Source: Anaerolineales bacterium (GTDB lineage Bacteria; Chloroflexota; Anaerolineae; Anaerolineales; UBA4823). From it: 64,000 nucleotides of DNA. Below are positions 1 through 64,000 of the stretch, piece after piece (the stretch's first letter is position 1; the number at the start of each line of letters is the position of its first letter). The stretch is from contig JAFGJM010000033.1 in assembly GCA_016929095.1 (NCBI GenBank), forward strand, positions 62,001-126,000. Reading direction: 5' to 3'. The notes under the pieces were generated by a model. The model worked only from the letters and a program-made list of their open reading frames with translations, was not told where the DNA came from and made no database searches. The translations under genes were made by a program, and so were the position numbers.

Positions 1-1428
1 CATGCCAATGCCAAGAAATACCAGGGTTAGCATACCGACCCATAACCACAAGGGGAGCGTCCATTTGAGCCACCGCGGATAGCTGACCATACTCAACCCC
101 AGGCAGATCAATAAGACAGGGTTGGTGGGGTAAGCTAAATTCGAGAAGCCATCCCCAAAACAATAAGCAGTGACGGTCAATTGGCGGGTGATACCTACCA
201 GGTCGGCTAACGGCACCAGGATGGGGATCAATAAAAAGGCTTTAGCAGATCCGGACGAAACGAAGAATTCGATGACCAAAGCCAGAAGGTAGATCAAAAT
301 GAGCGCCAGGAACGGGCTGGTTTGGGTTAATGGAAGCGAAACCTGATATAGGATGGTATCGATAATACCACCCTGGGCAACGATGAATTTGATGCTGGCT
401 GCCATTAATATCAGGGGAATGGCGGGTGCGATACCGGATAATCCATCCAACATGGCTTTGGAGAGATTTTTTCCTCCCATGCCGGCTAATACCCCTGAGC
501 CAACGCCGCCGATAAAAAATAAAATCCCGACCAATGGCATTGTATAATCGCTTATGCCAGAAATGAACGAACCGGATACTAATATGAATAAGATCAATAA
601 GACAAAAACCAACAGCCAGGCGATGGATTTTTTATAATCCTTCTGATCCCGGCTCGTTGTGTCCAACCGGAGATGGGCGTAACGTTCACGCGTGGTTTGA
701 TCTTCAAGGAAGACAGGTGAGGCTTCCGGGGTTTTCTCAATGCGTTTGGCGTAACGCACCAGGAAAAAAGCCAGAATTGCGTACATACCGGCAAATATGA
801 AAACCCGCAGCCAGGCGCCGGAAAAGAGTGGAAGGTCGGCGATTTTTTGCGCCACGCCGATGGTAAAGGGATTGGTGATGGCTGCCGAAAAGCCCATATT
901 GGTGGCTAATATACTCATCCCCAAGCCAACCAACGCGTCCCAACCCAGAGAGTATGAGAGAGCGATCATCAATGGTACCAGCGGCACCACTTCTTCGAAG
1001 ATGCCGAAGAATGCGCCCAGGAGCATAAAGAAGAGACTGATGATCAATAGCAAGGTATATTTCCTCCCCGAGAATCGTTGAACGATCCGTTCCAAACTGT
1101 ATTTGAGGATACCGCCTTTATCCATGACTGCAAAGGCAACGCCCACTAATAACAGGAAAATGATGATGGTTATTATGGTCAGACTATCAGGCCCCCAAAG
1201 CACTTCCAGAGGCGCCGTGATCCAGCGCCAGACAGGGTATTCGGGTTGTTCAGTGAAGCGAAACGAATTCGGATCGATCATTTCCCGTTCTTCTTGGACA
1301 ACCCTGTCAAATGCCCCAGCGGGAATGAGGCGGGTTAAAACGCCGGCACCCACCATTAATAATGCGAGAATAAATACTGATTGGAGGAATGCTTTTTGAC
1401 TGATTTGAGCGCCCGCTTTTTGTTCCAT
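1..1428 (-). CDS. YfcC/DcuC-family membrane transporter (C-terminus cut by window edge)
   Basis: The reading frame starts at an ATG (1428) with MEQKAGAQIS and stays open to base 1, so the last residues are missing. About 476 residues are visible, close to the usual length of this family. The protein is almost wholly hydrophobic with roughly a dozen membrane segments, and has the family's glycine/asparagine-rich re-entrant stretches (near residue 165, ATNMGFSAAITNPFTIG, and near residue 440, FGDGFSNLAYPTNP). These are typical of YfcC and related C4-dicarboxylate/basic amino-acid anaerobic carriers (PF03606). The substrate cannot be read from sequence. It is the last visible gene of the leftward UbiD/aconitase-X operon, 13 bp after a lipoprotein gene, so it may import the substrate or export a product of those enzymes. 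That link is inference. Confidence 0.82.
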   Translation of the reverse strand, partial: MEQKAGAQISQKAFLQSVFILALLMVGAGVLTRLIPAGAFDRVVQEEREMIDPNSFRFTEQPEYPVWRWITAPLEVLWGPDSLTIITIIIFLLLVGVAFAVMDKGGILKYSLERIVQRFSGRKYTLLLIISLFFMLLGAFFGIFEEVVPLVPLMIALSYSLGWDALVGLGMSILATNMGFSAAITNPFTIGVAQKIADLPLFSGAWLRVFIFAGMYAILAFFLVRYAKRIEKTPEASPVFLEDQTTRERYAHLRLDTTSRDQKDYKKSIAWLLVFVLLILFILVSGSFISGISDYTMPLVGILFFIGGVGSGVLAGMGGKNLSKAMLDGLSGIAPAIPLILMAASIKFIVAQGGIIDTILYQVSLPLTQTSPFLALILIYLLALVIEFFVSSGSAKAFLLIPILVPLADLVGITRQLTVTAYCFGDGFSNLAYPTNPVLLICLGLSMVSYPRWLKWTLPLWLWVGMLTLVFLGIGM

Positions 1429-1441
1429 GCTTATTATCCTT

Positions 1442-2116
1442 TTAACCAGGATTGGTCAGGTTGAAGTGTAACTCACATAAAGCTTGCCCACCTTCGAAGC
1501 CCGGTTTGAAAATCAGTTTCCAATTTTGAGCTTGTGGGTCAACATCAAAAGCCAAATTTGTTTCCCAATTCATCACCCCTGGTTCGACCAGATCTTGCAT
1601 TAATTTTCCACCGCGTTGGATGAAGAGGTAAGTGGTTGCGGCGCGATGTGGCTTTATATCTTTCATAAGCCCGTTATCATCAATCTCGATACTGTAATCA
1701 CCATCCCAGATTTGAATCGGTTGATCGGAAGTATTTATTAAAGCTAGTTTTATTATTAAGAAAGTGCCCTCAGCGTGGTGTTCGAATAAATCCTTGTTGA
1801 ATTCAGGCGCTTCCGGAACGACAGCAATTAAGCGATTCCCACAGGTGGCTTGTTGCCCGATTTGAAATTCTGCAAATACAATATCCGTGGGAGTGGGTGT
1901 CTCAGTTGGTACCGGTACATGATCAGTAATCGTCGGTAAAGGAGTCAGAGAAGGCAGGATAGTCGTTGGGAGGGGGGTGGTATGAATTGAAAAAGTAGAC
2001 GTTGGCAGCGCCGTAAGGGTGCCTGCAACACTGGTTTGAATAACTTCTTCATAGGGAAGCGATGCACAACTGACCGTTAATACCGCCAAAAGAATGATGG
2101 CGAAGAAATTTTTCAT
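1442..2116 (-). CDS. Lipoprotein with Thr/Pro linker, DUF4352-like domain
   Basis: I chose the ATG at 2116 because GGAGAATG lies just upstream of it and because it opens a clean lipoprotein signal: MKNFFAIILLAVLTVSCAS, with the lipobox ending in Cys17. A longer in-frame start at 2164 would overlap the upstream gene and bury the signal peptide. After the lipidation site come about 60 residues rich in Thr, Pro and Glu, a linker style common in Anaerolineae surface lipoproteins. A beta-rich domain of about 140 residues follows, resembling DUF4352-type extracellular domains. No catalytic motif is seen. It sits between the aconitase-X small subunit and the transporter, about 50 bp downstream of the former. 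A substrate-binding or accessory role for the transporter is possible but unproven. Confidence 0.75.
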   Translation of the reverse strand: MKNFFAIILLAVLTVSCASLPYEEVIQTSVAGTLTALPTSTFSIHTTPLPTTILPSLTPLPTITDHVPVPTETPTPTDIVFAEFQIGQQATCGNRLIAVVPEAPEFNKDLFEHHAEGTFLIIKLALINTSDQPIQIWDGDYSIEIDDNGLMKDIKPHRAATTYLFIQRGGKLMQDLVEPGVMNWETNLAFDVDPQAQNWKLIFKPGFEGGQALCELHFNLTNPG

Positions 2117-2166
2117 ATATTCATTCTCCCAAAGATACTTGATATGAAAGTAAAATCTCCGCAATT

Positions 2167-2559
2167 TTACCCCAAGATTTCCACAATTGCCTTATTCGCA
2201 TCGATCTTGAGGTAACAACCTTGGGGAATTGCTTCCAAAGGGATTTTATCGATGCATGGGATTTCGGCAATAATACATCCAACGGCGGTAATCGGCTCGC
2301 AGGTTTGATTAATGATGGCGGCTGGCGAGACGCCATTGGCTTTTAGCCGATGTAAGGTATACGAGCCAACCGTTGAACCTTTTCCGGTGGGAAACACCAG
2401 GATTTTCCCGGCGATGCATTGTCCTTCTAAGGTATGTCCTTTTTCAACGATTTCGCCGGTCTCAGGATCCACACCGCCAAAGAAAGAAATGCCCATAGAG
2501 GTTACCAAGGCTTTCCCTTCGACAATCCCTGGGTATATGGTTCTGCCGGAAATGATCAT
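2167..2559 (-). CDS. Aconitase-X swivel (small) subunit, DUF126
   Basis: A 130-residue protein of the DUF126 family, the small swivelling domain of aconitase-X dehydratases. Visible signatures are GKGSTVGSYTLHRLKANG near residue 60, which carries the conserved active-site serine, and the INQTCEPITAVGCIIAEIPC stretch after it. In archaea the split small and large subunits form phosphomevalonate dehydratase, which makes trans-anhydromevalonate phosphate. Bacterial relatives act on cis-3-hydroxyproline and are often fused into one chain. Here the subunits are separate, the archaeal-like arrangement, and the large subunit lies 8 bp upstream in the same operon. Substrate is inferred only. Confidence 0.88.
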   Translation of the reverse strand: MIISGRTIYPGIVEGKALVTSMGISFFGGVDPETGEIVEKGHTLEGQCIAGKILVFPTGKGSTVGSYTLHRLKANGVSPAAIINQTCEPITAVGCIIAEIPCIDKIPLEAIPQGCYLKIDANKAIVEILG

Positions 2560-2567
2560 GGTGATTA

Positions 2568-3785
2568 TTATCCTTTTAGTGCTTCCAAAACAACCTCGTC
2601 GAAGGTTCTAAACATGGTTTTCATCCGGTGTTTGCTTCGAGCGTAGAAACAAGCCTTGGCGCTATCCGTTGCCATGGCGTTGAAACGTCCTTTGATTGGC
2701 GCAACCACACAACAGGTATCGGCAGCGATTTTTGCACCGCTGTCTTCGATGACACGGCGATAGCCTGCCTGGTCTGCGAGTTGTTTTATCTGCCGGGAGG
2801 TGGTAATCCAAAATTCTTTTTTCACCTGTTGACCATTTAATAATTGCGCAAGCCTAGCGATTTCACGGATAGACAGGTGCGGGCACCCCAGGCTGACGAA
2901 GTCAACGTCGGAGGAATCAGCATCGGTCATTGAATCACTGGCTGCCTCAACCATCTCGGTAGAAATTCGGATCGTTACCTGTGGAGGCGAAAATTGAATG
3001 GCTTCAGGAGTAATACCTTCCATGTGGAAAAGGGCGCACCCCCCATAAGTTGCCAGGCTGGCGCATAAGGACTTCAAACCTTCAATCGAAGCACTTTCAA
3101 TACCCCGGATATATGGGACGGGATTGTCTGACATGGATTCTATGTGTTGTCCAATCGTTTTACCAAGTGCACCGAACCAATGAGTCGTATCTGCTGTTTC
3201 GGGTGATTTTGGGCGCTCGATATCGAAGGTAATGCCCGGTTTTCGATTTTGTATCAGATGGAAGCCAAAACATGGCGTTCGTCCGGTGAGAGCTGCCGCT
3301 AAGGCGCCTGGACCTCCCTCGCGATTGGTGCGTGCGCCGATCACAGAATTGGCAAAACAAACCGCACTGCTTTCTGCCCAGGCGATGTGTTGACCATAAC
3401 CCGGTAAGTTGCCGCAAAAATAAGGGGTGCAGGTACAAGTGGGAATAATGCCGATACGTTTGAAAGTATCGATGACTTGCATTTGTTTTTGGGCAAATTC
3501 AGCAGCCATTCCCAATGTTTGCCAATTCTCGATATCCATACCAGCGGGGTTGAGTGTGGTTAATACATGGGTCGAGGCGCCTCCCGCCAGCATGTCTCCC
3601 AGGAATTGTATGCCGGCATCGCCCAAGTTGTCGTAACTGACGCCTGCCACCTGCACTGATGACACCGGGATCATGCCATCCGCTTCGTAGATCGTTCCCA
3701 GGGCAACCAATATCTGCATGGCTTTTTGTACGGCTTTCCCCGATTTGCCCTCCAACATGGCTCGTTCTTCTGTGGTTAGGTGCAT
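2568..3785 (-). CDS. Aconitase-X catalytic (large) subunit, DUF521; candidate phosphomevalonate dehydratase
   Basis: A 405-residue Fe-S dehydratase. Motifs seen: PTCTCTPYFCGNLPG near residue 115, followed by HIAWAESSAVCFANSVIGAR; SLGCPHLSIREIARL near residue 300; and DTCCVVAPI near residue 355. Together they supply the cysteines expected for the cluster and the active-site loop of aconitase X. It pairs with the small subunit 8 bp downstream, and the UbiD-like gene ends 1 bp upstream, so the three are surely co-transcribed. Known chemistry of the family is a dehydration. With a UbiD decarboxylase as partner, the best match is the archaeal mevalonate route (mevalonate 5-phosphate to anhydromevalonate phosphate). 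A hydroxy-acid or hydroxyproline degradation role cannot be excluded. Confidence 0.85.
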   Translation of the reverse strand: MHLTTEERAMLEGKSGKAVQKAMQILVALGTIYEADGMIPVSSVQVAGVSYDNLGDAGIQFLGDMLAGGASTHVLTTLNPAGMDIENWQTLGMAAEFAQKQMQVIDTFKRIGIIPTCTCTPYFCGNLPGYGQHIAWAESSAVCFANSVIGARTNREGGPGALAAALTGRTPCFGFHLIQNRKPGITFDIERPKSPETADTTHWFGALGKTIGQHIESMSDNPVPYIRGIESASIEGLKSLCASLATYGGCALFHMEGITPEAIQFSPPQVTIRISTEMVEAASDSMTDADSSDVDFVSLGCPHLSIREIARLAQLLNGQQVKKEFWITTSRQIKQLADQAGYRRVIEDSGAKIAADTCCVVAPIKGRFNAMATDSAKACFYARSKHRMKTMFRTFDEVVLEALKG

Positions 3786-3786
3786 G

Positions 3787-5091
3787 TCACGTCAACCCAT
3801 ATTGGCTTAGATCGATTTCTGGGTAGGGATGTTTTTCGAAATTTTTCCCAACGGAGTGTAGCGGCTTGGTCAGGTCGAAGCCAATTTTTGTTGTCAGATG
3901 AGTATCTGGTTCGGCGCTGGGATCCAGGCTGGAACCTTGCTCTTTGTCCATAATGACCATATCCCGGTCGCCTTGAAAACGGGTCGCCATAGCCCATTCC
4001 ACCTCGAGAGGGTTATATATATCGATGTCTTTATCCACCACGAAAACATGCTTGCATGAGCGGTGACTGGAAAAGGCTGCCTGGATGGCAAGTTTTCCAT
4101 CCTCCTCACTCTGCTTGTCGATCTGGATGATGGTGTGAAGCCAGGAACACCCACCAGGATTGACATGCACATCCAGGCATTTCACAACTTCGTTGACAGT
4201 CTTAAATATGGTGGGTTCGCGCGGCATGCCCATAAGCAACTTATGTTCCAATCCACCAGGAAGAAGCGCCTGCCAGATGGCGTCGTGGCGGTGGGTGATC
4301 GTTTTGACCACAAATACCGGCTCCTGGCGGACGATATCCTGAGTTTCGGTCAAATCCACAAAAGGACCTTCGGCGTGTTTTCTATCCAGGTAAACCGTGC
4401 CTTCCAGTACGAATTCCGCTTCTGCCGGGATGAATACATCCACGGTTTTTGCGTGTACAAGCTGTAAAGATTCCATGGCATTGGCAATTTCCAGCTCATC
4501 GACGCCGATTTCCACCGAAGTTGCTGCAGCAGCCAGGACATTAGGCGCATTACCGATACACATGGCGATATCCAGTTGTTTTTGATCTTTCAGGAAGGCA
4601 TCGAAATGGCGCGAGCGGACGATGCGCATCGATAACTCATTTTTTGAGAATTGCATACAGCGGTGAAAATCCAGGTTTTGTCCATAATTTGGATGACGGG
4701 TAACAACCACTCCGGCAGTGATGTAATTGCCGCCATCGCCCTGGCAATGCTTTAATATCGGCAACAGATCAAGATCGGGGTCAGGATGGATCACTTGCTG
4801 GCAAGGTGCATCGGTAATAATTTCACATGGTGATCGTTGCTCAATTGCTGAGGTTAAAAAGGGGATAATTTGCCCCGGTTGGATGCCGAAATACCGGGCA
4901 AAATCTTGCTTCCCGCAAAACAAATTCCCGGCGATTTTAAACCCCGATTCTTTGATGGCTTCGAATAAGATCGGTTTGGGTTCGCATTTTTTGAGAATAC
5001 CGGCTGCTTCGTAAGTTTCAGAAACAGAGGTTTTGATACCGGTAATTTCCTTGCGATCCTTGAGTTGTTGTATATATTCCCTGTAACTCAT
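3787..5091 (-). CDS. UbiD-family prenyl-FMN decarboxylase; candidate anhydromevalonate phosphate decarboxylase
   Basis: I start at the ATG at 5091 (MSYREYIQQL), which has GAGGAAAA directly in front of it; an upstream in-frame ATG at 5109 has no such site. The 434-residue protein shows the UbiD fold motifs: an ELSMRIVRSRHF segment near residue 155, where the family's conserved arginine lies, and EGPFVD near residue 243. In the UbiD acidic pair the second residue is Asp, as in Escherichia coli UbiD. Family members need prenylated FMN made by a UbiX protein, which is not in this window. It is the first gene of the operon with aconitase X. In Aeropyrum pernix such a pair converts mevalonate 5-phosphate to isopentenyl phosphate. 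That assignment here is inference from gene pairing. Confidence 0.83.
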   Translation of the reverse strand: MSYREYIQQLKDRKEITGIKTSVSETYEAAGILKKCEPKPILFEAIKESGFKIAGNLFCGKQDFARYFGIQPGQIIPFLTSAIEQRSPCEIITDAPCQQVIHPDPDLDLLPILKHCQGDGGNYITAGVVVTRHPNYGQNLDFHRCMQFSKNELSMRIVRSRHFDAFLKDQKQLDIAMCIGNAPNVLAAAATSVEIGVDELEIANAMESLQLVHAKTVDVFIPAEAEFVLEGTVYLDRKHAEGPFVDLTETQDIVRQEPVFVVKTITHRHDAIWQALLPGGLEHKLLMGMPREPTIFKTVNEVVKCLDVHVNPGGCSWLHTIIQIDKQSEEDGKLAIQAAFSSHRSCKHVFVVDKDIDIYNPLEVEWAMATRFQGDRDMVIMDKEQGSSLDPSAEPDTHLTTKIGFDLTKPLHSVGKNFEKHPYPEIDLSQYGLT

Positions 5092-5286
5092 TTTTCCTCG
5101 AATTATCATCAGACGATTTTGGATACTAATTCCGATACCAAATTGTACCCGAATGATGCCATTGTTGGAAAATACTAATTATTCTTTTCTTTGATTTACC
5201 AAAAATGAAGATGTCGTGAGGAGAGGGTATTAAATTTTCAAATTAGTAATGGTTGTAGTAATGACTTCAGTCATTGGTTTTTTAGA

Positions 5287-5424
5287 GTAGGGGCTGTCCC
5301 AAATGAAGGCTGTCACTCTGAAGGAAGCGAAGAGTCTTTTCATTTTTAGGTTATATGTTTCGCTTCGCTTCGTGAAACACACTTCGTGCAACATGACAAT
5401 TTTGACTTTTTGGACAACCCCTAC
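5287..5424. mobile_element. MITE-like repeat, 138 bp, with 13-bp terminal inverted repeats
   Basis: Left end GTAGGGGCTGTCC (5287-5299) and right end GGACAACCCCTAC (5412-5424) are inverted repeats with one mismatch. Inside is a low-complexity, purine-skewed sequence with repeated GCTTCGCTTCG/GAAGCGAAG blocks. No transposase is encoded, although a leftward open frame runs through the element by chance. The structure is typical of small non-autonomous transposable elements. The 5110-5286 stretch to its left holds no gene that I can support, only a small hairpin (AATGACT/AGTCATT) followed by six T residues near 5260-5283. Confidence 0.6.
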
Positions 5425-5480
5425 AAACACACTCTCGATTTTTATTATTATATCCATGCAAAATTGAAGCGTGATATAAT

Positions 5481-5500
5481 ATATTCAAATTTATGAATAT
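5481..5500. promoter_or_regulatory. ArsR-type operator upstream of the permease gene
   Basis: ATATTCA-N6-TGAATAT is a perfect inverted repeat 45 bp before the permease start, overlapping an AT-rich promoter-like stretch. It shares its core (ATATTC / GAATAT) with the longer palindrome at 7693-7722 in the same cluster. The ArsR gene at 8047-8424 is the obvious candidate repressor. Confidence 0.6.
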
Positions 5501-5544
5501 ATGCTCGAATAATTATCCCACATGAAACCTAAAGGTAAAAAAAC

Positions 5545-7002
5545 ATGGATATTTCAGGATTATTAGTAAAGTTACTTCAAGGTGGTTTTGGGAGTTTGGC
5601 ATCATATCTCGCGGCGCATGTGCTTTTGTGTTTGTTGCCTGCGTTTTTTATTGCCGGAGGAATGTCTGCATTGATTCCGCGTGAATCCATCATGCGTTTT
5701 TTAGGTCGCAAAGCGCCGAAGTATGTTTCTTATCCGGCATCAGCCTTAGCGGGTTCGTTATTAGCGGTATGCTCTTGTACTATTGTGCCGTTATTTGCCG
5801 GTATTTACAAAAAAGGTGCCGGTATAGGTCCAGCAATCACCTTCCTGTTTTTTGCCCCGGCTGCCAATATTCTGGCGTTGGCATACACCGGTGTTGCTAT
5901 TGGTGCTGATCTGGCTTTTGCACGTTTATTTCTCTCTTTGACGTTTGGTATCGGGATCGGTATGATCATGGCGCTTATCTTTAGCAAGGATGATATTGCG
6001 CGGGAAAGCATTGCAGATGATACTTTCTCTCAGCGTGGTGAAATGCACTCCAAACGGATCATATTCCTGCTTGTGATGGTCGCTTTACTCATCTCCGGCA
6101 CATTAAAGCTGGATTTCCTTACCAATGCTTATACTCAAATGACCCTTCCAATCAAGGGGATGGATATATTACAGCAAACACTTAATACTTTGATCCCTTT
6201 CGATGTAACGAAAGGAGAAGAAGGCGTCAGCGCCCAGGGTTTGTTTTTGATCCTGCTGTTGTTTTTAATTGCGTTGTTTGCCTGGCGCGGTTTTGAAAAA
6301 ATCCATGATGGGGCAACCTTTTGGACCTGGGGCGCTTTTGGGATACTGATTTTTACATTACTGGTTGCTTCAACAAAAATGGAACCGCGCGCCATGGGAT
6401 TGGCAATTCTATTTACCGGAAGGACTTTCGCAGTTGCTTTATGGTTGTTGATAATTGTTATCATGGCAAAGAGAACTCTAAGTATTGAAGAACGAACCGA
6501 TTGGATTTGGGAATCCTGGCGTTTTGTTAAGCAAATTTTTCCTTTGTTGATCGTTGGTGTCTTCGCGGTTGGTGTTATCCGTCAGCTAATCAAACCGGAT
6601 TGGATAGAATTCCTGGCAGGAAAAAATACTATCCTGGGTAACCTGGCTGGAGTCGTGTTCGGTATTTTTATGTATTTTCCTACCCTGGTTGAGGTGCCCA
6701 TCGCCAAGATGTTCCTGAGTCTGGGCATGCACCGCGGCCCTTTGCTGGCTTACCTGATGGCAGACCCGGAACTGAGCCTGCAAAGCATTCTAATCACCGC
6801 TGCCATAATCGGCAAGAAAAAAGCCTGGGTTTATGTAGGCTGGGTGGCGTTATTCAGCACTTTAGCTGGGTTAATCTATGGCGCCTGGATTGACGGCGTA
6901 AGTATATGGTTAATCGTGCTCTATCTGGTGGCAATGCTGACCATATTGGTTGGGGCGTTATGGCTGGTCAACCGGCGCATGAATAAAACCCTTGCTTATT
7001 AG
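5545..7002 (+). CDS. DUF318/ArsP-like permease (UPF0718)
   Basis: A 485-residue integral membrane protein with about ten membrane segments in two halves. The family signature CSCTIVPLFAGIYKKGAGIG lies near residue 77, followed by PAITFLFFAPAANILAL, and the second half repeats a P-T-L-V-E-V-P-I pattern near residue 375. This is the permease family PF03773, which includes ArsP, an exporter of trivalent organoarsenicals. Other members accompany thioredoxin-like proteins with unknown cargo. It is the only rightward gene of the ArsR cluster, preceded by a weak AAAGG site and by an ArsR-type palindrome. Export of a thiol-reactive metalloid species is therefore the likely role, but the substrate is inference. 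Confidence 0.82.
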   Translation: MDISGLLVKLLQGGFGSLASYLAAHVLLCLLPAFFIAGGMSALIPRESIMRFLGRKAPKYVSYPASALAGSLLAVCSCTIVPLFAGIYKKGAGIGPAITFLFFAPAANILALAYTGVAIGADLAFARLFLSLTFGIGIGMIMALIFSKDDIARESIADDTFSQRGEMHSKRIIFLLVMVALLISGTLKLDFLTNAYTQMTLPIKGMDILQQTLNTLIPFDVTKGEEGVSAQGLFLILLLFLIALFAWRGFEKIHDGATFWTWGAFGILIFTLLVASTKMEPRAMGLAILFTGRTFAVALWLLIIVIMAKRTLSIEERTDWIWESWRFVKQIFPLLIVGVFAVGVIRQLIKPDWIEFLAGKNTILGNLAGVVFGIFMYFPTLVEVPIAKMFLSLGMHRGPLLAYLMADPELSLQSILITAAIIGKKKAWVYVGWVALFSTLAGLIYGAWIDGVSIWLIVLYLVAMLTILVGALWLVNRRMNKTLAY

Positions 7003-7047
7003 ATAAAACCTTTAATATTTTGCCTGAGGTTTATATATAATATCAAA

Positions 7048-7371
7048 TCATGTTGGGCACCCGCAGCCGACATTACCCTTGAGAATTTCTTTCCAATTTC
7101 CAAGCACATCGTGCGTCCAGCAATCATCTGCTCCGGCAGCTTCACGCATCACAAGCGCTAAAATATAGGACAATTCTTCAACCGTGGCGCCGGCATCAAG
7201 AGCCCCCTGAAAGTGTTTTAAAACACAGGGTTTCGATCTGGCTTTGATCGAAAGTGCAAAGCAAATGAACTGATATGTTTTTTCATCAATGAAACGCTTT
7301 TCTTTATATAATTCGTCGATCTCATCCAGGTTCTGAGAAAATTCAGGGAAAAATTCAGCCAGCATTCTCAT
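7048..7371 (-). CDS. AhpD-like / carboxymuconolactone decarboxylase family protein
   Basis: The start at 7371 (MRMLAEFF) is preceded by GGAG with six-base spacing; an in-frame ATG at 7383 would add four residues. The protein of about 107 residues is an all-helical AhpD-like domain (PF02627). The redox motif is atypical: where AhpD has Cys-x-x-Cys-x-x-x-His, this protein has S-K-P-C-V-L-K-H, so the first cysteine is replaced by serine. An additional GCGCP sits at the very C-terminus and could supply a partner thiol. It lies downstream of the thioredoxin-fold gene (gap about 60 bp) and converges with the permease gene. A redox helper role in the ArsR regulon is plausible. Confidence 0.75.
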   Translation of the reverse strand: MRMLAEFFPEFSQNLDEIDELYKEKRFIDEKTYQFICFALSIKARSKPCVLKHFQGALDAGATVEELSYILALVMREAAGADDCWTHDVLGNWKEILKGNVGCGCPT

Positions 7372-7430
7372 TTTTTTCTCCATGTTTTTTTAGGGATATG
7401 GTATGAATCTCAGTTTGAGGGCTAATGTCT

Positions 7431-7664
7431 TTATGGAAGCAGTAATTTTTTAATATCTTCTACCCCCAACACTCGACCAGATGATTTAACCTTTTCATCG
7501 ATGACCAGGGCAGGCGTTTTCATCACACCATAATTAATGATGGTATCGATATCTTTTACTTCTTCAATTGACGCTTCAAGGTTGAGTTCTTTCACGGCTT
7601 CCTGTGTATTAGCCAGAAGCTTTTTACAGTTGGCACAACCACCACCTAAAATCTTGACGATCAT
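7431..7664 (-). CDS. Small thioredoxin-fold protein with CANC active site
   Basis: 77 residues, matching the small redox-active disulfide protein family (PF13192 / TIGR00412). The redox site GGGCANCKKL is at residues 7-16, and the cis-proline loop MKTPALVID is near residue 48. GGAG lies seven bases before the ATG. The gene is first in a leftward pair with the AhpD-like gene and has a perfect palindromic operator 29 bp upstream. Proteins of this kind commonly sit beside DUF318 permeases and ArsR regulators, where they are thought to handle thiol chemistry of the transported metalloid. Confidence 0.88.
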   Translation of the reverse strand: MIVKILGGGCANCKKLLANTQEAVKELNLEASIEEVKDIDTIINYGVMKTPALVIDEKVKSSGRVLGVEDIKKLLLP

Positions 7665-7692
7665 TGAATTCTCCTAGGAAAAATTTAAACAT

Positions 7693-7722
7693 ATAATATA
7701 TTCACGATTAGGAATATATTAT
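7693..7722. promoter_or_regulatory. ArsR-type operator upstream of the thioredoxin-fold gene
   Basis: ATAATATATTC-N8-GAATATATTAT is a perfect 11+11 inverted repeat, of the size and AT-rich type bound by ArsR/SmtB dimers. It sits where the promoter of the leftward thioredoxin/AhpD pair should be. The core matches the operator at 5481-5500. Confidence 0.68.
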
Positions 7723-8046
7723 ACATTGAAACACCACAGAATTCAAATTCAATTTCTAGTGAGAAAAGAATACATAAGGAAACCGGGAATTATAGCAAGC
7801 CAGGAGAAAATGTATAAGGAAGGCAGGAAAGCAGGAAATTATTTTCAGCTATAAATAATGCGGGCGTTTTTTTCGGCATGGCGGCTGATATGAATACAGA
7901 AGTTAAATAAGGAAATCCGGAATAACAGGAATAATGAACACGAATTTGCCTCGATATTCAATCAGGAATTTGAAACTGACAATTACTCACTGAAACCAGT
8001 TAACTTATAGCTTATAGCATATTGTTTACAGCTTTTTTATTACGAA
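7723..8046. other. Intergenic, no gene seen
   Basis: 324 bases of AT-rich sequence with short purine runs (repeats of AGGAAAGCAGGAAA type). It separates the 3' end of arsR from the operator of the thioredoxin pair. I see no supported reading frame, RNA or strong hairpin. Confidence 0.5.
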
Positions 8047-8424
8047 TCATTCAATTAGTAAATCGGGATTGCAATGCGGACAGGGGCAATTCGCTAATGG
8101 TCTGTGGGAAATTTTCTCGATCTCGTTATATGAGATATTCGCAATTGCAGCAGCTTGTTTGATAAGTTTTATCAATCTGATATCTGAAAGGCTGTAAAAA
8201 ATATAGCGACCCTCTTTCTGGATTGATACCCAACCAGCCTCGCGTAGTGCCATCAGATGTTGAGAGATAGTCGCCTGACGCAATCCCAACGCGGCGACCA
8301 GATGGCAGACACAAGCGGGCTGTTCACGGATGATAATCAGAATCTGAATGCGAGCTGGCAGGCTGAGTTGATTGAACAGGGCAGCAAGCTTTTCTTCATT
8401 GGGTAGGATTGTCGTGGAGATCAT
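8047..8424 (-). CDS. ArsR/SmtB-family metal-responsive repressor
   Basis: A 125-residue winged-helix protein. The recognition region RQATISQHLMALREAGWVSIQKEGRYIFYSL spans about residues 48-80 in several motifs typical of ArsR. ACVCHL near residue 36 is the ArsR-type metal site, with two cysteines at the start of the helix, and a cysteine cluster CPCPHC lies near the C-terminus. The latter could add ligands for a second site. Family members release DNA on binding arsenite, cadmium or similar ions. The two palindromes in this cluster (5481-5500 and 7693-7722) are its likely operators. No Shine-Dalgarno-like site is visible at the start. Confidence 0.9.
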   Translation of the reverse strand: MISTTILPNEEKLAALFNQLSLPARIQILIIIREQPACVCHLVAALGLRQATISQHLMALREAGWVSIQKEGRYIFYSLSDIRLIKLIKQAAAIANISYNEIEKISHRPLANCPCPHCNPDLLIE

Positions 8425-8521
8425 TATGTATTTATTATAGTCTTAAATATAAACTTGAATCACCTTAAAACATAAAAATTACACATAAGGCTTTTCGTGT
8501 ATTCTTATTGTATCCACGATT

Positions 8522-8546
8522 AAAAAAAACACCCCTTAGTGGGGCG
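8522..8546 (-). terminator. Rho-independent terminator
   Basis: On the minus strand CGCCCC-ACTAA-GGGGTG is followed by eight T residues. The plus strand also ends in TTTT after the stem, so it may work in both directions. A degenerate reading frame beginning near 8641 (MKTYIYRCGQNCACTVKA) runs through it. The 8425-8744 interval holds no gene that I trust. Confidence 0.65.
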
Positions 8547-8602
8547 TTTTTAGGATAACAATAAACTGGTGACGGGTAAATTGCTAATGCTTTTACTGTA
8601 CA
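8541..8602. repeat. Copy 1 of a 62-bp diverged repeat shared with the ferredoxin 3' end
   Basis: This segment aligns without gaps, apart from scattered substitutions, to 11199-11260, the 3' end and trailer of the ferredoxin gene. The ferredoxin's final codons (C-I-V-K-A-stop) correspond to C-T-V-K-A-Leu here, the stop having changed to a sense codon. It appears to be a decayed duplication of the end of a ferredoxin-like gene together with its trailer. Confidence 0.55.
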
Positions 8603-8744
8603 AGCGCAATTTTGACCGCAGCGATAAATATACGTTTTCATACTTTCATAAGCATATCCCTTGTTTACTTTATTAAACAAAACAGCTTTCTCCTACTCTG
8701 TCATAATGTGATTATTGCATTAAGAATCGCAAACATCAATAACC

Positions 8745-9485
8745 TCAAACCAAGAATACTTTAAACATATATCCAATACCAACCATGAAAACATTGCTTG
8801 AACTATGCATTAGCATAGGGTATAAAATACTCTTGCTCCTTTGATAAACAATCCCCTGTATAGTTCCCAGTACAAATGAGTAAAATAATTGAAAGTAATC
8901 CACTTCAAAAACGAACGGCTTCAATGACCAGTTGGTGTGGGCAAATGAGAATAAAATCGATGCTAATACTACTTCCAATGTAACATTGCTTTTTATTAAA
9001 ATACTTTTGCCAAACGCATAAACCAGCAATGTTATTGGTAATGTTCGAAAAACAACCTCTTCTGCTGGTCCGCTAAAGAATAATTGGAACCCCAAAGTAC
9101 CGATGATATTTCTTACGTCTAGAGGAAAAGCATAGTTGGACAACTGGTTTTTGATAAACATAATAATGTGCAGTGCAATTGAAATAACTATTGATACGGC
9201 AATAAATAGAACCGAGTATTTTACTCCTTTTCTCACATCACCAAACTGAAAATAGAAATCGAGTTTTAATAGTTTGCTCAATGCCAAGATAATAACTAAA
9301 GCAATAATCAATTCAATTGCATGATGTATTGAAATACGGGCAAAAATGTCGTACGGGTCAATTTGTTGGTATGGGACCATATTTGTGAAAAAGTGTCCCG
9401 CTTTTCCTAAAATTATTTGCAAAAATAGCAATAAGCCAAAAACAATAATGCTGTATATAATTCTATGATGTGTAAGCTTTTTCAT
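8745..9485 (-). CDS. CPBP-family intramembrane protease
   Basis: 246 residues with about seven membrane segments. The three CPBP/CAAX-protease motifs are present: EEVVFR near residue 142 (motif EExxxR), FSFAHTNW near residue 179 (FxxxH) and HSSSNV near residue 227 (HxxxN). Enzymes of this family cleave membrane-embedded peptides or prenylated proteins. In bacteria many serve in bacteriocin immunity or peptide processing. It is the last gene of a leftward unit with a second membrane protein (13 bp gap) and a MarR regulator, so its expression is probably under that regulator. The target is unknown. Confidence 0.85.
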   Translation of the reverse strand: MKKLTHHRIIYSIIVFGLLLFLQIILGKAGHFFTNMVPYQQIDPYDIFARISIHHAIELIIALVIILALSKLLKLDFYFQFGDVRKGVKYSVLFIAVSIVISIALHIIMFIKNQLSNYAFPLDVRNIIGTLGFQLFFSGPAEEVVFRTLPITLLVYAFGKSILIKSNVTLEVVLASILFSFAHTNWSLKPFVFEVDYFQLFYSFVLGTIQGIVYQRSKSILYPMLMHSSSNVFMVGIGYMFKVFLV

Positions 9486-9497
9486 GTAATAAAAATC

Positions 9498-10331
9498 TCA
9501 TTTGATTAATCTAGGTTTTTGCGCAATGTTAGGGCTAAATGTCAAATAATATCCAACCGTTACAAGTATGATATCTATTATGATTCTGAAAAGAACATCG
9601 ATAAAATACCCAGAAAACAATAAAGGCATAAAAGTAAGGAATGTAGCCCAATTGATTCCAAAAATCAAGAATCCAAATTTTATCGAATTGCGTTTCAAAA
9701 ACATTGAATTTCCGGTATTCGCAAGTAAAATACATACTACCCCAATACAGGCACCCATAAGTAACGTCCAGAAAAATGTATAAAACGGATTTGTTTGGTG
9801 TCCTGCTTGGATTACCCCTGAATAATATGCGATATATCGTCCAATTAAAAATACCCCTGTGAACGTAGATAAGGCTTTCATCTTCTGACCAAGATTAAAT
9901 TGCTCTATCGAAGGATTCTGTCCTTTCTCATCTTTTATCAAACTAAATAGAACACCCATAAAAAAAACAGGTATAGCATCACTGAGGCCAACCACCAATT
10001 CGTTAATTATAGGATTTCCAAATAAGCCCACACCCTCAAACATGGCAAACAGCCAAAGCAGCGCTATTGCGAACCCGTACCGCGCCCCTTTTTTTACACC
10101 CTCTCCTGGAATCTCATTTTTGATCCGGCAATAAATATAAGCAACGCCGGAAAAAGACAGTAATGCCCAAAGTGAGGCAGTAATTTCTGTACCGAGCAGC
10201 TTTGCTACTATGCTATAGTTTGGATTCTCAGGCATAGTGCTGAATACGTTTGTAACAAGATGGAGGACAATATCTAAAAGCACACAAACTATTATAATAG
10301 CTACAATTTTCAACCGTTTTCCAATTTTCAT
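9498..10331 (-). CDS. Polytopic membrane protein of unknown function
   Basis: 277 residues with about seven or eight hydrophobic segments, a basic cytoplasmic N-terminus (MKIGKRLK) and a basic C-terminal tail. I do not recognise the family and see no catalytic motif. It lies between the MarR regulator (72 bp upstream) and the CPBP protease (13 bp downstream), all leftward, so the three probably form one regulated unit. Base composition is AT-rich compared with the neighbouring hydrolase gene, as for the MarR and CPBP genes, which suggests that the trio arrived together. Confidence 0.7.
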   Translation of the reverse strand: MKIGKRLKIVAIIIVCVLLDIVLHLVTNVFSTMPENPNYSIVAKLLGTEITASLWALLSFSGVAYIYCRIKNEIPGEGVKKGARYGFAIALLWLFAMFEGVGLFGNPIINELVVGLSDAIPVFFMGVLFSLIKDEKGQNPSIEQFNLGQKMKALSTFTGVFLIGRYIAYYSGVIQAGHQTNPFYTFFWTLLMGACIGVVCILLANTGNSMFLKRNSIKFGFLIFGINWATFLTFMPLLFSGYFIDVLFRIIIDIILVTVGYYLTFSPNIAQKPRLIK

Positions 10332-10403
10332 AATGTTAATACTCCCTTACTAAAACCAGCTTCATATACGCTATATTTTGGAATAATATACATTTATTAG
10401 TAT

Positions 10404-10883
10404 TTAAGACTCTTCAAAAGCCGTGTTTTCTATTTCTGTTAGATTTAATAGCATTTTTTCGAGTAGCGCTCTAGTTGTCGATAGGCTTTTCTTATTCATT
10501 TCCTTAAACATTTTTTCCCTAAAAATCGTGCCTTTTGGATCTGTTTTTTTCCAGAAATCATAGCTCTGCTCTGTCAATCTCAATCTAGTAACTCTTGCAT
10601 CTTTTTTGTCTCTTTCTAACTTCAATAAACCTTTATGCTGGAGTTTCAAAGCTACTTGTTTAATATTTTGATGAGAACTCCCCATTTCAACAGCTAACTC
10701 TTTCATGGTTGGAGGGCTATCAAATATACTTTTTATAGTTTCAGATAAAAACCATTGCTTTGTTGTTACATTAAATTCCTTGAATTCTCTCTCAAGCAAT
10801 GTGTCCATCTTATTAGAAATTATCAGCAGTAAAGCAAAAATCATTGGCTCATCAGGAATTGATTTTTTTTTATTAAGATTCAT
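10404..10883 (-). CDS. MarR-family transcriptional regulator
   Basis: I start at the ATG at 10883, five bases after GGTGG; an in-frame GTG lies nine bases earlier. The protein of about 159 residues has the MarR winged helix: MKELAVEMGSSHQNIKQVAL near residue 60 is the helix-turn-helix, followed by KLERDKKDARVTRLRLT, the wing with the family's D-x-R signature. A 40-bp nearly perfect palindrome lies 37 bp upstream of the start and is the expected autoregulatory operator. The neighbouring leftward genes encode two membrane proteins. Confidence 0.88.
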   Translation of the reverse strand: MNLNKKKSIPDEPMIFALLLIISNKMDTLLEREFKEFNVTTKQWFLSETIKSIFDSPPTMKELAVEMGSSHQNIKQVALKLQHKGLLKLERDKKDARVTRLRLTEQSYDFWKKTDPKGTIFREKMFKEMNKKSLSTTRALLEKMLLNLTEIENTAFEES

Positions 10884-10920
10884 AGTAACCACCGCCTTTA
10901 TAATATTTCGATAACCACTA

Positions 10921-10960
10921 TAAGGTAATGTGTTATCTATTAAGATAATACATTACCTTA
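10921..10960. promoter_or_regulatory. 40-bp palindromic operator for the MarR regulator
   Basis: Left arm TAAGGTAATGTGTTATCT (10921-10938) and right arm AGATAATACATTACCTTA (10943-10960) are complementary at 17 of 18 positions around ATTA. Its position just upstream of the MarR gene fits autorepression. The arms are long enough for two adjacent dimers. Confidence 0.75.
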
Positions 10961-11099
10961 TTGTTTTTGTCAACCCTGATTTTGCAATTTCAAAAAATGA
11001 ATTTCAACAAAATAAGTTGTTCTGTTTGAGGATATAAGTATCAATCCAGATATTTCTTGAGGGGAAGATATAGCATTTTAGTTCTGATTATTGAAATGA

Positions 11100-11131
11100 A
11101 AAGGCAAAGGATATCTGAACCCTCTGCCTTT
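11100..11131. terminator. Hairpin downstream of the ferredoxin gene
   Basis: AAAGGCAAAGG and CCTCTGCCTTT pair over 11 positions with a single G-U around a ten-base loop. It lies about 110 bases past the ferredoxin stop on the minus strand. The following T content is modest, so termination is likely but not certain. The rest of 10961-11242 shows no gene. Confidence 0.5.
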
Positions 11132-11198
11132 ACTTATACATTTCCGCCTATACAGCTATTATTTTTTTATTCTGTTTTTTTGATAGCACCTTTTTGAT

Positions 11199-11452
<254 letters not shown>

Positions 11453-11687
11453 TTAATACGTTTTTCCAATCCGAAAAACGCTTTCATCCTTTGGTAGATT
11501 GTTTATAGCGTATCATAGCGATTATCCACTGTCAATTCGGATATTTGTAATGAATTTTTAGGGAAATTTATAACATTCGTTTTTTTTTCTTCATTACATA
11601 TTATCGATTTCTACGCTTTGTGCTAAAATTAATGCGAATCGGATAGTTTTTCTAATATTTACTATCATATCTGGCGGGGAGCTATAT

Positions 11688-13760
11688 ATGTCAAAACAAA
11701 TATTTCGAACAATTTTCATAGTATTTACGACTCTTTTGTTTGCCGGGTGTACTACGATGCCGGTAACTCAGGTTGTATCACCAACTGAAGCAGAAGAGAT
11801 ATTGCCAAGCCCGACCACGGAAATCCAACCCACATCTGCACCTGAGGAAACTGAAGCCGTGGAACCGCCAACTGAAACAGCGGTTGAATTGGGGATGGCA
11901 GAAATTCTGGAAGCGCTGGATGGGTATCCTTGTAGCGATACAAGCGACTTTACCTGTGTAAACATCAGCTTGCCCATAGATTATTTCAATCTCGATTCAG
12001 AAGAAACAACCGTGGTGGTATTTGGCGTTCTACCAGCGACGGGGACAAGTCAAGGCATGTTCGTTACCGTTGTGGGCGGCCCGGGCGGCTCTGGATTACA
12101 ATCGGCGGATTATTACACCTGGGCTTTTGATGAATCCATTACCGAGAATTTCGATATTGTTTTCTTTGACCAGCGCGGTGTAAGCGCCTCGGGGAACATC
12201 CAATGCCCGCAAGCTGCAGCCGATTTTTACCGGGCAGACTGGCGCACTTCCACTCCGGAAGAAGAGGCTAATTTACTCAAGGTAGCGAAAACCTTCAGTA
12301 CAGATTGCATTAAAGAAATGGGCGATACACGGTTGCTTCCCTATCTGGGCACCGACCAGGCTGTTCGCGATCTTGAATCATTCCGGCAGGAGATCCAAAA
12401 TCAAGGCAGCGTTACTGCCGAAAAGATGTGGATATATGGCGAAAGCTATGGCACCCAATTCGTTCAAACATATGCCGCAGCGTTTCCGGAACATGTAGCC
12501 GCCATGATCCTGGATGGCACCGTCGATTTGACGGTTTCGGGGCAGGTATATTATCGCGAGCAGGCGCAAGCCTTTTATGATACTTTGCAAAGTACTCTGG
12601 CAGCTTGTAATGAAGATGAATTGTGCGCCAAAGACGTAGGCGGTGATGCATTTGCAGCGTATCAAAAAATCACAGACATGGTTTCAACTAGTCCGGTAGT
12701 ATTTAATTTTCCCCTGCCATCCGGAGAAATCGAGGCGCGCGAATTCACTTTAGCAGACTTGGAGACCGCCGTCACAGGTTATCTTTACAGTGAGTCACCC
12801 CGTACAATTATGCTGAGGGCATTAGCATCGGCAGCCACTCAGGATGATTTGTCTCCCATGGCAAGGGTACTTTATGACTCGTTATATATTGATCCGACCA
12901 CACTAGAAGCGATTCCCGACCCTTCATATTCAGATGCAGTTTATTATGGCGTGGAATGCCACGATTATTATTATCCCGGCGAGACACCGGAAGAAGCCGG
13001 AGAAGCTTACATACAAGCCGGTAATGAAGTGGATGAGACGCTCCCTTATTTCGAATCCCTTTATTACGGCGATATCCCCTGTCCATATTGGCCGGAAAGA
13101 ACAACGAATCCTGACCGCCCTGAACCCTTGACCGCCGAGGGAATACCCACGTTGGTGCTGGGTGCCACGGCAGACCCAGCTACACCCTACAACCAGGGGG
13201 TGCAAGTTTACGAGCGTCTTGCAGATGGATATCTGGTAACTATGGAGGGAGGGGCGCATATTATTTTCGGGCGGGGAGATGCCTGCGTAGATGACCTGGT
13301 GACGGATTTCCTGGTAAATGGGACGGTACCTGAAGAGCAGGAAACCGTTTGTGAGGGCGTGATGTATGATCCTTATATGCCCATCCCGCTCATGGATGCC
13401 CAGGACTATGCCGACCCCCTGGAAGCCATGGTTTCGATGGATAACAATATCAACTACCTGCCTGAATTCTACGATTGGGACTGGGAGACGCCCACCTCGG
13501 TTGGTTGCACCTATGGTGGTGTCTTCTCATTCGAAATCAGCGATGAGGGTGTGGATTTCACCTTCACGGGTTGTGCTTTTTCGGATGGATTTATTATGGA
13601 TGGCACAGGTGCGTATATCGATGAGAGCGGCGATTTCACTATGGAGATCGAAGTTAGCGGCATCGCAGAAGGAAACCTGAGTTATACTCACCTTTATGAT
13701 GGCGCGGCCAGTGTAACGGGCGAGTATGGCGGCGAGACAATCAATCTAAGCCAGGAATGA
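11688..13760 (+). CDS. Secreted alpha/beta-hydrolase lipoprotein (tripeptidyl/prolyl aminopeptidase-like, S33)
   Basis: 690 residues. The N-terminus is a lipoprotein signal (FTTLLFAGC, lipid site Cys21) followed by a Pro/Thr/Glu-rich linker to about residue 65. The hydrolase shows the oxyanion loop GGPGGSG (about residue 130), FFDQRG (about 160), the nucleophile elbow GESYG (about 251), an acid site in GATADPATPY (about 493) and a terminal GGAHIIFGRG (about 522). This is the layout of TAP/SCO7095-type exopeptidases with a TAP-like C-terminal half. The last 130 residues form an additional beta-rich domain that I cannot assign. GGGGAG precedes the ATG. The protein would sit on the outer face and trim peptides for uptake. 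Confidence 0.85.
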   Translation: MSKQIFRTIFIVFTTLLFAGCTTMPVTQVVSPTEAEEILPSPTTEIQPTSAPEETEAVEPPTETAVELGMAEILEALDGYPCSDTSDFTCVNISLPIDYFNLDSEETTVVVFGVLPATGTSQGMFVTVVGGPGGSGLQSADYYTWAFDESITENFDIVFFDQRGVSASGNIQCPQAAADFYRADWRTSTPEEEANLLKVAKTFSTDCIKEMGDTRLLPYLGTDQAVRDLESFRQEIQNQGSVTAEKMWIYGESYGTQFVQTYAAAFPEHVAAMILDGTVDLTVSGQVYYREQAQAFYDTLQSTLAACNEDELCAKDVGGDAFAAYQKITDMVSTSPVVFNFPLPSGEIEAREFTLADLETAVTGYLYSESPRTIMLRALASAATQDDLSPMARVLYDSLYIDPTTLEAIPDPSYSDAVYYGVECHDYYYPGETPEEAGEAYIQAGNEVDETLPYFESLYYGDIPCPYWPERTTNPDRPEPLTAEGIPTLVLGATADPATPYNQGVQVYERLADGYLVTMEGGAHIIFGRGDACVDDLVTDFLVNGTVPEEQETVCEGVMYDPYMPIPLMDAQDYADPLEAMVSMDNNINYLPEFYDWDWETPTSVGCTYGGVFSFEISDEGVDFTFTGCAFSDGFIMDGTGAYIDESGDFTMEIEVSGIAEGNLSYTHLYDGAASVTGEYGGETINLSQE

Positions 13761-13851
13761 ACCTGTTGCGGCGGAGATTCTTATAACGAATACGCAGATT
13801 TCGCTTGACCCATCGGGCATGTAATGATAAAATCCCCGCCGCAGCATGAAT

Positions 13852-13924
13852 GCCCCCATCGTCTAGGGGACTAGGACGCAGCCCTTTCAAGGCTAAAACC
13901 AGAGTTCGAATCTCTGTGGGGGCA
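13852..13924 (+). tRNA. tRNA-Glu (anticodon UUC)
   Basis: 73 bases fold as a cloverleaf: acceptor GCCCCCA/TGGGGGC, D arm GTCT...GGAC, anticodon loop CTTTCAA with TTC at 34-36, and T arm CAGAG-TTCGAAT-CTCTG. The discriminator base is A and CCA is not encoded (ACCT follows). The outermost pair of the anticodon stem is a mismatch (C-A). Its 3' half is the probable attachment site of the island that begins directly behind it. Confidence 0.93.
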
Positions 13925-14046
13925 CCTACCAAGGCCCATCTCGAACTGCGTGACATTGCAGTGGAAGAGTTCCTTGAGTCGTTACGATTTGACAAGCGTG
14001 ACAAACTCTCAGAACTCCCAAACGAATTGTTACGAGAGTGTTCGAG
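13925..14046. other. Island junction: fragment of unknown coding sequence behind the tRNA
   Basis: In frame with nothing that has a start of its own, this stretch reads AHLELRDIAVEEFLESLRFD... and ends with a TGA overlapping the next gene's ATG. It looks like the C-terminal 40 or so codons of a gene cut off by recombination at the tRNA 3' end. I do not recognise it. It could be the tail of a lost integrase, but no integrase motif is present. Confidence 0.4.
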
Positions 14047-14313
14047 ATGAGTGCTTTAAATACCCAAATTCCATTTAATCTTACAACTGATCAAGTCATT
14101 GTCAACCATATCCCTGTTCAATCTGCAACCGAGATGTCGGGATATAACGCCCAATATATGAGGCGGTTGTTGCGCGCCGGGAAATTGGACGGGCTCAAGG
14201 TTGGTCAGGTCTGGCTGATCGACCTGGCTTCATTGCAGACCTATTTTAGCTCCGCTATCAGCTCAAATGATCTGCGTTGTGGGCCCAAAGGGGCGTGGCA
14301 AGCACCGTTCTAA
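14047..14313 (+). CDS. Excisionase-like helix-turn-helix protein
   Basis: An 88-residue protein starting at ATG 14047 (GTG 14038 is an alternative). The C-terminal half is a MerR/excisionase-type winged helix: SATEMSGYNAQYMRRLL, then a wing with GLKVGQVWLIDLASLQTYF. Such proteins act as recombination directionality factors or as element regulators. It is the first complete gene after the tRNA, 79 bp before the segregation operon, and could bind the twin operators at 14340-14380. A second protein of the same type lies at 55722-55952 near the other side of the island. Confidence 0.7.
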   Translation: MSALNTQIPFNLTTDQVIVNHIPVQSATEMSGYNAQYMRRLLRAGKLDGLKVGQVWLIDLASLQTYFSSAISSNDLRCGPKGAWQAPF

Positions 14314-14339
14314 GCCAAGCACGAACCCCTTATGGCAAA

Positions 14340-14380
14340 TGTATACGTTTGTAAACAGTCAGTGTATACGATTGTAAACA
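14340..14380. promoter_or_regulatory. Tandem pair of palindromic operators before the ParM-like gene
   Basis: TGTATACGTTTGTAAACA (14340-14357) and TGTATACGATTGTAAACA (14363-14380) differ at one base and repeat with a 23-bp period, about two helical turns. Each is itself an imperfect palindrome of the form TGTWTAC-N4-GTAWACA. They end 11 bp before the ParM-like start and fit binding by ParR or by the HTH protein upstream, as an operator or a small centromere. Confidence 0.65.
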
Positions 14381-14391
14381 GGAGAAACCCC

Positions 14392-15432
14392 ATGAGCGTA
14401 ATCGTTTTGGATGCTGGCAACAGCATCATCAAGGCAAAAATTGCCCGGCGCGATCGCAGTGAGATTGCATTCCCACACGCATTCAAACCGTTGACGGAAG
14501 TGGAATATACCAGTATCGTATCCCGCTCTGGAAAGCAGAGCACATCCCAGGACTACGTTCGCATTAACGGGCAGCCCTATGTGGTAGGGGAGAGCGCCGA
14601 AAGACATGGCGTCCACACCCAACGAACCGGCTCGTCACGATACATCCGAGATTATTATGGCATTTTCGCTGCCGCCATGCTGGGGCGTTTTTACGAGCGG
14701 GGGATGGAAGTATCTGTTTTTGGCAGCCATCCCCCAGGCGACGCCATATACCGTGAAGACCTGATGAAATCGGTTATCGGCGAATGGATAGTAGAAATGG
14801 ATGGACGGGAACGCCGCTTCCAGGTGAGCTATGCCAACACCTTCGATGAACCCGTTGGCGGCCTGATGAATGTTCTACTGACCGATGATGGTCAGCATTA
14901 TCGCCATTCCGACATCCATGATGGTTCTGCATTAGTGATCGATATCGGTGGATTCACCACCGATTGGATTGCGGTCAATCCTGGCGGTGAAGTGGATTAT
15001 AGCCTGGCGCGTAGCGTACCTGTTGGTATCCAGAATGTTGTAGCGGACTTCGAGGCTAGCTTCCGGGCGCACAATCTCAATGCGGTCAAGGATACACCAG
15101 TTTTACCGCCTGAGCGCGTCCGGCGCGCTATCGCCACAGGAGTATTTGATGGTGCAGGAAGGCGCTATCCCTGTGAAAATGAAGTCAAAGAAGCGACGAA
15201 TCTGGTGCTCAACCGCATTGCAGATACCTACCAGCGCATCGCAGGCGGCGCATTGAGTTGGGATAGCATCATCTTGACCGGTGGCGGCAGTGCATTGCTC
15301 TACAAGCGATTGCTGCCAGTACTGGACCATGAAAATGTGATCCTGGCAGATGATCTTGAAAGCATCCATCTTGCAAATGTACGCGGCGGGTTGAAGCTGT
15401 GGCGTTTGTACGAGGCTTTGCAAATCCAATGA
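14392..15432 (+). CDS. ParM/StbA-like actin-fold segregation ATPase
   Basis: I start at 14392 (MSVIVLDAGNS) because AGGAG lies seven bases before it. The 346-residue protein has the actin-fold nucleotide motifs: VLDAGNSIIKA at residues 4-14 (phosphate 1), VIDIGGFTTDW near residue 182 (phosphate 2) and IILTGGGSALLYKRL near residue 298 (adenosine). Such proteins polymerise into filaments that push plasmid copies apart, with a small DNA-binding adaptor. The adaptor gene overlaps its stop codon. On a chromosomal island it suggests a plasmid-like or excisable life stage. Confidence 0.87.
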   Translation: MSVIVLDAGNSIIKAKIARRDRSEIAFPHAFKPLTEVEYTSIVSRSGKQSTSQDYVRINGQPYVVGESAERHGVHTQRTGSSRYIRDYYGIFAAAMLGRFYERGMEVSVFGSHPPGDAIYREDLMKSVIGEWIVEMDGRERRFQVSYANTFDEPVGGLMNVLLTDDGQHYRHSDIHDGSALVIDIGGFTTDWIAVNPGGEVDYSLARSVPVGIQNVVADFEASFRAHNLNAVKDTPVLPPERVRRAIATGVFDGAGRRYPCENEVKEATNLVLNRIADTYQRIAGGALSWDSIILTGGGSALLYKRLLPVLDHENVILADDLESIHLANVRGGLKLWRLYEALQIQ

Positions 15433-15758
15433 GCGAGGTGATCAGTTTTCGACTGAATAAGAACAACCTGCGGGAGGCAAAAGCCCTATTAGTCATTCAA
15501 GAGTGCAGGGCTAAAGGTTATAGTCTTCGGCAAATCATCACAGATGCGCTCATAAAACACGATGAAGCTTGGTCAGATCCACCTACGCCCAACATAGATG
15601 AGTTGAACAACAAGTTTAACCAACTACTTGAGCAGCTTAGCAATGGAGATCCTAGGCGGATTACCCAGCCAAATACGTCTATAGGGCAATCAGAATTAGC
15701 GGATCAATTCATTGCATCAATAAAGAAAACCGCCAAACAGGGGATAAAAATCCGTTGA
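15429..15758 (+). CDS. ParR/StbB-like adaptor of the actin-type partition system
   Basis: 109 residues, starting at ATG 15429 in an ATGA overlap with the ParM-like stop, so translation is coupled. The N-terminus SEVISFRLNKNN followed by EAKALLVIQECRAKGYSLRQIITDALIKHDEA has the strand-helix-helix pattern of a ribbon-helix-helix DNA-binding domain. The C-terminal part is hydrophilic and ends with basic residues, where ParR proteins contact the filament. The likely DNA site is the tandem operator at 14340-14380. A strong terminator follows. Confidence 0.72.
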   Translation: MSEVISFRLNKNNLREAKALLVIQECRAKGYSLRQIITDALIKHDEAWSDPPTPNIDELNNKFNQLLEQLSNGDPRRITQPNTSIGQSELADQFIASIKKTAKQGIKIR

Positions 15759-15780
15759 TTAGGCCTTGAATAAAGTTGCT

Positions 15781-15816
15781 AAAGGGCAACAGACCTCGAG
15801 CTGTTGCCCTTTTTGT
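15781..15816 (+). terminator. Rho-independent terminator of the parM-parR operon
   Basis: AAAGGGCAACAG and CTGTTGCCCTTT form a perfect 12-bp stem around an eight-base loop, followed by TTG. It separates the segregation operon from the defence genes. Confidence 0.88.
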
Positions 15817-16014
15817 ATTGGCCTTTTATGTCGGAAATGGTTCCACCTGAAATACCAGAGTATAAAGAATTGCGTCAATCATATTTCACAGAAATTTGCT
15901 TGCATCTCCACCTTATTTGGGATAAAATCCATGTAGTGCAATCTTCATGAATTTTATGCCTGTCTGACCTAGCTTAGGCATTTCATTTCTCCCGGAAAGA
16001 AGGAAGGGGAATCA

Positions 16015-16224
16015 ATGACCGATAATCTCCCCAAAACGTTTCAAATGCGCTTTGACCTCACGAACCAACATGATCTTGAGATAGCGCAATTTTTGAGGCA
16101 ATACCCCTGGTCAAGAACTCAAAAAGTGAAGGAAATCCTGCTGATGTATATCCAGGGTGAGCTTGTACATCGCAACAGCGACAGCGCCGAACAAGGAAAA
16201 GAAGACACAGCGGCGAAAGTTTGA
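16015..16224 (+). CDS. Small ribbon-helix-helix-like protein at the head of the defence run
   Basis: 69 residues preceded by GGAAGGGG seven bases before the ATG. The pattern FQMRFDLTNQHDLEIAQFLRQYPWSRTQKVKEILLMYIQG resembles short plasmid-borne ribbon-helix-helix proteins: a strand with alternating residues, then two helices. The family is not certain. It lies 13 bp upstream of the first BREX-associated gene, so it is a natural candidate for a regulator of the whole operon. Confidence 0.6.
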   Translation: MTDNLPKTFQMRFDLTNQHDLEIAQFLRQYPWSRTQKVKEILLMYIQGELVHRNSDSAEQGKEDTAAKV

Positions 16225-16237
16225 AGCCTAAAACACC

Positions 16238-16972
16238 ATGACATCACAAATTCAAGTTTCTCAACAACAAGCTCTCTTTGTCAGGATTGCTCTTAATGCT
16301 TTAATACGCGCTGAAGCCGATGGTCGTGTGCCAGCGCGCTTTTCTGGTACAGGCCCAGAGATCTGGCGAACATTCAGTAATGAGTTATCCATCGCCAATC
16401 TGGCAGCAATCACCATCCAGGATACTGGGGCGACGATGCCTATCCCTTTTGCGCCAGAAAAATGGTGGCCGGATTGGCCTGTCTGGACTTTACTGCAAAT
16501 CCCAGATCAGGATGTGGAAATATGGGTGCAGGAAGCTTTGAGCAATCATGAACAACCGCAGCAAAGCTTTTTACGCCAGCAAGCTGCCCTATTAGGAATA
16601 TCTTTACCGGAAGAGGCAGTCCTTGCCGACCTGGACACTCCAGCGGCTCATGAACGCTGGTTAGAGCTGCCCGGAACGGCTGGCTGGGTATCATATACAT
16701 TTTGTACGCGACAGGATGCTGATCTTTATTATTGGGAAAACTTCACCATCTTGTGTGACACGGCAGAGGAAATGCTTCTAGCAGGAATCATCGCCTGGGA
16801 ACTTGGCGCGCCGCCCAACACCAGGTTGCCCATCCTGCTTGAAGATCAGACACTTTCTAGCACATTGCAGGCCGGTCGTAAATATGATGGCATCGTAGGC
16901 ATACATACGTTGCACCATCACCGAGACCTAAGGGCGCTTCATAAAGAAGGAAAAACGCCGGTATGGGTATGA
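16238..16972 (+). CDS. Unknown protein in BrxE position of the BREX locus
   Basis: 244 residues with no recognisable motif. It is rich in Trp (for example KWWPDWPVWTLLQIP near residue 82) and appears soluble. Its frame ends inside the next gene (10-bp overlap), which ties it to the BREX operon. Type 6 BREX loci begin with a family-specific gene, brxE, ahead of brxA and brxB. By position this could be that protein, but I cannot confirm it from sequence. It may equally be a lineage-specific accessory protein. Confidence 0.5.
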   Translation: MTSQIQVSQQQALFVRIALNALIRAEADGRVPARFSGTGPEIWRTFSNELSIANLAAITIQDTGATMPIPFAPEKWWPDWPVWTLLQIPDQDVEIWVQEALSNHEQPQQSFLRQQAALLGISLPEEAVLADLDTPAAHERWLELPGTAGWVSYTFCTRQDADLYYWENFTILCDTAEEMLLAGIIAWELGAPPNTRLPILLEDQTLSSTLQAGRKYDGIVGIHTLHHHRDLRALHKEGKTPVWV

Positions 16973-17769
16973 AATATGGTACTTTGACGCGCTCGATTGA
17001 CATCGATGAAGCAATTATGCTGATCACATTGAGCACGGAAATCAAAAAGGTTTCTGAATGGCAAGAGGAAGCTTTATATCGATTACCACAGAGCTCGCGT
17101 AACCGACGGCTGTCAATTACGCGCACAATTCGAAATAAATTCCTGGAAGTCGAAAATGATACCTTCGTCGATGGCCCATTTGCTCACCTGATCGCAGCTC
17201 CACTCGTAGAACCAAGACTCAAGCGAGACTTAATTTTAGGACAATACCTGCGTTCTACACCTTTGGTATGGGAATCCATCCGGGAAGTTGTGCTTCCCCA
17301 CTTAGAATCGACAGCTATAGATGAAAACGAAGTCCAACAAAATGATTGGGACACTTTCCTGGAAACTCGACTGGTTGAACACACAGAGACGACATTTTCT
17401 CGAACGCGCAGGCATATTACCGCCCATTTATCAAAGTTTGGCATCTTGGAAGCGCAACCGATTCCCGGGCGAAATATTGGCAAACGTTTCTTCCCACATT
17501 TCTACGATCCCGATCCACGCGCTTTCTGGTTTTACCTGGCGACCGAGTTTTCGGAGCAGGGCTGGACATCCCGCTCGCTTGCCTACATCACCAAACAATC
17601 CTGGACGCGAATCGCTTTTTGCACTTCCGAAACTTACGCTCGTTATGCCGTGGAAGAGGCGGAACGATCCGCTTTAATGGTGACAAATTTCTTCGGTTCG
17701 GAGAAGCAGATCACGCTGCGAGGCCCCGATCCGCTACAACGCATCACGGAGGCGATCCAGTATGGCTGA
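16963..17769 (+). CDS. Candidate BrxA-like protein (DUF1819-like)
   Basis: 268 residues. The N-terminal KYGTLTRSIDIDEAIMLITL and a later TTFSRTRRHITAHLSKFGIL segment resemble the DNA-binding BrxA/DUF1819 proteins found at the head of BREX loci. The C-terminal part (FFPHFYDPDPRAFWFYLATEF) is less typical. It overlaps both neighbours (10 bp and 8 bp), so it is translated as part of the BREX operon. BrxA of characterised systems is needed for modification and defence. The assignment is by weak similarity plus context, and it could be a separate family. Confidence 0.5.
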   Translation: MGMKYGTLTRSIDIDEAIMLITLSTEIKKVSEWQEEALYRLPQSSRNRRLSITRTIRNKFLEVENDTFVDGPFAHLIAAPLVEPRLKRDLILGQYLRSTPLVWESIREVVLPHLESTAIDENEVQQNDWDTFLETRLVEHTETTFSRTRRHITAHLSKFGILEAQPIPGRNIGKRFFPHFYDPDPRAFWFYLATEFSEQGWTSRSLAYITKQSWTRIAFCTSETYARYAVEEAERSALMVTNFFGSEKQITLRGPDPLQRITEAIQYG

Positions 17770-18313
17770 GCAGCGAGTGACACAAGAACAATTGATGGAT
17801 CTGCTTCGAGAGCGCGCCAAACATCTTCACAGCCGCAATCTGGTGCTGGTGGCGCTGCCCCTGCAATCTGCGCATCAGGATGCACGCCGCCTGGCGCAGG
17901 TCATCCAGGCTGATTATGTGGATTTTGATTGCGAGTTGATCCAACAAATGCAAGCCGATGATTGGGAAGATCATGTCAACATGGAACAACGCGGGACGCT
18001 TTTTGTAGGTAAGGAACTGGCGGCAGGCTGGTTAAAGCAGGTTGCACAGCGAATTCAATCAGACCGGCCGTTGTTGATCGGCAACGTCAACCTGGCCGTG
18101 CGTTACGCGCTGGATGTCGCTGGCGCGTTATATGACTCCAGTGAAAAAGGCTTATGTATCCTGGCGGCTGGAGGACGCATACAGGGACAGACCTTGTTGA
18201 TCCACAACACCTTGCCGCAAACCGGCGCCGGAGCGGCGGCTTACGAGCTGATAAGGCCCTCCGAAGACCTGCCACAGAAGCCAACGCAAGCGGTTCAAGA
18301 CCGGCTGCTCTAA
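17762..18313 (+). CDS. BrxF/BrxB-position small protein with degenerate P-loop-like fold
   Basis: 183 residues. The start RNLVLVALPLQSAHQDARRLAQ has the strand-loop-helix order of a P-loop domain but lacks the G-x-G-K-S/T residues. A second hydrophobic strand, RPLLIGNVNLAVRYAL near residue 101, falls where a Walker B strand would be. In type 3 BREX the small P-loop protein BrxF takes this place; in types 1, 5 and 6 it is BrxB (DUF1788). I cannot decide between them. It overlaps the BrxA-like gene by 8 bp and precedes pglX by 39 bp. Confidence 0.5.
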   Translation: MAEQRVTQEQLMDLLRERAKHLHSRNLVLVALPLQSAHQDARRLAQVIQADYVDFDCELIQQMQADDWEDHVNMEQRGTLFVGKELAAGWLKQVAQRIQSDRPLLIGNVNLAVRYALDVAGALYDSSEKGLCILAAGGRIQGQTLLIHNTLPQTGAGAAAYELIRPSEDLPQKPTQAVQDRLL

Positions 18314-18352
18314 CCTGATCACATTCATCACACTTGAGGGATTATTTCAACC

Positions 18353-21300
18353 ATGGAGTTTGAGCGATACCTGGAGCTACAAAGCATCCTGCAGCAGTGG
18401 AAGACACGTTTGGCGGAAAGCATCCGCCAGCATATCGAAACCGACCGGCGCTTGCAAAACCGCCTTCAGACACTTTACCAGGCTGATGGGGCCAGTGAAG
18501 AGTTCACCATCTGGCTGGATCGCTGGTGCCGCCAGGCCGCCATCCAATTCATCCTCAGGATCCTGTTCTTACGGGTCTTAGAAGACCGGGGCTTGCTGGG
18601 CGCGACCCGCATCCGCGCCACTGACGGGCAGATGATGTGGGCGCAGTTGACCCGCAACCTGGGCGCAGCGGCCTATGTGCAGTGGTGCTGCTGGGACGCC
18701 GCCCACCTGTTGCCCGACCTGTTTGGCCCCACGGACTATGATTGGGTCTTACCAGAGGATGAGCTGGCGCAGCGTTTCCTGGATGAAGTCTGGCGGCGGC
18801 CGGACCCCAACCGCCCGGGCTGGCTGCGATTTGATTTCCGTCAAGATCACGAGCGAGGTAGTGAAGGTTTCCAAACACGCTTTATCGGGGATCTGTACCA
18901 GGACCTGGATGCCGAAATCCGCGAGCGTTATGCCTTGTTACAAACCCCGGATTTTATCTCGCAGTTTATCCTGGAACACACCCTGCTCAAAAGTTTCGAA
19001 GAGAAAGATTTCCGCGAGGTGACCATGATTGACCCGACCTGCGGCAGCGGCCATTTTTTGGTGGATGGTTTCTGGCATTTTGTGCGAAAATATGAAAATG
19101 AATCATCGAAAAATATGATTAGAGAAGAAAAAATAGGAATTGCTCGAAGGATAATTGAACATCACATATTTGGGTGTGATATAAACCCATATGCAACCGC
19201 ACTAACACGATTCAGGTTAATTCTCTCAGTATGTGATTACGCAAATCCCACTAACTTAGCTGCTTTAGGTGACATGAAGTTTAATATTGTTACGATAGAT
19301 AGCTTAATCCCATACGAAAAGATCATAAAAGGAGAAACCTGGGGAGCTGTAGATGGTAGTACGGCAAAAGTACTTGGACATCCAGTTGAAATAGATCGGG
19401 CATTGCCAATATTGAGGAAACGTTACGAAATAGTAGTTGGGAATCCTCCATATATAGTACCCAAAGATGATATAAAAAAGAGGATCTACAGGGATAATTA
19501 TGTTTCTGCCTACTTAAAATATGGTTTATCTGCTCCATTTACGGAACGTTTTCTAGGATTATTAACCAAAAATGGCCGCATGGGAATTATTAATTCAATA
19601 TCCTTCAGTAAAAGACAATTTGGCAAAAGGTTAATAGAAAATGTTTTACCTGAATATAAACTTAACGCAGTGGTTGATTTAAGCGGTTCTTACATACCAG
19701 GGCACGGAACACCCACGATAATACTTTTTGTGTCACATGTAGAACCAGGTTCAGATAAAGTGAAATTCGTAGGAGCGATCCTAGGTGAGCCACAAATTCC
19801 TTCTGATCCAAGTAAGGGTCTGGTATGGATGGAAATTTATTCGAACTTTTTGAGATCAGAGTATGATGGGGAATTTATCTCAATAAAAATGGTAGATAGA
19901 AATGACTTTAATAAACACCCATGGAACTTACAGCTAAAAGAAGAAGCCTTAGTTCAACAACTAGTTAGAGTCTCAAACAAGACTTTGTCAGAACTTACCG
20001 AATATATTGGTACAAGCGTAATTACAGGACAAGACGAGATATACGCACTAGAAAAAAATGTAGCCAGACGGTTTAATATACCCCATAAATACTTGAGGAA
20101 TTATCTATTTGGAGTAAACATTAGAGATTGGATATTATCCCCAACCAAATTGGTGTTATTTCCATATAATGACGATCTTGAGCCTATTGATATCGAAAAC
20201 ATTGAATCTATAAATAGCTACTTAAGGTTATTTAGGAACAAGCTTTCAACACGTACATCTTTGAGCGGGAATTCAAAATGGTTCGAATTATGCCGAATGA
20301 AATATGCTGGACACGATGATAAAAGAGCTATAAGCATAGTACTAGTTACAACACATAATCAATTTATGTATATACCAATGGATTTATTAGTTCAGCAAGG
20401 TGCTCCAGCACTTAAGTTACACGAAGAACATTCAAGTTACTATTTTCCTTTATTAGGATTATTTAATACATCAATCGTCTGCTTTTTCTTAAAACAGCGC
20501 TGCTATAACAAAAAACCAGGAAAAGATCCTGTACGTGACAACTATGAATACACCGCTGTATCAATTGGCGATATACCTATCCCTATTACCTTTGATAAAA
20601 AGGTGGATTCAATCACGTATATAGTTGATGAAATACTTAATTTATCTAACCAAATTCAGTGCTTATCTTATTACGAATTAATTAAGAAAAAAGGTGAAGC
20701 TTATCAATACTGGGATTCGAAATTTTCATTCAGAGATTGTCCTACGATTGAACCATTTAATGATCTAGTAACGCTCCAAAAAATGTTAAAAATAGCTAAC
20801 CAGAGCAGAGAAAATTTGTTAGGTAGAATGATTTTTTTACAAGAAGAACTTGATTGGTTATCTTATGAATTGTTTGGTCTTATTAAAAAGGCTCCTTTAG
20901 CCGAAGATTTATTGGACAAAAGCCAATATGATAACGCTATACTAGCACTTGGCCAGAGGCCTTTTGAACTAGCTGGCTTTGGTTATAATGGTGATTGGCC
21001 AATAGGATATAAACCCCCACTTTTACCTGATTATCTAAAAAACCTCACTGAGGCGCGAATCGCCATCATTGAAAGTAATCTGGATATCGGCATTCTAGAA
21101 GATCCACGCTATAAACGGCGCTGGGCTCCACCGGATTATAAAAAAGAATTCCAGGAAGCGGCTGAATGGTGGTTAGCAGAAAAGCTAGAATTTGCCCTGG
21201 AACAGTATGGCAAACCTATCACGCTGCGTCAGTGGGTGCGCCTGCTGCATAATGACACTCGTGTCAATGCTGTACTAGAGGTGCTGACCAACACTCAGGC

Positions 21301-21958
21301 CTATGACCTGGAAGGTGAGCTGCTTAAGGTGATCCAGACCAACAGCGTGCCAAACCGCCCTGAACATTATCTTAAACCCTCCGGGCTGCGCAAAAATATG
21401 CTATGGCAGCAGCAGGATGAAACATCAATTCCACCTGAGTTTAAGCGCGGCGATTTCAGCGACGGCACGGCCTGGAGTATCCGCGGCAAGTTGAATATCC
21501 CACGTGAACGTTTTATCGTTTATAACGAGTTCGATCACACCTGCCGCGGCTGCGACGCCCCGGAGAGCGGCGGGCCGTGGTTCGGTTGGGCCGGTTGGGA
21601 TACTGCCAGGCGCGCTGATGCGCTGGCCTTTTTGCTCGAACAGGCCAACCGCGCCGGTTGGGAGCTGCGTTTCCGCCAGTGCGGCTTACGCGCCGCGCTG
21701 CGCGATCTGTTGCCGCAGTTGGAAGATTTACCGGAAGCCGACCAACTAGAGTTTAGAGGCCTGGCGACGATGTGCGGCATAAGTCTGGAAACAGAATGTT
21801 ACTGCCAGTCCTATCGGGAAGGGCTGGCCAATGGCCGGCCGACCGTACCAGGGGTGAGCGAAGAGCTGTTGGATGTGAAAGTGTTAGCGAGCAAACGCGC
21901 CCAGCCCAAAGATAAAACAAAGAAAACAGATGCGGAACAATTGTCATTAGATATGTAG
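18353..21958 (+). CDS. pglX: PglX, BREX adenine-specific DNA methyltransferase
   Basis: 1201 residues, the normal size for PglX. AdoMet-binding motif I DPTCGSGHFLVDGFW is near residue 226, and catalytic motif IV VVGNPPYIVPKDD is near residue 361. A target-recognition and coiled region follows, then a conserved C-terminal part with CRGCDAPESGGPWFGWAGWD near residue 1065. PglX marks host DNA by N6-adenine methylation at a non-palindromic site and cooperates with PglZ and BrxC in phage exclusion. The middle of the gene, roughly 19080-21040, is clearly AT-richer than both ends, as if the catalytic and recognition part had been exchanged by recombination. The order pglX before brxC resembles type 2 loci. 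Confidence 0.9.
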   Translation: MEFERYLELQSILQQWKTRLAESIRQHIETDRRLQNRLQTLYQADGASEEFTIWLDRWCRQAAIQFILRILFLRVLEDRGLLGATRIRATDGQMMWAQLTRNLGAAAYVQWCCWDAAHLLPDLFGPTDYDWVLPEDELAQRFLDEVWRRPDPNRPGWLRFDFRQDHERGSEGFQTRFIGDLYQDLDAEIRERYALLQTPDFISQFILEHTLLKSFEEKDFREVTMIDPTCGSGHFLVDGFWHFVRKYENESSKNMIREEKIGIARRIIEHHIFGCDINPYATALTRFRLILSVCDYANPTNLAALGDMKFNIVTIDSLIPYEKIIKGETWGAVDGSTAKVLGHPVEIDRALPILRKRYEIVVGNPPYIVPKDDIKKRIYRDNYVSAYLKYGLSAPFTERFLGLLTKNGRMGIINSISFSKRQFGKRLIENVLPEYKLNAVVDLSGSYIPGHGTPTIILFVSHVEPGSDKVKFVGAILGEPQIPSDPSKGLVWMEIYSNFLRSEYDGEFISIKMVDRNDFNKHPWNLQLKEEALVQQLVRVSNKTLSELTEYIGTSVITGQDEIYALEKNVARRFNIPHKYLRNYLFGVNIRDWILSPTKLVLFPYNDDLEPIDIENIESINSYLRLFRNKLSTRTSLSGNSKWFELCRMKYAGHDDKRAISIVLVTTHNQFMYIPMDLLVQQGAPALKLHEEHSSYYFPLLGLFNTSIVCFFLKQRCYNKKPGKDPVRDNYEYTAVSIGDIPIPITFDKKVDSITYIVDEILNLSNQIQCLSYYELIKKKGEAYQYWDSKFSFRDCPTIEPFNDLVTLQKMLKIANQSRENLLGRMIFLQEELDWLSYELFGLIKKAPLAEDLLDKSQYDNAILALGQRPFELAGFGYNGDWPIGYKPPLLPDYLKNLTEARIAIIESNLDIGILEDPRYKRRWAPPDYKKEFQEAAEWWLAEKLEFALEQYGKPITLRQWVRLLHNDTRVNAVLEVLTNTQAYDLEGELLKVIQTNSVPNRPEHYLKPSGLRKNMLWQQQDETSIPPEFKRGDFSDGTAWSIRGKLNIPRERFIVYNEFDHTCRGCDAPESGGPWFGWAGWDTARRADALAFLLEQANRAGWELRFRQCGLRAALRDLLPQLEDLPEADQLEFRGLATMCGISLETECYCQSYREGLANGRPTVPGVSEELLDVKVLASKRAQPKDKTKKTDAEQLSLDM

Positions 21959-22046
21959 TGTGAACGATCGTTTCTAGCAATGGATAAATTATCCTGGCAG
22001 AAAAACAGGTTAGATTATTCGGTCACTGACCTTGGAGATTTTTTAG

Positions 22047-25000
22047 ATGGCTGATCAAAAGATATTGGATGTGTTCGATTTACCCTCGGAAGTCCCGGCT
22101 TGCATTGTTAAGATACAAGATTTCGACGACAACAAAACCTTGCAAGATAATATTCGCGATTATGTCATCACCGATTCGGTCGCCGCAGAAATGGAGCGGC
22201 TGGTTGATCGCATTGTAACCAGTTGCGTGCGCCAGGAAGCTGGCGCCGGACATTATTTACACGGCTCTTTTGGGTCAGGAAAGTCGCACTTTATGGCCAT
22301 CCTGGGATTGATTTTGGAAAACAACCCGTCCATCTGGACCAAAGAACACGTTATGATCCAGGATGTTCAAGATCGGCACGGCCAATGGTTGGCGGATCAC
22401 CCCATTTTGGTGGTCCCCGTTTATATGTTGGGCCAGGAAAGCCTGCAGCGAGCATGTTATAACGCCGCCAACCAACGCTTAGAGAAATTACGCCAACCGG
22501 TCTGCGAGTTTAGCGATGCGGATAAAGTCATTGCCAGTTTTAATACCGAGGCCGAGCGATATGGAGAAGTGGTTTATCAGCAATTCGAGGCTGCCACGGG
22601 CATCAGTGCAAAGCGCTTTGCCCGCTTGGTCGGAAGTGGACAGGATGAACGGGATGAGTTGGCCCAGAAAATCCTGAGTTATCGCAACCCCAGCCGGACT
22701 GAACGCGCCCAGCTTTATCCGGATAAGTTCTCCGACGGAATGGCCATGCTGACCCAACATGCTCTGCAACAGGGCTTTGCCGGGGCGGTTTTTCTGGTCG
22801 ATGAGTTGATCCTGTACCTGACTGGAAAGGGAGGGCGGGAATATGTCGAAGAATTTAACGATTTGGTCGCCCTGGCTGATAACTCCGCCTTGGACCGGGC
22901 AGTTCCGTTGTGGGTGCTGGTGGCCAAACAACGCAATATTGCCGAAACAGTGCCAGATGACTCCAGCCAACAGCATATCTTCGATGTGATGGAGCACCAC
23001 AAAGATCGTTTTCCCGAGACCACCGAACTGGCGGATACAGAACTCATCCCGATTGTTGAAGAACGTGTCCTAAAAATCAAAGCTGGAAAAGAGTCTGTCT
23101 TAGAATCCGCTGTTGAGGGGACGATCAACGATCTGGAGCCGGGTGTGCGCCAGACCTTGCTGCACGACTTGAGCTTGCAGGATTTCCGGCGAGTTTATCC
23201 CTTCCATCCGGCTTTGATCCGCAGCCTGATCGATGTAAGCGCCCGGCTCAGTCGGGAACGGGCGGCAATCCGGCTGTTATATGAACTGTTGATCAAACGC
23301 TATCCGGATTTACCGGTTGGTTCGCTGGTTCCTTACTCAGCCCTGTTTGATGTGGTCTTTCTGCGAGACGGTTTGGCTGGCGGCTCGCGCAATGAAGAAC
23401 TGGAAGCCGTGCGCCAAACCTATTACGAGCGCTTAGAGCCCCTTATCCAAGATGCTTATGGCGACACAGAACAGTCAACGCGCGCCCGCCAGATTGTTAA
23501 AACCGTGCTTTTGTTGGGCTTATCCAGAGGGATGCGGGCGGATATTGATGTGGAACGAATCTTACATTTGAATTACCAGAATCTCAAAGGCCGCACGGCC
23601 TTTGGATCCTATCAAATTATTGCAGGCATCCTTTCTGATTTGGATAACCGCAGCGAATTGGTGCACTTCACGCCTAATCCGACCAGCCCTGCCCTGGGCA
23701 TTGCTCATATCACTCTGGCGACAGGAGTGCAACTGGTGGATGTGTTAAAACGGGTACAGGTGAACTGGCGCCAAAGACTGGAAACTTTCCAGGGATTGAT
23801 GAAAGAGATGCTGAATAAACCCATCCAAAACGGAGAGATCCCCAATTACGAGCGTCTGTGGAGGGGCAGCCGCCGCAAGGGGCGGGTTCGCTTTGTTAAT
23901 GTCGCTGAACTCTCCACCAATGATATGGTGATCCAAAACGGTGATGAATTCACACTGTTCGTTGATTATCCTTTCAGTGCGGATGTGGGGCACGGGCGCA
24001 GTGAGGATCGAGGCGTTGTTGACCGGGCAAAAGCCCAATTACCGCCCATCCCTGTCGGTTTCTGGCTGCCAGAAGAGTTTACCCCCGAAGATTTACGCGA
24101 CCTGGAAGAACTGGCGCGGATGGGTGAGTTGGAATCGAACCCCGGGCAATATCTAGACCAGGATTATGGCCGTGCTCAACGCGACGAGTTGTTAACCAAA
24201 CTTGTAGGGCAAAAGCGATCTAAATCGCGCTCATTACGAGAGCGCCTGTTGCATGTGTATAAAGGGTCAGGTGCCCAGGTTAGCTTTTTGGATAAGGCGA
24301 TTACACCAACCCTGGATGTGGAAACGCTCGACGCGGCGCTGGATCGGATTTCAGACACGGTGTGTGACCGACGCTATCCGCATCATCCTCGCTTTGGCAC
24401 TGAAGCAAACCAGCGAGCGTTGCGGCGTCTGTTGGAGGATTTTTTGGTGCCGGCAGCGATAGGGAGCGGGACAGTGGCGCGCACGGCTGATCTGGATGGC
24501 TGGCTTACCCGCCTGGGTATCCCCCTGGAACTGGCCGAACAAGGCGCTCACAACTGGACTTTGTTGCCCCAATCGCGTTATTTGAAAAAACTTGAGGAAT
24601 TAGCATCCGGTCGCCAGGTGGAGACCAATAAGATTCGCCGTGGGTTAGAAGACGCTTTCGGCTTTAACCGTGATCTATCAGATACGTTGATCCTTTATCT
24701 CGTTCGTGGGCATGGTTATCGGGCATTGCGCGGCACCCAACCGGTGACACAATTGGATTATGGGATTCTAGACGGCCTGGTTTTAGAGCGCGGCGAACGT
24801 TTGGCAGCCCACGAATGGGCGCAAGTCAAAGAAATGATCCAAAACACCTGGGGAGTGCCCCCACAGGCCACCGACTTAACTGTTGGGGCGCAGGATCAGC
24901 TTTGGAGACAGCTGAATGCCTCGGCGCGTAATGCGCGTAACGATTTGGAAAAAGTGCAAAAACATCTGGGGGAGACCTTGAAGTTAGCAGAGATAAAACA

Positions 25001-25613
25001 AGAGCAGGCGACCCGGTGGATTGTATTGGAAGCCGCGATTGCACTGAACCAATATGCGATGCGCGAGGATATTGACCCGCATGATGGATTAAAACAATTG
25101 CTAGTCTGGAAGCCGGCTTCACAAGCGATTTCCTGCGAAGATGCTACTGGTCAAATCTCCCTACGAACCGCTACCATGAGTGCGCTAGATCGCCTTCAAA
25201 CAGACACTGTAGAGCATATCATTACCCTTGCGCAGGCAGGGGACAGCAATGCTGAGGAGACTTTAAAATCCTTAAGAGATTTTTTGGCGGCTACAGATAA
25301 GGAAAAAGACCTGGCCAGCCACGTGTTAACCTGGCAGCAGCAAGCAAAGTCTGTCATCGATGCAGCCTTGAAGGTCAAAGTGCCTGGTGGTTCAGACACA
25401 GATAAGGGCTCTGAAATACCTGGTAAAGCCGTTCGTGATAGGGAGCTTCATTTTAAGCTGTCTGCTCAGATTGAATTCGGAGGGATCACCCGCCCAATAC
25501 AGGGCCAGGATGCCGAAAATGCGCTCAGGACATTAGTCAATCATGTTGAATTGCCAGAGACAACCGAAAAAACAGAGCTCGTTATTCGTGTTCAGGTCTC
25601 AAAGGAAGAATAA
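22047..25613 (+). CDS. brxC: BrxC/PglY-type AAA+ ATPase of BREX (DUF6079)
   Basis: 1188 residues. The opening FDLPSEVPACIVKIQDF is typical of the PglY/BrxC family. Walker A HGSFGSGKSHFMAIL is near residue 73 and Walker B AVFLVDELILYL near residue 247. The long C-terminal half is helical, with a coiled stretch near residue 970 (NARNDLEKVQKHLGETLKLA). These ATPases are core BREX factors, thought to form an assembly with PglX and PglZ on DNA. It lies 88 bp after pglX and 10 bp before pglZ. In type 2 nomenclature it would be pglY. Confidence 0.88.
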   Translation: MADQKILDVFDLPSEVPACIVKIQDFDDNKTLQDNIRDYVITDSVAAEMERLVDRIVTSCVRQEAGAGHYLHGSFGSGKSHFMAILGLILENNPSIWTKEHVMIQDVQDRHGQWLADHPILVVPVYMLGQESLQRACYNAANQRLEKLRQPVCEFSDADKVIASFNTEAERYGEVVYQQFEAATGISAKRFARLVGSGQDERDELAQKILSYRNPSRTERAQLYPDKFSDGMAMLTQHALQQGFAGAVFLVDELILYLTGKGGREYVEEFNDLVALADNSALDRAVPLWVLVAKQRNIAETVPDDSSQQHIFDVMEHHKDRFPETTELADTELIPIVEERVLKIKAGKESVLESAVEGTINDLEPGVRQTLLHDLSLQDFRRVYPFHPALIRSLIDVSARLSRERAAIRLLYELLIKRYPDLPVGSLVPYSALFDVVFLRDGLAGGSRNEELEAVRQTYYERLEPLIQDAYGDTEQSTRARQIVKTVLLLGLSRGMRADIDVERILHLNYQNLKGRTAFGSYQIIAGILSDLDNRSELVHFTPNPTSPALGIAHITLATGVQLVDVLKRVQVNWRQRLETFQGLMKEMLNKPIQNGEIPNYERLWRGSRRKGRVRFVNVAELSTNDMVIQNGDEFTLFVDYPFSADVGHGRSEDRGVVDRAKAQLPPIPVGFWLPEEFTPEDLRDLEELARMGELESNPGQYLDQDYGRAQRDELLTKLVGQKRSKSRSLRERLLHVYKGSGAQVSFLDKAITPTLDVETLDAALDRISDTVCDRRYPHHPRFGTEANQRALRRLLEDFLVPAAIGSGTVARTADLDGWLTRLGIPLELAEQGAHNWTLLPQSRYLKKLEELASGRQVETNKIRRGLEDAFGFNRDLSDTLILYLVRGHGYRALRGTQPVTQLDYGILDGLVLERGERLAAHEWAQVKEMIQNTWGVPPQATDLTVGAQDQLWRQLNASARNARNDLEKVQKHLGETLKLAEIKQEQATRWIVLEAAIALNQYAMREDIDPHDGLKQLLVWKPASQAISCEDATGQISLRTATMSALDRLQTDTVEHIITLAQAGDSNAEETLKSLRDFLAATDKEKDLASHVLTWQQQAKSVIDAALKVKVPGGSDTDKGSEIPGKAVRDRELHFKLSAQIEFGGITRPIQGQDAENALRTLVNHVELPETTEKTELVIRVQVSKEE

Positions 25614-25623
25614 GTGAGCCAAT

Positions 25624-28155
25624 ATGGATGAAATTCTTTTAGGCGCGGTTCAGCATCTACTCGAAGAGATTGATGCCGTTGTACAAGATCTGTTGGTGGT
25701 CGAGATTGATTGGGGAGATTTAACGCCTCAGGTATCTAATGAATCTATTACGTGCCGGTTTCAAAATGCCGACTGGCAATTGATCTACACCGAATCGGAA
25801 TTAGAACTGCGCAGAACATTATGCCAGCATGGCGAACGAGTGATTGGGTTAATCCACAGCGCGGGCAAATTTCAACTTCCTCTGGACCTTCGCCAGCGCA
25901 TATCGGGGGGAGCGCCCAAACACTTGGGATTGCGGCATTATTTTTATGCCGTCACAAAACGTACCTGGCCTACCGAGGTAGATTATCCGGATTGGAAGAA
26001 AACCATTGAAAACCATTCCAGAGAACTCGTCAGGCTGTCAGAACAAAAAGGAGCGCTGCAATGGGCTGTTAGCCGAGATGATTTGGAGAAGATGATCGTT
26101 CAAGTTGCATTTGGTCTGGATGTTGAAAACAAAACAGTTTATCAGATTATCGCTGATCTGCTCACCAGTCAGAGAAAATCAGGTAGTCACCCAAGCGACC
26201 TGGAAAGATCGCTGTTGAATAGTCGTTTGCGGGTGAGCCAAACCAATTGGTCGGATGTTATTTATTGGGCGATCGAGAGCGGCGGTAGGGCTGAAGACCT
26301 GGTGCGCACCGGGGTCATTATGGCGGCAGAGCAAAAGGCTAATCTTCTCCCGAATTGGGGGAATCTAAACAGCTTACGAGCTTTATTGGTTAATGAGAAT
26401 CAGATGGCCGAAAAAAATGCCATTGAGACCGTAATTGATTTATCAGTAGGTACGCTTGAGTATTTGCATCCTTCCACGCGCCAATCTTTGCTAAAAAATG
26501 CAGAGTCGATGGTGGAAAATGTACTGCCTCAAGAAGCCTATAATCCCTGGTTTCAGGGTGCACTAGAGCGCGAAATACAACGTATCGCCAGACAATTAGC
26601 ATCTCACCAAGCACAAGCTTCTGCCAGAATTGAGCCCCTCAAGAAACACATCTTCGCCAACCAATACAACTTGGCGCTGGATGTGCTCAACGAGATGAGT
26701 ATATTGCTGAGCTCCTGGAATACGATTGAAGAGCAACTGAACTCAACAAATGATGTGTTCAATTGGGCAAGTTGGTATTCAACGCAAGGATCACACCTGG
26801 ATTTATGTGCCTTGCGATTAATGCATATGAAAAACCAGGCAACCGGTCTAAATGAACATATTGATCATTTGTTAAACGGCTACTGGAAAAAAAGAAGTGA
26901 CTTGAACAAACAATTTGGACAGACTTACATCCAAAATTACGAAGCGGCGTTACATGATAAGGGCAAAAATCTGTTTGGCACGAACCGGATTCTGGAGTGG
27001 CGGGTGCGCCCGCTGCTTCAAAAGGGGAAACAAGTTTTATTAGTGATCGTTGATGGCATGGCCTACCCGCTCTTCTGGCATTTAATGTCTCAAATGGAGG
27101 CGCAGCGCCCGTCAGTATATATCCATAGTCCCGAATCAGTGCTGGCGTTATTACCTTCCGTAACGTCTGTGTCCCGAAAAGCCATCTTTTTAAACGCCTT
27201 ACCCACCGACCGCCTGGATGATGAACAAACCTACGAGGGAAAAGCGCGCGCCAGTGAAATTAAAGCGCTTTCCAAGACATTCCCCAACCATCATGTAAAG
27301 CTGTACAACAAATCAAACCTGAACGGAGGGCAGGAATTACTGACAGATTTGCAGTTCAGCCGGGCGAATCTGGTAGTTGTGATTTATAACGTCGTTGATG
27401 ATGATTTGAAATCTGCAACGACCAGTGTGCGATTGCCACGCCTGGAAGATTTTGGCTCATTGATGAACGCTGTTAACCACGCACTGCGCGTGGGATGGGA
27501 AGTGATCGTTACCGCTGATCACGGCCATACCTGGTATCTTGATAAAAGTTATCGGCTCGGGGAAATTCGTGCAGGCGATGGAGAGCGTTTCTTGTCCGTC
27601 CAATCCAATGAAGTTGTATCTTCAGATGCTGTTGTTACCCAAGATGCAAATATTGTGCGCCTCCAAGATGGGCAGCAAATCGCTTTTCTCACGGCAACCG
27701 GTGCATATTATGGCCACAATCCTAGGCGCGGCTTTCATGGGGGGGCTAGCCTTGAAGAAATCGTTGTCCCGTGTGTTTCGTTAACTTACGAGCGATCTCA
27801 CCTAGTCATAAACCAAATTGACACCAAAATGTATCAAGGGGAAGGCGAAACGGATCAGGCTGCTTACGACCTGAGTAGTGTTTCCGTGAATCTTCCGAGT
27901 GGGAAAATAGTTCGCATTGATCTGCCATTTTCTCTTTCGCAATTAGAAGCGCGGCTATTGCAAACAATTGCGCGTTTAGGCCAGGCCAGCGAAGCTGAAC
28001 TCAAAAAAGTCTTGGGTACGCGCCGGGTTAGCGGCCCAATAGCTAATTTGCGAGAACGGTTGGCTGCTGCTGGCCCGAAGTATGATTTTATTGAAGAGAA
28101 AGGCACTGGACCAGATGGTGTTATCTTCCACTTCCGACAGGAGCTTTTGAAATAG
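25624..28155 (+). CDS. pglZ: PglZ, BREX alkaline-phosphatase-superfamily protein
   Basis: 843 residues. The phosphatase-like core begins with LLVIVDGMAYPLFWHL near residue 471 and continues to VTADHGHTWYLDK near residue 629 and FHGGASLEEIVVPCVSL near residue 703. All three are hallmarks of the PglZ domain (PF08665), with Asp and His metal ligands. The N-terminal 450 residues are the usual variable helical part. PglZ is the defining protein of all BREX types and has been linked to nuclease or phosphodiester chemistry. It is flanked by short gaps on both sides, inside the operon. Confidence 0.92.
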   Translation: MDEILLGAVQHLLEEIDAVVQDLLVVEIDWGDLTPQVSNESITCRFQNADWQLIYTESELELRRTLCQHGERVIGLIHSAGKFQLPLDLRQRISGGAPKHLGLRHYFYAVTKRTWPTEVDYPDWKKTIENHSRELVRLSEQKGALQWAVSRDDLEKMIVQVAFGLDVENKTVYQIIADLLTSQRKSGSHPSDLERSLLNSRLRVSQTNWSDVIYWAIESGGRAEDLVRTGVIMAAEQKANLLPNWGNLNSLRALLVNENQMAEKNAIETVIDLSVGTLEYLHPSTRQSLLKNAESMVENVLPQEAYNPWFQGALEREIQRIARQLASHQAQASARIEPLKKHIFANQYNLALDVLNEMSILLSSWNTIEEQLNSTNDVFNWASWYSTQGSHLDLCALRLMHMKNQATGLNEHIDHLLNGYWKKRSDLNKQFGQTYIQNYEAALHDKGKNLFGTNRILEWRVRPLLQKGKQVLLVIVDGMAYPLFWHLMSQMEAQRPSVYIHSPESVLALLPSVTSVSRKAIFLNALPTDRLDDEQTYEGKARASEIKALSKTFPNHHVKLYNKSNLNGGQELLTDLQFSRANLVVVIYNVVDDDLKSATTSVRLPRLEDFGSLMNAVNHALRVGWEVIVTADHGHTWYLDKSYRLGEIRAGDGERFLSVQSNEVVSSDAVVTQDANIVRLQDGQQIAFLTATGAYYGHNPRRGFHGGASLEEIVVPCVSLTYERSHLVINQIDTKMYQGEGETDQAAYDLSSVSVNLPSGKIVRIDLPFSLSQLEARLLQTIARLGQASEAELKKVLGTRRVSGPIANLRERLAAAGPKYDFIEEKGTGPDGVIFHFRQELLK

Positions 28156-28164
28156 GAGCGTTTT

Positions 28165-30177
28165 GTGACCGTAGAACTTTGGATAGGCAAGGAATTTGAA
28201 ACCACTCATGAGATGAGCGCCTTGCGCTCATTCCTCTCACAGATGCAGGCGCGTTTCAGCAATGCCAAGGATCTGTATTTGATCCTGGCGAATTTTTTTT
28301 GCGAAGGTTCAGAAATAGATTTGGCGGTTATCAAAGAAAGAACTGTAATTGTTATCGAGTTGAAAGAATGCGACCAACCTGTTATCGGAAGCCAAAACGG
28401 AGATTGGGAAATTTTCGGAAATGGCTACTTGAACGTAGGTAGATTGAACCCTTATCAACAGGTGCGCGAATATCGTTATGCGTTGATGAATTACCTTTCT
28501 CGGACAAGATACGAATTCATGGATCGCCAAAAAGCACACCAGGTAAGCTTTGAGCACGTATCTGGGTTGGTAGCTTTCTCTCCCACCATGTCCGCCCAAA
28601 CGAAAATTGATATTCCTGCCAGGGATAAAAAATGGTTTGGCGTGGTTGGCCTGGATAATTTATGGAAAGAGATCGCCGACAGGCGCAGCACCAAGATCAA
28701 TATCAATCATGGCGAGGCTCGGAAGTTCGCGGCTCAAACATTGAGATTAAAGCGCGTCGATATCCAAGAGTATCTAACTGGTACAGATCGCGTAGATGAA
28801 CATCCGAAGATCATGCCGGTGCAAAAACCTGAACCTGTGAAGCCAGTCGCAAAATCATCGATCAATGGTCTTTCACTGAGAACCGATCTAGATCGCTTAA
28901 CTCAACCTGTGGCCTTGGATATTATTAACGCATTACGACGCGGCACCGTGCCTCAGACAGGGTTGGAATTCTTAGCGGTGGGTCTAGAGCGAGAAATGCG
29001 CAGTATAACCAGCCAGCTAAAACACATTCTCACCGGGCGAGGCGATTTTAAGTTTATTCGTGGCGCATATGGCGCCGGGAAAACATTCCTAAGCGCTCTG
29101 ACTCTTGAGGAAGCGCTGCAAAATGGCTTTGTGGTCAGTTATGTTGTGGTATCGACCGACACGCCGCTTTACAAGCTGGAAGCAATCTATCACAGGATGG
29201 TAAGTAATCTGCGCACGCGTGGTCAAGTCAGCGGCGCTCTGAAAGGCATTATTGACCGTTGGCTTTATTTAATCGAGGATAAAGTCATTGAGCTTGAAGG
29301 CTTTGATGAAGACGATCCCCGACTTACCGAACAGGTCCTTTACCAGATCGAAAATGATTTGTCGGAAGTAGCCAGTTTTCACTCTGCATTTAGCGCAGTG
29401 ATTCGTGGATACTACCATGCTCAATTGGAAGATGACTATCCCACTGCCCAGGCGTTATTAGGGTGGTTGGCTGGCGAGGCGCAAATCAGCGCCCAAGTAA
29501 AACGCAAGGTAAATATAAAGGGAGAGATTGACAATACCGTCGCTCTAGAGTTTTTGAGAGCCGTGAATGCAATTGCGCGCAAAGCCGGTATGTCCGGTTT
29601 AGCGATTGTGTTTGACGAAGTTGAAACTGTGCAGCGTTTGCGCCGGCCTCAACGAGAACAAAGCTTGAACACATTGCGCCAAATGGTTGATGCCATTGAT
29701 CATGGTGAATTCCCCTATACATACTTAATGTTTACCGGGACGCCGGGCTTTTTTGAGGATCGCCAAGGGGTGCCATCTTTGCAGCCATTACACGATCGCA
29801 TCAAGTTGGACAAACCCGACGATGCTTTTCCAAATCCTGAACTACCCCAGATTGTATTGCCAAAGTTCGATGCCCAAAAATTGCACGCTGTAGCTGATAA
29901 AGTGACACAAATCTATGAAACTGCCTATGATCCGATCGATCGTTCAAGGATCACGGATATTTTTGTTAATTTCATGATTGCTGAAGTTACCAGTAAGTTC
30001 GGTGGGCGGGTAGATATTGTACCGCGCCAGTTTATCCGTGATTTTATCAACGTATTGGACAAGGTTCGGCAATATGCCGAATATAACCCGGACGCCGAAT
30101 ATGAGTTTGATCAATCGGCAACACAAGATGATCTAACTCCGGTTGAAGAAGAAACCATTTCTCCGTTGACTTTTTAA
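28165..30177 (+). CDS. brxD: NERD-domain fused to BrxD ATPase
   Basis: 670 residues, starting at GTG 28165 with AGGAGCG in front. Residues 1-165 form a NERD-like nuclease-related domain: SEIDLAVIKERTVIVIELKEC carries the acidic/Lys core of PD-(D/E)XK-type folds. Residues 240-620 are BrxD (DUF2791): Walker A RGAYGAGKTFLSALTL near residue 300, and Walker B GLAIVFDEVETVQRLRRPQR near residue 480. BrxD occurs in type 2 and type 6 BREX. NERD domains are known in this setting on the PglW kinase of type 2, to my memory, but no kinase gene is present here. The fusion may bring the PglW-type DNA function into BrxD. Confidence 0.83.
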   Translation: MTVELWIGKEFETTHEMSALRSFLSQMQARFSNAKDLYLILANFFCEGSEIDLAVIKERTVIVIELKECDQPVIGSQNGDWEIFGNGYLNVGRLNPYQQVREYRYALMNYLSRTRYEFMDRQKAHQVSFEHVSGLVAFSPTMSAQTKIDIPARDKKWFGVVGLDNLWKEIADRRSTKININHGEARKFAAQTLRLKRVDIQEYLTGTDRVDEHPKIMPVQKPEPVKPVAKSSINGLSLRTDLDRLTQPVALDIINALRRGTVPQTGLEFLAVGLEREMRSITSQLKHILTGRGDFKFIRGAYGAGKTFLSALTLEEALQNGFVVSYVVVSTDTPLYKLEAIYHRMVSNLRTRGQVSGALKGIIDRWLYLIEDKVIELEGFDEDDPRLTEQVLYQIENDLSEVASFHSAFSAVIRGYYHAQLEDDYPTAQALLGWLAGEAQISAQVKRKVNIKGEIDNTVALEFLRAVNAIARKAGMSGLAIVFDEVETVQRLRRPQREQSLNTLRQMVDAIDHGEFPYTYLMFTGTPGFFEDRQGVPSLQPLHDRIKLDKPDDAFPNPELPQIVLPKFDAQKLHAVADKVTQIYETAYDPIDRSRITDIFVNFMIAEVTSKFGGRVDIVPRQFIRDFINVLDKVRQYAEYNPDAEYEFDQSATQDDLTPVEEETISPLTF

Positions 30178-30180
30178 GCT

Positions 30181-32313
30181 ATGGTTGAAAGCGCCTTCTT
30201 TACGCTTAATACCCGCCTCCAGGACGGGATTGCCCATAACTTGGGTTGGGCATCTTTGCGTCCAGTACAAGAATTAACCATAAACGCCGTTCTATGTGGA
30301 AATAACTGCGTGGTATTAGCCCCAACAGCTGGGGGAAAAACAGAAGCGGCTTTTTTCCCTATCCTGGATCTGATCTATAAAGAACAACGAAAACCTGTCA
30401 GCGTTTTATACATTTCCCCTCTCCGTGCTCTACTCAACAACCAGGAACCCCGATTAAAAAGGTTAGCCCAAATAGTTGGATTGGATGCATTCAAGTGGCA
30501 TGGGGATGTCCCCCAGACGGCCCGCCGCCGTTTTTTAGCTGAACCATGTCACCTGCTGATGATTACCCCGGAGTCGCTTGAAGTGATTATGATGTCGCCT
30601 ATGATTGATAAGGCGCGGTTGTTTTCATCTTTGCGATTTACCGTGATTGATGAAATTCATAATTTTGCTTCTGGGGATAGGGGGGCGCATCTCCTGGCGG
30701 TCTTAGAGAGGATCAAACGTTATACAGAGAACGATATCCAAAGGATCGGGTTATCCGCTACAGTGGGTAACCCAACGATTACCGCGGCATGGATGCAGGG
30801 TTCTAGCCGTCGTCCATCCGTTGTCGTTGATCCGCCAGAAGCGCCTGCGTCGCGTTTAATCCGCATTGACATTTACGACGACGATGGAGAATTAGCGCAG
30901 AAGGTAGCCCCGCGAGTTGTGGGGAGAAAAACGCTTTTCTTCGTAGAAGGCCGGCGTTTGGCGGAAGGGGTTAAACAGGCTTTAGCAGATGTATCCACAA
31001 TCAGTTACGTGCATCATTCATCTGTGGGTCGAGAATTACGTGAAGAAGTTGAGCAATCATTTACCTATGGACATGAAAATCAATGTATTGTGTGCACCAG
31101 CACGATGGAGCTTGGTATTGATGTAGGTGATTTGGACGCTGTCCTCCAACTAGACGCTCCAACTACGGTCTCGTCATTTTTGCAAAGGTTGGGACGCACC
31201 GGTCGCCGCTCCGAAACACAGGCCGAGATGAATTTCTACTGTGGCGATGAGATAGCTTTATTACGGGCAGTAGCTTTGGTTAATTTAGCCCGCAAAAAAT
31301 GGGTTGAACCCGTTATCCCTTCACAACGCGCCTTTCATGTCCTAATCCACCAGGTGCTTGCACAAGCTCTTCAACATTACGGTGCAACTAGATCTCAACT
31401 ATGGGAACTATGTCAAACTGCAACCCCCTTCCAGAACATCCAATATGATGAATTTGATCAAATTCTAACCCATCTTATTTACGAAGATATATTGCATCAA
31501 GCGGATGGGTTGATGGTTATGGGTAAAGCGGGCGAAAAAAGATATGGGAAGAAGAATTTTCTAGAACTATATTCGGTATTCGAAACGCCAGAAGAAATCA
31601 AAGTGCTTACAACAAATAATCGTTTGGTAGGTTCCCTGCAATCGTGGTTTATCGAGCAAGTATATCAGAGTGAAAGCTTTATTTTTACACTGGCAGGGCA
31701 GGCCTGGAAAGTTCAATATCTTGATTTTGAAGCAGCAATAATGTATGTCGTTCCTGCTCCCAAAGGTTCCATTCCACGATGGGGCGGGGCTGGGGCGTTA
31801 TTGAGCCGTGAAGTCGTTGAAGAAATGCTTGCTATATTACGAGCGGACGAAGTTTATCCATTCGTAACCCATAAAGCTCAATCGCAGCTGGAAAGAATGC
31901 GATCACATTGGAAGGATATCGTTTGGGATCACCACCCAACGCTGGATGTACATGGCCGTGAGTGGGTCATGTACACTTTTGCTGGAGATCGAATTAACCT
32001 ACTCCTGGCACGCTCTATTTCTATGGAATTAGGCTGTGAAGTCAATGGCGATAGCTTTTCACTTCGCATTAAGCCGCCTACACACGTGCCTCTGGCAGAA
32101 CACGAAATTCTCGCAACAATAAAATCAATCCAAACGCCCGACTATTTTTCGCAAGAACGCATCATGATCCTGGCAAGATCGCTCCCCAAAAGCCGGTTGA
32201 GTAAATTTCAAACTTTATTACCTCCAGAGATCGAAGCAAAGTTTATCGCGGAAAGGTTATTTGATGTGGATGGTTTACTGGGATGGTTAGATGAGCAAAA
32301 ACTTCAGTGGTAA
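30181..32313 (+). CDS. brxHI: BrxHI, Lhr-like superfamily 2 helicase of BREX
   Basis: 710 residues. Motif I APTAGGKTEAAFFPILD is near residue 48, motif II VIDEIHNFASG near residue 155, GLSATVGNP near residue 195, CTSTMELGIDVGDLDAV near residue 309 and the arginine finger RLGRTGRRSE near residue 337. The helicase core resembles Lhr. The C-terminal half is the BrxHI-specific domain. It follows brxD with a 3-bp gap, the conserved brxD-brxHI order of BREX types 2 and 6, and closes the BREX part of the island. The following 123 bp before the next system hold no gene. Confidence 0.87.
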   Translation: MVESAFFTLNTRLQDGIAHNLGWASLRPVQELTINAVLCGNNCVVLAPTAGGKTEAAFFPILDLIYKEQRKPVSVLYISPLRALLNNQEPRLKRLAQIVGLDAFKWHGDVPQTARRRFLAEPCHLLMITPESLEVIMMSPMIDKARLFSSLRFTVIDEIHNFASGDRGAHLLAVLERIKRYTENDIQRIGLSATVGNPTITAAWMQGSSRRPSVVVDPPEAPASRLIRIDIYDDDGELAQKVAPRVVGRKTLFFVEGRRLAEGVKQALADVSTISYVHHSSVGRELREEVEQSFTYGHENQCIVCTSTMELGIDVGDLDAVLQLDAPTTVSSFLQRLGRTGRRSETQAEMNFYCGDEIALLRAVALVNLARKKWVEPVIPSQRAFHVLIHQVLAQALQHYGATRSQLWELCQTATPFQNIQYDEFDQILTHLIYEDILHQADGLMVMGKAGEKRYGKKNFLELYSVFETPEEIKVLTTNNRLVGSLQSWFIEQVYQSESFIFTLAGQAWKVQYLDFEAAIMYVVPAPKGSIPRWGGAGALLSREVVEEMLAILRADEVYPFVTHKAQSQLERMRSHWKDIVWDHHPTLDVHGREWVMYTFAGDRINLLLARSISMELGCEVNGDSFSLRIKPPTHVPLAEHEILATIKSIQTPDYFSQERIMILARSLPKSRLSKFQTLLPPEIEAKFIAERLFDVDGLLGWLDEQKLQW

Positions 32314-32436
32314 GGGAAGAATACAACTGTGTTAGATTTTATTCAATCTGGTGAACTAGCAAGAATGCTCAGTTTGAGTATACCAATCGGATCATTCAGG
32401 AAGTTGTGATCATGAAAATAAACTAGATTCTATTCG

Positions 32437-34542
32437 ATGCAATATCACCGCATAACAAAAGATGGGAGATGGTTTTCGGTGTACATAAAGAAATTGACAA
32501 TCAAAAATTTTCGCCTTCTACAAAATGTAGAGCTACAACTTGAGGAAAAGACAACAGTCATTGTTGGCCGGAATAATTGTGGCAAAACATCACTAACCGA
32601 ATTGTTTCGCCGGCTTACTAAAAGTGATCCCAAATTTAGATTTGAAGATTTCTCGCTTAGTGTGCATGAGCAATTCTGGGAAGCCTTCAATTTATTTCAG
32701 CAAGATTCAGAAGAGACCTCTATCCGAAAAATTCTTCCCAAGATTAATATTCAATTGACAATCGAATATGGGGATAATATTGTTGATTTAGGACCGCTAA
32801 GCAGTTTTATTATTGACCTTGAACCCGAATGCACAATAACAAACGTGAATATTGTTTACTCACTCGAAGATGGGAAAATTCAAGCTCTGTTTGATAACTT
32901 GGAAACCGAGAAACAAAAATTCTTTAAAGCTTTGAAAGAACGAGTCCCCAAATTCTTTAAAATAACTGTCGAGGCAGAAGATCCCAACGATCAAACAAAT
33001 ATAAATGCGCTTGATTGGTCAAATGTGCGAGCATTGCTGCAAATTGGGTTCATCAACGCCCAACGTGCTTTAGATGATACAACAGGTACGGATAAAGCAA
33101 TTTTGGGTAAGATTATAGAGGCTCTTTTTACTGCAGCAAAAATTGAAACTGCGCCCCCTGATGTTCAAGATCCCGCTATACAACTACAAAATGCGGTTCA
33201 GAGTATTCAAACGGATTTAGATAGCAATTTCAACGAACAACTTAGCCGGCTAATACCCACCTTCAACCTTTTTGGTTATCCTGGCTTAAGCGATCCAAAC
33301 CTCCGCACAGAAACGATCTTGGATGTAGAACGGCTTTTATCAAATCACACAACAATTGGTTACGAGGGTGTAAATGGCATCAACCTACCGGAATCATACA
33401 ATGGACTTGGACCAAGAAATCTAATTTTCATTCTCCTGAAGCTGCTGGAGTTTTTTAGATCCTATACAACAAAGCAGCCAGCTCCAGGCATCCAAATGGT
33501 CTTCATTGAAGAACCTGAAGCCCATCTTCATCCTCAAATGCAAAATGTATTCATCCGGAAATTGACGGAGATTGCTACCTTCTTTGCAAAAACGTATAAC
33601 GAGGGGAATCCCTGGCCGGTTCAATTTATCGTTACAACTCATTCATCACATATAGCAAACGAGACATCTTTTGACTCAATGCGTTATTTTCTTGCACAGC
33701 CGTGTAAGAATTGTCGAGGAGTTTACAAAACCATCGTCAAGGATCTTCGATCTGGTTTAAGTACAGAGACTGAAGAAAATCGAAAGTTTTTACATAAATA
33801 CATGACACTCACTCGATGCGACCTCCTTTTTGCTGACCGAGCTGTACTTATTGAAGGCCCAACAGAACGGCTTTTACTACCAAAGATAATTGAAAAGGTA
33901 GATGCAGAACAAACAGACGACGAGAAGCTGTCGAGCCAATATTTAAGTGTTATCGAAGTAGGCGGCGCGTACGCCCATATCTTTTTTAACCTAATTGATT
34001 TTTTGAACCTTAGAACCCTGATCATAACTGATTTAGATACTGTAAATAGGGAGGCCAATCGAGCCAAATGCAAAGTGTCTGAGGGTACTCATTCTAGTAA
34101 TAGTTGTCTCAACAAATGGTTTGCTGGAGAGAATGGTGAACATCCTACGAAGAACGAACTTCTCGCTAAAGGCACAGTCGATAAGATAAGGAATAATCGA
34201 CGTTTGACATACCAAATTCCACATTCAGATGGAGATGCTTGTGGGCGTAGTTTTGAAGACGCATTTATGCTCGCAAATCCTGCTATTTTTAGCATAACTG
34301 GGATCACACAACAAGAAAGGGAAGAACAAGCCTGGACATGCGCAGAGAAGGTCGACAAGGTTGATTTTGCACTAGAATACGCGATTACGAAAACGGATTG
34401 GAATGTGCCTCGCTACATTAAGGAGGGGCTTGAATGGCTCGCACAAAAACCTGAAGTCATCCCTAATTTAGAAGTACAACAAGATGAGACCAAAAATATA
34501 GAATTAGCGGACCATCAAAACCAGGAGAATAACGATGCTTGA
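32437..34542 (+). CDS. gajA: GajA-like OLD-family endonuclease (ABC ATPase plus TOPRIM)
   Basis: Walker A VGRNNCGKTSLTELF is near residue 43, the ABC signature region LGPRNLIFILLKLLEF near residue 324, and Walker B MVFIEEPEAHLHPQMQ near residue 354. The TOPRIM domain has LIEGPTERLLLPKII near residue 471, with the conserved Glu, and the metal-binding LIITDLDTVNR near residue 529. At up to 701 residues it is longer than the model Gabija GajA. The ATG at 32437 lacks a ribosome site; GTG 32479 (VYIKKLTIKNFRL) has GGGAG upstream and is the better biological start. The next gene is a UvrD-like helicase overlapping by 8 bp, the Gabija arrangement. The pair is AT-richer than the BREX genes. Confidence 0.82.
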   Translation: MQYHRITKDGRWFSVYIKKLTIKNFRLLQNVELQLEEKTTVIVGRNNCGKTSLTELFRRLTKSDPKFRFEDFSLSVHEQFWEAFNLFQQDSEETSIRKILPKINIQLTIEYGDNIVDLGPLSSFIIDLEPECTITNVNIVYSLEDGKIQALFDNLETEKQKFFKALKERVPKFFKITVEAEDPNDQTNINALDWSNVRALLQIGFINAQRALDDTTGTDKAILGKIIEALFTAAKIETAPPDVQDPAIQLQNAVQSIQTDLDSNFNEQLSRLIPTFNLFGYPGLSDPNLRTETILDVERLLSNHTTIGYEGVNGINLPESYNGLGPRNLIFILLKLLEFFRSYTTKQPAPGIQMVFIEEPEAHLHPQMQNVFIRKLTEIATFFAKTYNEGNPWPVQFIVTTHSSHIANETSFDSMRYFLAQPCKNCRGVYKTIVKDLRSGLSTETEENRKFLHKYMTLTRCDLLFADRAVLIEGPTERLLLPKIIEKVDAEQTDDEKLSSQYLSVIEVGGAYAHIFFNLIDFLNLRTLIITDLDTVNREANRAKCKVSEGTHSSNSCLNKWFAGENGEHPTKNELLAKGTVDKIRNNRRLTYQIPHSDGDACGRSFEDAFMLANPAIFSITGITQQEREEQAWTCAEKVDKVDFALEYAITKTDWNVPRYIKEGLEWLAQKPEVIPNLEVQQDETKNIELADHQNQENNDA

Positions 34543-36277
34543 TGATTCAAGCATAGCTAACCCAGCTGAAGAAGCAGCTCAAAGGGCTTTAGATACGGTT
34601 TATAAATGTATTCGGGAACAAAAAAATTTCCGTCTCGAAGCTGGAGCAGGTGCAGGAAAAACTTACTCTCTAGTTAAAGCCCTACAATACATCATTGAAG
34701 ATCAAGGGAAGAACTTATTGCGCCACAACCAGCGTGTGGCTTGTATTTCCTATACCAATGTTGCTACCGATGAGATAACTTCACGAACAGATCGGCACCC
34801 AGCCGTGCATTCTTCCACTATTCATTCCTTTTGCTGGTCGCTGATCAAAGGGTTTCAACCTTTTCTGATGTTAAAACTCCCAGAAATTAGAGGTTGGCCG
34901 GAAAGGCTGGAGGAGATTGGTGAAATTGGTCAAATGCGGGTTGAGTATGAGACTGGTCATAGACGGATAGATATAGAATCTTCAACAGTCTCGCTGGGAC
35001 ATAACGATGTCCTGACTTTGATGGTATTCTTGATGGATAAGCCAAAGTTTCGAAATATATTTACTTCTCGTTATCCAATTTTATTTATTGATGAATATCA
35101 GGACACAAATAATGCTTTTGCAGCAAGTATTACTGAGCATTTTGTCAAAACATGTAAAGGACCATTAATCGGTCTTTTCGGGGACAGTTGGCAGAAAATC
35201 TACGGAGATGGTTGTGGATTGATCGAGCACGAAAACTTGGTCTTCATCGGAAAAGAAGCAAATTTCCGTTCGGTCAAGACAATTGTTGATGTTTTGAATA
35301 AAATAAGACCAGAACTTCCACAGGAGGTTAAAGATCCGGACTCGGTGGGATCAGTGATTATTTATCATACAAATACCTGGAGAGGTAACCGCCGTACTGA
35401 TGGGCATTGGAAAGGAGATCTCCCAATCAGCGTGGCACATGATTACCTTGAAGATGTTAGGAAACTACTTGAAAGTGATGATTGGGATTTTTCACCAAAA
35501 AAAACCAAGATACTTATGCTAACACACAAGATGTTAGCATCAGAACAAAATTATAGTGGTATTGCTAATGCCTTTCAAAATAGCGAATCCTATATCAATA
35601 AGGAAGATACACACATAGCATACTTGGTTGATACCCTGGAACCTATGTGCATTGCTTACCAAAATGGCCGATATGGGGAAATGTTCTCGGTGCCCGGTGC
35701 AGGAACTTTGAGAATAAATTCTATTGATGAAAAGAGCAAATGGGCCAGGGAAATGGACGAACTTTTGGAGCTTCGAGAAACAGGAACTATAGGCCAAGTT
35801 ATAGATTACCTAGGAAATATAAAACGCCCAAGGCTCCCAGATTCTGTAAGAGAGACAGAAATTGAGCTTATAAATTCATCACCTGAAGAGATTGGCACTT
35901 CACAAAGATTGACCCAGATCAACAATCTTCGGAATGTAAGCTATCAGGAGATAATAGCATTATCTCAATTTATAAATGAACATACTCCATTTTCCACGAA
36001 ACATGGTGTGAAAGGTGTAGAGTTTGAGAATGTATTGGTTGTATTGGGCAGGGGATGGAATCTTTACAATTGGAATCAGTTTCTTGAATGGTCTCAACAA
36101 GGAATCCCAAATAACAAAGCAGGTACTTTTGAACGAAACCGAAACCTATTTTATGTATGCTGTTCAAGGTCAATAAAGCGGCTTGCCCTTCTATTTACAC
36201 AGGAACTCTCAGATACAGCTTTACTGACCCTGACTGAATGGTTTGGTGAAGAGAACATCTGCTCACTCACAATATAA
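34535..36277 (+). CDS. gajB: GajB-like UvrD-family helicase
   Basis: 580 residues. Motif I LEAGAGAGKTYSLVKAL is near residue 34, motif Ia CISYTNVATDEI near residue 69, motif II LFIDEYQDTNNAF near residue 184, motif V KGVEFENVLVVLGRGW near residue 492 and motif VI FYVCCSRSIKRLAL near residue 538. Superfamily 1 helicases of this size that overlap an OLD nuclease gene are GajB of Gabija systems, which sense nucleotide depletion and DNA ends and work in complex with GajA. The 8-bp overlap implies coupled translation. Confidence 0.82.
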   Translation: MLDDSSIANPAEEAAQRALDTVYKCIREQKNFRLEAGAGAGKTYSLVKALQYIIEDQGKNLLRHNQRVACISYTNVATDEITSRTDRHPAVHSSTIHSFCWSLIKGFQPFLMLKLPEIRGWPERLEEIGEIGQMRVEYETGHRRIDIESSTVSLGHNDVLTLMVFLMDKPKFRNIFTSRYPILFIDEYQDTNNAFAASITEHFVKTCKGPLIGLFGDSWQKIYGDGCGLIEHENLVFIGKEANFRSVKTIVDVLNKIRPELPQEVKDPDSVGSVIIYHTNTWRGNRRTDGHWKGDLPISVAHDYLEDVRKLLESDDWDFSPKKTKILMLTHKMLASEQNYSGIANAFQNSESYINKEDTHIAYLVDTLEPMCIAYQNGRYGEMFSVPGAGTLRINSIDEKSKWAREMDELLELRETGTIGQVIDYLGNIKRPRLPDSVRETEIELINSSPEEIGTSQRLTQINNLRNVSYQEIIALSQFINEHTPFSTKHGVKGVEFENVLVVLGRGWNLYNWNQFLEWSQQGIPNNKAGTFERNRNLFYVCCSRSIKRLALLFTQELSDTALLTLTEWFGEENICSLTI

Positions 36278-36328
36278 ATATGCCGTGATATCACACTCTC
36301 TTTTAAAACGAACATAAGATTTGTAACA

Positions 36329-37573
36329 ATGGCATCAACAATTTCCTGGCTAGACTTCTCAGAACAAGAACGACGCAAGATGATCGAAGTTATCGCGTCG
36401 TTCGGAGACCGCGACACCCGCGACGAGATGGGGCTGGCGCAAATCCGCGATGGATTTGCGGATATATTCTTTCCGGGTACGACAACACTTATGACCCGCG
36501 CCAGGTATTTCCTGTTCGTGCCCTGGATATACAAATATTACGAAGACTACAGAGAAAAGTCAGCCAGCATCGCCCGTAAAGTAAGAAAACGGGAGCTCAA
36601 CCTTATTAAAGCGCTCAAGAACGTAGGGGAAGAAGGGGTAATTGGTGAGCGATCTGGGGAGAGCCTTAATCGGTTTCCCTCAAATATTTACTGGAATGGT
36701 TTGAGTCGTTGGGAAATCTTAAAATTTAAGGCAACACAATCTCAATATCACCGTTCTTTGAATGGGTATTATGAATACTTACGTGTCTTGCCAAAAGCCG
36801 AGTCTTCTGATACAGAAATCACTCAGGATATCCATTTCAATTGGGACCCAGATATCCCCGATCCCCCAAAAGCGTTCCCATACGAAGCGACTTTTGAACT
36901 CACCCATCTTGAAGCCGAATACTTGATCGACAGACTTCGATCAGCATGCACCAAAAGCTTGATGTCTCATTTGGTCGATTATTGCTCCCCTGTAAACACG
37001 CAAGATGTCAGTTACCCCTGGCTTCATCCCCAAAAATCAGATTTTCCAGATCATCTTCAGAATTGGCTGTTTCATGCACAAAACTTCTCGGAGACGATGC
37101 AGGGATCGGCGCTGTTGTATAACTTGAGGCTGGCGGAACTCCGAAAATCGGATGAATTGATCGAACGTTATCGATACCGGATCGCAGATTGGTATCGCGA
37201 TCTACAGGATAGAGCAACGGAGTTAATCCGTTGGAAGATGACAGATTTTTGGGCACTGTTGGCTGAGGAAATCGGTCTCATCCATCCAAAAACCAGAAAA
37301 TTTATCAATCAATGGCAAGCAGTTTTGTTCGAAGGTGGGGAGATCATAAATCCGACCGATAATCAGATTATGCGACAAATTGTCTTTGGGCGCGAAACCT
37401 GGTTGAAACGCGGCGCATCCAGGCTGACCAGCTCACGCCATCTGGACATGTGGAGCGGCGCATCGGGTACTGGGCAATTGAATTATCGCTGGGTGGGGGG
37501 AAATCGACTGGTTCGAGATATCCAATTTGGTCTGATGACAGACCAGTGGAGTAATGATGCTGTCTCCGAATGA
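36329..37573 (+). CDS. DUF6361-like protein, first gene of a five-gene helicase-nuclease operon
   Basis: 414 residues. The conserved-looking opening STISWLDFSEQERRKMIEVI and the ARYFLFVPWIYKYYEDYRE segment near residue 57 match what I recall of DUF6361 proteins. It is soluble and basic with many aromatic residues, and shows no catalytic motif. Its 3' end overlaps the phospholipase-D-fold gene by 20 bp. From here five genes follow with overlaps or a gap of no more than 9 bp. A substrate-recognition or DNA-binding role is possible but is only inference. Confidence 0.6.
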   Translation: MASTISWLDFSEQERRKMIEVIASFGDRDTRDEMGLAQIRDGFADIFFPGTTTLMTRARYFLFVPWIYKYYEDYREKSASIARKVRKRELNLIKALKNVGEEGVIGERSGESLNRFPSNIYWNGLSRWEILKFKATQSQYHRSLNGYYEYLRVLPKAESSDTEITQDIHFNWDPDIPDPPKAFPYEATFELTHLEAEYLIDRLRSACTKSLMSHLVDYCSPVNTQDVSYPWLHPQKSDFPDHLQNWLFHAQNFSETMQGSALLYNLRLAELRKSDELIERYRYRIADWYRDLQDRATELIRWKMTDFWALLAEEIGLIHPKTRKFINQWQAVLFEGGEIINPTDNQIMRQIVFGRETWLKRGASRLTSSRHLDMWSGASGTGQLNYRWVGGNRLVRDIQFGLMTDQWSNDAVSE

Positions 37574-39443
37574 TCGGAAACTCTTTCTAAATGCGCTTAA
37601 ACCGCCCGAAGGCTACCAGTTTGATCGGGGTTTGGGAACCACCTTTACACTGGATTTGCTGACGCTTCTGATTGCCCCCGTATCCTTGGCGCTATTTGAC
37701 AGTGGCAGCGCAGATGAGGCCTTGCAAGATCCACTGCTGACTTTGGAAAGCCTGCGCCGCTATGCAAAGCGGCTATTGATATTCTGTAGTAGTGGGTATA
37801 TTTCCATTCCCAAAAGGGTCAACTATTTGTTTTCCTATCTTGAGGATATGGTAGTAGAATTGCAGGCTCCGAAAGGGGGATATTTCCACCCAAAAATATG
37901 GTTACTCAGATTCATCAATGAGAACGAGACAGATTCACCGATTTACCGGCTTTTATGTCTCTCTCGTAATTTAACCTTCGATCGGTCTTGGGATTTGATG
38001 GTCCAGCTTGAAGGCGAAGTTGCCGCTCACAGAAAAATGGGCTACTCTCAAAACCGCCCTCTGAGCGATTTTATTCAAACATTACCTGAGTTAGCGGTTC
38101 AAAAGGCATCGACAAGAGTCCAAGAAGATATCAGCCTATTAGCCGATGAAGTTCGTCGTGTTGTTTTTACCACCCCAGACAACTTCAGCGGCCATATTGC
38201 TTACTACCCATCGGGAATCCCTGGATACCGCAGCTATCGTTTCAAAGAACCCTATCGCCGAATGCTGGTTGTTTCACCTTTCCTGACAAATGGATTTCTC
38301 AATGAAAGAACCAAGCAAGGCCAGGATCATGTCTTGATCTCCCGGCTTGATAGCATTGACGATTTATCACATCCTTGTCGCAAGCGCTTCAAAGAGATCT
38401 ACGTACTCGACGATGATACAGATATGGAGATCGATGATCTGGCTGAAGAAATCTCAACCAATATTGATGAAACCGAAGCTGACAGGCCGAAGAAAATCGA
38501 GTTGTCCGGATTGCACGCCAAGTTACTTGTCCTGGAGGATCGGAACTATGCCACCTGGTTAATTGGATCGGCCAATGCCACGGACGCTGCTTTTCGTGGA
38601 AGCAACGTGGAATTTATGATTGAACTAAAAGGCAGAAAAAACGCCATAGGTATCGATAAAATACTCGGGGATGATGAAAATAAATACTCATTGCGTGCGA
38701 TTCTGAACGAGTATCCTCAAACAAGACCCCAATTTTCTAAAGACAACAGCCAGGCCAAATCAGATGAACTCGCTGATCATGTGCGGGAATGGCTAATCCA
38801 TTCCAAAATGGAAATCGCCGTAACCCCATCAGGGGAAGATAACTTCGACTTGGCGATAGACAGAAAATCCGAGGCACCTCCACCAGATGGAGCATACCAA
38901 ATATATTGTTGGCCGATCAGCCTAAAACCAGATCAAAAACAAGTCGTTCGAATCGCCAATTCGGTTGAGATAGCCAAGTTTGGAAATCTTAGCATTTTGA
39001 GCCTGACGCCATTCATAGCCTTCGAGATTGAAGCGGAAAAGGATGGTGTAAAGGCCGAAATCCAATTTGTGTTGAGATTGCCAATCTCTGGTCTTCCTGA
39101 TCGAAGGGACGATTATATCTTTGGGGCGATTATTTCAAACCGGATGCAATTTCTGCGTTATCTGCGTTTGCTCCTGGCTGGTGAATATGGGTTTCAACTC
39201 CCAGAACTGACCTATGGGAACGGCAAATGTCGTCAAGATTTCGATTTAAGTTGGGAAGATCTCGACCTGCCTTTACTAGAAGAATTAGTCCGAGCATTAA
39301 GCCGGTCACCAAAAGAGAAAATTGACCGCATTGCTAAAATTGTGGAGCAGCTTGAACGCACGCCAGATAGTAAGACGATCATACCGGTAGAATTCAATCT
39401 CTTGTGGGAGGCGATTATCAAGGCCAGGAGTGACATCGAGTGA
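37554..39443 (+). CDS. Phospholipase-D-fold (HKD) nuclease-like protein
   Basis: 629 residues with two PLD-type half-sites. The first is GGYFHPKIWLLRF near residue 108, followed by LCLSRNLTFDRSWDL. The second is GLHAKLLVLEDRN near residue 319, followed by LIGSANATDAAF. Both carry H-x-K, with an asparagine-containing loop behind, the catalytic arrangement of PLD phosphodiesterases and of the nuclease-like DrmC of DISARM. GGAG lies before the ATG. The stop overlaps the start of the helicase gene (GTGA). It probably cuts or processes DNA together with the helicase. Confidence 0.75.
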   Translation: MMLSPNDRKLFLNALKPPEGYQFDRGLGTTFTLDLLTLLIAPVSLALFDSGSADEALQDPLLTLESLRRYAKRLLIFCSSGYISIPKRVNYLFSYLEDMVVELQAPKGGYFHPKIWLLRFINENETDSPIYRLLCLSRNLTFDRSWDLMVQLEGEVAAHRKMGYSQNRPLSDFIQTLPELAVQKASTRVQEDISLLADEVRRVVFTTPDNFSGHIAYYPSGIPGYRSYRFKEPYRRMLVVSPFLTNGFLNERTKQGQDHVLISRLDSIDDLSHPCRKRFKEIYVLDDDTDMEIDDLAEEISTNIDETEADRPKKIELSGLHAKLLVLEDRNYATWLIGSANATDAAFRGSNVEFMIELKGRKNAIGIDKILGDDENKYSLRAILNEYPQTRPQFSKDNSQAKSDELADHVREWLIHSKMEIAVTPSGEDNFDLAIDRKSEAPPPDGAYQIYCWPISLKPDQKQVVRIANSVEIAKFGNLSILSLTPFIAFEIEAEKDGVKAEIQFVLRLPISGLPDRRDDYIFGAIISNRMQFLRYLRLLLAGEYGFQLPELTYGNGKCRQDFDLSWEDLDLPLLEELVRALSRSPKEKIDRIAKIVEQLERTPDSKTIIPVEFNLLWEAIIKARSDIE

Positions 39444-42400
39444 AGACCACCGATACTGAACGGCCTGATGTCAAAGCAATTCTGCAGAGTCTGAAGGATT
39501 TTCAGCGCGATACAGTCGAGTATGTTTTTCGGCGATTGTACAAAGACGAGGATCGGGTCTCTCGGTTTCTAATTGCCGATGAAGTCGGTCTAGGAAAAAC
39601 TCTCGTTGCTCGCGGCATCATTGCCAGAGCAATCGATGAGTTGTGGAATGATACAGAAAGAATTGATGTTGTCTATATTTGCTCGAACCAGCAAATCGCC
39701 CAACAAAATATCGATCGCTTGAACATCACCCAGGATCGCCATTTTCAGTTCGCATCCAGAGCGACTTTATTGCCGATCACGATCCAGCAACTTCAAAAGA
39801 ATAAGCTAAATTTTGTTTCGCTGACACCTGGAACATCTTTCAACCTTCGATCCCGTACTGGAAGAGCTTGGGAGCGCGTCGTTCTTTACTATATGCTCCG
39901 TAAAGCCTGGGACACTCAGGATGGCACTTTATCCAACTTCTTGAGAGGAGACGTCTTAAAATCAAATTGGAACAGCGACATACGCTGGTTTCGAAAGAAC
40001 AAAAAAGTGGATCGCGCCCTACAACAGGCATTTGAGCAGGAGCTTGCAAAGCATTCAGGGTTGCGAGACGATTATGAGAAGATAGCAGGTCTAATCGGGA
40101 GTCGCCGAACGAATATTCCGGGAGAAACCAAGTCGGAACGCAACAAGTTTATTGGGAAGTTTCGTGGAGTTCTCGCACACTCGAGTCTAGGGGAACTGCA
40201 GCCGGATTTGATCATCCTGGACGAATTCCAACGCTTTAAAAACATCCTGGATGAGAAAGACGATATGGCTGTTCTAGCCAAAGAACTCTTTGAATTTCGG
40301 GATGCTACCACAGAACGTGAAGCAAAAGTCATCTTGTTATCTGCAACCCCTTATAAAATGTACACAATCCGAGGGGAAGAGGACGAGGACCATTACAAGG
40401 ACTTCATTCATACAACTCGTTTCCTGCTTGAACATATGCCTGGCAGCCTTTCTCAACTTGAAGCTGGAATCGAAAATTTTCGCCGCTCATTTTTTAAACT
40501 CAGTTTTGATCGTGAAGCAAAAAATGATTTGCTAATTGCAAAATCCAAGATAGAGGATGCCCTGCGCAAAGTTATGGTCCGAACTGAACGCCTGGCTGTA
40601 TCCAAAGACCGCAACGGAATGTTGACAGAAACGCAAACAGCCAAGGATCGTGTTGAGCCCCAGGATTTGACCGCTTTTGTGCATCTGGATAAAATCGCAC
40701 AGGTGCTCCAGGTAGAAGACCAAGTTGAATATTGGAAGTCATCAGCTTACCCTGTAAACCTGATGGATCAATACAAACTTAAACGGGAGTTCCGAAAAAC
40801 CATAAAGCAAGAGCAACAAGGGGAATTGTATGCAACGCTCGAAAACGCTCAGCCTCATCTATTGGATTGGGAACTAATCCAGGGATACCAGAACCTAGAT
40901 CCGAATAATGCACGTTTGCGTGCATTGGCTGAGCAATCCATTGAGTCGAATAATTGGCAGTTACTCTGGTTACCGGCCTCATTACCATACTATGCCCCGA
41001 ATTGGGATAGTCCATACGCAAATCAGACCAGTGAAGCAGGCACGACCAAAACACTCGTCTTTTCGTCATGGCGGATTGTACCCAAGGTAATTGCAATCAT
41101 GCTCAGCTATGAAGCTGAAAGGCTTATCATTGGAGAAAACCAGAAAGAATTCCAATACGACAAGTTCACTTCGCAAAGGAGTAATTTGCTTCGTTTCACT
41201 AAGGTGGATGGCAGGCTCACGGGAATGCCCATCTTCTCTCTACTTTACCCTTGTATGACACTGGCTGAAAAAATTGACCCATTGTTCATCTCAAGGGAGT
41301 TTGAACAGGGTAACCCTACAAGTTTCTACGTAATTCTCAAAGTCAGGGAGAAGATTAAAGACCTTTTAAACCAAGCGACTGCCTCGATTCGAGAACAGAG
41401 AGATGGCAGGGATGATGATCGCTGGTATTGGGCTGCTTTAGCATTACTTGACCGGCGCTTTTATAGGAATTCCATAAACGAGTGGTTCCAAACGACTGAT
41501 GCAGAATTAGCTTGGCACAGAATGCTCAAACCAGGTTCGGAGGATGATCAGGAAAGCGGTTTTGTCGAGCATGTACGGGAATTCATAGAATTATTCAAAT
41601 CAGAAAAAGTAAGCTTAGGGAAAAAACCCGATGACTTGGAAGAAGTCTTGGCAAGAGTTGCACTTGCCGGACCTGCTGTAGCAGCACTACGTGCGCTAAT
41701 CAGAGTAACCGACACACCCAATGTATCACATGTTTTCCAGGCCTCTGCTGCGCAGGTTGGTTTGGGTTTCCGGAAACTGTTCAACCAACCAGACACAATA
41801 ACATTGCTGCAAAACCTGTATCCAGATGAAGATTATTGGCAGGCGGCTTTACATTACTGCGTTGATGGGAACTTACAAGCGGTTTTAGATGAATATGTTC
41901 ATATCCTCAACGAGTCGATCGGCGTTTTTGGCCATGACCCTGACGAAAGCGCATCAAAAATTGTCGAAAAGATCAAAATCGCTTTGGCACTAGATGCACA
42001 ACGGAATTTTTTCGATAATATTAAACTTGATACTGCTGCTAAAGCGATTCTTCCTCTGGACCCTCATGCCATTCGCTGTCGATATGCCCTGCGTTTTGGC
42101 AGCGAACAAGGAGAAGAAATCGATGGCAATACAACCGATGGGAATATTCGCGAAGCTTTCAATTCTCCATTTCGCCCCTTTGTTCTTGCAACAACCTCCA
42201 TTGGACAGGAAGGATTGGATTTTCACCAATATTGCCATCGTATTGTCCACTGGAATTTGCCTTCCAACCCTGTTGATCTGGAACAAAGGGAAGGAAGAAT
42301 CCACCGCTATAAAGGCCATGTGATCCGGCGTAATATAGCCCACAATTATGGGTTGGACAAAATCCTACAAAAACAATACTCTACAAGGGTAGATCCATGG

Positions 42401-42712
42401 CTTGAACTGTTTAAATATGCTTGTGGTGAGCGCCCAGAGGGAACGAATGAATTGATGCCATATTGGATATTCGACCAAGGCATATACTCCATTGAGCGGC
42501 ACGTGCCTCTGCTGCCATTGAGCCGTGAAGTCAGCAGGCTAAAACGATTAAAGAATTCACTGGTCGTATATCGATCTGTAATCGGGCAGCCCAGGCAAGA
42601 AGAACTGCTCCAGTTTCTTGATGAACAGGAGAACTTATCTTCCGAAGAGAAAAAGAACATTCTTGCTGAAGCAGTGATAGACCTGAGCCCACCAGTAATC
42701 AAAAATCTTTGA
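39440..42712 (+). CDS. SNF2/RapA-like superfamily 2 helicase
   Basis: 1090 residues, starting at GTG 39440 within the preceding stop (GTGA overlap). Motif I LIADEVGLGKTLVARGI is near residue 44, motif II LIILDEFQRFKNI near residue 255, motif III LLSATPYKMY near residue 299 and motifs V-VI ATTSIGQEGLDFHQYC...LEQREGRIHR near residues 915-955. The DEVGLGKT form and the EGLDFHQ/Q-R-E-G-R-x-H-R pair are those of RapA/HepA-type SNF2 translocases and of DrmD in class 1 DISARM. The long insertion between the helicase halves (about residues 380-880) is specific and of unknown role. Dense coupling with the PLD gene suggests one complex. Confidence 0.8.
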   Translation: MKTTDTERPDVKAILQSLKDFQRDTVEYVFRRLYKDEDRVSRFLIADEVGLGKTLVARGIIARAIDELWNDTERIDVVYICSNQQIAQQNIDRLNITQDRHFQFASRATLLPITIQQLQKNKLNFVSLTPGTSFNLRSRTGRAWERVVLYYMLRKAWDTQDGTLSNFLRGDVLKSNWNSDIRWFRKNKKVDRALQQAFEQELAKHSGLRDDYEKIAGLIGSRRTNIPGETKSERNKFIGKFRGVLAHSSLGELQPDLIILDEFQRFKNILDEKDDMAVLAKELFEFRDATTEREAKVILLSATPYKMYTIRGEEDEDHYKDFIHTTRFLLEHMPGSLSQLEAGIENFRRSFFKLSFDREAKNDLLIAKSKIEDALRKVMVRTERLAVSKDRNGMLTETQTAKDRVEPQDLTAFVHLDKIAQVLQVEDQVEYWKSSAYPVNLMDQYKLKREFRKTIKQEQQGELYATLENAQPHLLDWELIQGYQNLDPNNARLRALAEQSIESNNWQLLWLPASLPYYAPNWDSPYANQTSEAGTTKTLVFSSWRIVPKVIAIMLSYEAERLIIGENQKEFQYDKFTSQRSNLLRFTKVDGRLTGMPIFSLLYPCMTLAEKIDPLFISREFEQGNPTSFYVILKVREKIKDLLNQATASIREQRDGRDDDRWYWAALALLDRRFYRNSINEWFQTTDAELAWHRMLKPGSEDDQESGFVEHVREFIELFKSEKVSLGKKPDDLEEVLARVALAGPAVAALRALIRVTDTPNVSHVFQASAAQVGLGFRKLFNQPDTITLLQNLYPDEDYWQAALHYCVDGNLQAVLDEYVHILNESIGVFGHDPDESASKIVEKIKIALALDAQRNFFDNIKLDTAAKAILPLDPHAIRCRYALRFGSEQGEEIDGNTTDGNIREAFNSPFRPFVLATTSIGQEGLDFHQYCHRIVHWNLPSNPVDLEQREGRIHRYKGHVIRRNIAHNYGLDKILQKQYSTRVDPWLELFKYACGERPEGTNELMPYWIFDQGIYSIERHVPLLPLSREVSRLKRLKNSLVVYRSVIGQPRQEELLQFLDEQENLSSEEKKNILAEAVIDLSPPVIKNL

Positions 42713-42721
42713 GTTAAACTT

Positions 42722-45700
42722 ATGTTGGCAAACTTGTACCTTTCACCTACGACCAGCACAGCATTCAACCATCTAATAAACCGCATTCGGGCTATAAAAG
42801 ACACAGATATACTGACCCCGGTAACCCTCCTTCTCCCCACCGCCGATGTCATTCAAGATATGCGCGGCCAATTGGGAGATACGATGGGTGTGCAGATGTT
42901 CCAATTCTATCGTCTGGGGAACGCGGTGCTGAATGAGGCGGGAATCCCTATCCACGAGATCAATGACACCGCTGTCCGCCGCCTGATCCGCCGTATTCTT
43001 TGGGAATTGAACGCCGAAGGCTTGCTGACAACCTTTGCGCCCGTGTGGGAGAAGCCTGGCTTTGTCGAAGTGATCCTGGATTGGGTGCGGGAGTTGAAAA
43101 GCCAAGGTATCTTTCCCGAAGACTATGCTGAATATGCCCAGGTAGCAGGGACAGAACGAGATCACCAGCTAGCCGAAATCTACCTGCGCTACCAGACTTT
43201 CATGCAGGGGGGTAACTATTCGGACCCCGATGGCCTCTTGTGGGTCACTGCCGAGGCGCTCGAAGGCGATCCGGCCCTTTTCAGGCAAGATGGCCCGATC
43301 TTTGTTCTCGGCTTCGACCAGTTTACGCCGATACAGATCCGTATTCTGGGGAAATTGGCCGAGAGATGCACCGAACTGACCGTCTATTTACTTTGGGACG
43401 AAAACCGCTCTGAGGACAGTCTGGCCTTGGCTCGTTTGCGCCGGACGAGAGAATCGTTGTTAGACGGGCTTCCAATGGAAATCACAATGATTCCTGAAGA
43501 GCAACCCTCGCCCCCCTCACTAGAGCACCTTCACCAATCGATCTTCGACACAAGCGATCATCAGACAGCTGATAACGAATATTTGCGGCTTATCGAAGCC
43601 CCATCTCGAGAGGCCGAAGTGCGCCAGACCTTGCGTGAGGTCAAGCGGTTGCTCATAGAGGGTATCTCTCCGTCTGAAATTAGCTTCCTGACTCCAAATA
43701 AAAACGCCTATCTTCCGATCATCCGCACCGTATCCACAGAATATGGGGTGCCGGTTGAATATGAGCGACCGCTGATGGGCAACCCGGCTGTGGCTGCGCT
43801 GGTCAACTTACTAAAACTGCCCTCCAGTTTCCCATGGGGACCCACGTTTGATACCTTACGCTCACCTTATATCCACCAATCCTGGCTAACAGAAGAGCAG
43901 ATTGACTTGCTCGATCAACTCAGCCGCGAGCGCCCTGTTATCGCCGGGCGCGATCAATGGGCTTTTGCCATGCGCTCTCTGGACCTGGACGCCCTGGATA
44001 GTGAAGACGATGATCTTGGCCCGCCGCCCCTTGTGGCTACACTAGATCCTGACACGTTGGCAGGTATCCAAGAGGGGATGACAGCCTTCTTCGATCACCT
44101 CACCCCACCGGCGAAAGCAACCTACCGTGATTACACCTGGTGGCTACAGACCGCTATCATTGGCTACTTCCCCGAACCCGAGAGTGAAGAAGAGCAGGCA
44201 GCTGAGTCAGAGCCTACACTAGATTTGGTTGGATGCTGTCGTGGGGGGCCTTTCAACTCCCGCGATATGGAAGCGCTCAACCTTGTGATGCGGGCATTAA
44301 GACGATTACTGGCTTCTGCTGAAACTGTACCGGTCGATACGGAAATCCACTGGGAGACCTATCGGGATGAACTATTGTTGTTGCTAAGAGTGATGCAGAT
44401 CCCGCCGGACCCTCTTCAGGCCAATGTGCGATTTGCACGTATGGAAGAGGGGCGCGCCCGGGTAGTCGACTACTTGTTTGTCTTGGGTTTATCGGAAGGC
44501 GAGTTTCCCAAACCACCACCGCCAGATACGCTCTACGCCCCCTATGAGCGCGAAAATCATCCCCTACCATTAATTCGATATTCACCAGCCGATGATGCAT
44601 CGCTGTGGTGGCAGGTGATCAGCAATGTAAACCAGCGGCTAATCCTTTCACGCCCCTATATAGATGACAATGGCGCTCCCTGGCAAGCGTCTCCATATTG
44701 GGATGCAGTCAGCGACTGTTTCTCCGAATTAGAAGCTATTCACATCCCAATCGCCGATCACCCATCCCCGGAAAATGCGGCCAGTCAAAGCGAACTGCTG
44801 GTTGGGTTGGCTCAAACCGGAGCCAGGACAATCCCTAGCGCGTTGCAAACGCACTGGGCTTATGCTCAAAATGCCGAGGCCATCATCCACCAGAGAAATA
44901 GTTATAATCCGCCAGGTGAATATGAAGGGGTTCTGGCATCAGCTTCCCTGAAGGATGAATTAGCCGGGCGCTTTGGAGACGGGCATGTGTGGAGCGCCTC
45001 TCGCTTGAACCGTTATGCGAACTGCCCGTATGGTTTCTTTGCAGAACATGTGCTCAAACTTGAGGCCCGCCAGGATCCCGAAGAAGGTTTGAATGCATTG
45101 CAAAGAGGGAGTTTGCTGCATGCGATCCTGGAGAATCTCTACGGGCGTCTGACGGATATGGGGATCGCCCCTACAGAAAGCAATCAGGAGACCATCATTC
45201 ATTTACTTGAAGAATGCTGCGACGAAGTTTACCCCTCCGCCCCTCAGCGCTACGGCTTCCGCCCGAGTGCATTGTGGGAATATGAGCAGCAGGAGTTGTT
45301 CAGATTATTGCGCGCCCTGGCGATTTGGGAATGCGAAACAAACGGTCCGGAGGCTCGCTTTATGCCATATCTGCAGGAGGCCGGATTTGGCATAGGTAGG
45401 GAGGGTCCGCCGCCTTTAGAAATCGTAGATGAACAACCCCGAGTTCGCTTACGAGGCTTGATTGACCGTATCGATCGCGACCATGTGGGCAATTTACGGG
45501 TGATTGATTACAAGAGTGGCAGCTCAACCTGGTCCAAGACAGATATGCAAATAGGTCTGGCCTTGCAGACAGCGCTTTATGCCCTGGCAGCAGAGCGGTA
45601 TTGGGTCAGTGAAGGTGGGCGCATAGCTGAAAGCCATTACTTGCACATTCCAAGCCGAAATACCAGCGGCAAATTAAGTATATCCGGGGCAGTTCAGCAA

Positions 45701-45892
45701 GATGGCCTGGCTGAAGAAATCATCCAACAGGCAATCCGCAGTGCTGCTATGGTACGAGCAGGCGTTTTCCCCAGCGCGCCGGGAAAACCCGTCCAGGGTG
45801 GAATGCAGTGCAGCAGTCGTTGCGATTTTGCACCCATATGCAGGGTGACCCGATGTAGCATCGTCAAAGCTCGGCGGGGAGGCTTGGCGTGA
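42722..45892 (+). CDS. AddB-like nuclease subunit (PD-(D/E)XK with iron-sulfur staple)
   Basis: 1056 residues. The N-terminal part has the fold of an inactive superfamily 1 helicase: it starts LYLSPTTSTAF without any G-x-G-K-T. The C-terminal nuclease has ASRLNRYANCPYGFFAEHVL near residue 760 and LRVIDYKSGS near residue 923, the D-Y-K of a RecB-type PD-(D/E)XK domain. CSSRCDFAPIC sits at the end. The first Cys plus these three form the 4Fe-4S staple of AddB proteins. The AddA-like gene overlaps by GTGA. AddAB resects double-strand breaks, but here the pair belongs to a defence operon. Confidence 0.82.
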   Translation: MLANLYLSPTTSTAFNHLINRIRAIKDTDILTPVTLLLPTADVIQDMRGQLGDTMGVQMFQFYRLGNAVLNEAGIPIHEINDTAVRRLIRRILWELNAEGLLTTFAPVWEKPGFVEVILDWVRELKSQGIFPEDYAEYAQVAGTERDHQLAEIYLRYQTFMQGGNYSDPDGLLWVTAEALEGDPALFRQDGPIFVLGFDQFTPIQIRILGKLAERCTELTVYLLWDENRSEDSLALARLRRTRESLLDGLPMEITMIPEEQPSPPSLEHLHQSIFDTSDHQTADNEYLRLIEAPSREAEVRQTLREVKRLLIEGISPSEISFLTPNKNAYLPIIRTVSTEYGVPVEYERPLMGNPAVAALVNLLKLPSSFPWGPTFDTLRSPYIHQSWLTEEQIDLLDQLSRERPVIAGRDQWAFAMRSLDLDALDSEDDDLGPPPLVATLDPDTLAGIQEGMTAFFDHLTPPAKATYRDYTWWLQTAIIGYFPEPESEEEQAAESEPTLDLVGCCRGGPFNSRDMEALNLVMRALRRLLASAETVPVDTEIHWETYRDELLLLLRVMQIPPDPLQANVRFARMEEGRARVVDYLFVLGLSEGEFPKPPPPDTLYAPYERENHPLPLIRYSPADDASLWWQVISNVNQRLILSRPYIDDNGAPWQASPYWDAVSDCFSELEAIHIPIADHPSPENAASQSELLVGLAQTGARTIPSALQTHWAYAQNAEAIIHQRNSYNPPGEYEGVLASASLKDELAGRFGDGHVWSASRLNRYANCPYGFFAEHVLKLEARQDPEEGLNALQRGSLLHAILENLYGRLTDMGIAPTESNQETIIHLLEECCDEVYPSAPQRYGFRPSALWEYEQQELFRLLRALAIWECETNGPEARFMPYLQEAGFGIGREGPPPLEIVDEQPRVRLRGLIDRIDRDHVGNLRVIDYKSGSSTWSKTDMQIGLALQTALYALAAERYWVSEGGRIAESHYLHIPSRNTSGKLSISGAVQQDGLAEEIIQQAIRSAAMVRAGVFPSAPGKPVQGGMQCSSRCDFAPICRVTRCSIVKARRGGLA

Positions 45893-48800
45893 AACCTACC
45901 CCTGAACAACTTCTCGCAATTGAAACTCAGGATCGCACCCTTGTAGTAGAGGCGGGGGCTGGTACGGGTAAGACCTGGGTGCTGGTTCGGCGCTTTATGC
46001 ATCTGCTAGAAAATCATCCTGACTGGCCTTTGGACAGTATTCTGGCGATCACATTCACAGAAAAGGCCGCTCGTGAGATGCGCACCCGTTTACGCCAGGC
46101 AATCGAAAAGCAAGCCAGAGACAATCCGGGGGATCGCCATTGGGGAGATCACCGCCTCAACCTGGATCGGCTCAATGTCAGTACCATTCACAGCCTGTGT
46201 GCACGAATTCTGCGCGAAAATGCTATCGCCGCCGAAATCGATCCCCGTTTTCAGGTGGTTGATGTGCAGGAATCGGAATTACTAAAAGAAGAGGCTATCC
46301 GAGCGACCATCCAGATCCTGGATGAGGAAAATCTTCCTGCATTGGAACTGCTCGCATCCCTTCGCGTTTTCGACCTAAGAGAAGAGATGGAATCCATGTT
46401 GAGCAAGCGTGGAACACTCTATCAGTTATTCACAGATCTAGATGAGCCAAAAGCACTGCTCAGCCTATGGCAATCGGGCTTGGAGGAAATGCGAGCCTCT
46501 ATTTGGGCTGAACAGTTGCGGGAAGAACCCTCACTCAGCGAAGCACTCGAAACATTGCCCCATATTGAGATTACTGACCCCGAAGACAAACTGGCCGGAA
46601 GTGTCATGACCGGTCAACAAGGATGTCGGGAGCTATCCGTAAATGACCTAATTGAGGCGGCAAATCATTGGTCTCAAATAAACCTCCGTGGGGGGAGTCA
46701 GGCCAATTGGGGCGGGAAGGAAGAATTAGCTGCTTTGAAAGGGATGTTAGGCGCGGTAAGGGACGCTGCTAAAGCACTCAATAAAGCCGGCGCTTTGCAA
46801 GAAATCGATCAAAGAGACGTAATGGCTGCAGAGCACCTTCATCTTTGGCGCTCATTGTGGGAGAGGCTTGAGGATACCTACAGCCAGATCAAAGAATCAC
46901 AACAAGCCTTGGATTTTGACGATCTTGAGTTACTTACCGACCGGCTTTTGCAGCAAGAGCCGCGCTCTCATCGCCTGCAGGGCTTTCTCGATAGCATCAA
47001 CCACCTGATGGTCGATGAATTCCAAGACACCAATCTGGTCCAACAGCGCATTGTCTATGCACTGGCTCCGCTGGAACAAGCCGGTAAGCTGTTCGTGGTT
47101 GGGGATGCCAAACAAAGCATCTACCGCTTCCGCCAGGCCCAGGTGAGTATCTTCAATCGCACATCTGCTGAGGTCGAGACTGTTACCGGGCAAAAGCCCG
47201 TTCCTTTGAGCACTTCTTTCCGCACACATCAAAGCCTGGTGCAGGCTACTAATAGCTTGTTTGAGGATATCCTGTCACCATTGGGGGAGACATACACGCC
47301 CTACGAGGCGTTACCAGGGTCGCTAACCGCCAACCGGAAAGCTCATCCGGAACTGCCAACCCCGATTGAAATGCTTCTGCTTACGGCGAAAGATCAGCAG
47401 GATCATCCCATTAGCGCTGAAGATGCACGCATCTGGGAAGCTCAATGGATCGCCCAACGGCTGCTTGAGCTAAAGGAGTCACAGGTTCAGGTATGGGACA
47501 AACACGCAGGAGCCTATCGTCCATTCGAATATCGTGATGCCGCAGTTCTCTTCCGAGCAACCACTCAACTGCCGCTCTACGAAGCTGAATTCAAGCGATT
47601 TGGACTTCCTTATCTGACCGTGAGTGGGCGCGGCTACTATGATCGCCCAGAGGTGCAGGATCTAATCTCCCTGCTAGGTGCTCTGGCAAACCCGGCCGAT
47701 GATTTAAACCTGGCTGCAGCCTTGCGTTCTCCTCTGTTCTCCTTGAGCGATGAAACCCTTTACCGGCTGCGCTGGCACACGCCAGAAGGTTTACAAGCTA
47801 GAGAGCCAATCCCTTATCGGGAGGCTCTAACCAACCCACCGACAAATGATCAACCCGAATTTGTCAGTCGGGCATACTCAATCTTGTCGGAACTGTGGGC
47901 GCTCGCCAACAAGGTGGAAGTCTGGACATTGCTGCATGCAGCGCTTGAATTGGGTGGTTATGAAACAACCTTAGCCAAATATGATGGCCAGACCGGGCGA
48001 CAGCGCTCAAACGTTCAGAAGTTCCTGACCCTGGCTAGAGAAAGGGGTGAGATCAGCCTGTCGGATTTCTTACGCCGGTTGCGAGATTTGAAGGCACGCG
48101 AGGCCAGGGAAGGAGAGGCTTTAGGGCGGGAACCGGAAAGCGGAGCAGTGCAGTTGATGTCGATCCATGCATCCAAGGGGCTTGAGTTTCCTGTGGTGGT
48201 GGTGGCGGATATGGGGCGCCAAAAGCGCGCCGGTTTTGGATCACCATACTTGTTGCACGATCCTACTTTCGGACTGGTGTGTAAAGTGCGAGATGGGTTG
48301 GGCGATTGGATCAAACCGGCGGGGTTTGCCTGGGGAGAATGGCTGCATAATCGTATGGAAGAAGCCGAAAGAAAGCGGCTATTGTATGTAGCCTGTACGC
48401 GAGCCGCTGATTTGCTCATCATGTCAGGCCAGGTTGGGAAAAGTGACACATGGCTTACGGAGATTCTAGATTCGTGGGAGATTGAAAGTGACGGCCCAGA
48501 GGGTGAAAGTATAAATTATGAGAATTTCGCCATTCAGGTGTTCCGACCCCTTGAGCAACCTGATTTAGAAGAGCGAGCTGCTGAAAGCATTCCCGAAAGC
48601 CCTGGAATGGACACAATACCGCCGCTTGCGATGCCTGTCCCAGTCCGGCCACAACCACAACCGGTCGCCGTCACCCGACTGGAGGCTTTGCTTGGTCGAG
48701 AAGATGATGAACCTACTGTATTCCATCCAGCCTTTTGGAGTAACGAGCGCCCAACCAGGACCCGGCGCGCGCCTGGATATCTGATTGGTAATATCGTCCA

Positions 48801-49296
48801 CAGAGCGCTTGCGCACTGGGGCTGTCTTGAATATCCTGAAGGCCAATTATTGCGCCAATTGGAAAACTATGCCCGGCGTGAAGGTGTCTTTTCCAATGCC
48901 TTGGTGGATGCAGTCCAACGCTCATACCAGATGCTGCAGAACTTGAAAGCCCATGGTATTTACCAAGACATCCAAAACGCACAACGACGCTATCACGAAA
49001 TGCCCTTCACCCTATCTTCCGGCGCCGGAATATTGCATGGGATCTTTGATTTGCTCTATCAAGATAAAACCGAAGCCTGGCATTTACTAGATTGGAAAAC
49101 CGAATGGACGCCAAGATCTGAAATCGAAGAGAATGCCCAAAATCATCTCACGCAGATGGCCGCCTATGCCCGGGCTGTTAATCATAATCTAGGCGTGATG
49201 CCATCTGTATGCCTGTGCTTCTTGTCCCCCAGGGCTATTCTGTATCAGTTCTCAACAGAAACTATTTCGGACACGTTATCCGAAATTGGTGAATAG
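45889..49296 (+). CDS. AddA-like helicase-nuclease subunit
   Basis: 1135 residues, starting at GTG 45889 in the AddB stop. Superfamily 1 helicase motifs: VEAGAGTGKTWVLVRRFM near residue 17, AITFTEKAAREM near residue 53, LMVDEFQDTNLVQQRIVY near residue 373, FVVGDAKQSIYRFRQA near residue 402 and LLYVACTRAADLL near residue 828. The C-terminal PD-(D/E)XK domain shows ILHGIFDLLYQDK then WHLLDWKTEW near residues 1047-1070. This is AddA architecture: a 3'-5' translocase with its own nuclease. It is the last gene of the five-gene operon and of the whole rightward defence run. Whether it also serves chromosomal recombination cannot be seen here. Confidence 0.83.
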   Translation: MKPTPEQLLAIETQDRTLVVEAGAGTGKTWVLVRRFMHLLENHPDWPLDSILAITFTEKAAREMRTRLRQAIEKQARDNPGDRHWGDHRLNLDRLNVSTIHSLCARILRENAIAAEIDPRFQVVDVQESELLKEEAIRATIQILDEENLPALELLASLRVFDLREEMESMLSKRGTLYQLFTDLDEPKALLSLWQSGLEEMRASIWAEQLREEPSLSEALETLPHIEITDPEDKLAGSVMTGQQGCRELSVNDLIEAANHWSQINLRGGSQANWGGKEELAALKGMLGAVRDAAKALNKAGALQEIDQRDVMAAEHLHLWRSLWERLEDTYSQIKESQQALDFDDLELLTDRLLQQEPRSHRLQGFLDSINHLMVDEFQDTNLVQQRIVYALAPLEQAGKLFVVGDAKQSIYRFRQAQVSIFNRTSAEVETVTGQKPVPLSTSFRTHQSLVQATNSLFEDILSPLGETYTPYEALPGSLTANRKAHPELPTPIEMLLLTAKDQQDHPISAEDARIWEAQWIAQRLLELKESQVQVWDKHAGAYRPFEYRDAAVLFRATTQLPLYEAEFKRFGLPYLTVSGRGYYDRPEVQDLISLLGALANPADDLNLAAALRSPLFSLSDETLYRLRWHTPEGLQAREPIPYREALTNPPTNDQPEFVSRAYSILSELWALANKVEVWTLLHAALELGGYETTLAKYDGQTGRQRSNVQKFLTLARERGEISLSDFLRRLRDLKAREAREGEALGREPESGAVQLMSIHASKGLEFPVVVVADMGRQKRAGFGSPYLLHDPTFGLVCKVRDGLGDWIKPAGFAWGEWLHNRMEEAERKRLLYVACTRAADLLIMSGQVGKSDTWLTEILDSWEIESDGPEGESINYENFAIQVFRPLEQPDLEERAAESIPESPGMDTIPPLAMPVPVRPQPQPVAVTRLEALLGREDDEPTVFHPAFWSNERPTRTRRAPGYLIGNIVHRALAHWGCLEYPEGQLLRQLENYARREGVFSNALVDAVQRSYQMLQNLKAHGIYQDIQNAQRRYHEMPFTLSSGAGILHGIFDLLYQDKTEAWHLLDWKTEWTPRSEIEENAQNHLTQMAAYARAVNHNLGVMPSVCLCFLSPRAILYQFSTETISDTLSEIGE

Positions 49297-49483
49297 ATAC
49301 AGCAGAGGCAATGGTCGAAGCGAAAATAGGGCAATTATTTGAAATGGAGTTTTAACAACCATATCGCGCATCATTTCAATGGCGACATAGCCTCCAGGCA
49401 GAGAAAAATCGGATATCCTTTGTAAGAATCATCACTCGAGAACAACAACAATCCCAAACATCCTTTAACAATTTTTGAATCCT

Positions 49484-50353
49484 CTACCCTCTCCGTTCTT
49501 GCCCGTGCATCTCTTTCAACTCGCGCAGCGTTTTCGGTTCATAGTACAAATCGCGCTCAATCGGCAACCCCATCGGCCCGCGAACTTCCTGCAATTCCTT
49601 GAGTGAGAAGTATCCAAGTTCTAATTCCAACCCATTCACTAAACCGAAAAAGATATCCGCTCCATCAAACTCGCTGGCATACCACGTCCACAGGGCGTCT
49701 GGCGTGAAGAATTTAACTTGCGCAATTGCATCCAATCCCAACTCTTCGCCACTGTAAAGCGGTGGCAATTTCTCGCGAGAGGCCTGATCGAGCAGGTTAT
49801 CGCCGGTGGGTGGGGGTTCTTCTGGGGGTGTTTGCAGATCGATAAAAGCTAACCATTGATCCAATGAGTCCAATTCTTCCATTTCAGCCATTGCACCATC
49901 TTCATCGGTCATATCGGCAAGGGTCTCGAATAGGTGACCACGGCCGGTTTGAGTATTTTCTGATAAATATGGAGCAATAAAATCCTGCCTTTTGGATAAA
50001 ATTTCCTTAGCCTCGTCTTTATCCATTTTCTTGCCCAGGAGTTCTCGGGTAGGGGAGGATTGATACCAAAACCATTCATTCGAAATCCAGCGTTCGCGGT
50101 ATTCGTGATATCCCAATCCGAAGAAAGTTATGCAAATTCTTTCTTGAAGGCCCGGACGACTGGCGGTGACGAATAAAAATTCCCCATAATTATTCGATGA
50201 TTCTTGAATCGTGTGAACAACGGTTTGTTTATCCTCCAGAATCTCTTCGAAACGATTATCAGATACTCGCCAATATAAAGACTCATTTTCGGTGAAACCG
50301 AAAATTTCATATGGTTTTTTGGGGGCAGGTTGTGGTAATTGCTCTGGTGACAT
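49484..50353 (-). CDS. DUF2958-containing protein of mobile-element type
   Basis: 289 residues. The C-terminal 95 residues are a DUF2958 domain: LPPLYSGEELGLDAIAQVKF, then WTWYASEFDGADIFFGLV and RGPMGLPIERDLYYEPKTL. DUF2958 is found almost wholly on integrative elements and large plasmids and has no known function. The N-terminal 160 residues form a separate domain with an acidic linker (PPEEPPPTGD) that I cannot assign. GGGGGAA lies before the start. A second, single-domain DUF2958 gene lies upstream, and the pair is leftward, opposite to the defence genes. Confidence 0.75.
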   Translation of the reverse strand: MSPEQLPQPAPKKPYEIFGFTENESLYWRVSDNRFEEILEDKQTVVHTIQESSNNYGEFLFVTASRPGLQERICITFFGLGYHEYRERWISNEWFWYQSSPTRELLGKKMDKDEAKEILSKRQDFIAPYLSENTQTGRGHLFETLADMTDEDGAMAEMEELDSLDQWLAFIDLQTPPEEPPPTGDNLLDQASREKLPPLYSGEELGLDAIAQVKFFTPDALWTWYASEFDGADIFFGLVNGLELELGYFSLKELQEVRGPMGLPIERDLYYEPKTLRELKEMHGQERRG

Positions 50354-50429
50354 AGTTCCCCCTTTATTCTATACTTTAACATAATGGGGAATTGTTTGTC
50401 CATTATATGGTGGAAAGACCAACCACGAA

Positions 50430-50452
50430 AAAGCCCCTTGGATAAGGGCTTT
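50430..50452 (-). terminator. Rho-independent terminator behind the short DUF2958 gene
   Basis: On the minus strand AAAGCCC and GGGCTTT pair around a nine-base loop, and further T residues follow. It is 20 bp past the stop at 50472. Confidence 0.75.
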
Positions 50453-50471
50453 CTCGCAAAACCAAATCTGG

Positions 50472-50777
50472 TCATGGCTTGATAACTTGGCTGGCTGGGG
50501 CTTCGTGAAAGTAAAGGTCTCTTTCAATACCCAGTCCACATGGTCCCACATAGGATTCAAGCTCGTCCAATGAAAAAGAACCCCATTCATCGTTCCAATC
50601 TCCAAATATCGTGACATAACCGAAAAAGGTCCGCGTCCCGGGATTGTATTCTGTTGCATACCAGGTTCCGGCACCATTTGGATTGAAAAACTTGGCTATA
50701 ATGATTGGGTCACTAACATTTTCTTGAGAACCGATTTGAGCGAATCGTTGTTCAATTGCTTTGGATAATAGTTTCAT
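50472..50777 (-). CDS. Short DUF2958 protein
   Basis: 101 residues, starting at ATG 50777 with GGGAGGTGA eight bases in front; an in-frame ATG at 50786 would disrupt that site. It is a single DUF2958 domain: IIIAKFFNPNGAGTWYATEY, then TFFGYVTIFG and GPCGLGIERDLYFHEAP. It is a hallmark protein of mobile elements with unknown biochemistry. The gene is preceded by an elaborate inverted-repeat leader (50841-50925) related to one in front of the 50-residue gene at 55237-55389. The shared leader implies shared control. Confidence 0.8.
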   Translation of the reverse strand: MKLLSKAIEQRFAQIGSQENVSDPIIIAKFFNPNGAGTWYATEYNPGTRTFFGYVTIFGDWNDEWGSFSLDELESYVGPCGLGIERDLYFHEAPASQVIKP

Positions 50778-50840
50778 GTATATCACCTCCCTTCTGATTG
50801 ATCGTATGAAGCTTCATCGCTCCACTAACAGGGATCGATT

Positions 50841-50925
50841 CACCCCCAATGCTGGCGTCAAGGAGGAACGGCAAGGTGAAACCACAGCTGGCAATTCCTT
50901 GATGCAAACAAAAGCATTGGGGGTG
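50841..50925 (-). promoter_or_regulatory. Structured leader A (nested inverted repeats) before the short DUF2958 gene
   Basis: CACCCCCAATGCT (50841-50853) pairs perfectly with AGCATTGGGGGTG (50913-50925). Inside, TCAAGGA pairs with TCCTTGA. Between this element and the gene is a further palindrome, ATGAAGCTTCAT (50806-50817). The outer and inner stems, the middle TCACC(T) block and the final GGGAGGTGA-ATG arrangement recur in leader B at 55461-55549. The 50926-51116 remainder holds no gene. Confidence 0.6.
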
Positions 50926-51116
50926 ATAAAGAAAAAGTAATTATCAGTAATTTGAAATTTGAGGATGGGTTTAATATACTGAGTGTATGGAATTAAAAAT
51001 GGGTAAATTCAAAAACCAAGTGAAGGGGATATTCTTTGTAATCGCAATCATCGTCACTTTGATTGCAATATTTAGGGGATATTAGATGGTGTTTGGGAGA
51101 AATATTCTTCTTGCCT

Positions 51117-51635
51117 TTATTCAGAGACAAATGCTTGGTAAACTTTTTCCATCAATTCTGATGAAGATAAATCTTCACTATCAAACAAAGAGTTCAATTC
51201 ATCTGGAGTAGCCAACCGCCGATGTAAGAACCATTGCCAATAGCGGTTATGTGCTAATAGGTTTATAGCAGGATAGCGCCCCACTTCGAATAAGCCATGG
51301 TCAGTTAATGCGAGAGAGTGGGTGACACATTCCATAAAACCACTGTATCCGATAGGCTGTGGATTAAACACAAGTACCTGATGGCGAGTATTGTCTTCCT
51401 CGACAAATAATGTCGGTGTGATTATATTGCTGCGAAGGGCTTGCTCGGCGGTGTTGATGCTTTTGAATGGCAGGTATAAACCAAGCGCAGACAGATGATC
51501 CATATTGATATCGAAATCAAGGTCTTTCAGCCCGACCTGGAATGCATATTTATTTTCATGATATTGACGGATGCTATTCCTAATATCCCGGATCGCCTCT
51601 TCCGGTTTGATTCCCCTATACTCAATTTCTGGCAT
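51117..51635 (-). CDS. Unknown protein with leaderless start; paralogue decayed at 54937-55044
   Basis: 172 residues if read from ATG 51635 (MPEIEYRGIKPEEAIRDI). I chose this start because a consensus promoter ends six bases before it and because the paralogous fragment begins at the same place; the frame stays open further upstream (to 51782), but through promoter sequence. The protein is soluble, with a helical N-terminus and a motif-poor middle (VLVFNPQPIGYSGFMECVTHSLALTDHGLFEVGRYP, given here in part). No family is recognised. It is leftward among element backbone genes. Confidence 0.62.
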   Translation of the reverse strand: MPEIEYRGIKPEEAIRDIRNSIRQYHENKYAFQVGLKDLDFDINMDHLSALGLYLPFKSINTAEQALRSNIITPTLFVEEDNTRHQVLVFNPQPIGYSGFMECVTHSLALTDHGLFEVGRYPAINLLAHNRYWQWFLHRRLATPDELNSLFDSEDLSSSELMEKVYQAFVSE

Positions 51636-51641
51636 AACCGG

Positions 51642-51671
51642 ATTATACAAATTTGAAAAGCGGGTTGTCAA
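51642..51671 (-). promoter_or_regulatory. Consensus promoter, leaderless
   Basis: On the minus strand TTGACA (51666-51671), an 18-bp spacer, and TATAAT (51642-51647). The ATG at 51635 follows after six bases, so transcription should begin at or next to the start codon. The same arrangement with the same spacer length is found at 55051-55080. Confidence 0.78.
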
Positions 51672-52317
51672 TAATATCCAGCTTAAGGTTTTCTCTGATT
51701 TTCGTTTATGCATTTTCAATCTTGTACCATGCTTCGGCATCAAGATTACCCTTTGATGATGCATCTGGCTCGATCCGTTCAATAATCATATCAAATCGCT
51801 TTTCTTTGAATTGGTTTTAGCCTTACAGCAATATTTAGTTGACTTTGGGGCTCAGTCAGGACGATTAGTAACTAGGCAATTCCCAGCACCATGTAAGCTT
51901 AATTGGATCAAAAGAGTAATTTCTACGGACTATTACATAGGTACGCCAGTTCGCACATAGAGCGATCTGGTTTAACTTCCAATTCACCAGCATAAGTCCA
52001 GGCAAAATGGTCAATACAAGTCATGTATCGCATGTCCACCAGCCTATGGTGGGGAAAAATTATATGACACATACTCAGCTCCTTGGAGACGTTGGACAAT
52101 ATATAATGCCGACTTTCTCTTGATTAATTAACCTTGCATGTTGTCCCCGAAATCGACACATATACCTCAGATATTTGTTTTTAGCCCGTTTTATCACTCA
52201 TGAAACGTACTCGTATACTTAAACGTACAATCAGGTAAATAGTCTTTTCTTCTTTATTGTTCTTCTCACTTTTTTTATAAATTTATTGTATTTTGTTTGA
52301 CTTGAGGAAACTAATAT

Positions 52318-52345
52318 TGACCTTAGAAAAGTGTGTGGTAAAATT
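52318..52345 (+). promoter_or_regulatory. Promoter-like site upstream of the TolB-like lipoprotein gene
   Basis: TTGACC (52318-52323), a 16-bp spacer and TAAAAT (52340-52345) on the plus strand. It would give a transcript running through the hairpin at 52442-52466 and the 26-codon frame at 52496 towards the lipoprotein gene. Confidence 0.45.
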
Positions 52346-52441
52346 TTTATTAGAGTAACAAATAAGAAAATCGTCTACGCGTTCGTTGCAGGCGGATCCA
52401 TCATTCAACTTCTATTTCAAATCAAATATTCTTCTTAAAAG

Positions 52442-52466
52442 CCGCTGATTGATCTCTGATCAGCGG
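52442..52466 (+). terminator. Hairpin with T-rich tail in the leader region
   Basis: CCGCTGAT and ATCAGCGG form a perfect 8-bp stem around nine bases, followed by TAATTTTTAC. It lies between the promoter-like site and a small frame, so it is either an attenuator or the terminator of a short RNA. Confidence 0.55.
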
Positions 52467-52495
52467 TAATTTTTACATAGATTCCGGAGGGGATC

Positions 52496-52576
52496 ATGAT
52501 GATCAAGCGTTTATCAACCATTGTCATTCTTATGTTGTTTGCCAGCTTAGGAGCCAGTTCATTATCTATGAAATAA
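52496..52576 (+). pseudogene. 26-codon signal-peptide fragment or leader peptide
   Basis: GGAGGGGATC precedes ATG-ATG. The frame reads MMIKRLSTIVILMLFASLGA and ends soon after (SSLSMK-stop). It is a complete-looking export signal with nothing behind it, so a truncated secreted protein is likely; a leader peptide of the downstream gene is the alternative. The stop is 212 bp before the lipoprotein start. Confidence 0.45.
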
Positions 52577-52788
52577 TTCCCTAAGCATGAACTTCGTTTA
52601 TTTAAATTTGTAAGTTAAAACAAAAGGATGTTACTTTTAGATTATTATGATATTTCATGATGAAGTAATTTTTTACTCTGAATAAGGAAGAGTATATCAA
52701 GAAGTAATCTCCTTTCTTCTTGATATAGTGGTTGAACCTTCATTGCTTTTCAACGATTATTATTAACATTTACACCAAGGAGGAAGAA

Positions 52789-54834
52789 ATGAAAACATTT
52801 CGGAAGTTTCTTCTCATTTTGGTTATTTTGTCCACGGTCTCTCTAAACTGCAATTTTATCTCTTCATTGGGAAACAAAGTTGGATCAGTCGCCCCCAAAG
52901 AGCCAATTCGCCAGGAAGAAACTACCAATTCATCCGGTCAAGTGACATTCCGCGATCCTAGTACCAAAGAAAAAGTAACAGTTACGGTACTGGAGGAAGG
53001 TAAAGCCCTTGAAGGAGCCAATGTAATTTATCTCCACGGCCAAACTTCAACTTTTGAAGCTTATTTTATCAGGGACGAGCGCGGGCTGCTTGCTGTCAGG
53101 TATTTTTTGCACAATTCAGACCACGTAATTGATGTTTCAGATATCACGATTGAGGTTATCCAGGGAGAAATCCGTCCTCTTAACAAAGAAGAGGCGGGAG
53201 CAGCTCTGGGTTATTTAAATGATATGAAATTGGTGAGCAGCAATACATATATAGATACCATTTCAGACGCTGAAAAAGCCGAGTCGACTCTTCGAATTTT
53301 AGAAGGTCTAAATGCAAAATCAAATATCAGTTCAGTTTTGCTGATTGTGGGAGTATTAAGCGGCGGTACAATATCTGTTTTTTCAGTGGCTCTTAATTTA
53401 TCTTCGACTCTAGCTATTGGTTATGCTATAGATTGGGTTAAGTCTTCGATAGATCCCAATCTTCGGTGGGATTTATATCACAGCTATGATGCCACCAATG
53501 GATATGAAAATTATGTCTATGTTTTGACTCAATCACCTATGATGCAAAAACCGACTATTAACTTTGATAAGGATGGTACCATCAGTGCATCGATTCTAGC
53601 TAATGACCCGATGCGCTATCCTGAGGTATCCAGCCAAATGGCAGGATTGCCTGATTACACCATTTTTGAAGGGCCAACGGTTAATTCCGATCTTACCTAC
53701 TATTACGATTTACTGAAAAAAGGTCAAAATACATCTGTTAGTCAGGGTGTTTTAGACCATAAATCAGCTTGCATCGGAGATCGTTGTACTGAAACAATGA
53801 TAAACTTTGGTATTCTTCCACCAGGTGAATATAATTTACATTGTTATGCAAAAGACGAAGTAGGCAACGTTTCCTCACCGATAGTTGAAACTTTCGTAGT
53901 ATGGGGGACAAATCCACCAATAACAGGAACTAAAGAACCACAGATTTCGGGTAGTGCCCAGTTCCCGTCTGAAAATATAGTCTTCCCTTCAATTAATCGT
54001 GCCAGCACAACTGGCCAGGATCTCTGGTTGATCGACCCTAATAATCATGCCAAACTTACCCGGCTGACCCGAGAGGATGCCATATTTCACAAACCACTAT
54101 GGTCACCGGACCATACTCGCATCACCTTTACTCGCCGTGAGCCGGGAAGGGATGAGGAAAGCCTGTATGTGATAAACGCCGACGGCAGTGGGCTAAAGCA
54201 GGTAAGCAGTGCGCATGCCAGGGTGACCGCTGGCTTTTGGTCGTTGGATGACGATAAGATATACATGGTGACTTCAGAGATGGATTCATCTTGCCAGTTT
54301 AGCTGGATCAAAGCCGATGGAAGCGTCACGCAAGCTGAGAATCCTGTATCCGGCGCAGGAAATTCTGTCTGTTCAGTTGACGCTTCACCAGACCGCAGCC
54401 AAATCGTTTTCCGCGGCTATGGAGGCAGCCAGACTATCTACGTTGCTGACCTCGTAGATAACGGCATTCACATAGAGTCTGCCCAAACCCTGGTGGCGAC
54501 GGACGCAATTCTGGGTAGCCGCGAAAACACACAGCCAGCCTGGTCTGCGGACGGCAAACGGATCGCATTTGTAGCCGACGAAGGTGATTATTTGACTAAT
54601 ATCTACACTATCAACAGCGATGGAAGCAATCTACAAAAAGTTACGTACTTCACCAACGCTTGGGTGACTACGCCACGTTGGTCGAATGACTCACTCTGGC
54701 TGGCAGTGCATGTTGGTTTCACAGACACCAGCCCGCAATACTCAGATATCTACTTGGTTCCCAGCGATGGATCATTTTCCGTAGTCACCAACCTGACAGA
54801 TGACAGCATCCAGGATGGTGGACCGGATTGGTAA
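52789..54834 (+). CDS. Lipoprotein with TolB-like beta-propeller
   Basis: AAGGAGGAAGAA precedes the ATG at 52789. Residues 1-22 are a lipoprotein signal (LILVILSTVSLNC). A domain of about 380 residues of unknown type follows, containing a hydrophobic segment near residue 190 (SSVLLIVGVLSGGTISVFSV) and an Ig-like stretch ending PPGEYNLHCYAKDEVGNVSS. Residues 395-682 form a propeller with WD40-like TolB repeats: DLWLIDPNNHAKLTRLT, LYVINADGSGLKQVS, IYTINSDGSNLQKVT and IYLVPSDGS, separated by W-S-x-D blades. It is an outer-face protein with probable binding function. It is the only large surface protein in the element and could be cargo. Confidence 0.78.
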   Translation: MKTFRKFLLILVILSTVSLNCNFISSLGNKVGSVAPKEPIRQEETTNSSGQVTFRDPSTKEKVTVTVLEEGKALEGANVIYLHGQTSTFEAYFIRDERGLLAVRYFLHNSDHVIDVSDITIEVIQGEIRPLNKEEAGAALGYLNDMKLVSSNTYIDTISDAEKAESTLRILEGLNAKSNISSVLLIVGVLSGGTISVFSVALNLSSTLAIGYAIDWVKSSIDPNLRWDLYHSYDATNGYENYVYVLTQSPMMQKPTINFDKDGTISASILANDPMRYPEVSSQMAGLPDYTIFEGPTVNSDLTYYYDLLKKGQNTSVSQGVLDHKSACIGDRCTETMINFGILPPGEYNLHCYAKDEVGNVSSPIVETFVVWGTNPPITGTKEPQISGSAQFPSENIVFPSINRASTTGQDLWLIDPNNHAKLTRLTREDAIFHKPLWSPDHTRITFTRREPGRDEESLYVINADGSGLKQVSSAHARVTAGFWSLDDDKIYMVTSEMDSSCQFSWIKADGSVTQAENPVSGAGNSVCSVDASPDRSQIVFRGYGGSQTIYVADLVDNGIHIESAQTLVATDAILGSRENTQPAWSADGKRIAFVADEGDYLTNIYTINSDGSNLQKVTYFTNAWVTTPRWSNDSLWLAVHVGFTDTSPQYSDIYLVPSDGSFSVVTNLTDDSIQDGGPDW

Positions 54835-54936
54835 GCTTTACTTTACGATGCAAAACTCTTGCTAATATCCTTGTAGAATTATGGAAGTAAATCCTTCGGT
54901 CCTCCGCACCAAATGAACAGCTTCCGCGGGCTCCCT

Positions 54937-55044
54937 TCAGGCATTCGCATTGGTATGTTTATTATCACGATATCGATTTGTATTATTCTCTATGTCACAG
55001 ATCACCTCTTCCGGTTTGATCCCCCTACATTCGATATCTGTCAT
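54937..55044 (-). pseudogene. Truncated paralogue of the 51117-51635 gene
   Basis: Thirty-five codons from ATG 55044: MTDIECRGIKPEEVICDI corresponds to MPEIEYRGIKPEEAIRDI of the intact gene, with matching residues on to position 29. Similarity then stops and a TGA ends the frame. The promoter in front is conserved too (55051-55080), so the duplication included the regulatory region. It may still be transcribed. Confidence 0.75.
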
Positions 55045-55050
55045 GGGTGG

Positions 55051-55080
55051 ATTATACAAATCGGAGAGGCTTGTTGTCAA
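55051..55080 (-). promoter_or_regulatory. Duplicated leaderless promoter
   Basis: TTGACA (55075-55080), an 18-bp spacer and TATAAT (55051-55056) on the minus strand, six bases before the ATG of the truncated paralogue. It is the second copy of the arrangement at 51642-51671. Confidence 0.72.
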
Positions 55081-55236
55081 TTGTTGGTAATTTGAAAAGT
55101 ATTGTTAGACAATTTACTAAAATTCAGCCACTTTAGATTTGTACCATGCTGCAATGGCATCATGGCAGCAAAACGCAATCGGGGGTGGGCGGGACCGCCA
55201 CACAGGGGCCTTATGAAAGCCCCTGCGAGCATTGCC

Positions 55237-55389
55237 TTATTTTGATTTTTTGGATTCACCTATCTTTGATAGCCACTTTTTCGTGACCTGCTCAAAACGA
55301 TCGAGCAATGCTCTGGAACGGCGAATATCTTCCATTTGTTGGGAAAGCCATTTGGCTTTCTGTTCTGATGTGCTTGTTTTCCAGTCCAT
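55237..55389 (-). CDS. 50-residue basic helical protein
   Basis: GGGAGGTGA lies eight bases before the ATG at 55389, nearly the same site as before the short DUF2958 gene. The protein begins MDWKTSTSEQKAKWLSQQ, continues as one long amphipathic helix (MEDIRRSRALLDRFEQVTKKWL) and ends in a lysine-rich tail. No family is recognised. Two hairpins follow the stop (CAGGGGC/GCCCCTG near 55202-55224, and a GTGG..CCAC one beyond), probably as terminators. It may be a DNA-binding or antitoxin-like element protein. It is easily missed because of its size. Confidence 0.62.
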   Translation of the reverse strand: MDWKTSTSEQKAKWLSQQMEDIRRSRALLDRFEQVTKKWLSKIGESKKSK

Positions 55390-55460
55390 GTATGTTCACC
55401 TCCCTTCCCGTCCGAAAAATTATTACTTTTGGAGCGCCTGCGCTCCGATATTCGCCGATT

Positions 55461-55549
55461 TTCACACCCGCCGAAGCGTGTCAAGGAGATCGCCGTAGGT
55501 GATCCCTTAAAGGTGCGAAGCATCCTTGACGCGCAAAGGAGGGTGTGAA
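55461..55549 (-). promoter_or_regulatory. Structured leader B (nested inverted repeats) before the 50-residue gene
   Basis: Outer arms TTCACACCC (55461-55469) and GGGTGTGAA (55541-55549); inner arms CGTGTCAAGGA (55477-55487) and TCCTTGACGCG (55523-55533), one mismatch; an innermost GATC-CC / GG-GATC pair. A further hairpin GGAGCG-CCTG-CGCTCC (55431-55446) lies between it and the gene. Layout and core match leader A at 50841-50925. The rest of 55550-55721 shows no gene. Confidence 0.6.
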
Positions 55550-55721
55550 GTTGGGTGGTGGGGGATATAAATAAACTGAGCCAATTTTGCCTGGCGAAGT
55601 ATGCCTATTCCGATTGCGCAATATTCGGTGAAAGGTTGGGAGGTGCCTTTTGCGACTATGGATTTTTACGATAGAATCAGAAGATAATATTGTATGCAGA
55701 AAAAATTACGTACTGGGGCAT

Positions 55722-55952
55722 ATGGTGGAAGAGAACGAAAAAGACAGAAATAACCAACCTGGGTTGGATGAGTTAATTTCACTTAGTGAGGCTTCGGAGA
55801 TCAGCGGATTATCCCCAAGCCAGTTAAGGTTATTGGTTACACGGGGGGTGATTTGGGGGAAGAAGCTGGGGAGAAACTGGTTTACGACAGCTCTGGCTGT
55901 GAAAGAATATCTAAAAATGGATCATAAACCAGGGCCAAAACCACGAAAGTGA
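55722..55952 (+). CDS. Excisionase-like helix-turn-helix protein
   Basis: About 76 residues from ATG 55722 (an in-frame ATG at 55650 would add 24 atypical residues). SLSEASEISGLSPSQLRLLVTRG is the helix-turn-helix and IWGKKLGRNWFTTALAVKEYL the wing, as in excisionases and MerR-like element regulators. It ends with a basic PGPKPRK tail. It is rightward, just before the promoter with the perfect palindrome at 55983-55998, which it might bind. It is similar in layout to the protein at 14047-14313. Confidence 0.65.
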   Translation: MVEENEKDRNNQPGLDELISLSEASEISGLSPSQLRLLVTRGVIWGKKLGRNWFTTALAVKEYLKMDHKPGPKPRK

Positions 55953-55972
55953 ATTTGTATTTTTCCATTTCC

Positions 55973-56002
55973 TTGACAAATGTAGGCGATATCGCCTATA
56001 AT
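55973..56002 (+). promoter_or_regulatory. Strong promoter with a perfect 16-bp palindrome in its spacer
   Basis: TTGACA (55973-55978), an 18-bp spacer and TATAAT (55997-56002). TAGGCGATATCGCCTA (55983-55998) is a perfect palindrome filling the spacer and touching the -10 box, so a bound repressor would block polymerase. No protein gene follows on the plus strand within the next 1.3 kb. Confidence 0.8.
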
Positions 56003-56008
56003 AGATTT

Positions 56009-56165
56009 ATATCTTCAATATCACCGAGTTGGGTAAATATCTTTCAATTCTCTATAGTTGTCCGGTGATTGTTCCTTTAGATGCGAAAGGAGAGTGCGTC
56101 ATGGGTGGTGGATCCGGATAAACAAGAATGAGCGACAGGAACCGCGGCCTGTCGTCTCTGTTTAA
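56009..56165 (+). ncRNA. Candidate short RNA (about 155 nt) with terminal hairpin
   Basis: From the expected start about seven bases after TATAAT, the transcript would contain a stem ATCACCG (56020-56026)/CGGTGAT (56063-56069). It would end at a hairpin CGACAGG (56133-56139)/CCTGTCG (56148-56154) followed by TCTCTGTTTAAT. It contains AAAGGAGAG before ATG at 56101 but that frame codes only six residues (MGGGSG). It may be a regulatory RNA or a leader peptide RNA. It ends facing the 3' end of the leftward gene at 56192. Confidence 0.5.
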
Positions 56166-56191
56166 TATTAATAAATCATTGACTTCACTTC

Positions 56192-56869
56192 TTACCATTC
56201 CCACCTTAATACATATACTTCATATAATCTAGGTTTATCCTTTTCCCAGGATACCAGCCAACGACCATCTGATAGCTGGCGCTGGGTTTCTCGAGTAAGA
56301 TCACGGGTATGTTTACGGTTGCTTTCTTCAAGTGCAAGTCGTGTGGGCGGTCTAGACTTCGGAAAGATTACATTGATCTTTATGTGTCGAGTCGGGTGAC
56401 TGATGTCTGTGCTCCAGTAGCCATCATTGGTTAAAAATCCTCGGCGGATATTCCATTGAATATTAAATTCATCGGTATCACCACGGTTTTTTACTTCTCG
56501 GAGTGAAAGCAAGATGTAAGTCTTATATCCTGATCGGTAGCGATCCACAGGTTTGCCTCGATTGGTACGGTAATTGAGCAGGATTTCCCCATCACCCCAA
56601 GCATAATCCTGATAGGCGATTATGTTGTTTTGTAAGTATCGAATTTTTTTGCGCTTAATAAAAGTAGCTTTTGTACCATCTTGATTGTGAATCTCGAGAG
56701 TGGATTCATAATCCAAAACCTCATAAATTCCATTGTTCAATAAACTCTTGATAGTCTCTTGACCAATTTGCCACATGTCTGCAAGTAATTCCAATCCAGA
56801 GAATCCCAACAGGTTAGTCAGCCATTTAGAGATGATGCATGTTTGGGATTGATCTTCTTCCTCTGGCAT
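56192..56869 (-). CDS. Unknown element protein, 225 residues
   Basis: A soluble protein with an acidic N-terminus (MPEEEDQSQT), a helical segment (LTNLLGFSGLELLADMWQ) and a long beta-rich basic part with many Arg, Tyr and Trp residues. I do not recognise it. A perfect inverted repeat sits two bases upstream of the ATG and no ribosome site is visible, which suggests direct control at the start of the message. It is leftward and isolated from other leftward genes, converging with the short RNA. Confidence 0.55.
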   Translation of the reverse strand: MPEEEDQSQTCIISKWLTNLLGFSGLELLADMWQIGQETIKSLLNNGIYEVLDYESTLEIHNQDGTKATFIKRKKIRYLQNNIIAYQDYAWGDGEILLNYRTNRGKPVDRYRSGYKTYILLSLREVKNRGDTDEFNIQWNIRRGFLTNDGYWSTDISHPTRHIKINVIFPKSRPPTRLALEESNRKHTRDLTRETQRQLSDGRWLVSWEKDKPRLYEVYVLRWEW

Positions 56870-56870
56870 A

Positions 56871-56901
56871 AGTTGTAGTGAATTTGGAAAACACTACAAC
56901 T
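56871..56901. promoter_or_regulatory. Perfect inverted repeat at the start of the 225-residue gene
   Basis: AGTTGTAGTG (56871-56880) and CACTACAACT (56892-56901) are fully complementary around 11 bases, ending one base before the start codon on the minus strand. It could be an operator or a hairpin masking translation. Confidence 0.6.
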
Positions 56902-57316
56902 AACAATAACAAATCTGAAGTTCCCTGTCTATAGAGATAAAAAATATCTATCAGGAGTAATTCTTTGAATGAGCACCAATAGAATTTGTGTAATCAATTG
57001 AGGTTTATATCCGGGTAAGATATTTTTATAATCAGTGTGGGAAAACTGGTTAGTAAAAGGAGTGGTTTAAAAACATCCGTTTTTCTCAAATTATAGGACG
57101 TATATTGGTTGTCACTCAGCTTTGCTATTATCGTTATTATTTATTGTCATGATTCATTTGAAGCTAATCAAAGGTCGCAAAAGGATGATTGTGCGCTGTG
57201 CCAAATTGTTTGACAAATATGATTCGATAAATCAATTACCTATGCAAATTCTTGTTTTCTAGCTATGATTGCTTGACGGCATTCTTCACCAAAAAATCCA
57301 ATCGAGTAGAACATAA
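56902..57316. other. Intergenic, no gene seen
   Basis: 415 AT-rich bases between divergent genes. No supported reading frame, no strong hairpin, and no convincing promoter pair beyond scattered TATTAT-like strings. Confidence 0.5.
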
Positions 57317-58333
57317 ATGGGTTCAAAAACATTCTTATCTATCATTGGATCAATCTATATCATTGCTATTCTCCTTTATATATTCGATGCTGTAATTTCA
57401 TACAATCGTGACAAACTAAAAAATTTCATTAAATTTATAAAATTAGATTTCCATTTAGTGCGAATCGGTTTGGATTTGATAATGATTTTCGTGGTCCTTG
57501 CTTTAGGGAGGTCATATGCGATTTACATAGGACCGCCTGTTGAAAAACAAGTTGCTAACATAAACGAATTCGTAGATGCAATTCCAACGACCTTACCGAC
57601 GTATGTGAGGGATATCTATCATAGCGCTATTGAGTTTTATCAAGGAATTGATGGGGGCGATTTTTATGAAGTGGGATCTCCACCACCCTATACCCCATTT
57701 ATGGTGTTTGAAACAAATACACCGATTACCCCAACCAAAGCTTATAGAAAAGTTCAAACAGCAAATCCTCAACCACTTACCACAACACAAATTCTGATGT
57801 CTTCAAAAACCTTGACATCTTTTCCTACTGAAACAATAACTTCTTTACCAACTCGCAGGACAACACCTACTATAGCAATGAACTTGTCTAAAGTCGCTGT
57901 ATCTCGGACAACGAAACAAGAATTAAAAAACTTAGAATCTATTTGGACCGTTGATCCGAATATCGATCCAATAATCCAGTCGGGATTATTTTATAAATCC
58001 TTCAAGGGTGAAATTTCTCAATCTGATCATTATAGATGGCCTATAAAGTGGTGCGCAAAAGGTCGAAACTTACTCCCGAAGAACCTTGAGATTATGGCTG
58101 TTGAATTCTTTATTGATGGCCAGGAAGTTCCTAGCAATTATGTTTATGAGTACGAAAATGCAGGAAATAATTGGTATTGCCATTATTGGGTGAGTACACT
58201 TTCTGATTGGACTTCGTATACCAAGGTAGACTTAATGACTCGCATAATTATTAAAGAGAATTTATTTGATGGTGAAGACACCTTTTCAAAAGGCACCTAT
58301 CAAATCAAGTTACAAATTTCGGTTAATCCATGA
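57317..58333 (+). CDS. Membrane-anchored protein of unknown function
   Basis: 338 residues. Two hydrophobic segments lie at residues 6-28 (LSIIGSIYIIAILLYIFDAV) and 50-70 (IGLDLIMIFVVLALGRSYAIY). A Thr/Pro/Ser-rich linker of about 80 residues follows (for example TNTPITPTKAY and ETITSLPTRRTTPT), then a beta-rich domain of about 140 residues with three Trp-containing strands (HYRWPIKWCAKGRN, NNWYCHYWVSTLSDW). The domain is probably outside the cell. No family is recognised. AT-rich. Confidence 0.65.
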   Translation: MGSKTFLSIIGSIYIIAILLYIFDAVISYNRDKLKNFIKFIKLDFHLVRIGLDLIMIFVVLALGRSYAIYIGPPVEKQVANINEFVDAIPTTLPTYVRDIYHSAIEFYQGIDGGDFYEVGSPPPYTPFMVFETNTPITPTKAYRKVQTANPQPLTTTQILMSSKTLTSFPTETITSLPTRRTTPTIAMNLSKVAVSRTTKQELKNLESIWTVDPNIDPIIQSGLFYKSFKGEISQSDHYRWPIKWCAKGRNLLPKNLEIMAVEFFIDGQEVPSNYVYEYENAGNNWYCHYWVSTLSDWTSYTKVDLMTRIIIKENLFDGEDTFSKGTYQIKLQISVNP

Positions 58334-58497
58334 CTCATAGAATAATAAAGTTCTATCCATACCATACTCCATAAAAATTATTTTTGGAAAATATCCCAAA
58401 GCCAGCCATTAACCAGTCAAACAGCGAACTTGCCTCACTGCCAGACCGATTGCCTCCTAAGGGGCAAGTCTCCAGAGGCAACACGCTCCTCTTGCCA

Positions 58498-58881
58498 TCA
58501 GGTTTGTGTAAGGCTGGCTCTGGATGTTGTTGATACGTTGGGCCCGCTATTTGAATCGTTGTTTGCTTCAAACGTTTTTTCATTTTTCCGCTTATCCCCT
58601 TTTGATTGACCGTAGTATTCAATTGCATCGCTGACAATTTTCCAAAGTGGTAATACTTTACCGGTGTGTAGCCGATAATGGTTTTGGATTTCTTGTATGG
58701 TGGCAAGAGCCTTATTCGTGAGGCTTATGGTAGTTCGTACCCTGGGCTTAAGCTGAACCGAGGATATTTCATTCCCATGTTGATTTTGGAAATCACCTTC
58801 TGCATCTTCCCCCGGTTGGAATAGGATTTTCTTTCCGACCGGTTTTGGTTCGCCTAAACCCATGACATGCTTGGGATTCAT
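58498..58881 (-). CDS. Small partner of ParA (centromere-binding candidate)
   Basis: 127 residues, its ATG overlapping the parA stop (ATGA). The middle RTTISLTNKALATIQEIQNHYRL followed by LPLWKIVSDAIEYY has a strand and two helices, as in ribbon-helix-helix ParG/ParR-type adaptors. Both termini are hydrophilic and likely flexible. In type Ib partition systems such a protein binds parS and stimulates ParA. A hairpin TTGCCTC/GAGGCAA (58450-58481) behind the gene may end the operon. Confidence 0.7.
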   Translation of the reverse strand: MNPKHVMGLGEPKPVGKKILFQPGEDAEGDFQNQHGNEISSVQLKPRVRTTISLTNKALATIQEIQNHYRLHTGKVLPLWKIVSDAIEYYGQSKGDKRKNEKTFEANNDSNSGPNVSTTSRASLTQT

Positions 58882-59651
58882 AGATTGAGCTCCTCAATCA
58901 ACGTTTTATATGCCAGCGCTCCCTTACTACCAGGGGCAATTTCAAAGATGCTGGAAGCTCGTCCAATGGCTTTCTGCAAATCGTTATTCTTCGGGATAAT
59001 TGAACTAAGCAACAACCCGGGAAAATGTTCCATAATACGCAAGATTGTGTCACGAGTAATTGAATATGGATCCGCCTGGGTGATTAATATCCCCCGAATT
59101 TTTGGATGACTTGCATGCAATAAGACCTCCTCGCGCACCAGGCGTACGTGTTCCTGCATACGTCCAATAGCATCAAGTTCTAATTTACCCGGTGTGACCA
59201 TGATTATTACCTCATCGGATGCAGCCAGCGCATTTACAGCAAGCGGATCCAAACCTTTCCCGGTGTCAATCAAGATCAGGTCATAATCCTTCTCCGAAAG
59301 GTTATCCAATAGGTGGCGTAAGCGAGTAGGACGATTGGATAGCTTCAATGCGGCGTCAGCCAGGTCTGCGTTAGCCGGGATCAAGAAGAGGTTTGGGTAG
59401 CGCGGTGCGGGGATGATCACATTTTCTATTGGATAATGACCGATCAGCAGAGAATGAATTGTGGGGGGCAGATAACCACTCCCCGCCTCCGGAGCACGCT
59501 GACCTAATAATGCGAAGGTAACATCTGCCTGCGGGTCCATGTCGATCACCAGGGTCTTTTTACCCTGTTCAGATAAGCCCACGGCTAGATTTGCGACGGT
59601 GGTGGTCTTACCTACTCCCCCTTTATCGTTTGTAAAAACCAATCTTTTCAT
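58878..59651 (-). CDS. parA: ParA-family partition ATPase
   Basis: 257 residues from ATG 59651 (MKRLVFTNDKGGVGKTTTV); an in-frame ATG at 59678 would add nine residues before the conserved first strand. Deviant Walker A KGGVGKTT at residues 9-16, DMDPQADVTFALLG near residue 38, and Walker B-like LILIDTGKGLDPLAVNAL near residue 130. It lacks an N-terminal DNA-binding domain, as in chromosome- and Ib-type ParA. Together with the small downstream partner it is a complete partition cassette, the second on this island after ParM-ParR. Confidence 0.88.
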   Translation of the reverse strand: MKRLVFTNDKGGVGKTTTVANLAVGLSEQGKKTLVIDMDPQADVTFALLGQRAPEAGSGYLPPTIHSLLIGHYPIENVIIPAPRYPNLFLIPANADLADAALKLSNRPTRLRHLLDNLSEKDYDLILIDTGKGLDPLAVNALAASDEVIIMVTPGKLELDAIGRMQEHVRLVREEVLLHASHPKIRGILITQADPYSITRDTILRIMEHFPGLLLSSIIPKNNDLQKAIGRASSIFEIAPGSKGALAYKTLIEELNL

Positions 59652-59678
59652 AATTGAATTGATAAAAACACGATGCAT

Positions 59679-59875
59679 TCATTGATGCCCTGACAGCTTG
59701 ATACCGGTATGCAATGATGCCAAAATTGGTATCTGCCCGTGCATAATGCTGCCATGATGCGATTCTGCCATCGCATAAGTGTGAATCCATGCTGATGGAT
59801 AATGACGCAAAGGTGCTTTGGCATCGTCGTGCTAATCTATATTTATGCTCTCATGCCAGAGCATATTTTGTCAAG
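59679..59875. promoter_or_regulatory. Repeat-rich region upstream of parA (candidate parS/operator)
   Basis: Several inverted repeats are packed here: GATGCCAAA (59716-59724) with TTTGGCATC (59817-59825); ATGCGA-N8-TCGCAT (59757-59776); ATGCTCT-N6-AGAGCAT (59845-59864), preceded on the minus strand by TTGACA. Short TGCCAT/ATGGCA words recur between them. This density is typical of a centromere and autoregulatory operator for a ParA operon. Confidence 0.55.
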
Positions 59876-59887
59876 TAGGGGGAACAG

Positions 59888-60760
59888 TTAGTCGAGGAAG
59901 AGCAAAGGAACGGGCTCCACGCGGTCGATTCGATACCAAATAGGGGCATGTAAGATGGTATGAGAATTAATCTTCTCGAATGTAGTAAAGTAAAACAAGC
60001 CTTTAGCTTCACCTTTGCGTGCCTGGCTGAGCATATTTTGCATACGACGCATGCCAGTCGTAACAACCAGCCAACGTCCCGAGCGGTAATTGAAGCGTTC
60101 CTCGTAGGCTTTGCTCTTAAGATAAGCAAGGCCAGGCAAGATTTTTTCTCGTAAAAAGCGGGGGTTATCTTCGGTACTACGGTCGATTTCAAGCAAGTAA
60201 CGCAGGCGGTGTTCGCCGGTAGTGAGTGTGAAAAAACCATCCGGGCGTATATTTCGTTTGATTTGATTACTGTTATAAGTGTAGATGATTTTATCCGGGT
60301 AAGCCCAGAATTCACTCTCAGGGATCCATGTTTCCAGGGTAATACCAGACTCGGATTGGCAGGATGCCTCAAGGTCTATGCGGAAGTCGTTAATTGCCAG
60401 ATCGTGTTCGACCTGAAACCAGCGTGGTTCTTTCCGCCAGGTGAATTCCTGTAACGGGATGCTATTCAAACTCGCAATGATCTCCGCGCCGCGCCGATCT
60501 AGCCAATAGATCATGGCGGGTAAACGCCGACGTTGTTCCAGGTTGGGGCGATTGACATAGCGGTGCTGGTAGAGAAATTTCAAACGTGTCTCTGCCTGAC
60601 TCTTTGATGTGAAAAATTTGCGTTGTATCTGGGAAAAACTCAACATACCATCAAAAGCATGGATGGCTTCAAGGATATGCTGGTCACGCTCTGTGAGGCG
60701 CATAGGTGGGGGATGTGATACCCGGCTATAGCGAGGTAAAGGCTGGTGTTGCTTTGTCAT
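59888..60760 (-). CDS. Replication-relaxation family protein
   Basis: 290 residues. MRLTERDQHILEAIHAFDGMLSFSQIQRKFF near residue 20 is a winged helix (in part), and the later HDLAINDFRIDLEASC, RPDGFFTLTTGEHRLRYLLEID and REKILPGLAYLKSKAYEERF match the Replic_Relax family (PF13814). These proteins are found on plasmids and integrative elements and are thought to act at a replication or transfer origin. A leaderless promoter lies directly in front. It is the strongest sign that the flanking region is an element backbone. Confidence 0.8.
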   Translation of the reverse strand: MTKQHQPLPRYSRVSHPPPMRLTERDQHILEAIHAFDGMLSFSQIQRKFFTSKSQAETRLKFLYQHRYVNRPNLEQRRRLPAMIYWLDRRGAEIIASLNSIPLQEFTWRKEPRWFQVEHDLAINDFRIDLEASCQSESGITLETWIPESEFWAYPDKIIYTYNSNQIKRNIRPDGFFTLTTGEHRLRYLLEIDRSTEDNPRFLREKILPGLAYLKSKAYEERFNYRSGRWLVVTTGMRRMQNMLSQARKGEAKGLFYFTTFEKINSHTILHAPIWYRIDRVEPVPLLFLD

Positions 60761-60766
60761 ACCCCG

Positions 60767-60795
60767 ATTATAGAAAATCCCCCGCCGGATGTCAG
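60767..60795 (-). promoter_or_regulatory. Leaderless promoter of the replication-relaxation gene, inside a terminator hairpin
   Basis: On the minus strand CTGACA (60790-60795), 17 bases and TATAAT (60767-60772), then six bases to the ATG at 60760. The -35 box lies within the hairpin at 60776-60805 that should end the upstream message. Confidence 0.65.
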
Positions 60796-60805
60796 CAGGG
60801 GAATT
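60776..60805 (-). terminator. Terminator of the NACHT gene
   Basis: AATTCCCC-T-GC and GC-G-GGGGATT pair on the minus strand around nine bases, followed by TTC. It lies about 40 bp past the stop at 60843. Confidence 0.65.
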
Positions 60806-60842
60806 AGATGGGAGTTAGAGATGGATTATGCACGGATACGAT

Positions 60843-63800
60843 TTATTTTGGTTGTGCTTGTACAGATTCTGTGGATGATGCTAAAACAACACGAAACCCA
60901 GTATAGCTATCCCATAATTTTGGGGATACCCTGTGTCTACAATTACATCTGATATTTAAAAGTTCATCTTCGTAAGATCCACCACGTACGACTCTCAGCA
61001 AATATTTTCCACCTTTAGGGTTTTCGCGGCCATCGGTATGGTTATAAGGGTATTTATAATCTGGTCTGTCACGATATTTCCCCCAAATACTACTTGTCCA
61101 CTCCCAAATATTCCCGCTCATGTCTTGTACCCCATATGGGCTAGCACCAGAGGCAAAACAACCTACCGTACTGGTTGTTCGAATTCCAGTATCTTGAAAA
61201 TTTGCTCTTCTAGGATCAGGTTCACCGCCCCACGGAAAAATTCGCCCATCTATGCCACGCGCAGCTTTTTCCCATTCGGCTTCTGATGGAAGTTTTATAT
61301 GCCAACCTTTCTTAAGTAATGAATGAAGTGCAATAGGAGTATCATTCCACCTCATAAGTTTCTCATTTAACCATTTGCAATATATCATAGCATCGTACCA
61401 AGTGACAAATCGAACAGGTCTTGAGAACGAGTCATTAAGAGCTGCTTTATCATGCTTTGAATACCCAGTATCTTGTACAAAAGAACGAAATTGCGCAACT
61501 GTGACAAGGTTACGTGCTATATAGTAATCTTTCAGGTTCAGTTTGTGCTGAGGTTTTTCATAATCGTAGGCACTAAAATCTTTTTCATTGGTGCCCATTA
61601 AGAATTCGCCTTCAGGAACAATTACAAAACCTAAAAGTGGTTCATCTGGCAAGTACCAGGCATCTTCTCTAAACCGTGTATCTCCAAGTCGGGCAAGCGT
61701 GTCACCCAGAGCAGTTCGGAATATAGGTTCAACTTGGGTTATAGGAACAGATTTTTCAAATATCTGCCTTAGTTTTTGGACAAATTGTTTCTTAAACTCG
61801 TTTCTAACTGAAACTAGTTCTAATAGTGCACTACCAGCAATTTCTGCAGCAGCTACTTGAATATTTTGTTCAATATTTCTTTCAGAAGCATTTTCGTCCA
61901 ATCCAACCAATCTCTTTAGCAGTAATTCAGCAGCATCAGGCGATACGATACTCAGGTAACCAACTAATAGCAGTGTTGGTTCTCTCCACCAACTTTCAAG
62001 AACTGTGCCATTTTCTAAAAAATTGGCAATTCCCTCTACACCAGATTGACTTCGAACAATCTCAGCCAAATATCGACCTGCTAAAAATTCTTGGAAACTT
62101 AAGTGGATAAAACGATAAGAGCCTAAACGTTCTTCTAGCAGGGTACCTCGCGTACGAGTAAGTACGATTAAATCTTCAATCTTATCCTTATACTCTGGTT
62201 TGGCTGCAATAAGTCTTCGGATACCACTTTCGCTTATCTCCCTTCCTTGCTCATTTCCACGCTCATGCATACTGAATGCCACGAATTGTGCCAATTCACG
62301 GTGAATCTGCAGGCTTCCTCCAACCATTTGTCCGATTCGCTCACTTACCGCTTCATCTGGATTGTATTCAGGTAGCAACATTGCATCTGTTGCTTTCATA
62401 TACAATTCGGCACGTTGTTCAGGTAAATGTCGATCACTATAATGAACCACCAAAAGCAACCGTATTAATAATGGAGTTGTTATGAGTGGTTCAATTTCCA
62501 TCCCTGAACGTATTCTGCGCTCAGATTCTAATTTTTGTATACTGTGAAGTAAATCATTTGCCTTTTGTTGTGCAATAATTTGGTCTGAAGGAAATAAGCT
62601 ATTATATGCTTGTGAAACAAGTGCAGCGATTTGGTCATTAGATAGCGGTTTGACTTTTAACTCCCGGAAGAGATTCGAAGGTAGGGCGGTACGTTCTTTG
62701 TACGCAATTGTCCTACAGGTCACTACAGCATGCATAGAGCCCCGTCCAACAATAAGTGTTTCTATTGCTTCGCGTACTAATACCCTTTCTTGTTCATTTG
62801 CTACTTCGTCCAAGCCGTCTAGTAATAAAATCACTGTTTGTCCATCCAATATTAGAAGTTCGAAGAAATCGGTCGGTAGATTAAAGCTACTTTGTTTTTC
62901 AATCAAATAAAATGATATGAATGAAGCCAAAGTCTTCTGGCGTGCTTTGGATATATTTTTCTGACTTCGTAAGTAATCGGCATAGGCATTAAGAGGTACA
63001 TAGATTGGCAACGGAAGTTTCTTTTCAACTTCTAAAACCGTTGTATTTAACTTTAGTTCCTTCAACAAACTTTTTTCCTTTCCACCTAATTTTTTATAAT
63101 CTTGCCTTACTTCCTTAAGGGTTAGTTTTAAATCTATGCCGTCTTCGAATAACCTAAATATATTCAGGTCAATTTCACTTAACATCGACTTTTGTAAATC
63201 TGTTAAATTACGTAAACTAACTTTCAGATCTTCGATTCCTCTCTTGTCTTCTTCATAGATTCTATCTAGGTCTAATCCTAATTTTCTAAATGCCAACTGA
63301 TCGTCCCCCCTTAGGATAGCATTAGCTAATGTACTAGCTATATGTTGTAAAACAGTGGTTTTTCCAGAACCCGGACCGCCTGTTATGATCAAGCGATTTC
63401 CTTCTCCTAGCACTTGATCAAATGATATCTCTTTCTTTTTTTCGTAACTTCCACCTAATAGTGGTACATATACTTTTTCAAGATCAATTTGAATTACTTG
63501 ATGTCCTTCACGCTTGATTCCACGTAATTCTATGGATCCATAACGATTACGAACCCAGTTTAAGTAATCGACAATTTGGTAATGAAGTTTTCTTTTGTCA
63601 AATATTGTTTCTGATTGCTTCAAAAATTGATTGAGGATATAGTAGATATGATTGTTTCTTTCAGTGATTAGAATATTATCTTTTGCGCCTTCCTCGATCC
63701 AGGTCCCCTTTTTTTTAATTTTTACAGAGCTAGAATCTTGAGCAATAATCCCTTTTCCAATTATTTTTGCAATTTGAATATCCGTATTTCCATACTGAGT

Positions 63801-64000
63801 CAATTCTTCCCTGATAGCACGAGTAAACCAATCTTTCTCGCGTTGATCTAATACGGATTCTGCTGTTGGGATAACGCTCAGCTGTTCAAGAATTGCATTA
63901 ATCTCATCACGCAATTCTGGAGTTTCTTCAACCGCATTTTCCAGACTCTTTGCTGTAGTTGCTTCATCGCCTAATTCTTTCAAGTGTTGAAGTTGATTAG
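60843..64000 (-). CDS. NACHT ATPase fused to a formylglycine-enzyme-like (C-type lectin) domain, N-terminus cut by window edge
   Basis: The frame is open to base 64000, so the true start lies outside; at least 1050 residues are visible. The N-terminal 180 residues are helical effector-like sequence of unknown type. The NACHT core has Walker A ITGGPGSGKTTVLQHIAS near residue 197 (counted from 63983) and Walker B VILLLDGLDEVANE near residue 388, followed by the CRTIAYKE sensor and a helical repeat region. Residues about 780-1035 are an FGE-sulfatase domain: EGEFLMGTNEKDFSAYD, LPSEAEWEKAARG, MSGNIWEWTSS and VRGGSYEDELLNIRC. The copper-binding cysteine pattern of true FGE is absent, so it is probably a ligand-binding module. 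STAND receptors of this build act in bacterial immunity or signalling. Confidence 0.85.
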   Translation of the reverse strand, partial: NQLQHLKELGDEATTAKSLENAVEETPELRDEINAILEQLSVIPTAESVLDQREKDWFTRAIREELTQYGNTDIQIAKIIGKGIIAQDSSSVKIKKKGTWIEEGAKDNILITERNNHIYYILNQFLKQSETIFDKRKLHYQIVDYLNWVRNRYGSIELRGIKREGHQVIQIDLEKVYVPLLGGSYEKKKEISFDQVLGEGNRLIITGGPGSGKTTVLQHIASTLANAILRGDDQLAFRKLGLDLDRIYEEDKRGIEDLKVSLRNLTDLQKSMLSEIDLNIFRLFEDGIDLKLTLKEVRQDYKKLGGKEKSLLKELKLNTTVLEVEKKLPLPIYVPLNAYADYLRSQKNISKARQKTLASFISFYLIEKQSSFNLPTDFFELLILDGQTVILLLDGLDEVANEQERVLVREAIETLIVGRGSMHAVVTCRTIAYKERTALPSNLFRELKVKPLSNDQIAALVSQAYNSLFPSDQIIAQQKANDLLHSIQKLESERRIRSGMEIEPLITTPLLIRLLLVVHYSDRHLPEQRAELYMKATDAMLLPEYNPDEAVSERIGQMVGGSLQIHRELAQFVAFSMHERGNEQGREISESGIRRLIAAKPEYKDKIEDLIVLTRTRGTLLEERLGSYRFIHLSFQEFLAGRYLAEIVRSQSGVEGIANFLENGTVLESWWREPTLLLVGYLSIVSPDAAELLLKRLVGLDENASERNIEQNIQVAAAEIAGSALLELVSVRNEFKKQFVQKLRQIFEKSVPITQVEPIFRTALGDTLARLGDTRFREDAWYLPDEPLLGFVIVPEGEFLMGTNEKDFSAYDYEKPQHKLNLKDYYIARNLVTVAQFRSFVQDTGYSKHDKAALNDSFSRPVRFVTWYDAMIYCKWLNEKLMRWNDTPIALHSLLKKGWHIKLPSEAEWEKAARGIDGRIFPWGGEPDPRRANFQDTGIRTTSTVGCFASGASPYGVQDMSGNIWEWTSSIWGKYRDRPDYKYPYNHTDGRENPKGGKYLLRVVRGGSYEDELLNIRCNCRHRVSPKLWDSYTGFRVVLASSTESVQAQPK

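Follow-up and report, generated by a model that had tools for sequence, protein, structure and literature searches.

Whether defence islands bring along end-processing enzymes of their own, and for what reason, is a general question raised by a locus in a 64,000-nucleotide stretch of DNA of an Anaerolineales bacterium (the whole stretch is called the window hereafter), in which five ORFs encoding proteins of 414, 629, 1090, 1056 and 1135 amino acids are arranged on the + strand at positions 36329-49296. The junctions are, in order, a 20-bp overlap, a 4-bp overlap, a 9-bp gap and a 4-bp overlap (-20, -4, +9 and -4 bp), and the coordinates, the common strand and this tight packing all confirm the single five-gene operon that a preliminary description had proposed. 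Judged from its sequence, the locus is best read as a new variant of the Azaca system that would be equipped with its own DNA-end-processing machine.

Identity of the first three genes

PADLOC profile matches assign genes 1-3 to Azaca (zacABC), a named anti-phage system; the name is attributed to Millman et al. (2022), as PMC10952713 supports. The product of zacA (36329..37573, + strand; 414 aa), a DUF6361 protein (PF19888, 8e-53), matches positions 1-394 of the 396 of the ZacA profile (6.5e-124, 412 bits). That of zacB (37554..39443, + strand; 629 aa) matches positions 1-582 of the 586 of ZacB (1.8e-167, 557 bits), and that of zacC (39440..42712, + strand; 1090 aa), in the same operon, positions 5-1016 of the 1019 of ZacC (1124 bits). 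Three proteins matched in full length, in order and tightly packed are what the operon shares with Azaca, whereas PADLOC has only the three components ZacA-C and the operon in the window adds AddB and AddA. The ZacA-ZacB-ZacC order is present across phyla, for example on plasmids of Cronobacter, Halomarina and Haliscomenobacter. The earlier view that the five genes correspond to no named system is only half right, since genes 1-3 belong to Azaca according to PADLOC. A literature search, for which subscription papers were mostly outside reach, turned up no study of the mechanism of Azaca and no description of Azaca or Shango joined with AddAB.

ZacA is predicted to be all-helical by an AF2 model of high confidence (mean pLDDT 90.5), and a structure search of the PDB and viral libraries gave no fold relatives at E<=0.001. 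ZacB, a putative PLD-superfamily phosphodiesterase, matches Pfam PLDc_2 weakly (20 bits, below the Pfam cut-off) and has two HxK motifs, H112/K114 with N139 and H321/K323 with N341; the HxK pairs and the asparagines are invariant across 40 sequences. Its AF2 model (pLDDT 86) finds tyrosyl-DNA phosphodiesterase as the best fold match in the PDB (9.7e-9), followed by phospholipase D and two restriction enzymes of the PLD type, SauUSI and the NgoAVII R protein, with modest TM-scores (0.32/0.44). ZacC is an SNF2/RapA-like SF2 translocase with a complete motor, in which the motifs GLGKT, DEFQ, SATP, QEGLDF and QREGRIHR are intact and invariant, and RapA is its top sequence match in the PDB. An SNF2-type helicase (DrmD-like motifs in ZacC) near a PLD protein is also a feature of DISARM, but neither DrmB (DUF1998) nor a methyltransferase was found among the five proteins with Pfam and PADLOC. 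The match of ZacC to DrmD is partial, covering about 65 residues (53 bits; 61 against 610 bits in NCBIfam), with no full-length match to DrmD or DrmA. Membership of DISARM is rejected on these grounds, as it had been at first reading.

The AddB-like and AddA-like pair

Genes 4 and 5 encode, side by side as in AddAB, a PD-(D/E)XK protein similar to AddB (42722..45892, + strand; 1056 aa) and an SF1 helicase similar to AddA (45889..49296, + strand; 1135 aa). The former has the Pfam domains PDDEXK_1 and ADDB_N (PF12705, 1e-39; PF21445, 8e-21) and matches B. subtilis AddB in the PDB at 2e-19; the latter has UvrD_N/UvrD_C (PF00580, 3e-58) and matches B. subtilis AddA at 4e-67. The AddAB-type pair of the preliminary description is thus supported by Pfam, NCBIfam and PDB sequence matches. 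Reading of the sequences revealed a C-terminal PD-(D/E)XK motif (GLIDRID..RVIDYKSG) and four cysteines positioned as the AddB Fe-S staple (C768, C1030, C1034 and C1040) in the AddB-like protein, and the SF1A helicase motifs AGAGTGKT and VDEFQDTN in the AddA-like protein. The latter also has a C-terminal PD-(D/E)XK-like motif (HGIFDLLY..LLDWKTE), which was recognised by eye and is not called by Pfam. Taken together, these motifs are those of a single SF1 helicase and of two nuclease sites of the PD-(D/E)XK type. The pair resembles AddAB of the B. subtilis type in the AddB N-domain, in the combination of Fe-S-type cysteines with PD-(D/E)XK and in the UvrD-like AddA helicase with a C-terminal nuclease-like motif. 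It differs in its defence-operon setting, in the N-terminal domain of AddB, where no Walker A was detected on reading the sequence, and in scores far under the NCBI equivalog cut-offs (TIGR02773, 176 against 904 bits; TIGR02785, 381 against 708 bits). Because the scores lie under these curated cut-offs, the genes are termed AddAB-like and are not named as orthologues.

Genomic setting

The defence island recognised earlier is borne out by a Gabija system and a BREX-2-like set upstream of the operon on the same strand. Gabija consists of gajA (32437-34542, + strand; PADLOC GajA, 924 bits) and gajB (34535-36277, + strand; PADLOC GajB, 844 bits), and zacA starts 51 bp downstream. The BREX-2-like set (18353..32313, + strand; BREX_2_MTaseX, 677 bits; BrxD, 463 bits) has gene starts at 18353 (pglX), 22047 (brxC/pglY), 25624 (pglZ), 28165 (brxD) and 30181 (brxHI); it precedes Gabija in the region 18353-36277, with 123 bp between the two. 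The BrxD-like protein (28165-30177) has an N-terminal NERD nuclease-related domain fused on.

To the left of the island, a tRNA-Glu gene (13852..13926, + strand), which may be the left boundary of an integrated element, is followed by a ParM-like actin gene (14332-15432), and ParA-like and Replic_Relax genes (58878-60760) lie to the right. These genes suggest an integrated mobile element as the probable location of the locus, with ends not located in the window: no repeat of the tRNA-Glu 3' end that could be an attachment site was found within the window. In the sister genome, nothing matches the gene on the left flank. A 1046-aa protein with NACHT-type NTPase and FGE-sulfatase domains (60843-63983) adjoins the ParA-like and replication-relaxation genes.

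A housekeeping addAB might happen to adjoin an Azaca insertion. The finding that the preliminary description had named as speaking against its operon, a pair that is the only addAB of its genome and is usually encoded elsewhere apart from genes 1-3, is half borne out. In the window's genome (87% complete) the search for a further AddB or AddA/RecB gave nothing, the addAB of relatives usually stands without Azaca, and one of the close AddA relatives has ordinary neighbours. On the other hand, AddB is patchy in the order (70 of 301 genomes and 39 of the 174 good ones, a few matches being weak), was not found in a genome of the same genus (G128), and is missing from most genomes of the family. 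Since addAB is patchy in the order and missing from the same-genus genome, it does not look like a housekeeping gene that is fixed in this lineage.

Recurrence of the coupling

At least 565 relatives of ZacA were found by scanning GTDB genomes, and 80 loci were retained for neighbourhood counts. An AddA-like gene lies near Azaca on the same strand in eight of the 80 (L081, L082, L083, L090, L093, L094, L102 and L142), and AddB is also visible in five of them (L081, L082, L083, L094 and L102). AddA is a fragment at a contig edge in L090, a fragment in L093, and 4.2 kb away from Azaca in L142. The AddBA pair is placed after ZacC in the window and in L083, which has the same gene order with AddAB 5 bp after ZacC and whose host has a second AddB elsewhere in its genome. 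In the other loci the pair is placed before ZacA, and in L102 AddA overlaps ZacA. L102, which equals L060, comes from a named Chloroflexi contig and is carried by G603, a genome of the same phylum as the window, so that the window's phylum would be Chloroflexota. With eight loci, AddA is the joint first recurrent neighbour family, tied with a cluster including an Mrr-like gene. In L081, an Mrr-like protein (8542-9570; recognised by eye), whose similarity cluster is found near Azaca in eight loci, lies between AddA and ZacA.

On plasmids, AddB-AddA lies directly before ZacA in 10 of the 15 non-Cronobacter cases with full-length Azaca, AddB being 3.4-3.5 kb upstream of ZacA, a distance equal to the length of AddA, and none of the 19 Cronobacter Azaca plasmid records is among the AddB matches listed; these counts include related plasmids and do not represent independent events. 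The co-occurrence of AddAB with genes 1-3, first noticed in the window, is thus recurrent in both genomes and plasmids. Expected random matches in the 80 loci are well under one, as estimated from genome size. Given this recurrence in unrelated genomes and plasmids and the relatives without AddB, placement of a housekeeping addAB by chance is disfavoured and very improbable. Because most Azaca loci are without an adjacent pair, AddAB is an optional partner of Azaca and not a defining one, and the Azaca core would therefore work without adjacent AddAB or use a host enzyme.

In the AddA tree, the Azaca partners are polyphyletic and fall into several separate clades, by which an Azaca-specific AddAB clade is rejected. 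In R. etli the Azaca partner has as its sister a Sulfitobacter partner with a Shango-type neighbour, and not the Bradyrhizobium Azaca partner; the placements of L093, L094 and L102 are unsure on account of long branches. In the ZacC tree, a quick method counts eight label changes for the eight AddAB-bearing rows, and the AddAB label does not cluster. ZacC of the window is closest to that of L081, whose AddAB is of a different lineage and on the opposite side. The polyphyly of AddA and the eight changes on the ZacC tree indicate that AddAB was joined to Azaca repeatedly and independently, and the absence of label clustering that the coupling, although repeated, would not have been maintained for long. 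The closest AddA relatives of the window lie without Azaca, one beside gyrB/ADH (G181) and the other beside WYL and SbcCD-like genes (G298).

Possible roles of the pair

Repeated independent recruitment of AddAB suggests that Azaca involves a step at DNA ends. With a likelihood that we place slightly short of even, the window has an Azaca operon in which the in-operon AddB-AddA serves as an end-degrading arm, on a probable mobile element and in a genome where no other addAB was found. The SNF2-type motor ZacC together with ZacA would engage invading DNA and travel along it, and ZacB, as a PLD-superfamily phosphodiesterase, may nick or cut this DNA or free blocked ends. AddAB would load onto the ends, unwind the DNA and degrade it. 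Such a cut by ZacABC followed by degradation by AddAB is plausible from the predicted activities. An AddAB of its own might make Azaca operable in hosts without RecBCD/AddAB, and might also allow escape from inhibitors that phages have adapted to the enzyme of the host. What tells against an end-degrading arm is that an adjacent AddAB is missing from most Azaca loci, that the AddA proteins closest to that of the window are without Azaca, that the AddAB label does not cluster on the ZacC tree and that clustering in defence islands could by itself raise co-location. The control for co-location is one system, Gabija, on plasmids, where the AddBA module was found on one of the 60 plasmids listed, and that one is an Azaca plasmid. 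Plasmids were used since the PADLOC GajA model, being specific to a subtype, had a match in no genome of the phylum but that of the window.

Alternatively, AddAB processing could mark self ends, while Azaca and the adjacent Gabija attack unoccupied ends, such as those arising when AddAB is blocked by a phage; the pair would then avert autoimmunity in a host otherwise without RecBCD/AddAB. This guard or licensing role is a serious rival, if an unlikely one, because in P. aeruginosa self DNA is shielded from Gabija by RecBCD, and strong expression of Gabija is not tolerated by cells that lack recB (PMC12407980). In the window, Gabija lies immediately upstream of the operon, so that a single island combines Azaca and Gabija with the one addAB found in the genome, which ties the locus to the role of RecBCD in deciding the targets of Gabija. 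However, the other Azaca-AddBA loci examined are mostly without a nearby Gabija, with a plasmid of R. phaseoli as the exception, and the pairing therefore seems to follow Azaca and not Gabija.

AddBA beside other defence systems

A role in repair, in which AddBA mends breaks that defence nucleases make in the host, or is of service to the mobile element, and lies beside whichever defence system is aboard, is quite unlikely. It would fit the one alphaproteobacterial-type AddBA lineage that adjoins, besides Azaca, Shango-type genes (L191 and L193), BREX-1 (L219 and L222), type III R-M-like genes (L192 and L221) and multiubiquitin/ThiF genes (L195 and L218) on plasmids; the names follow the annotation, except for the Shango and type III R-M assignments, which are readings of the gene sets. 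It fits less well with the tight same-strand packing with Azaca (a 9-bp gap and 4-bp overlaps in the window), which is found on either side of Azaca in unrelated lineages. The alphaproteobacterial plasmid module is similar to the pair in the window in that a PD-(D/E)XK and UvrD pair immediately precedes ZacA or adjoins another defence system, but it belongs to a separate AddA clade and has a shorter AddB (886 aa). More broadly, AddAB-type pairs might be a mobile immune module that was recruited independently many times by Azaca and other DNA-targeting defences and gives end processing immune to phage inhibitors of RecBCD/AddAB; this generalisation is possible, if rather doubtful. In a Desulfosarcina plasmid (L196, 8513-18152), nucleotidyltransferase, ThiF and Mov34 genes are followed by an AddBA module, which is also of the alphaproteobacterial type. 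In two relatives from the order, DpdE/ZorD-like SNF2 proteins are encoded directly upstream of AddB(-AddA) (L210, 2082-5012; L211, 1956-5036), an arrangement that echoes ZacC-AddB-AddA.
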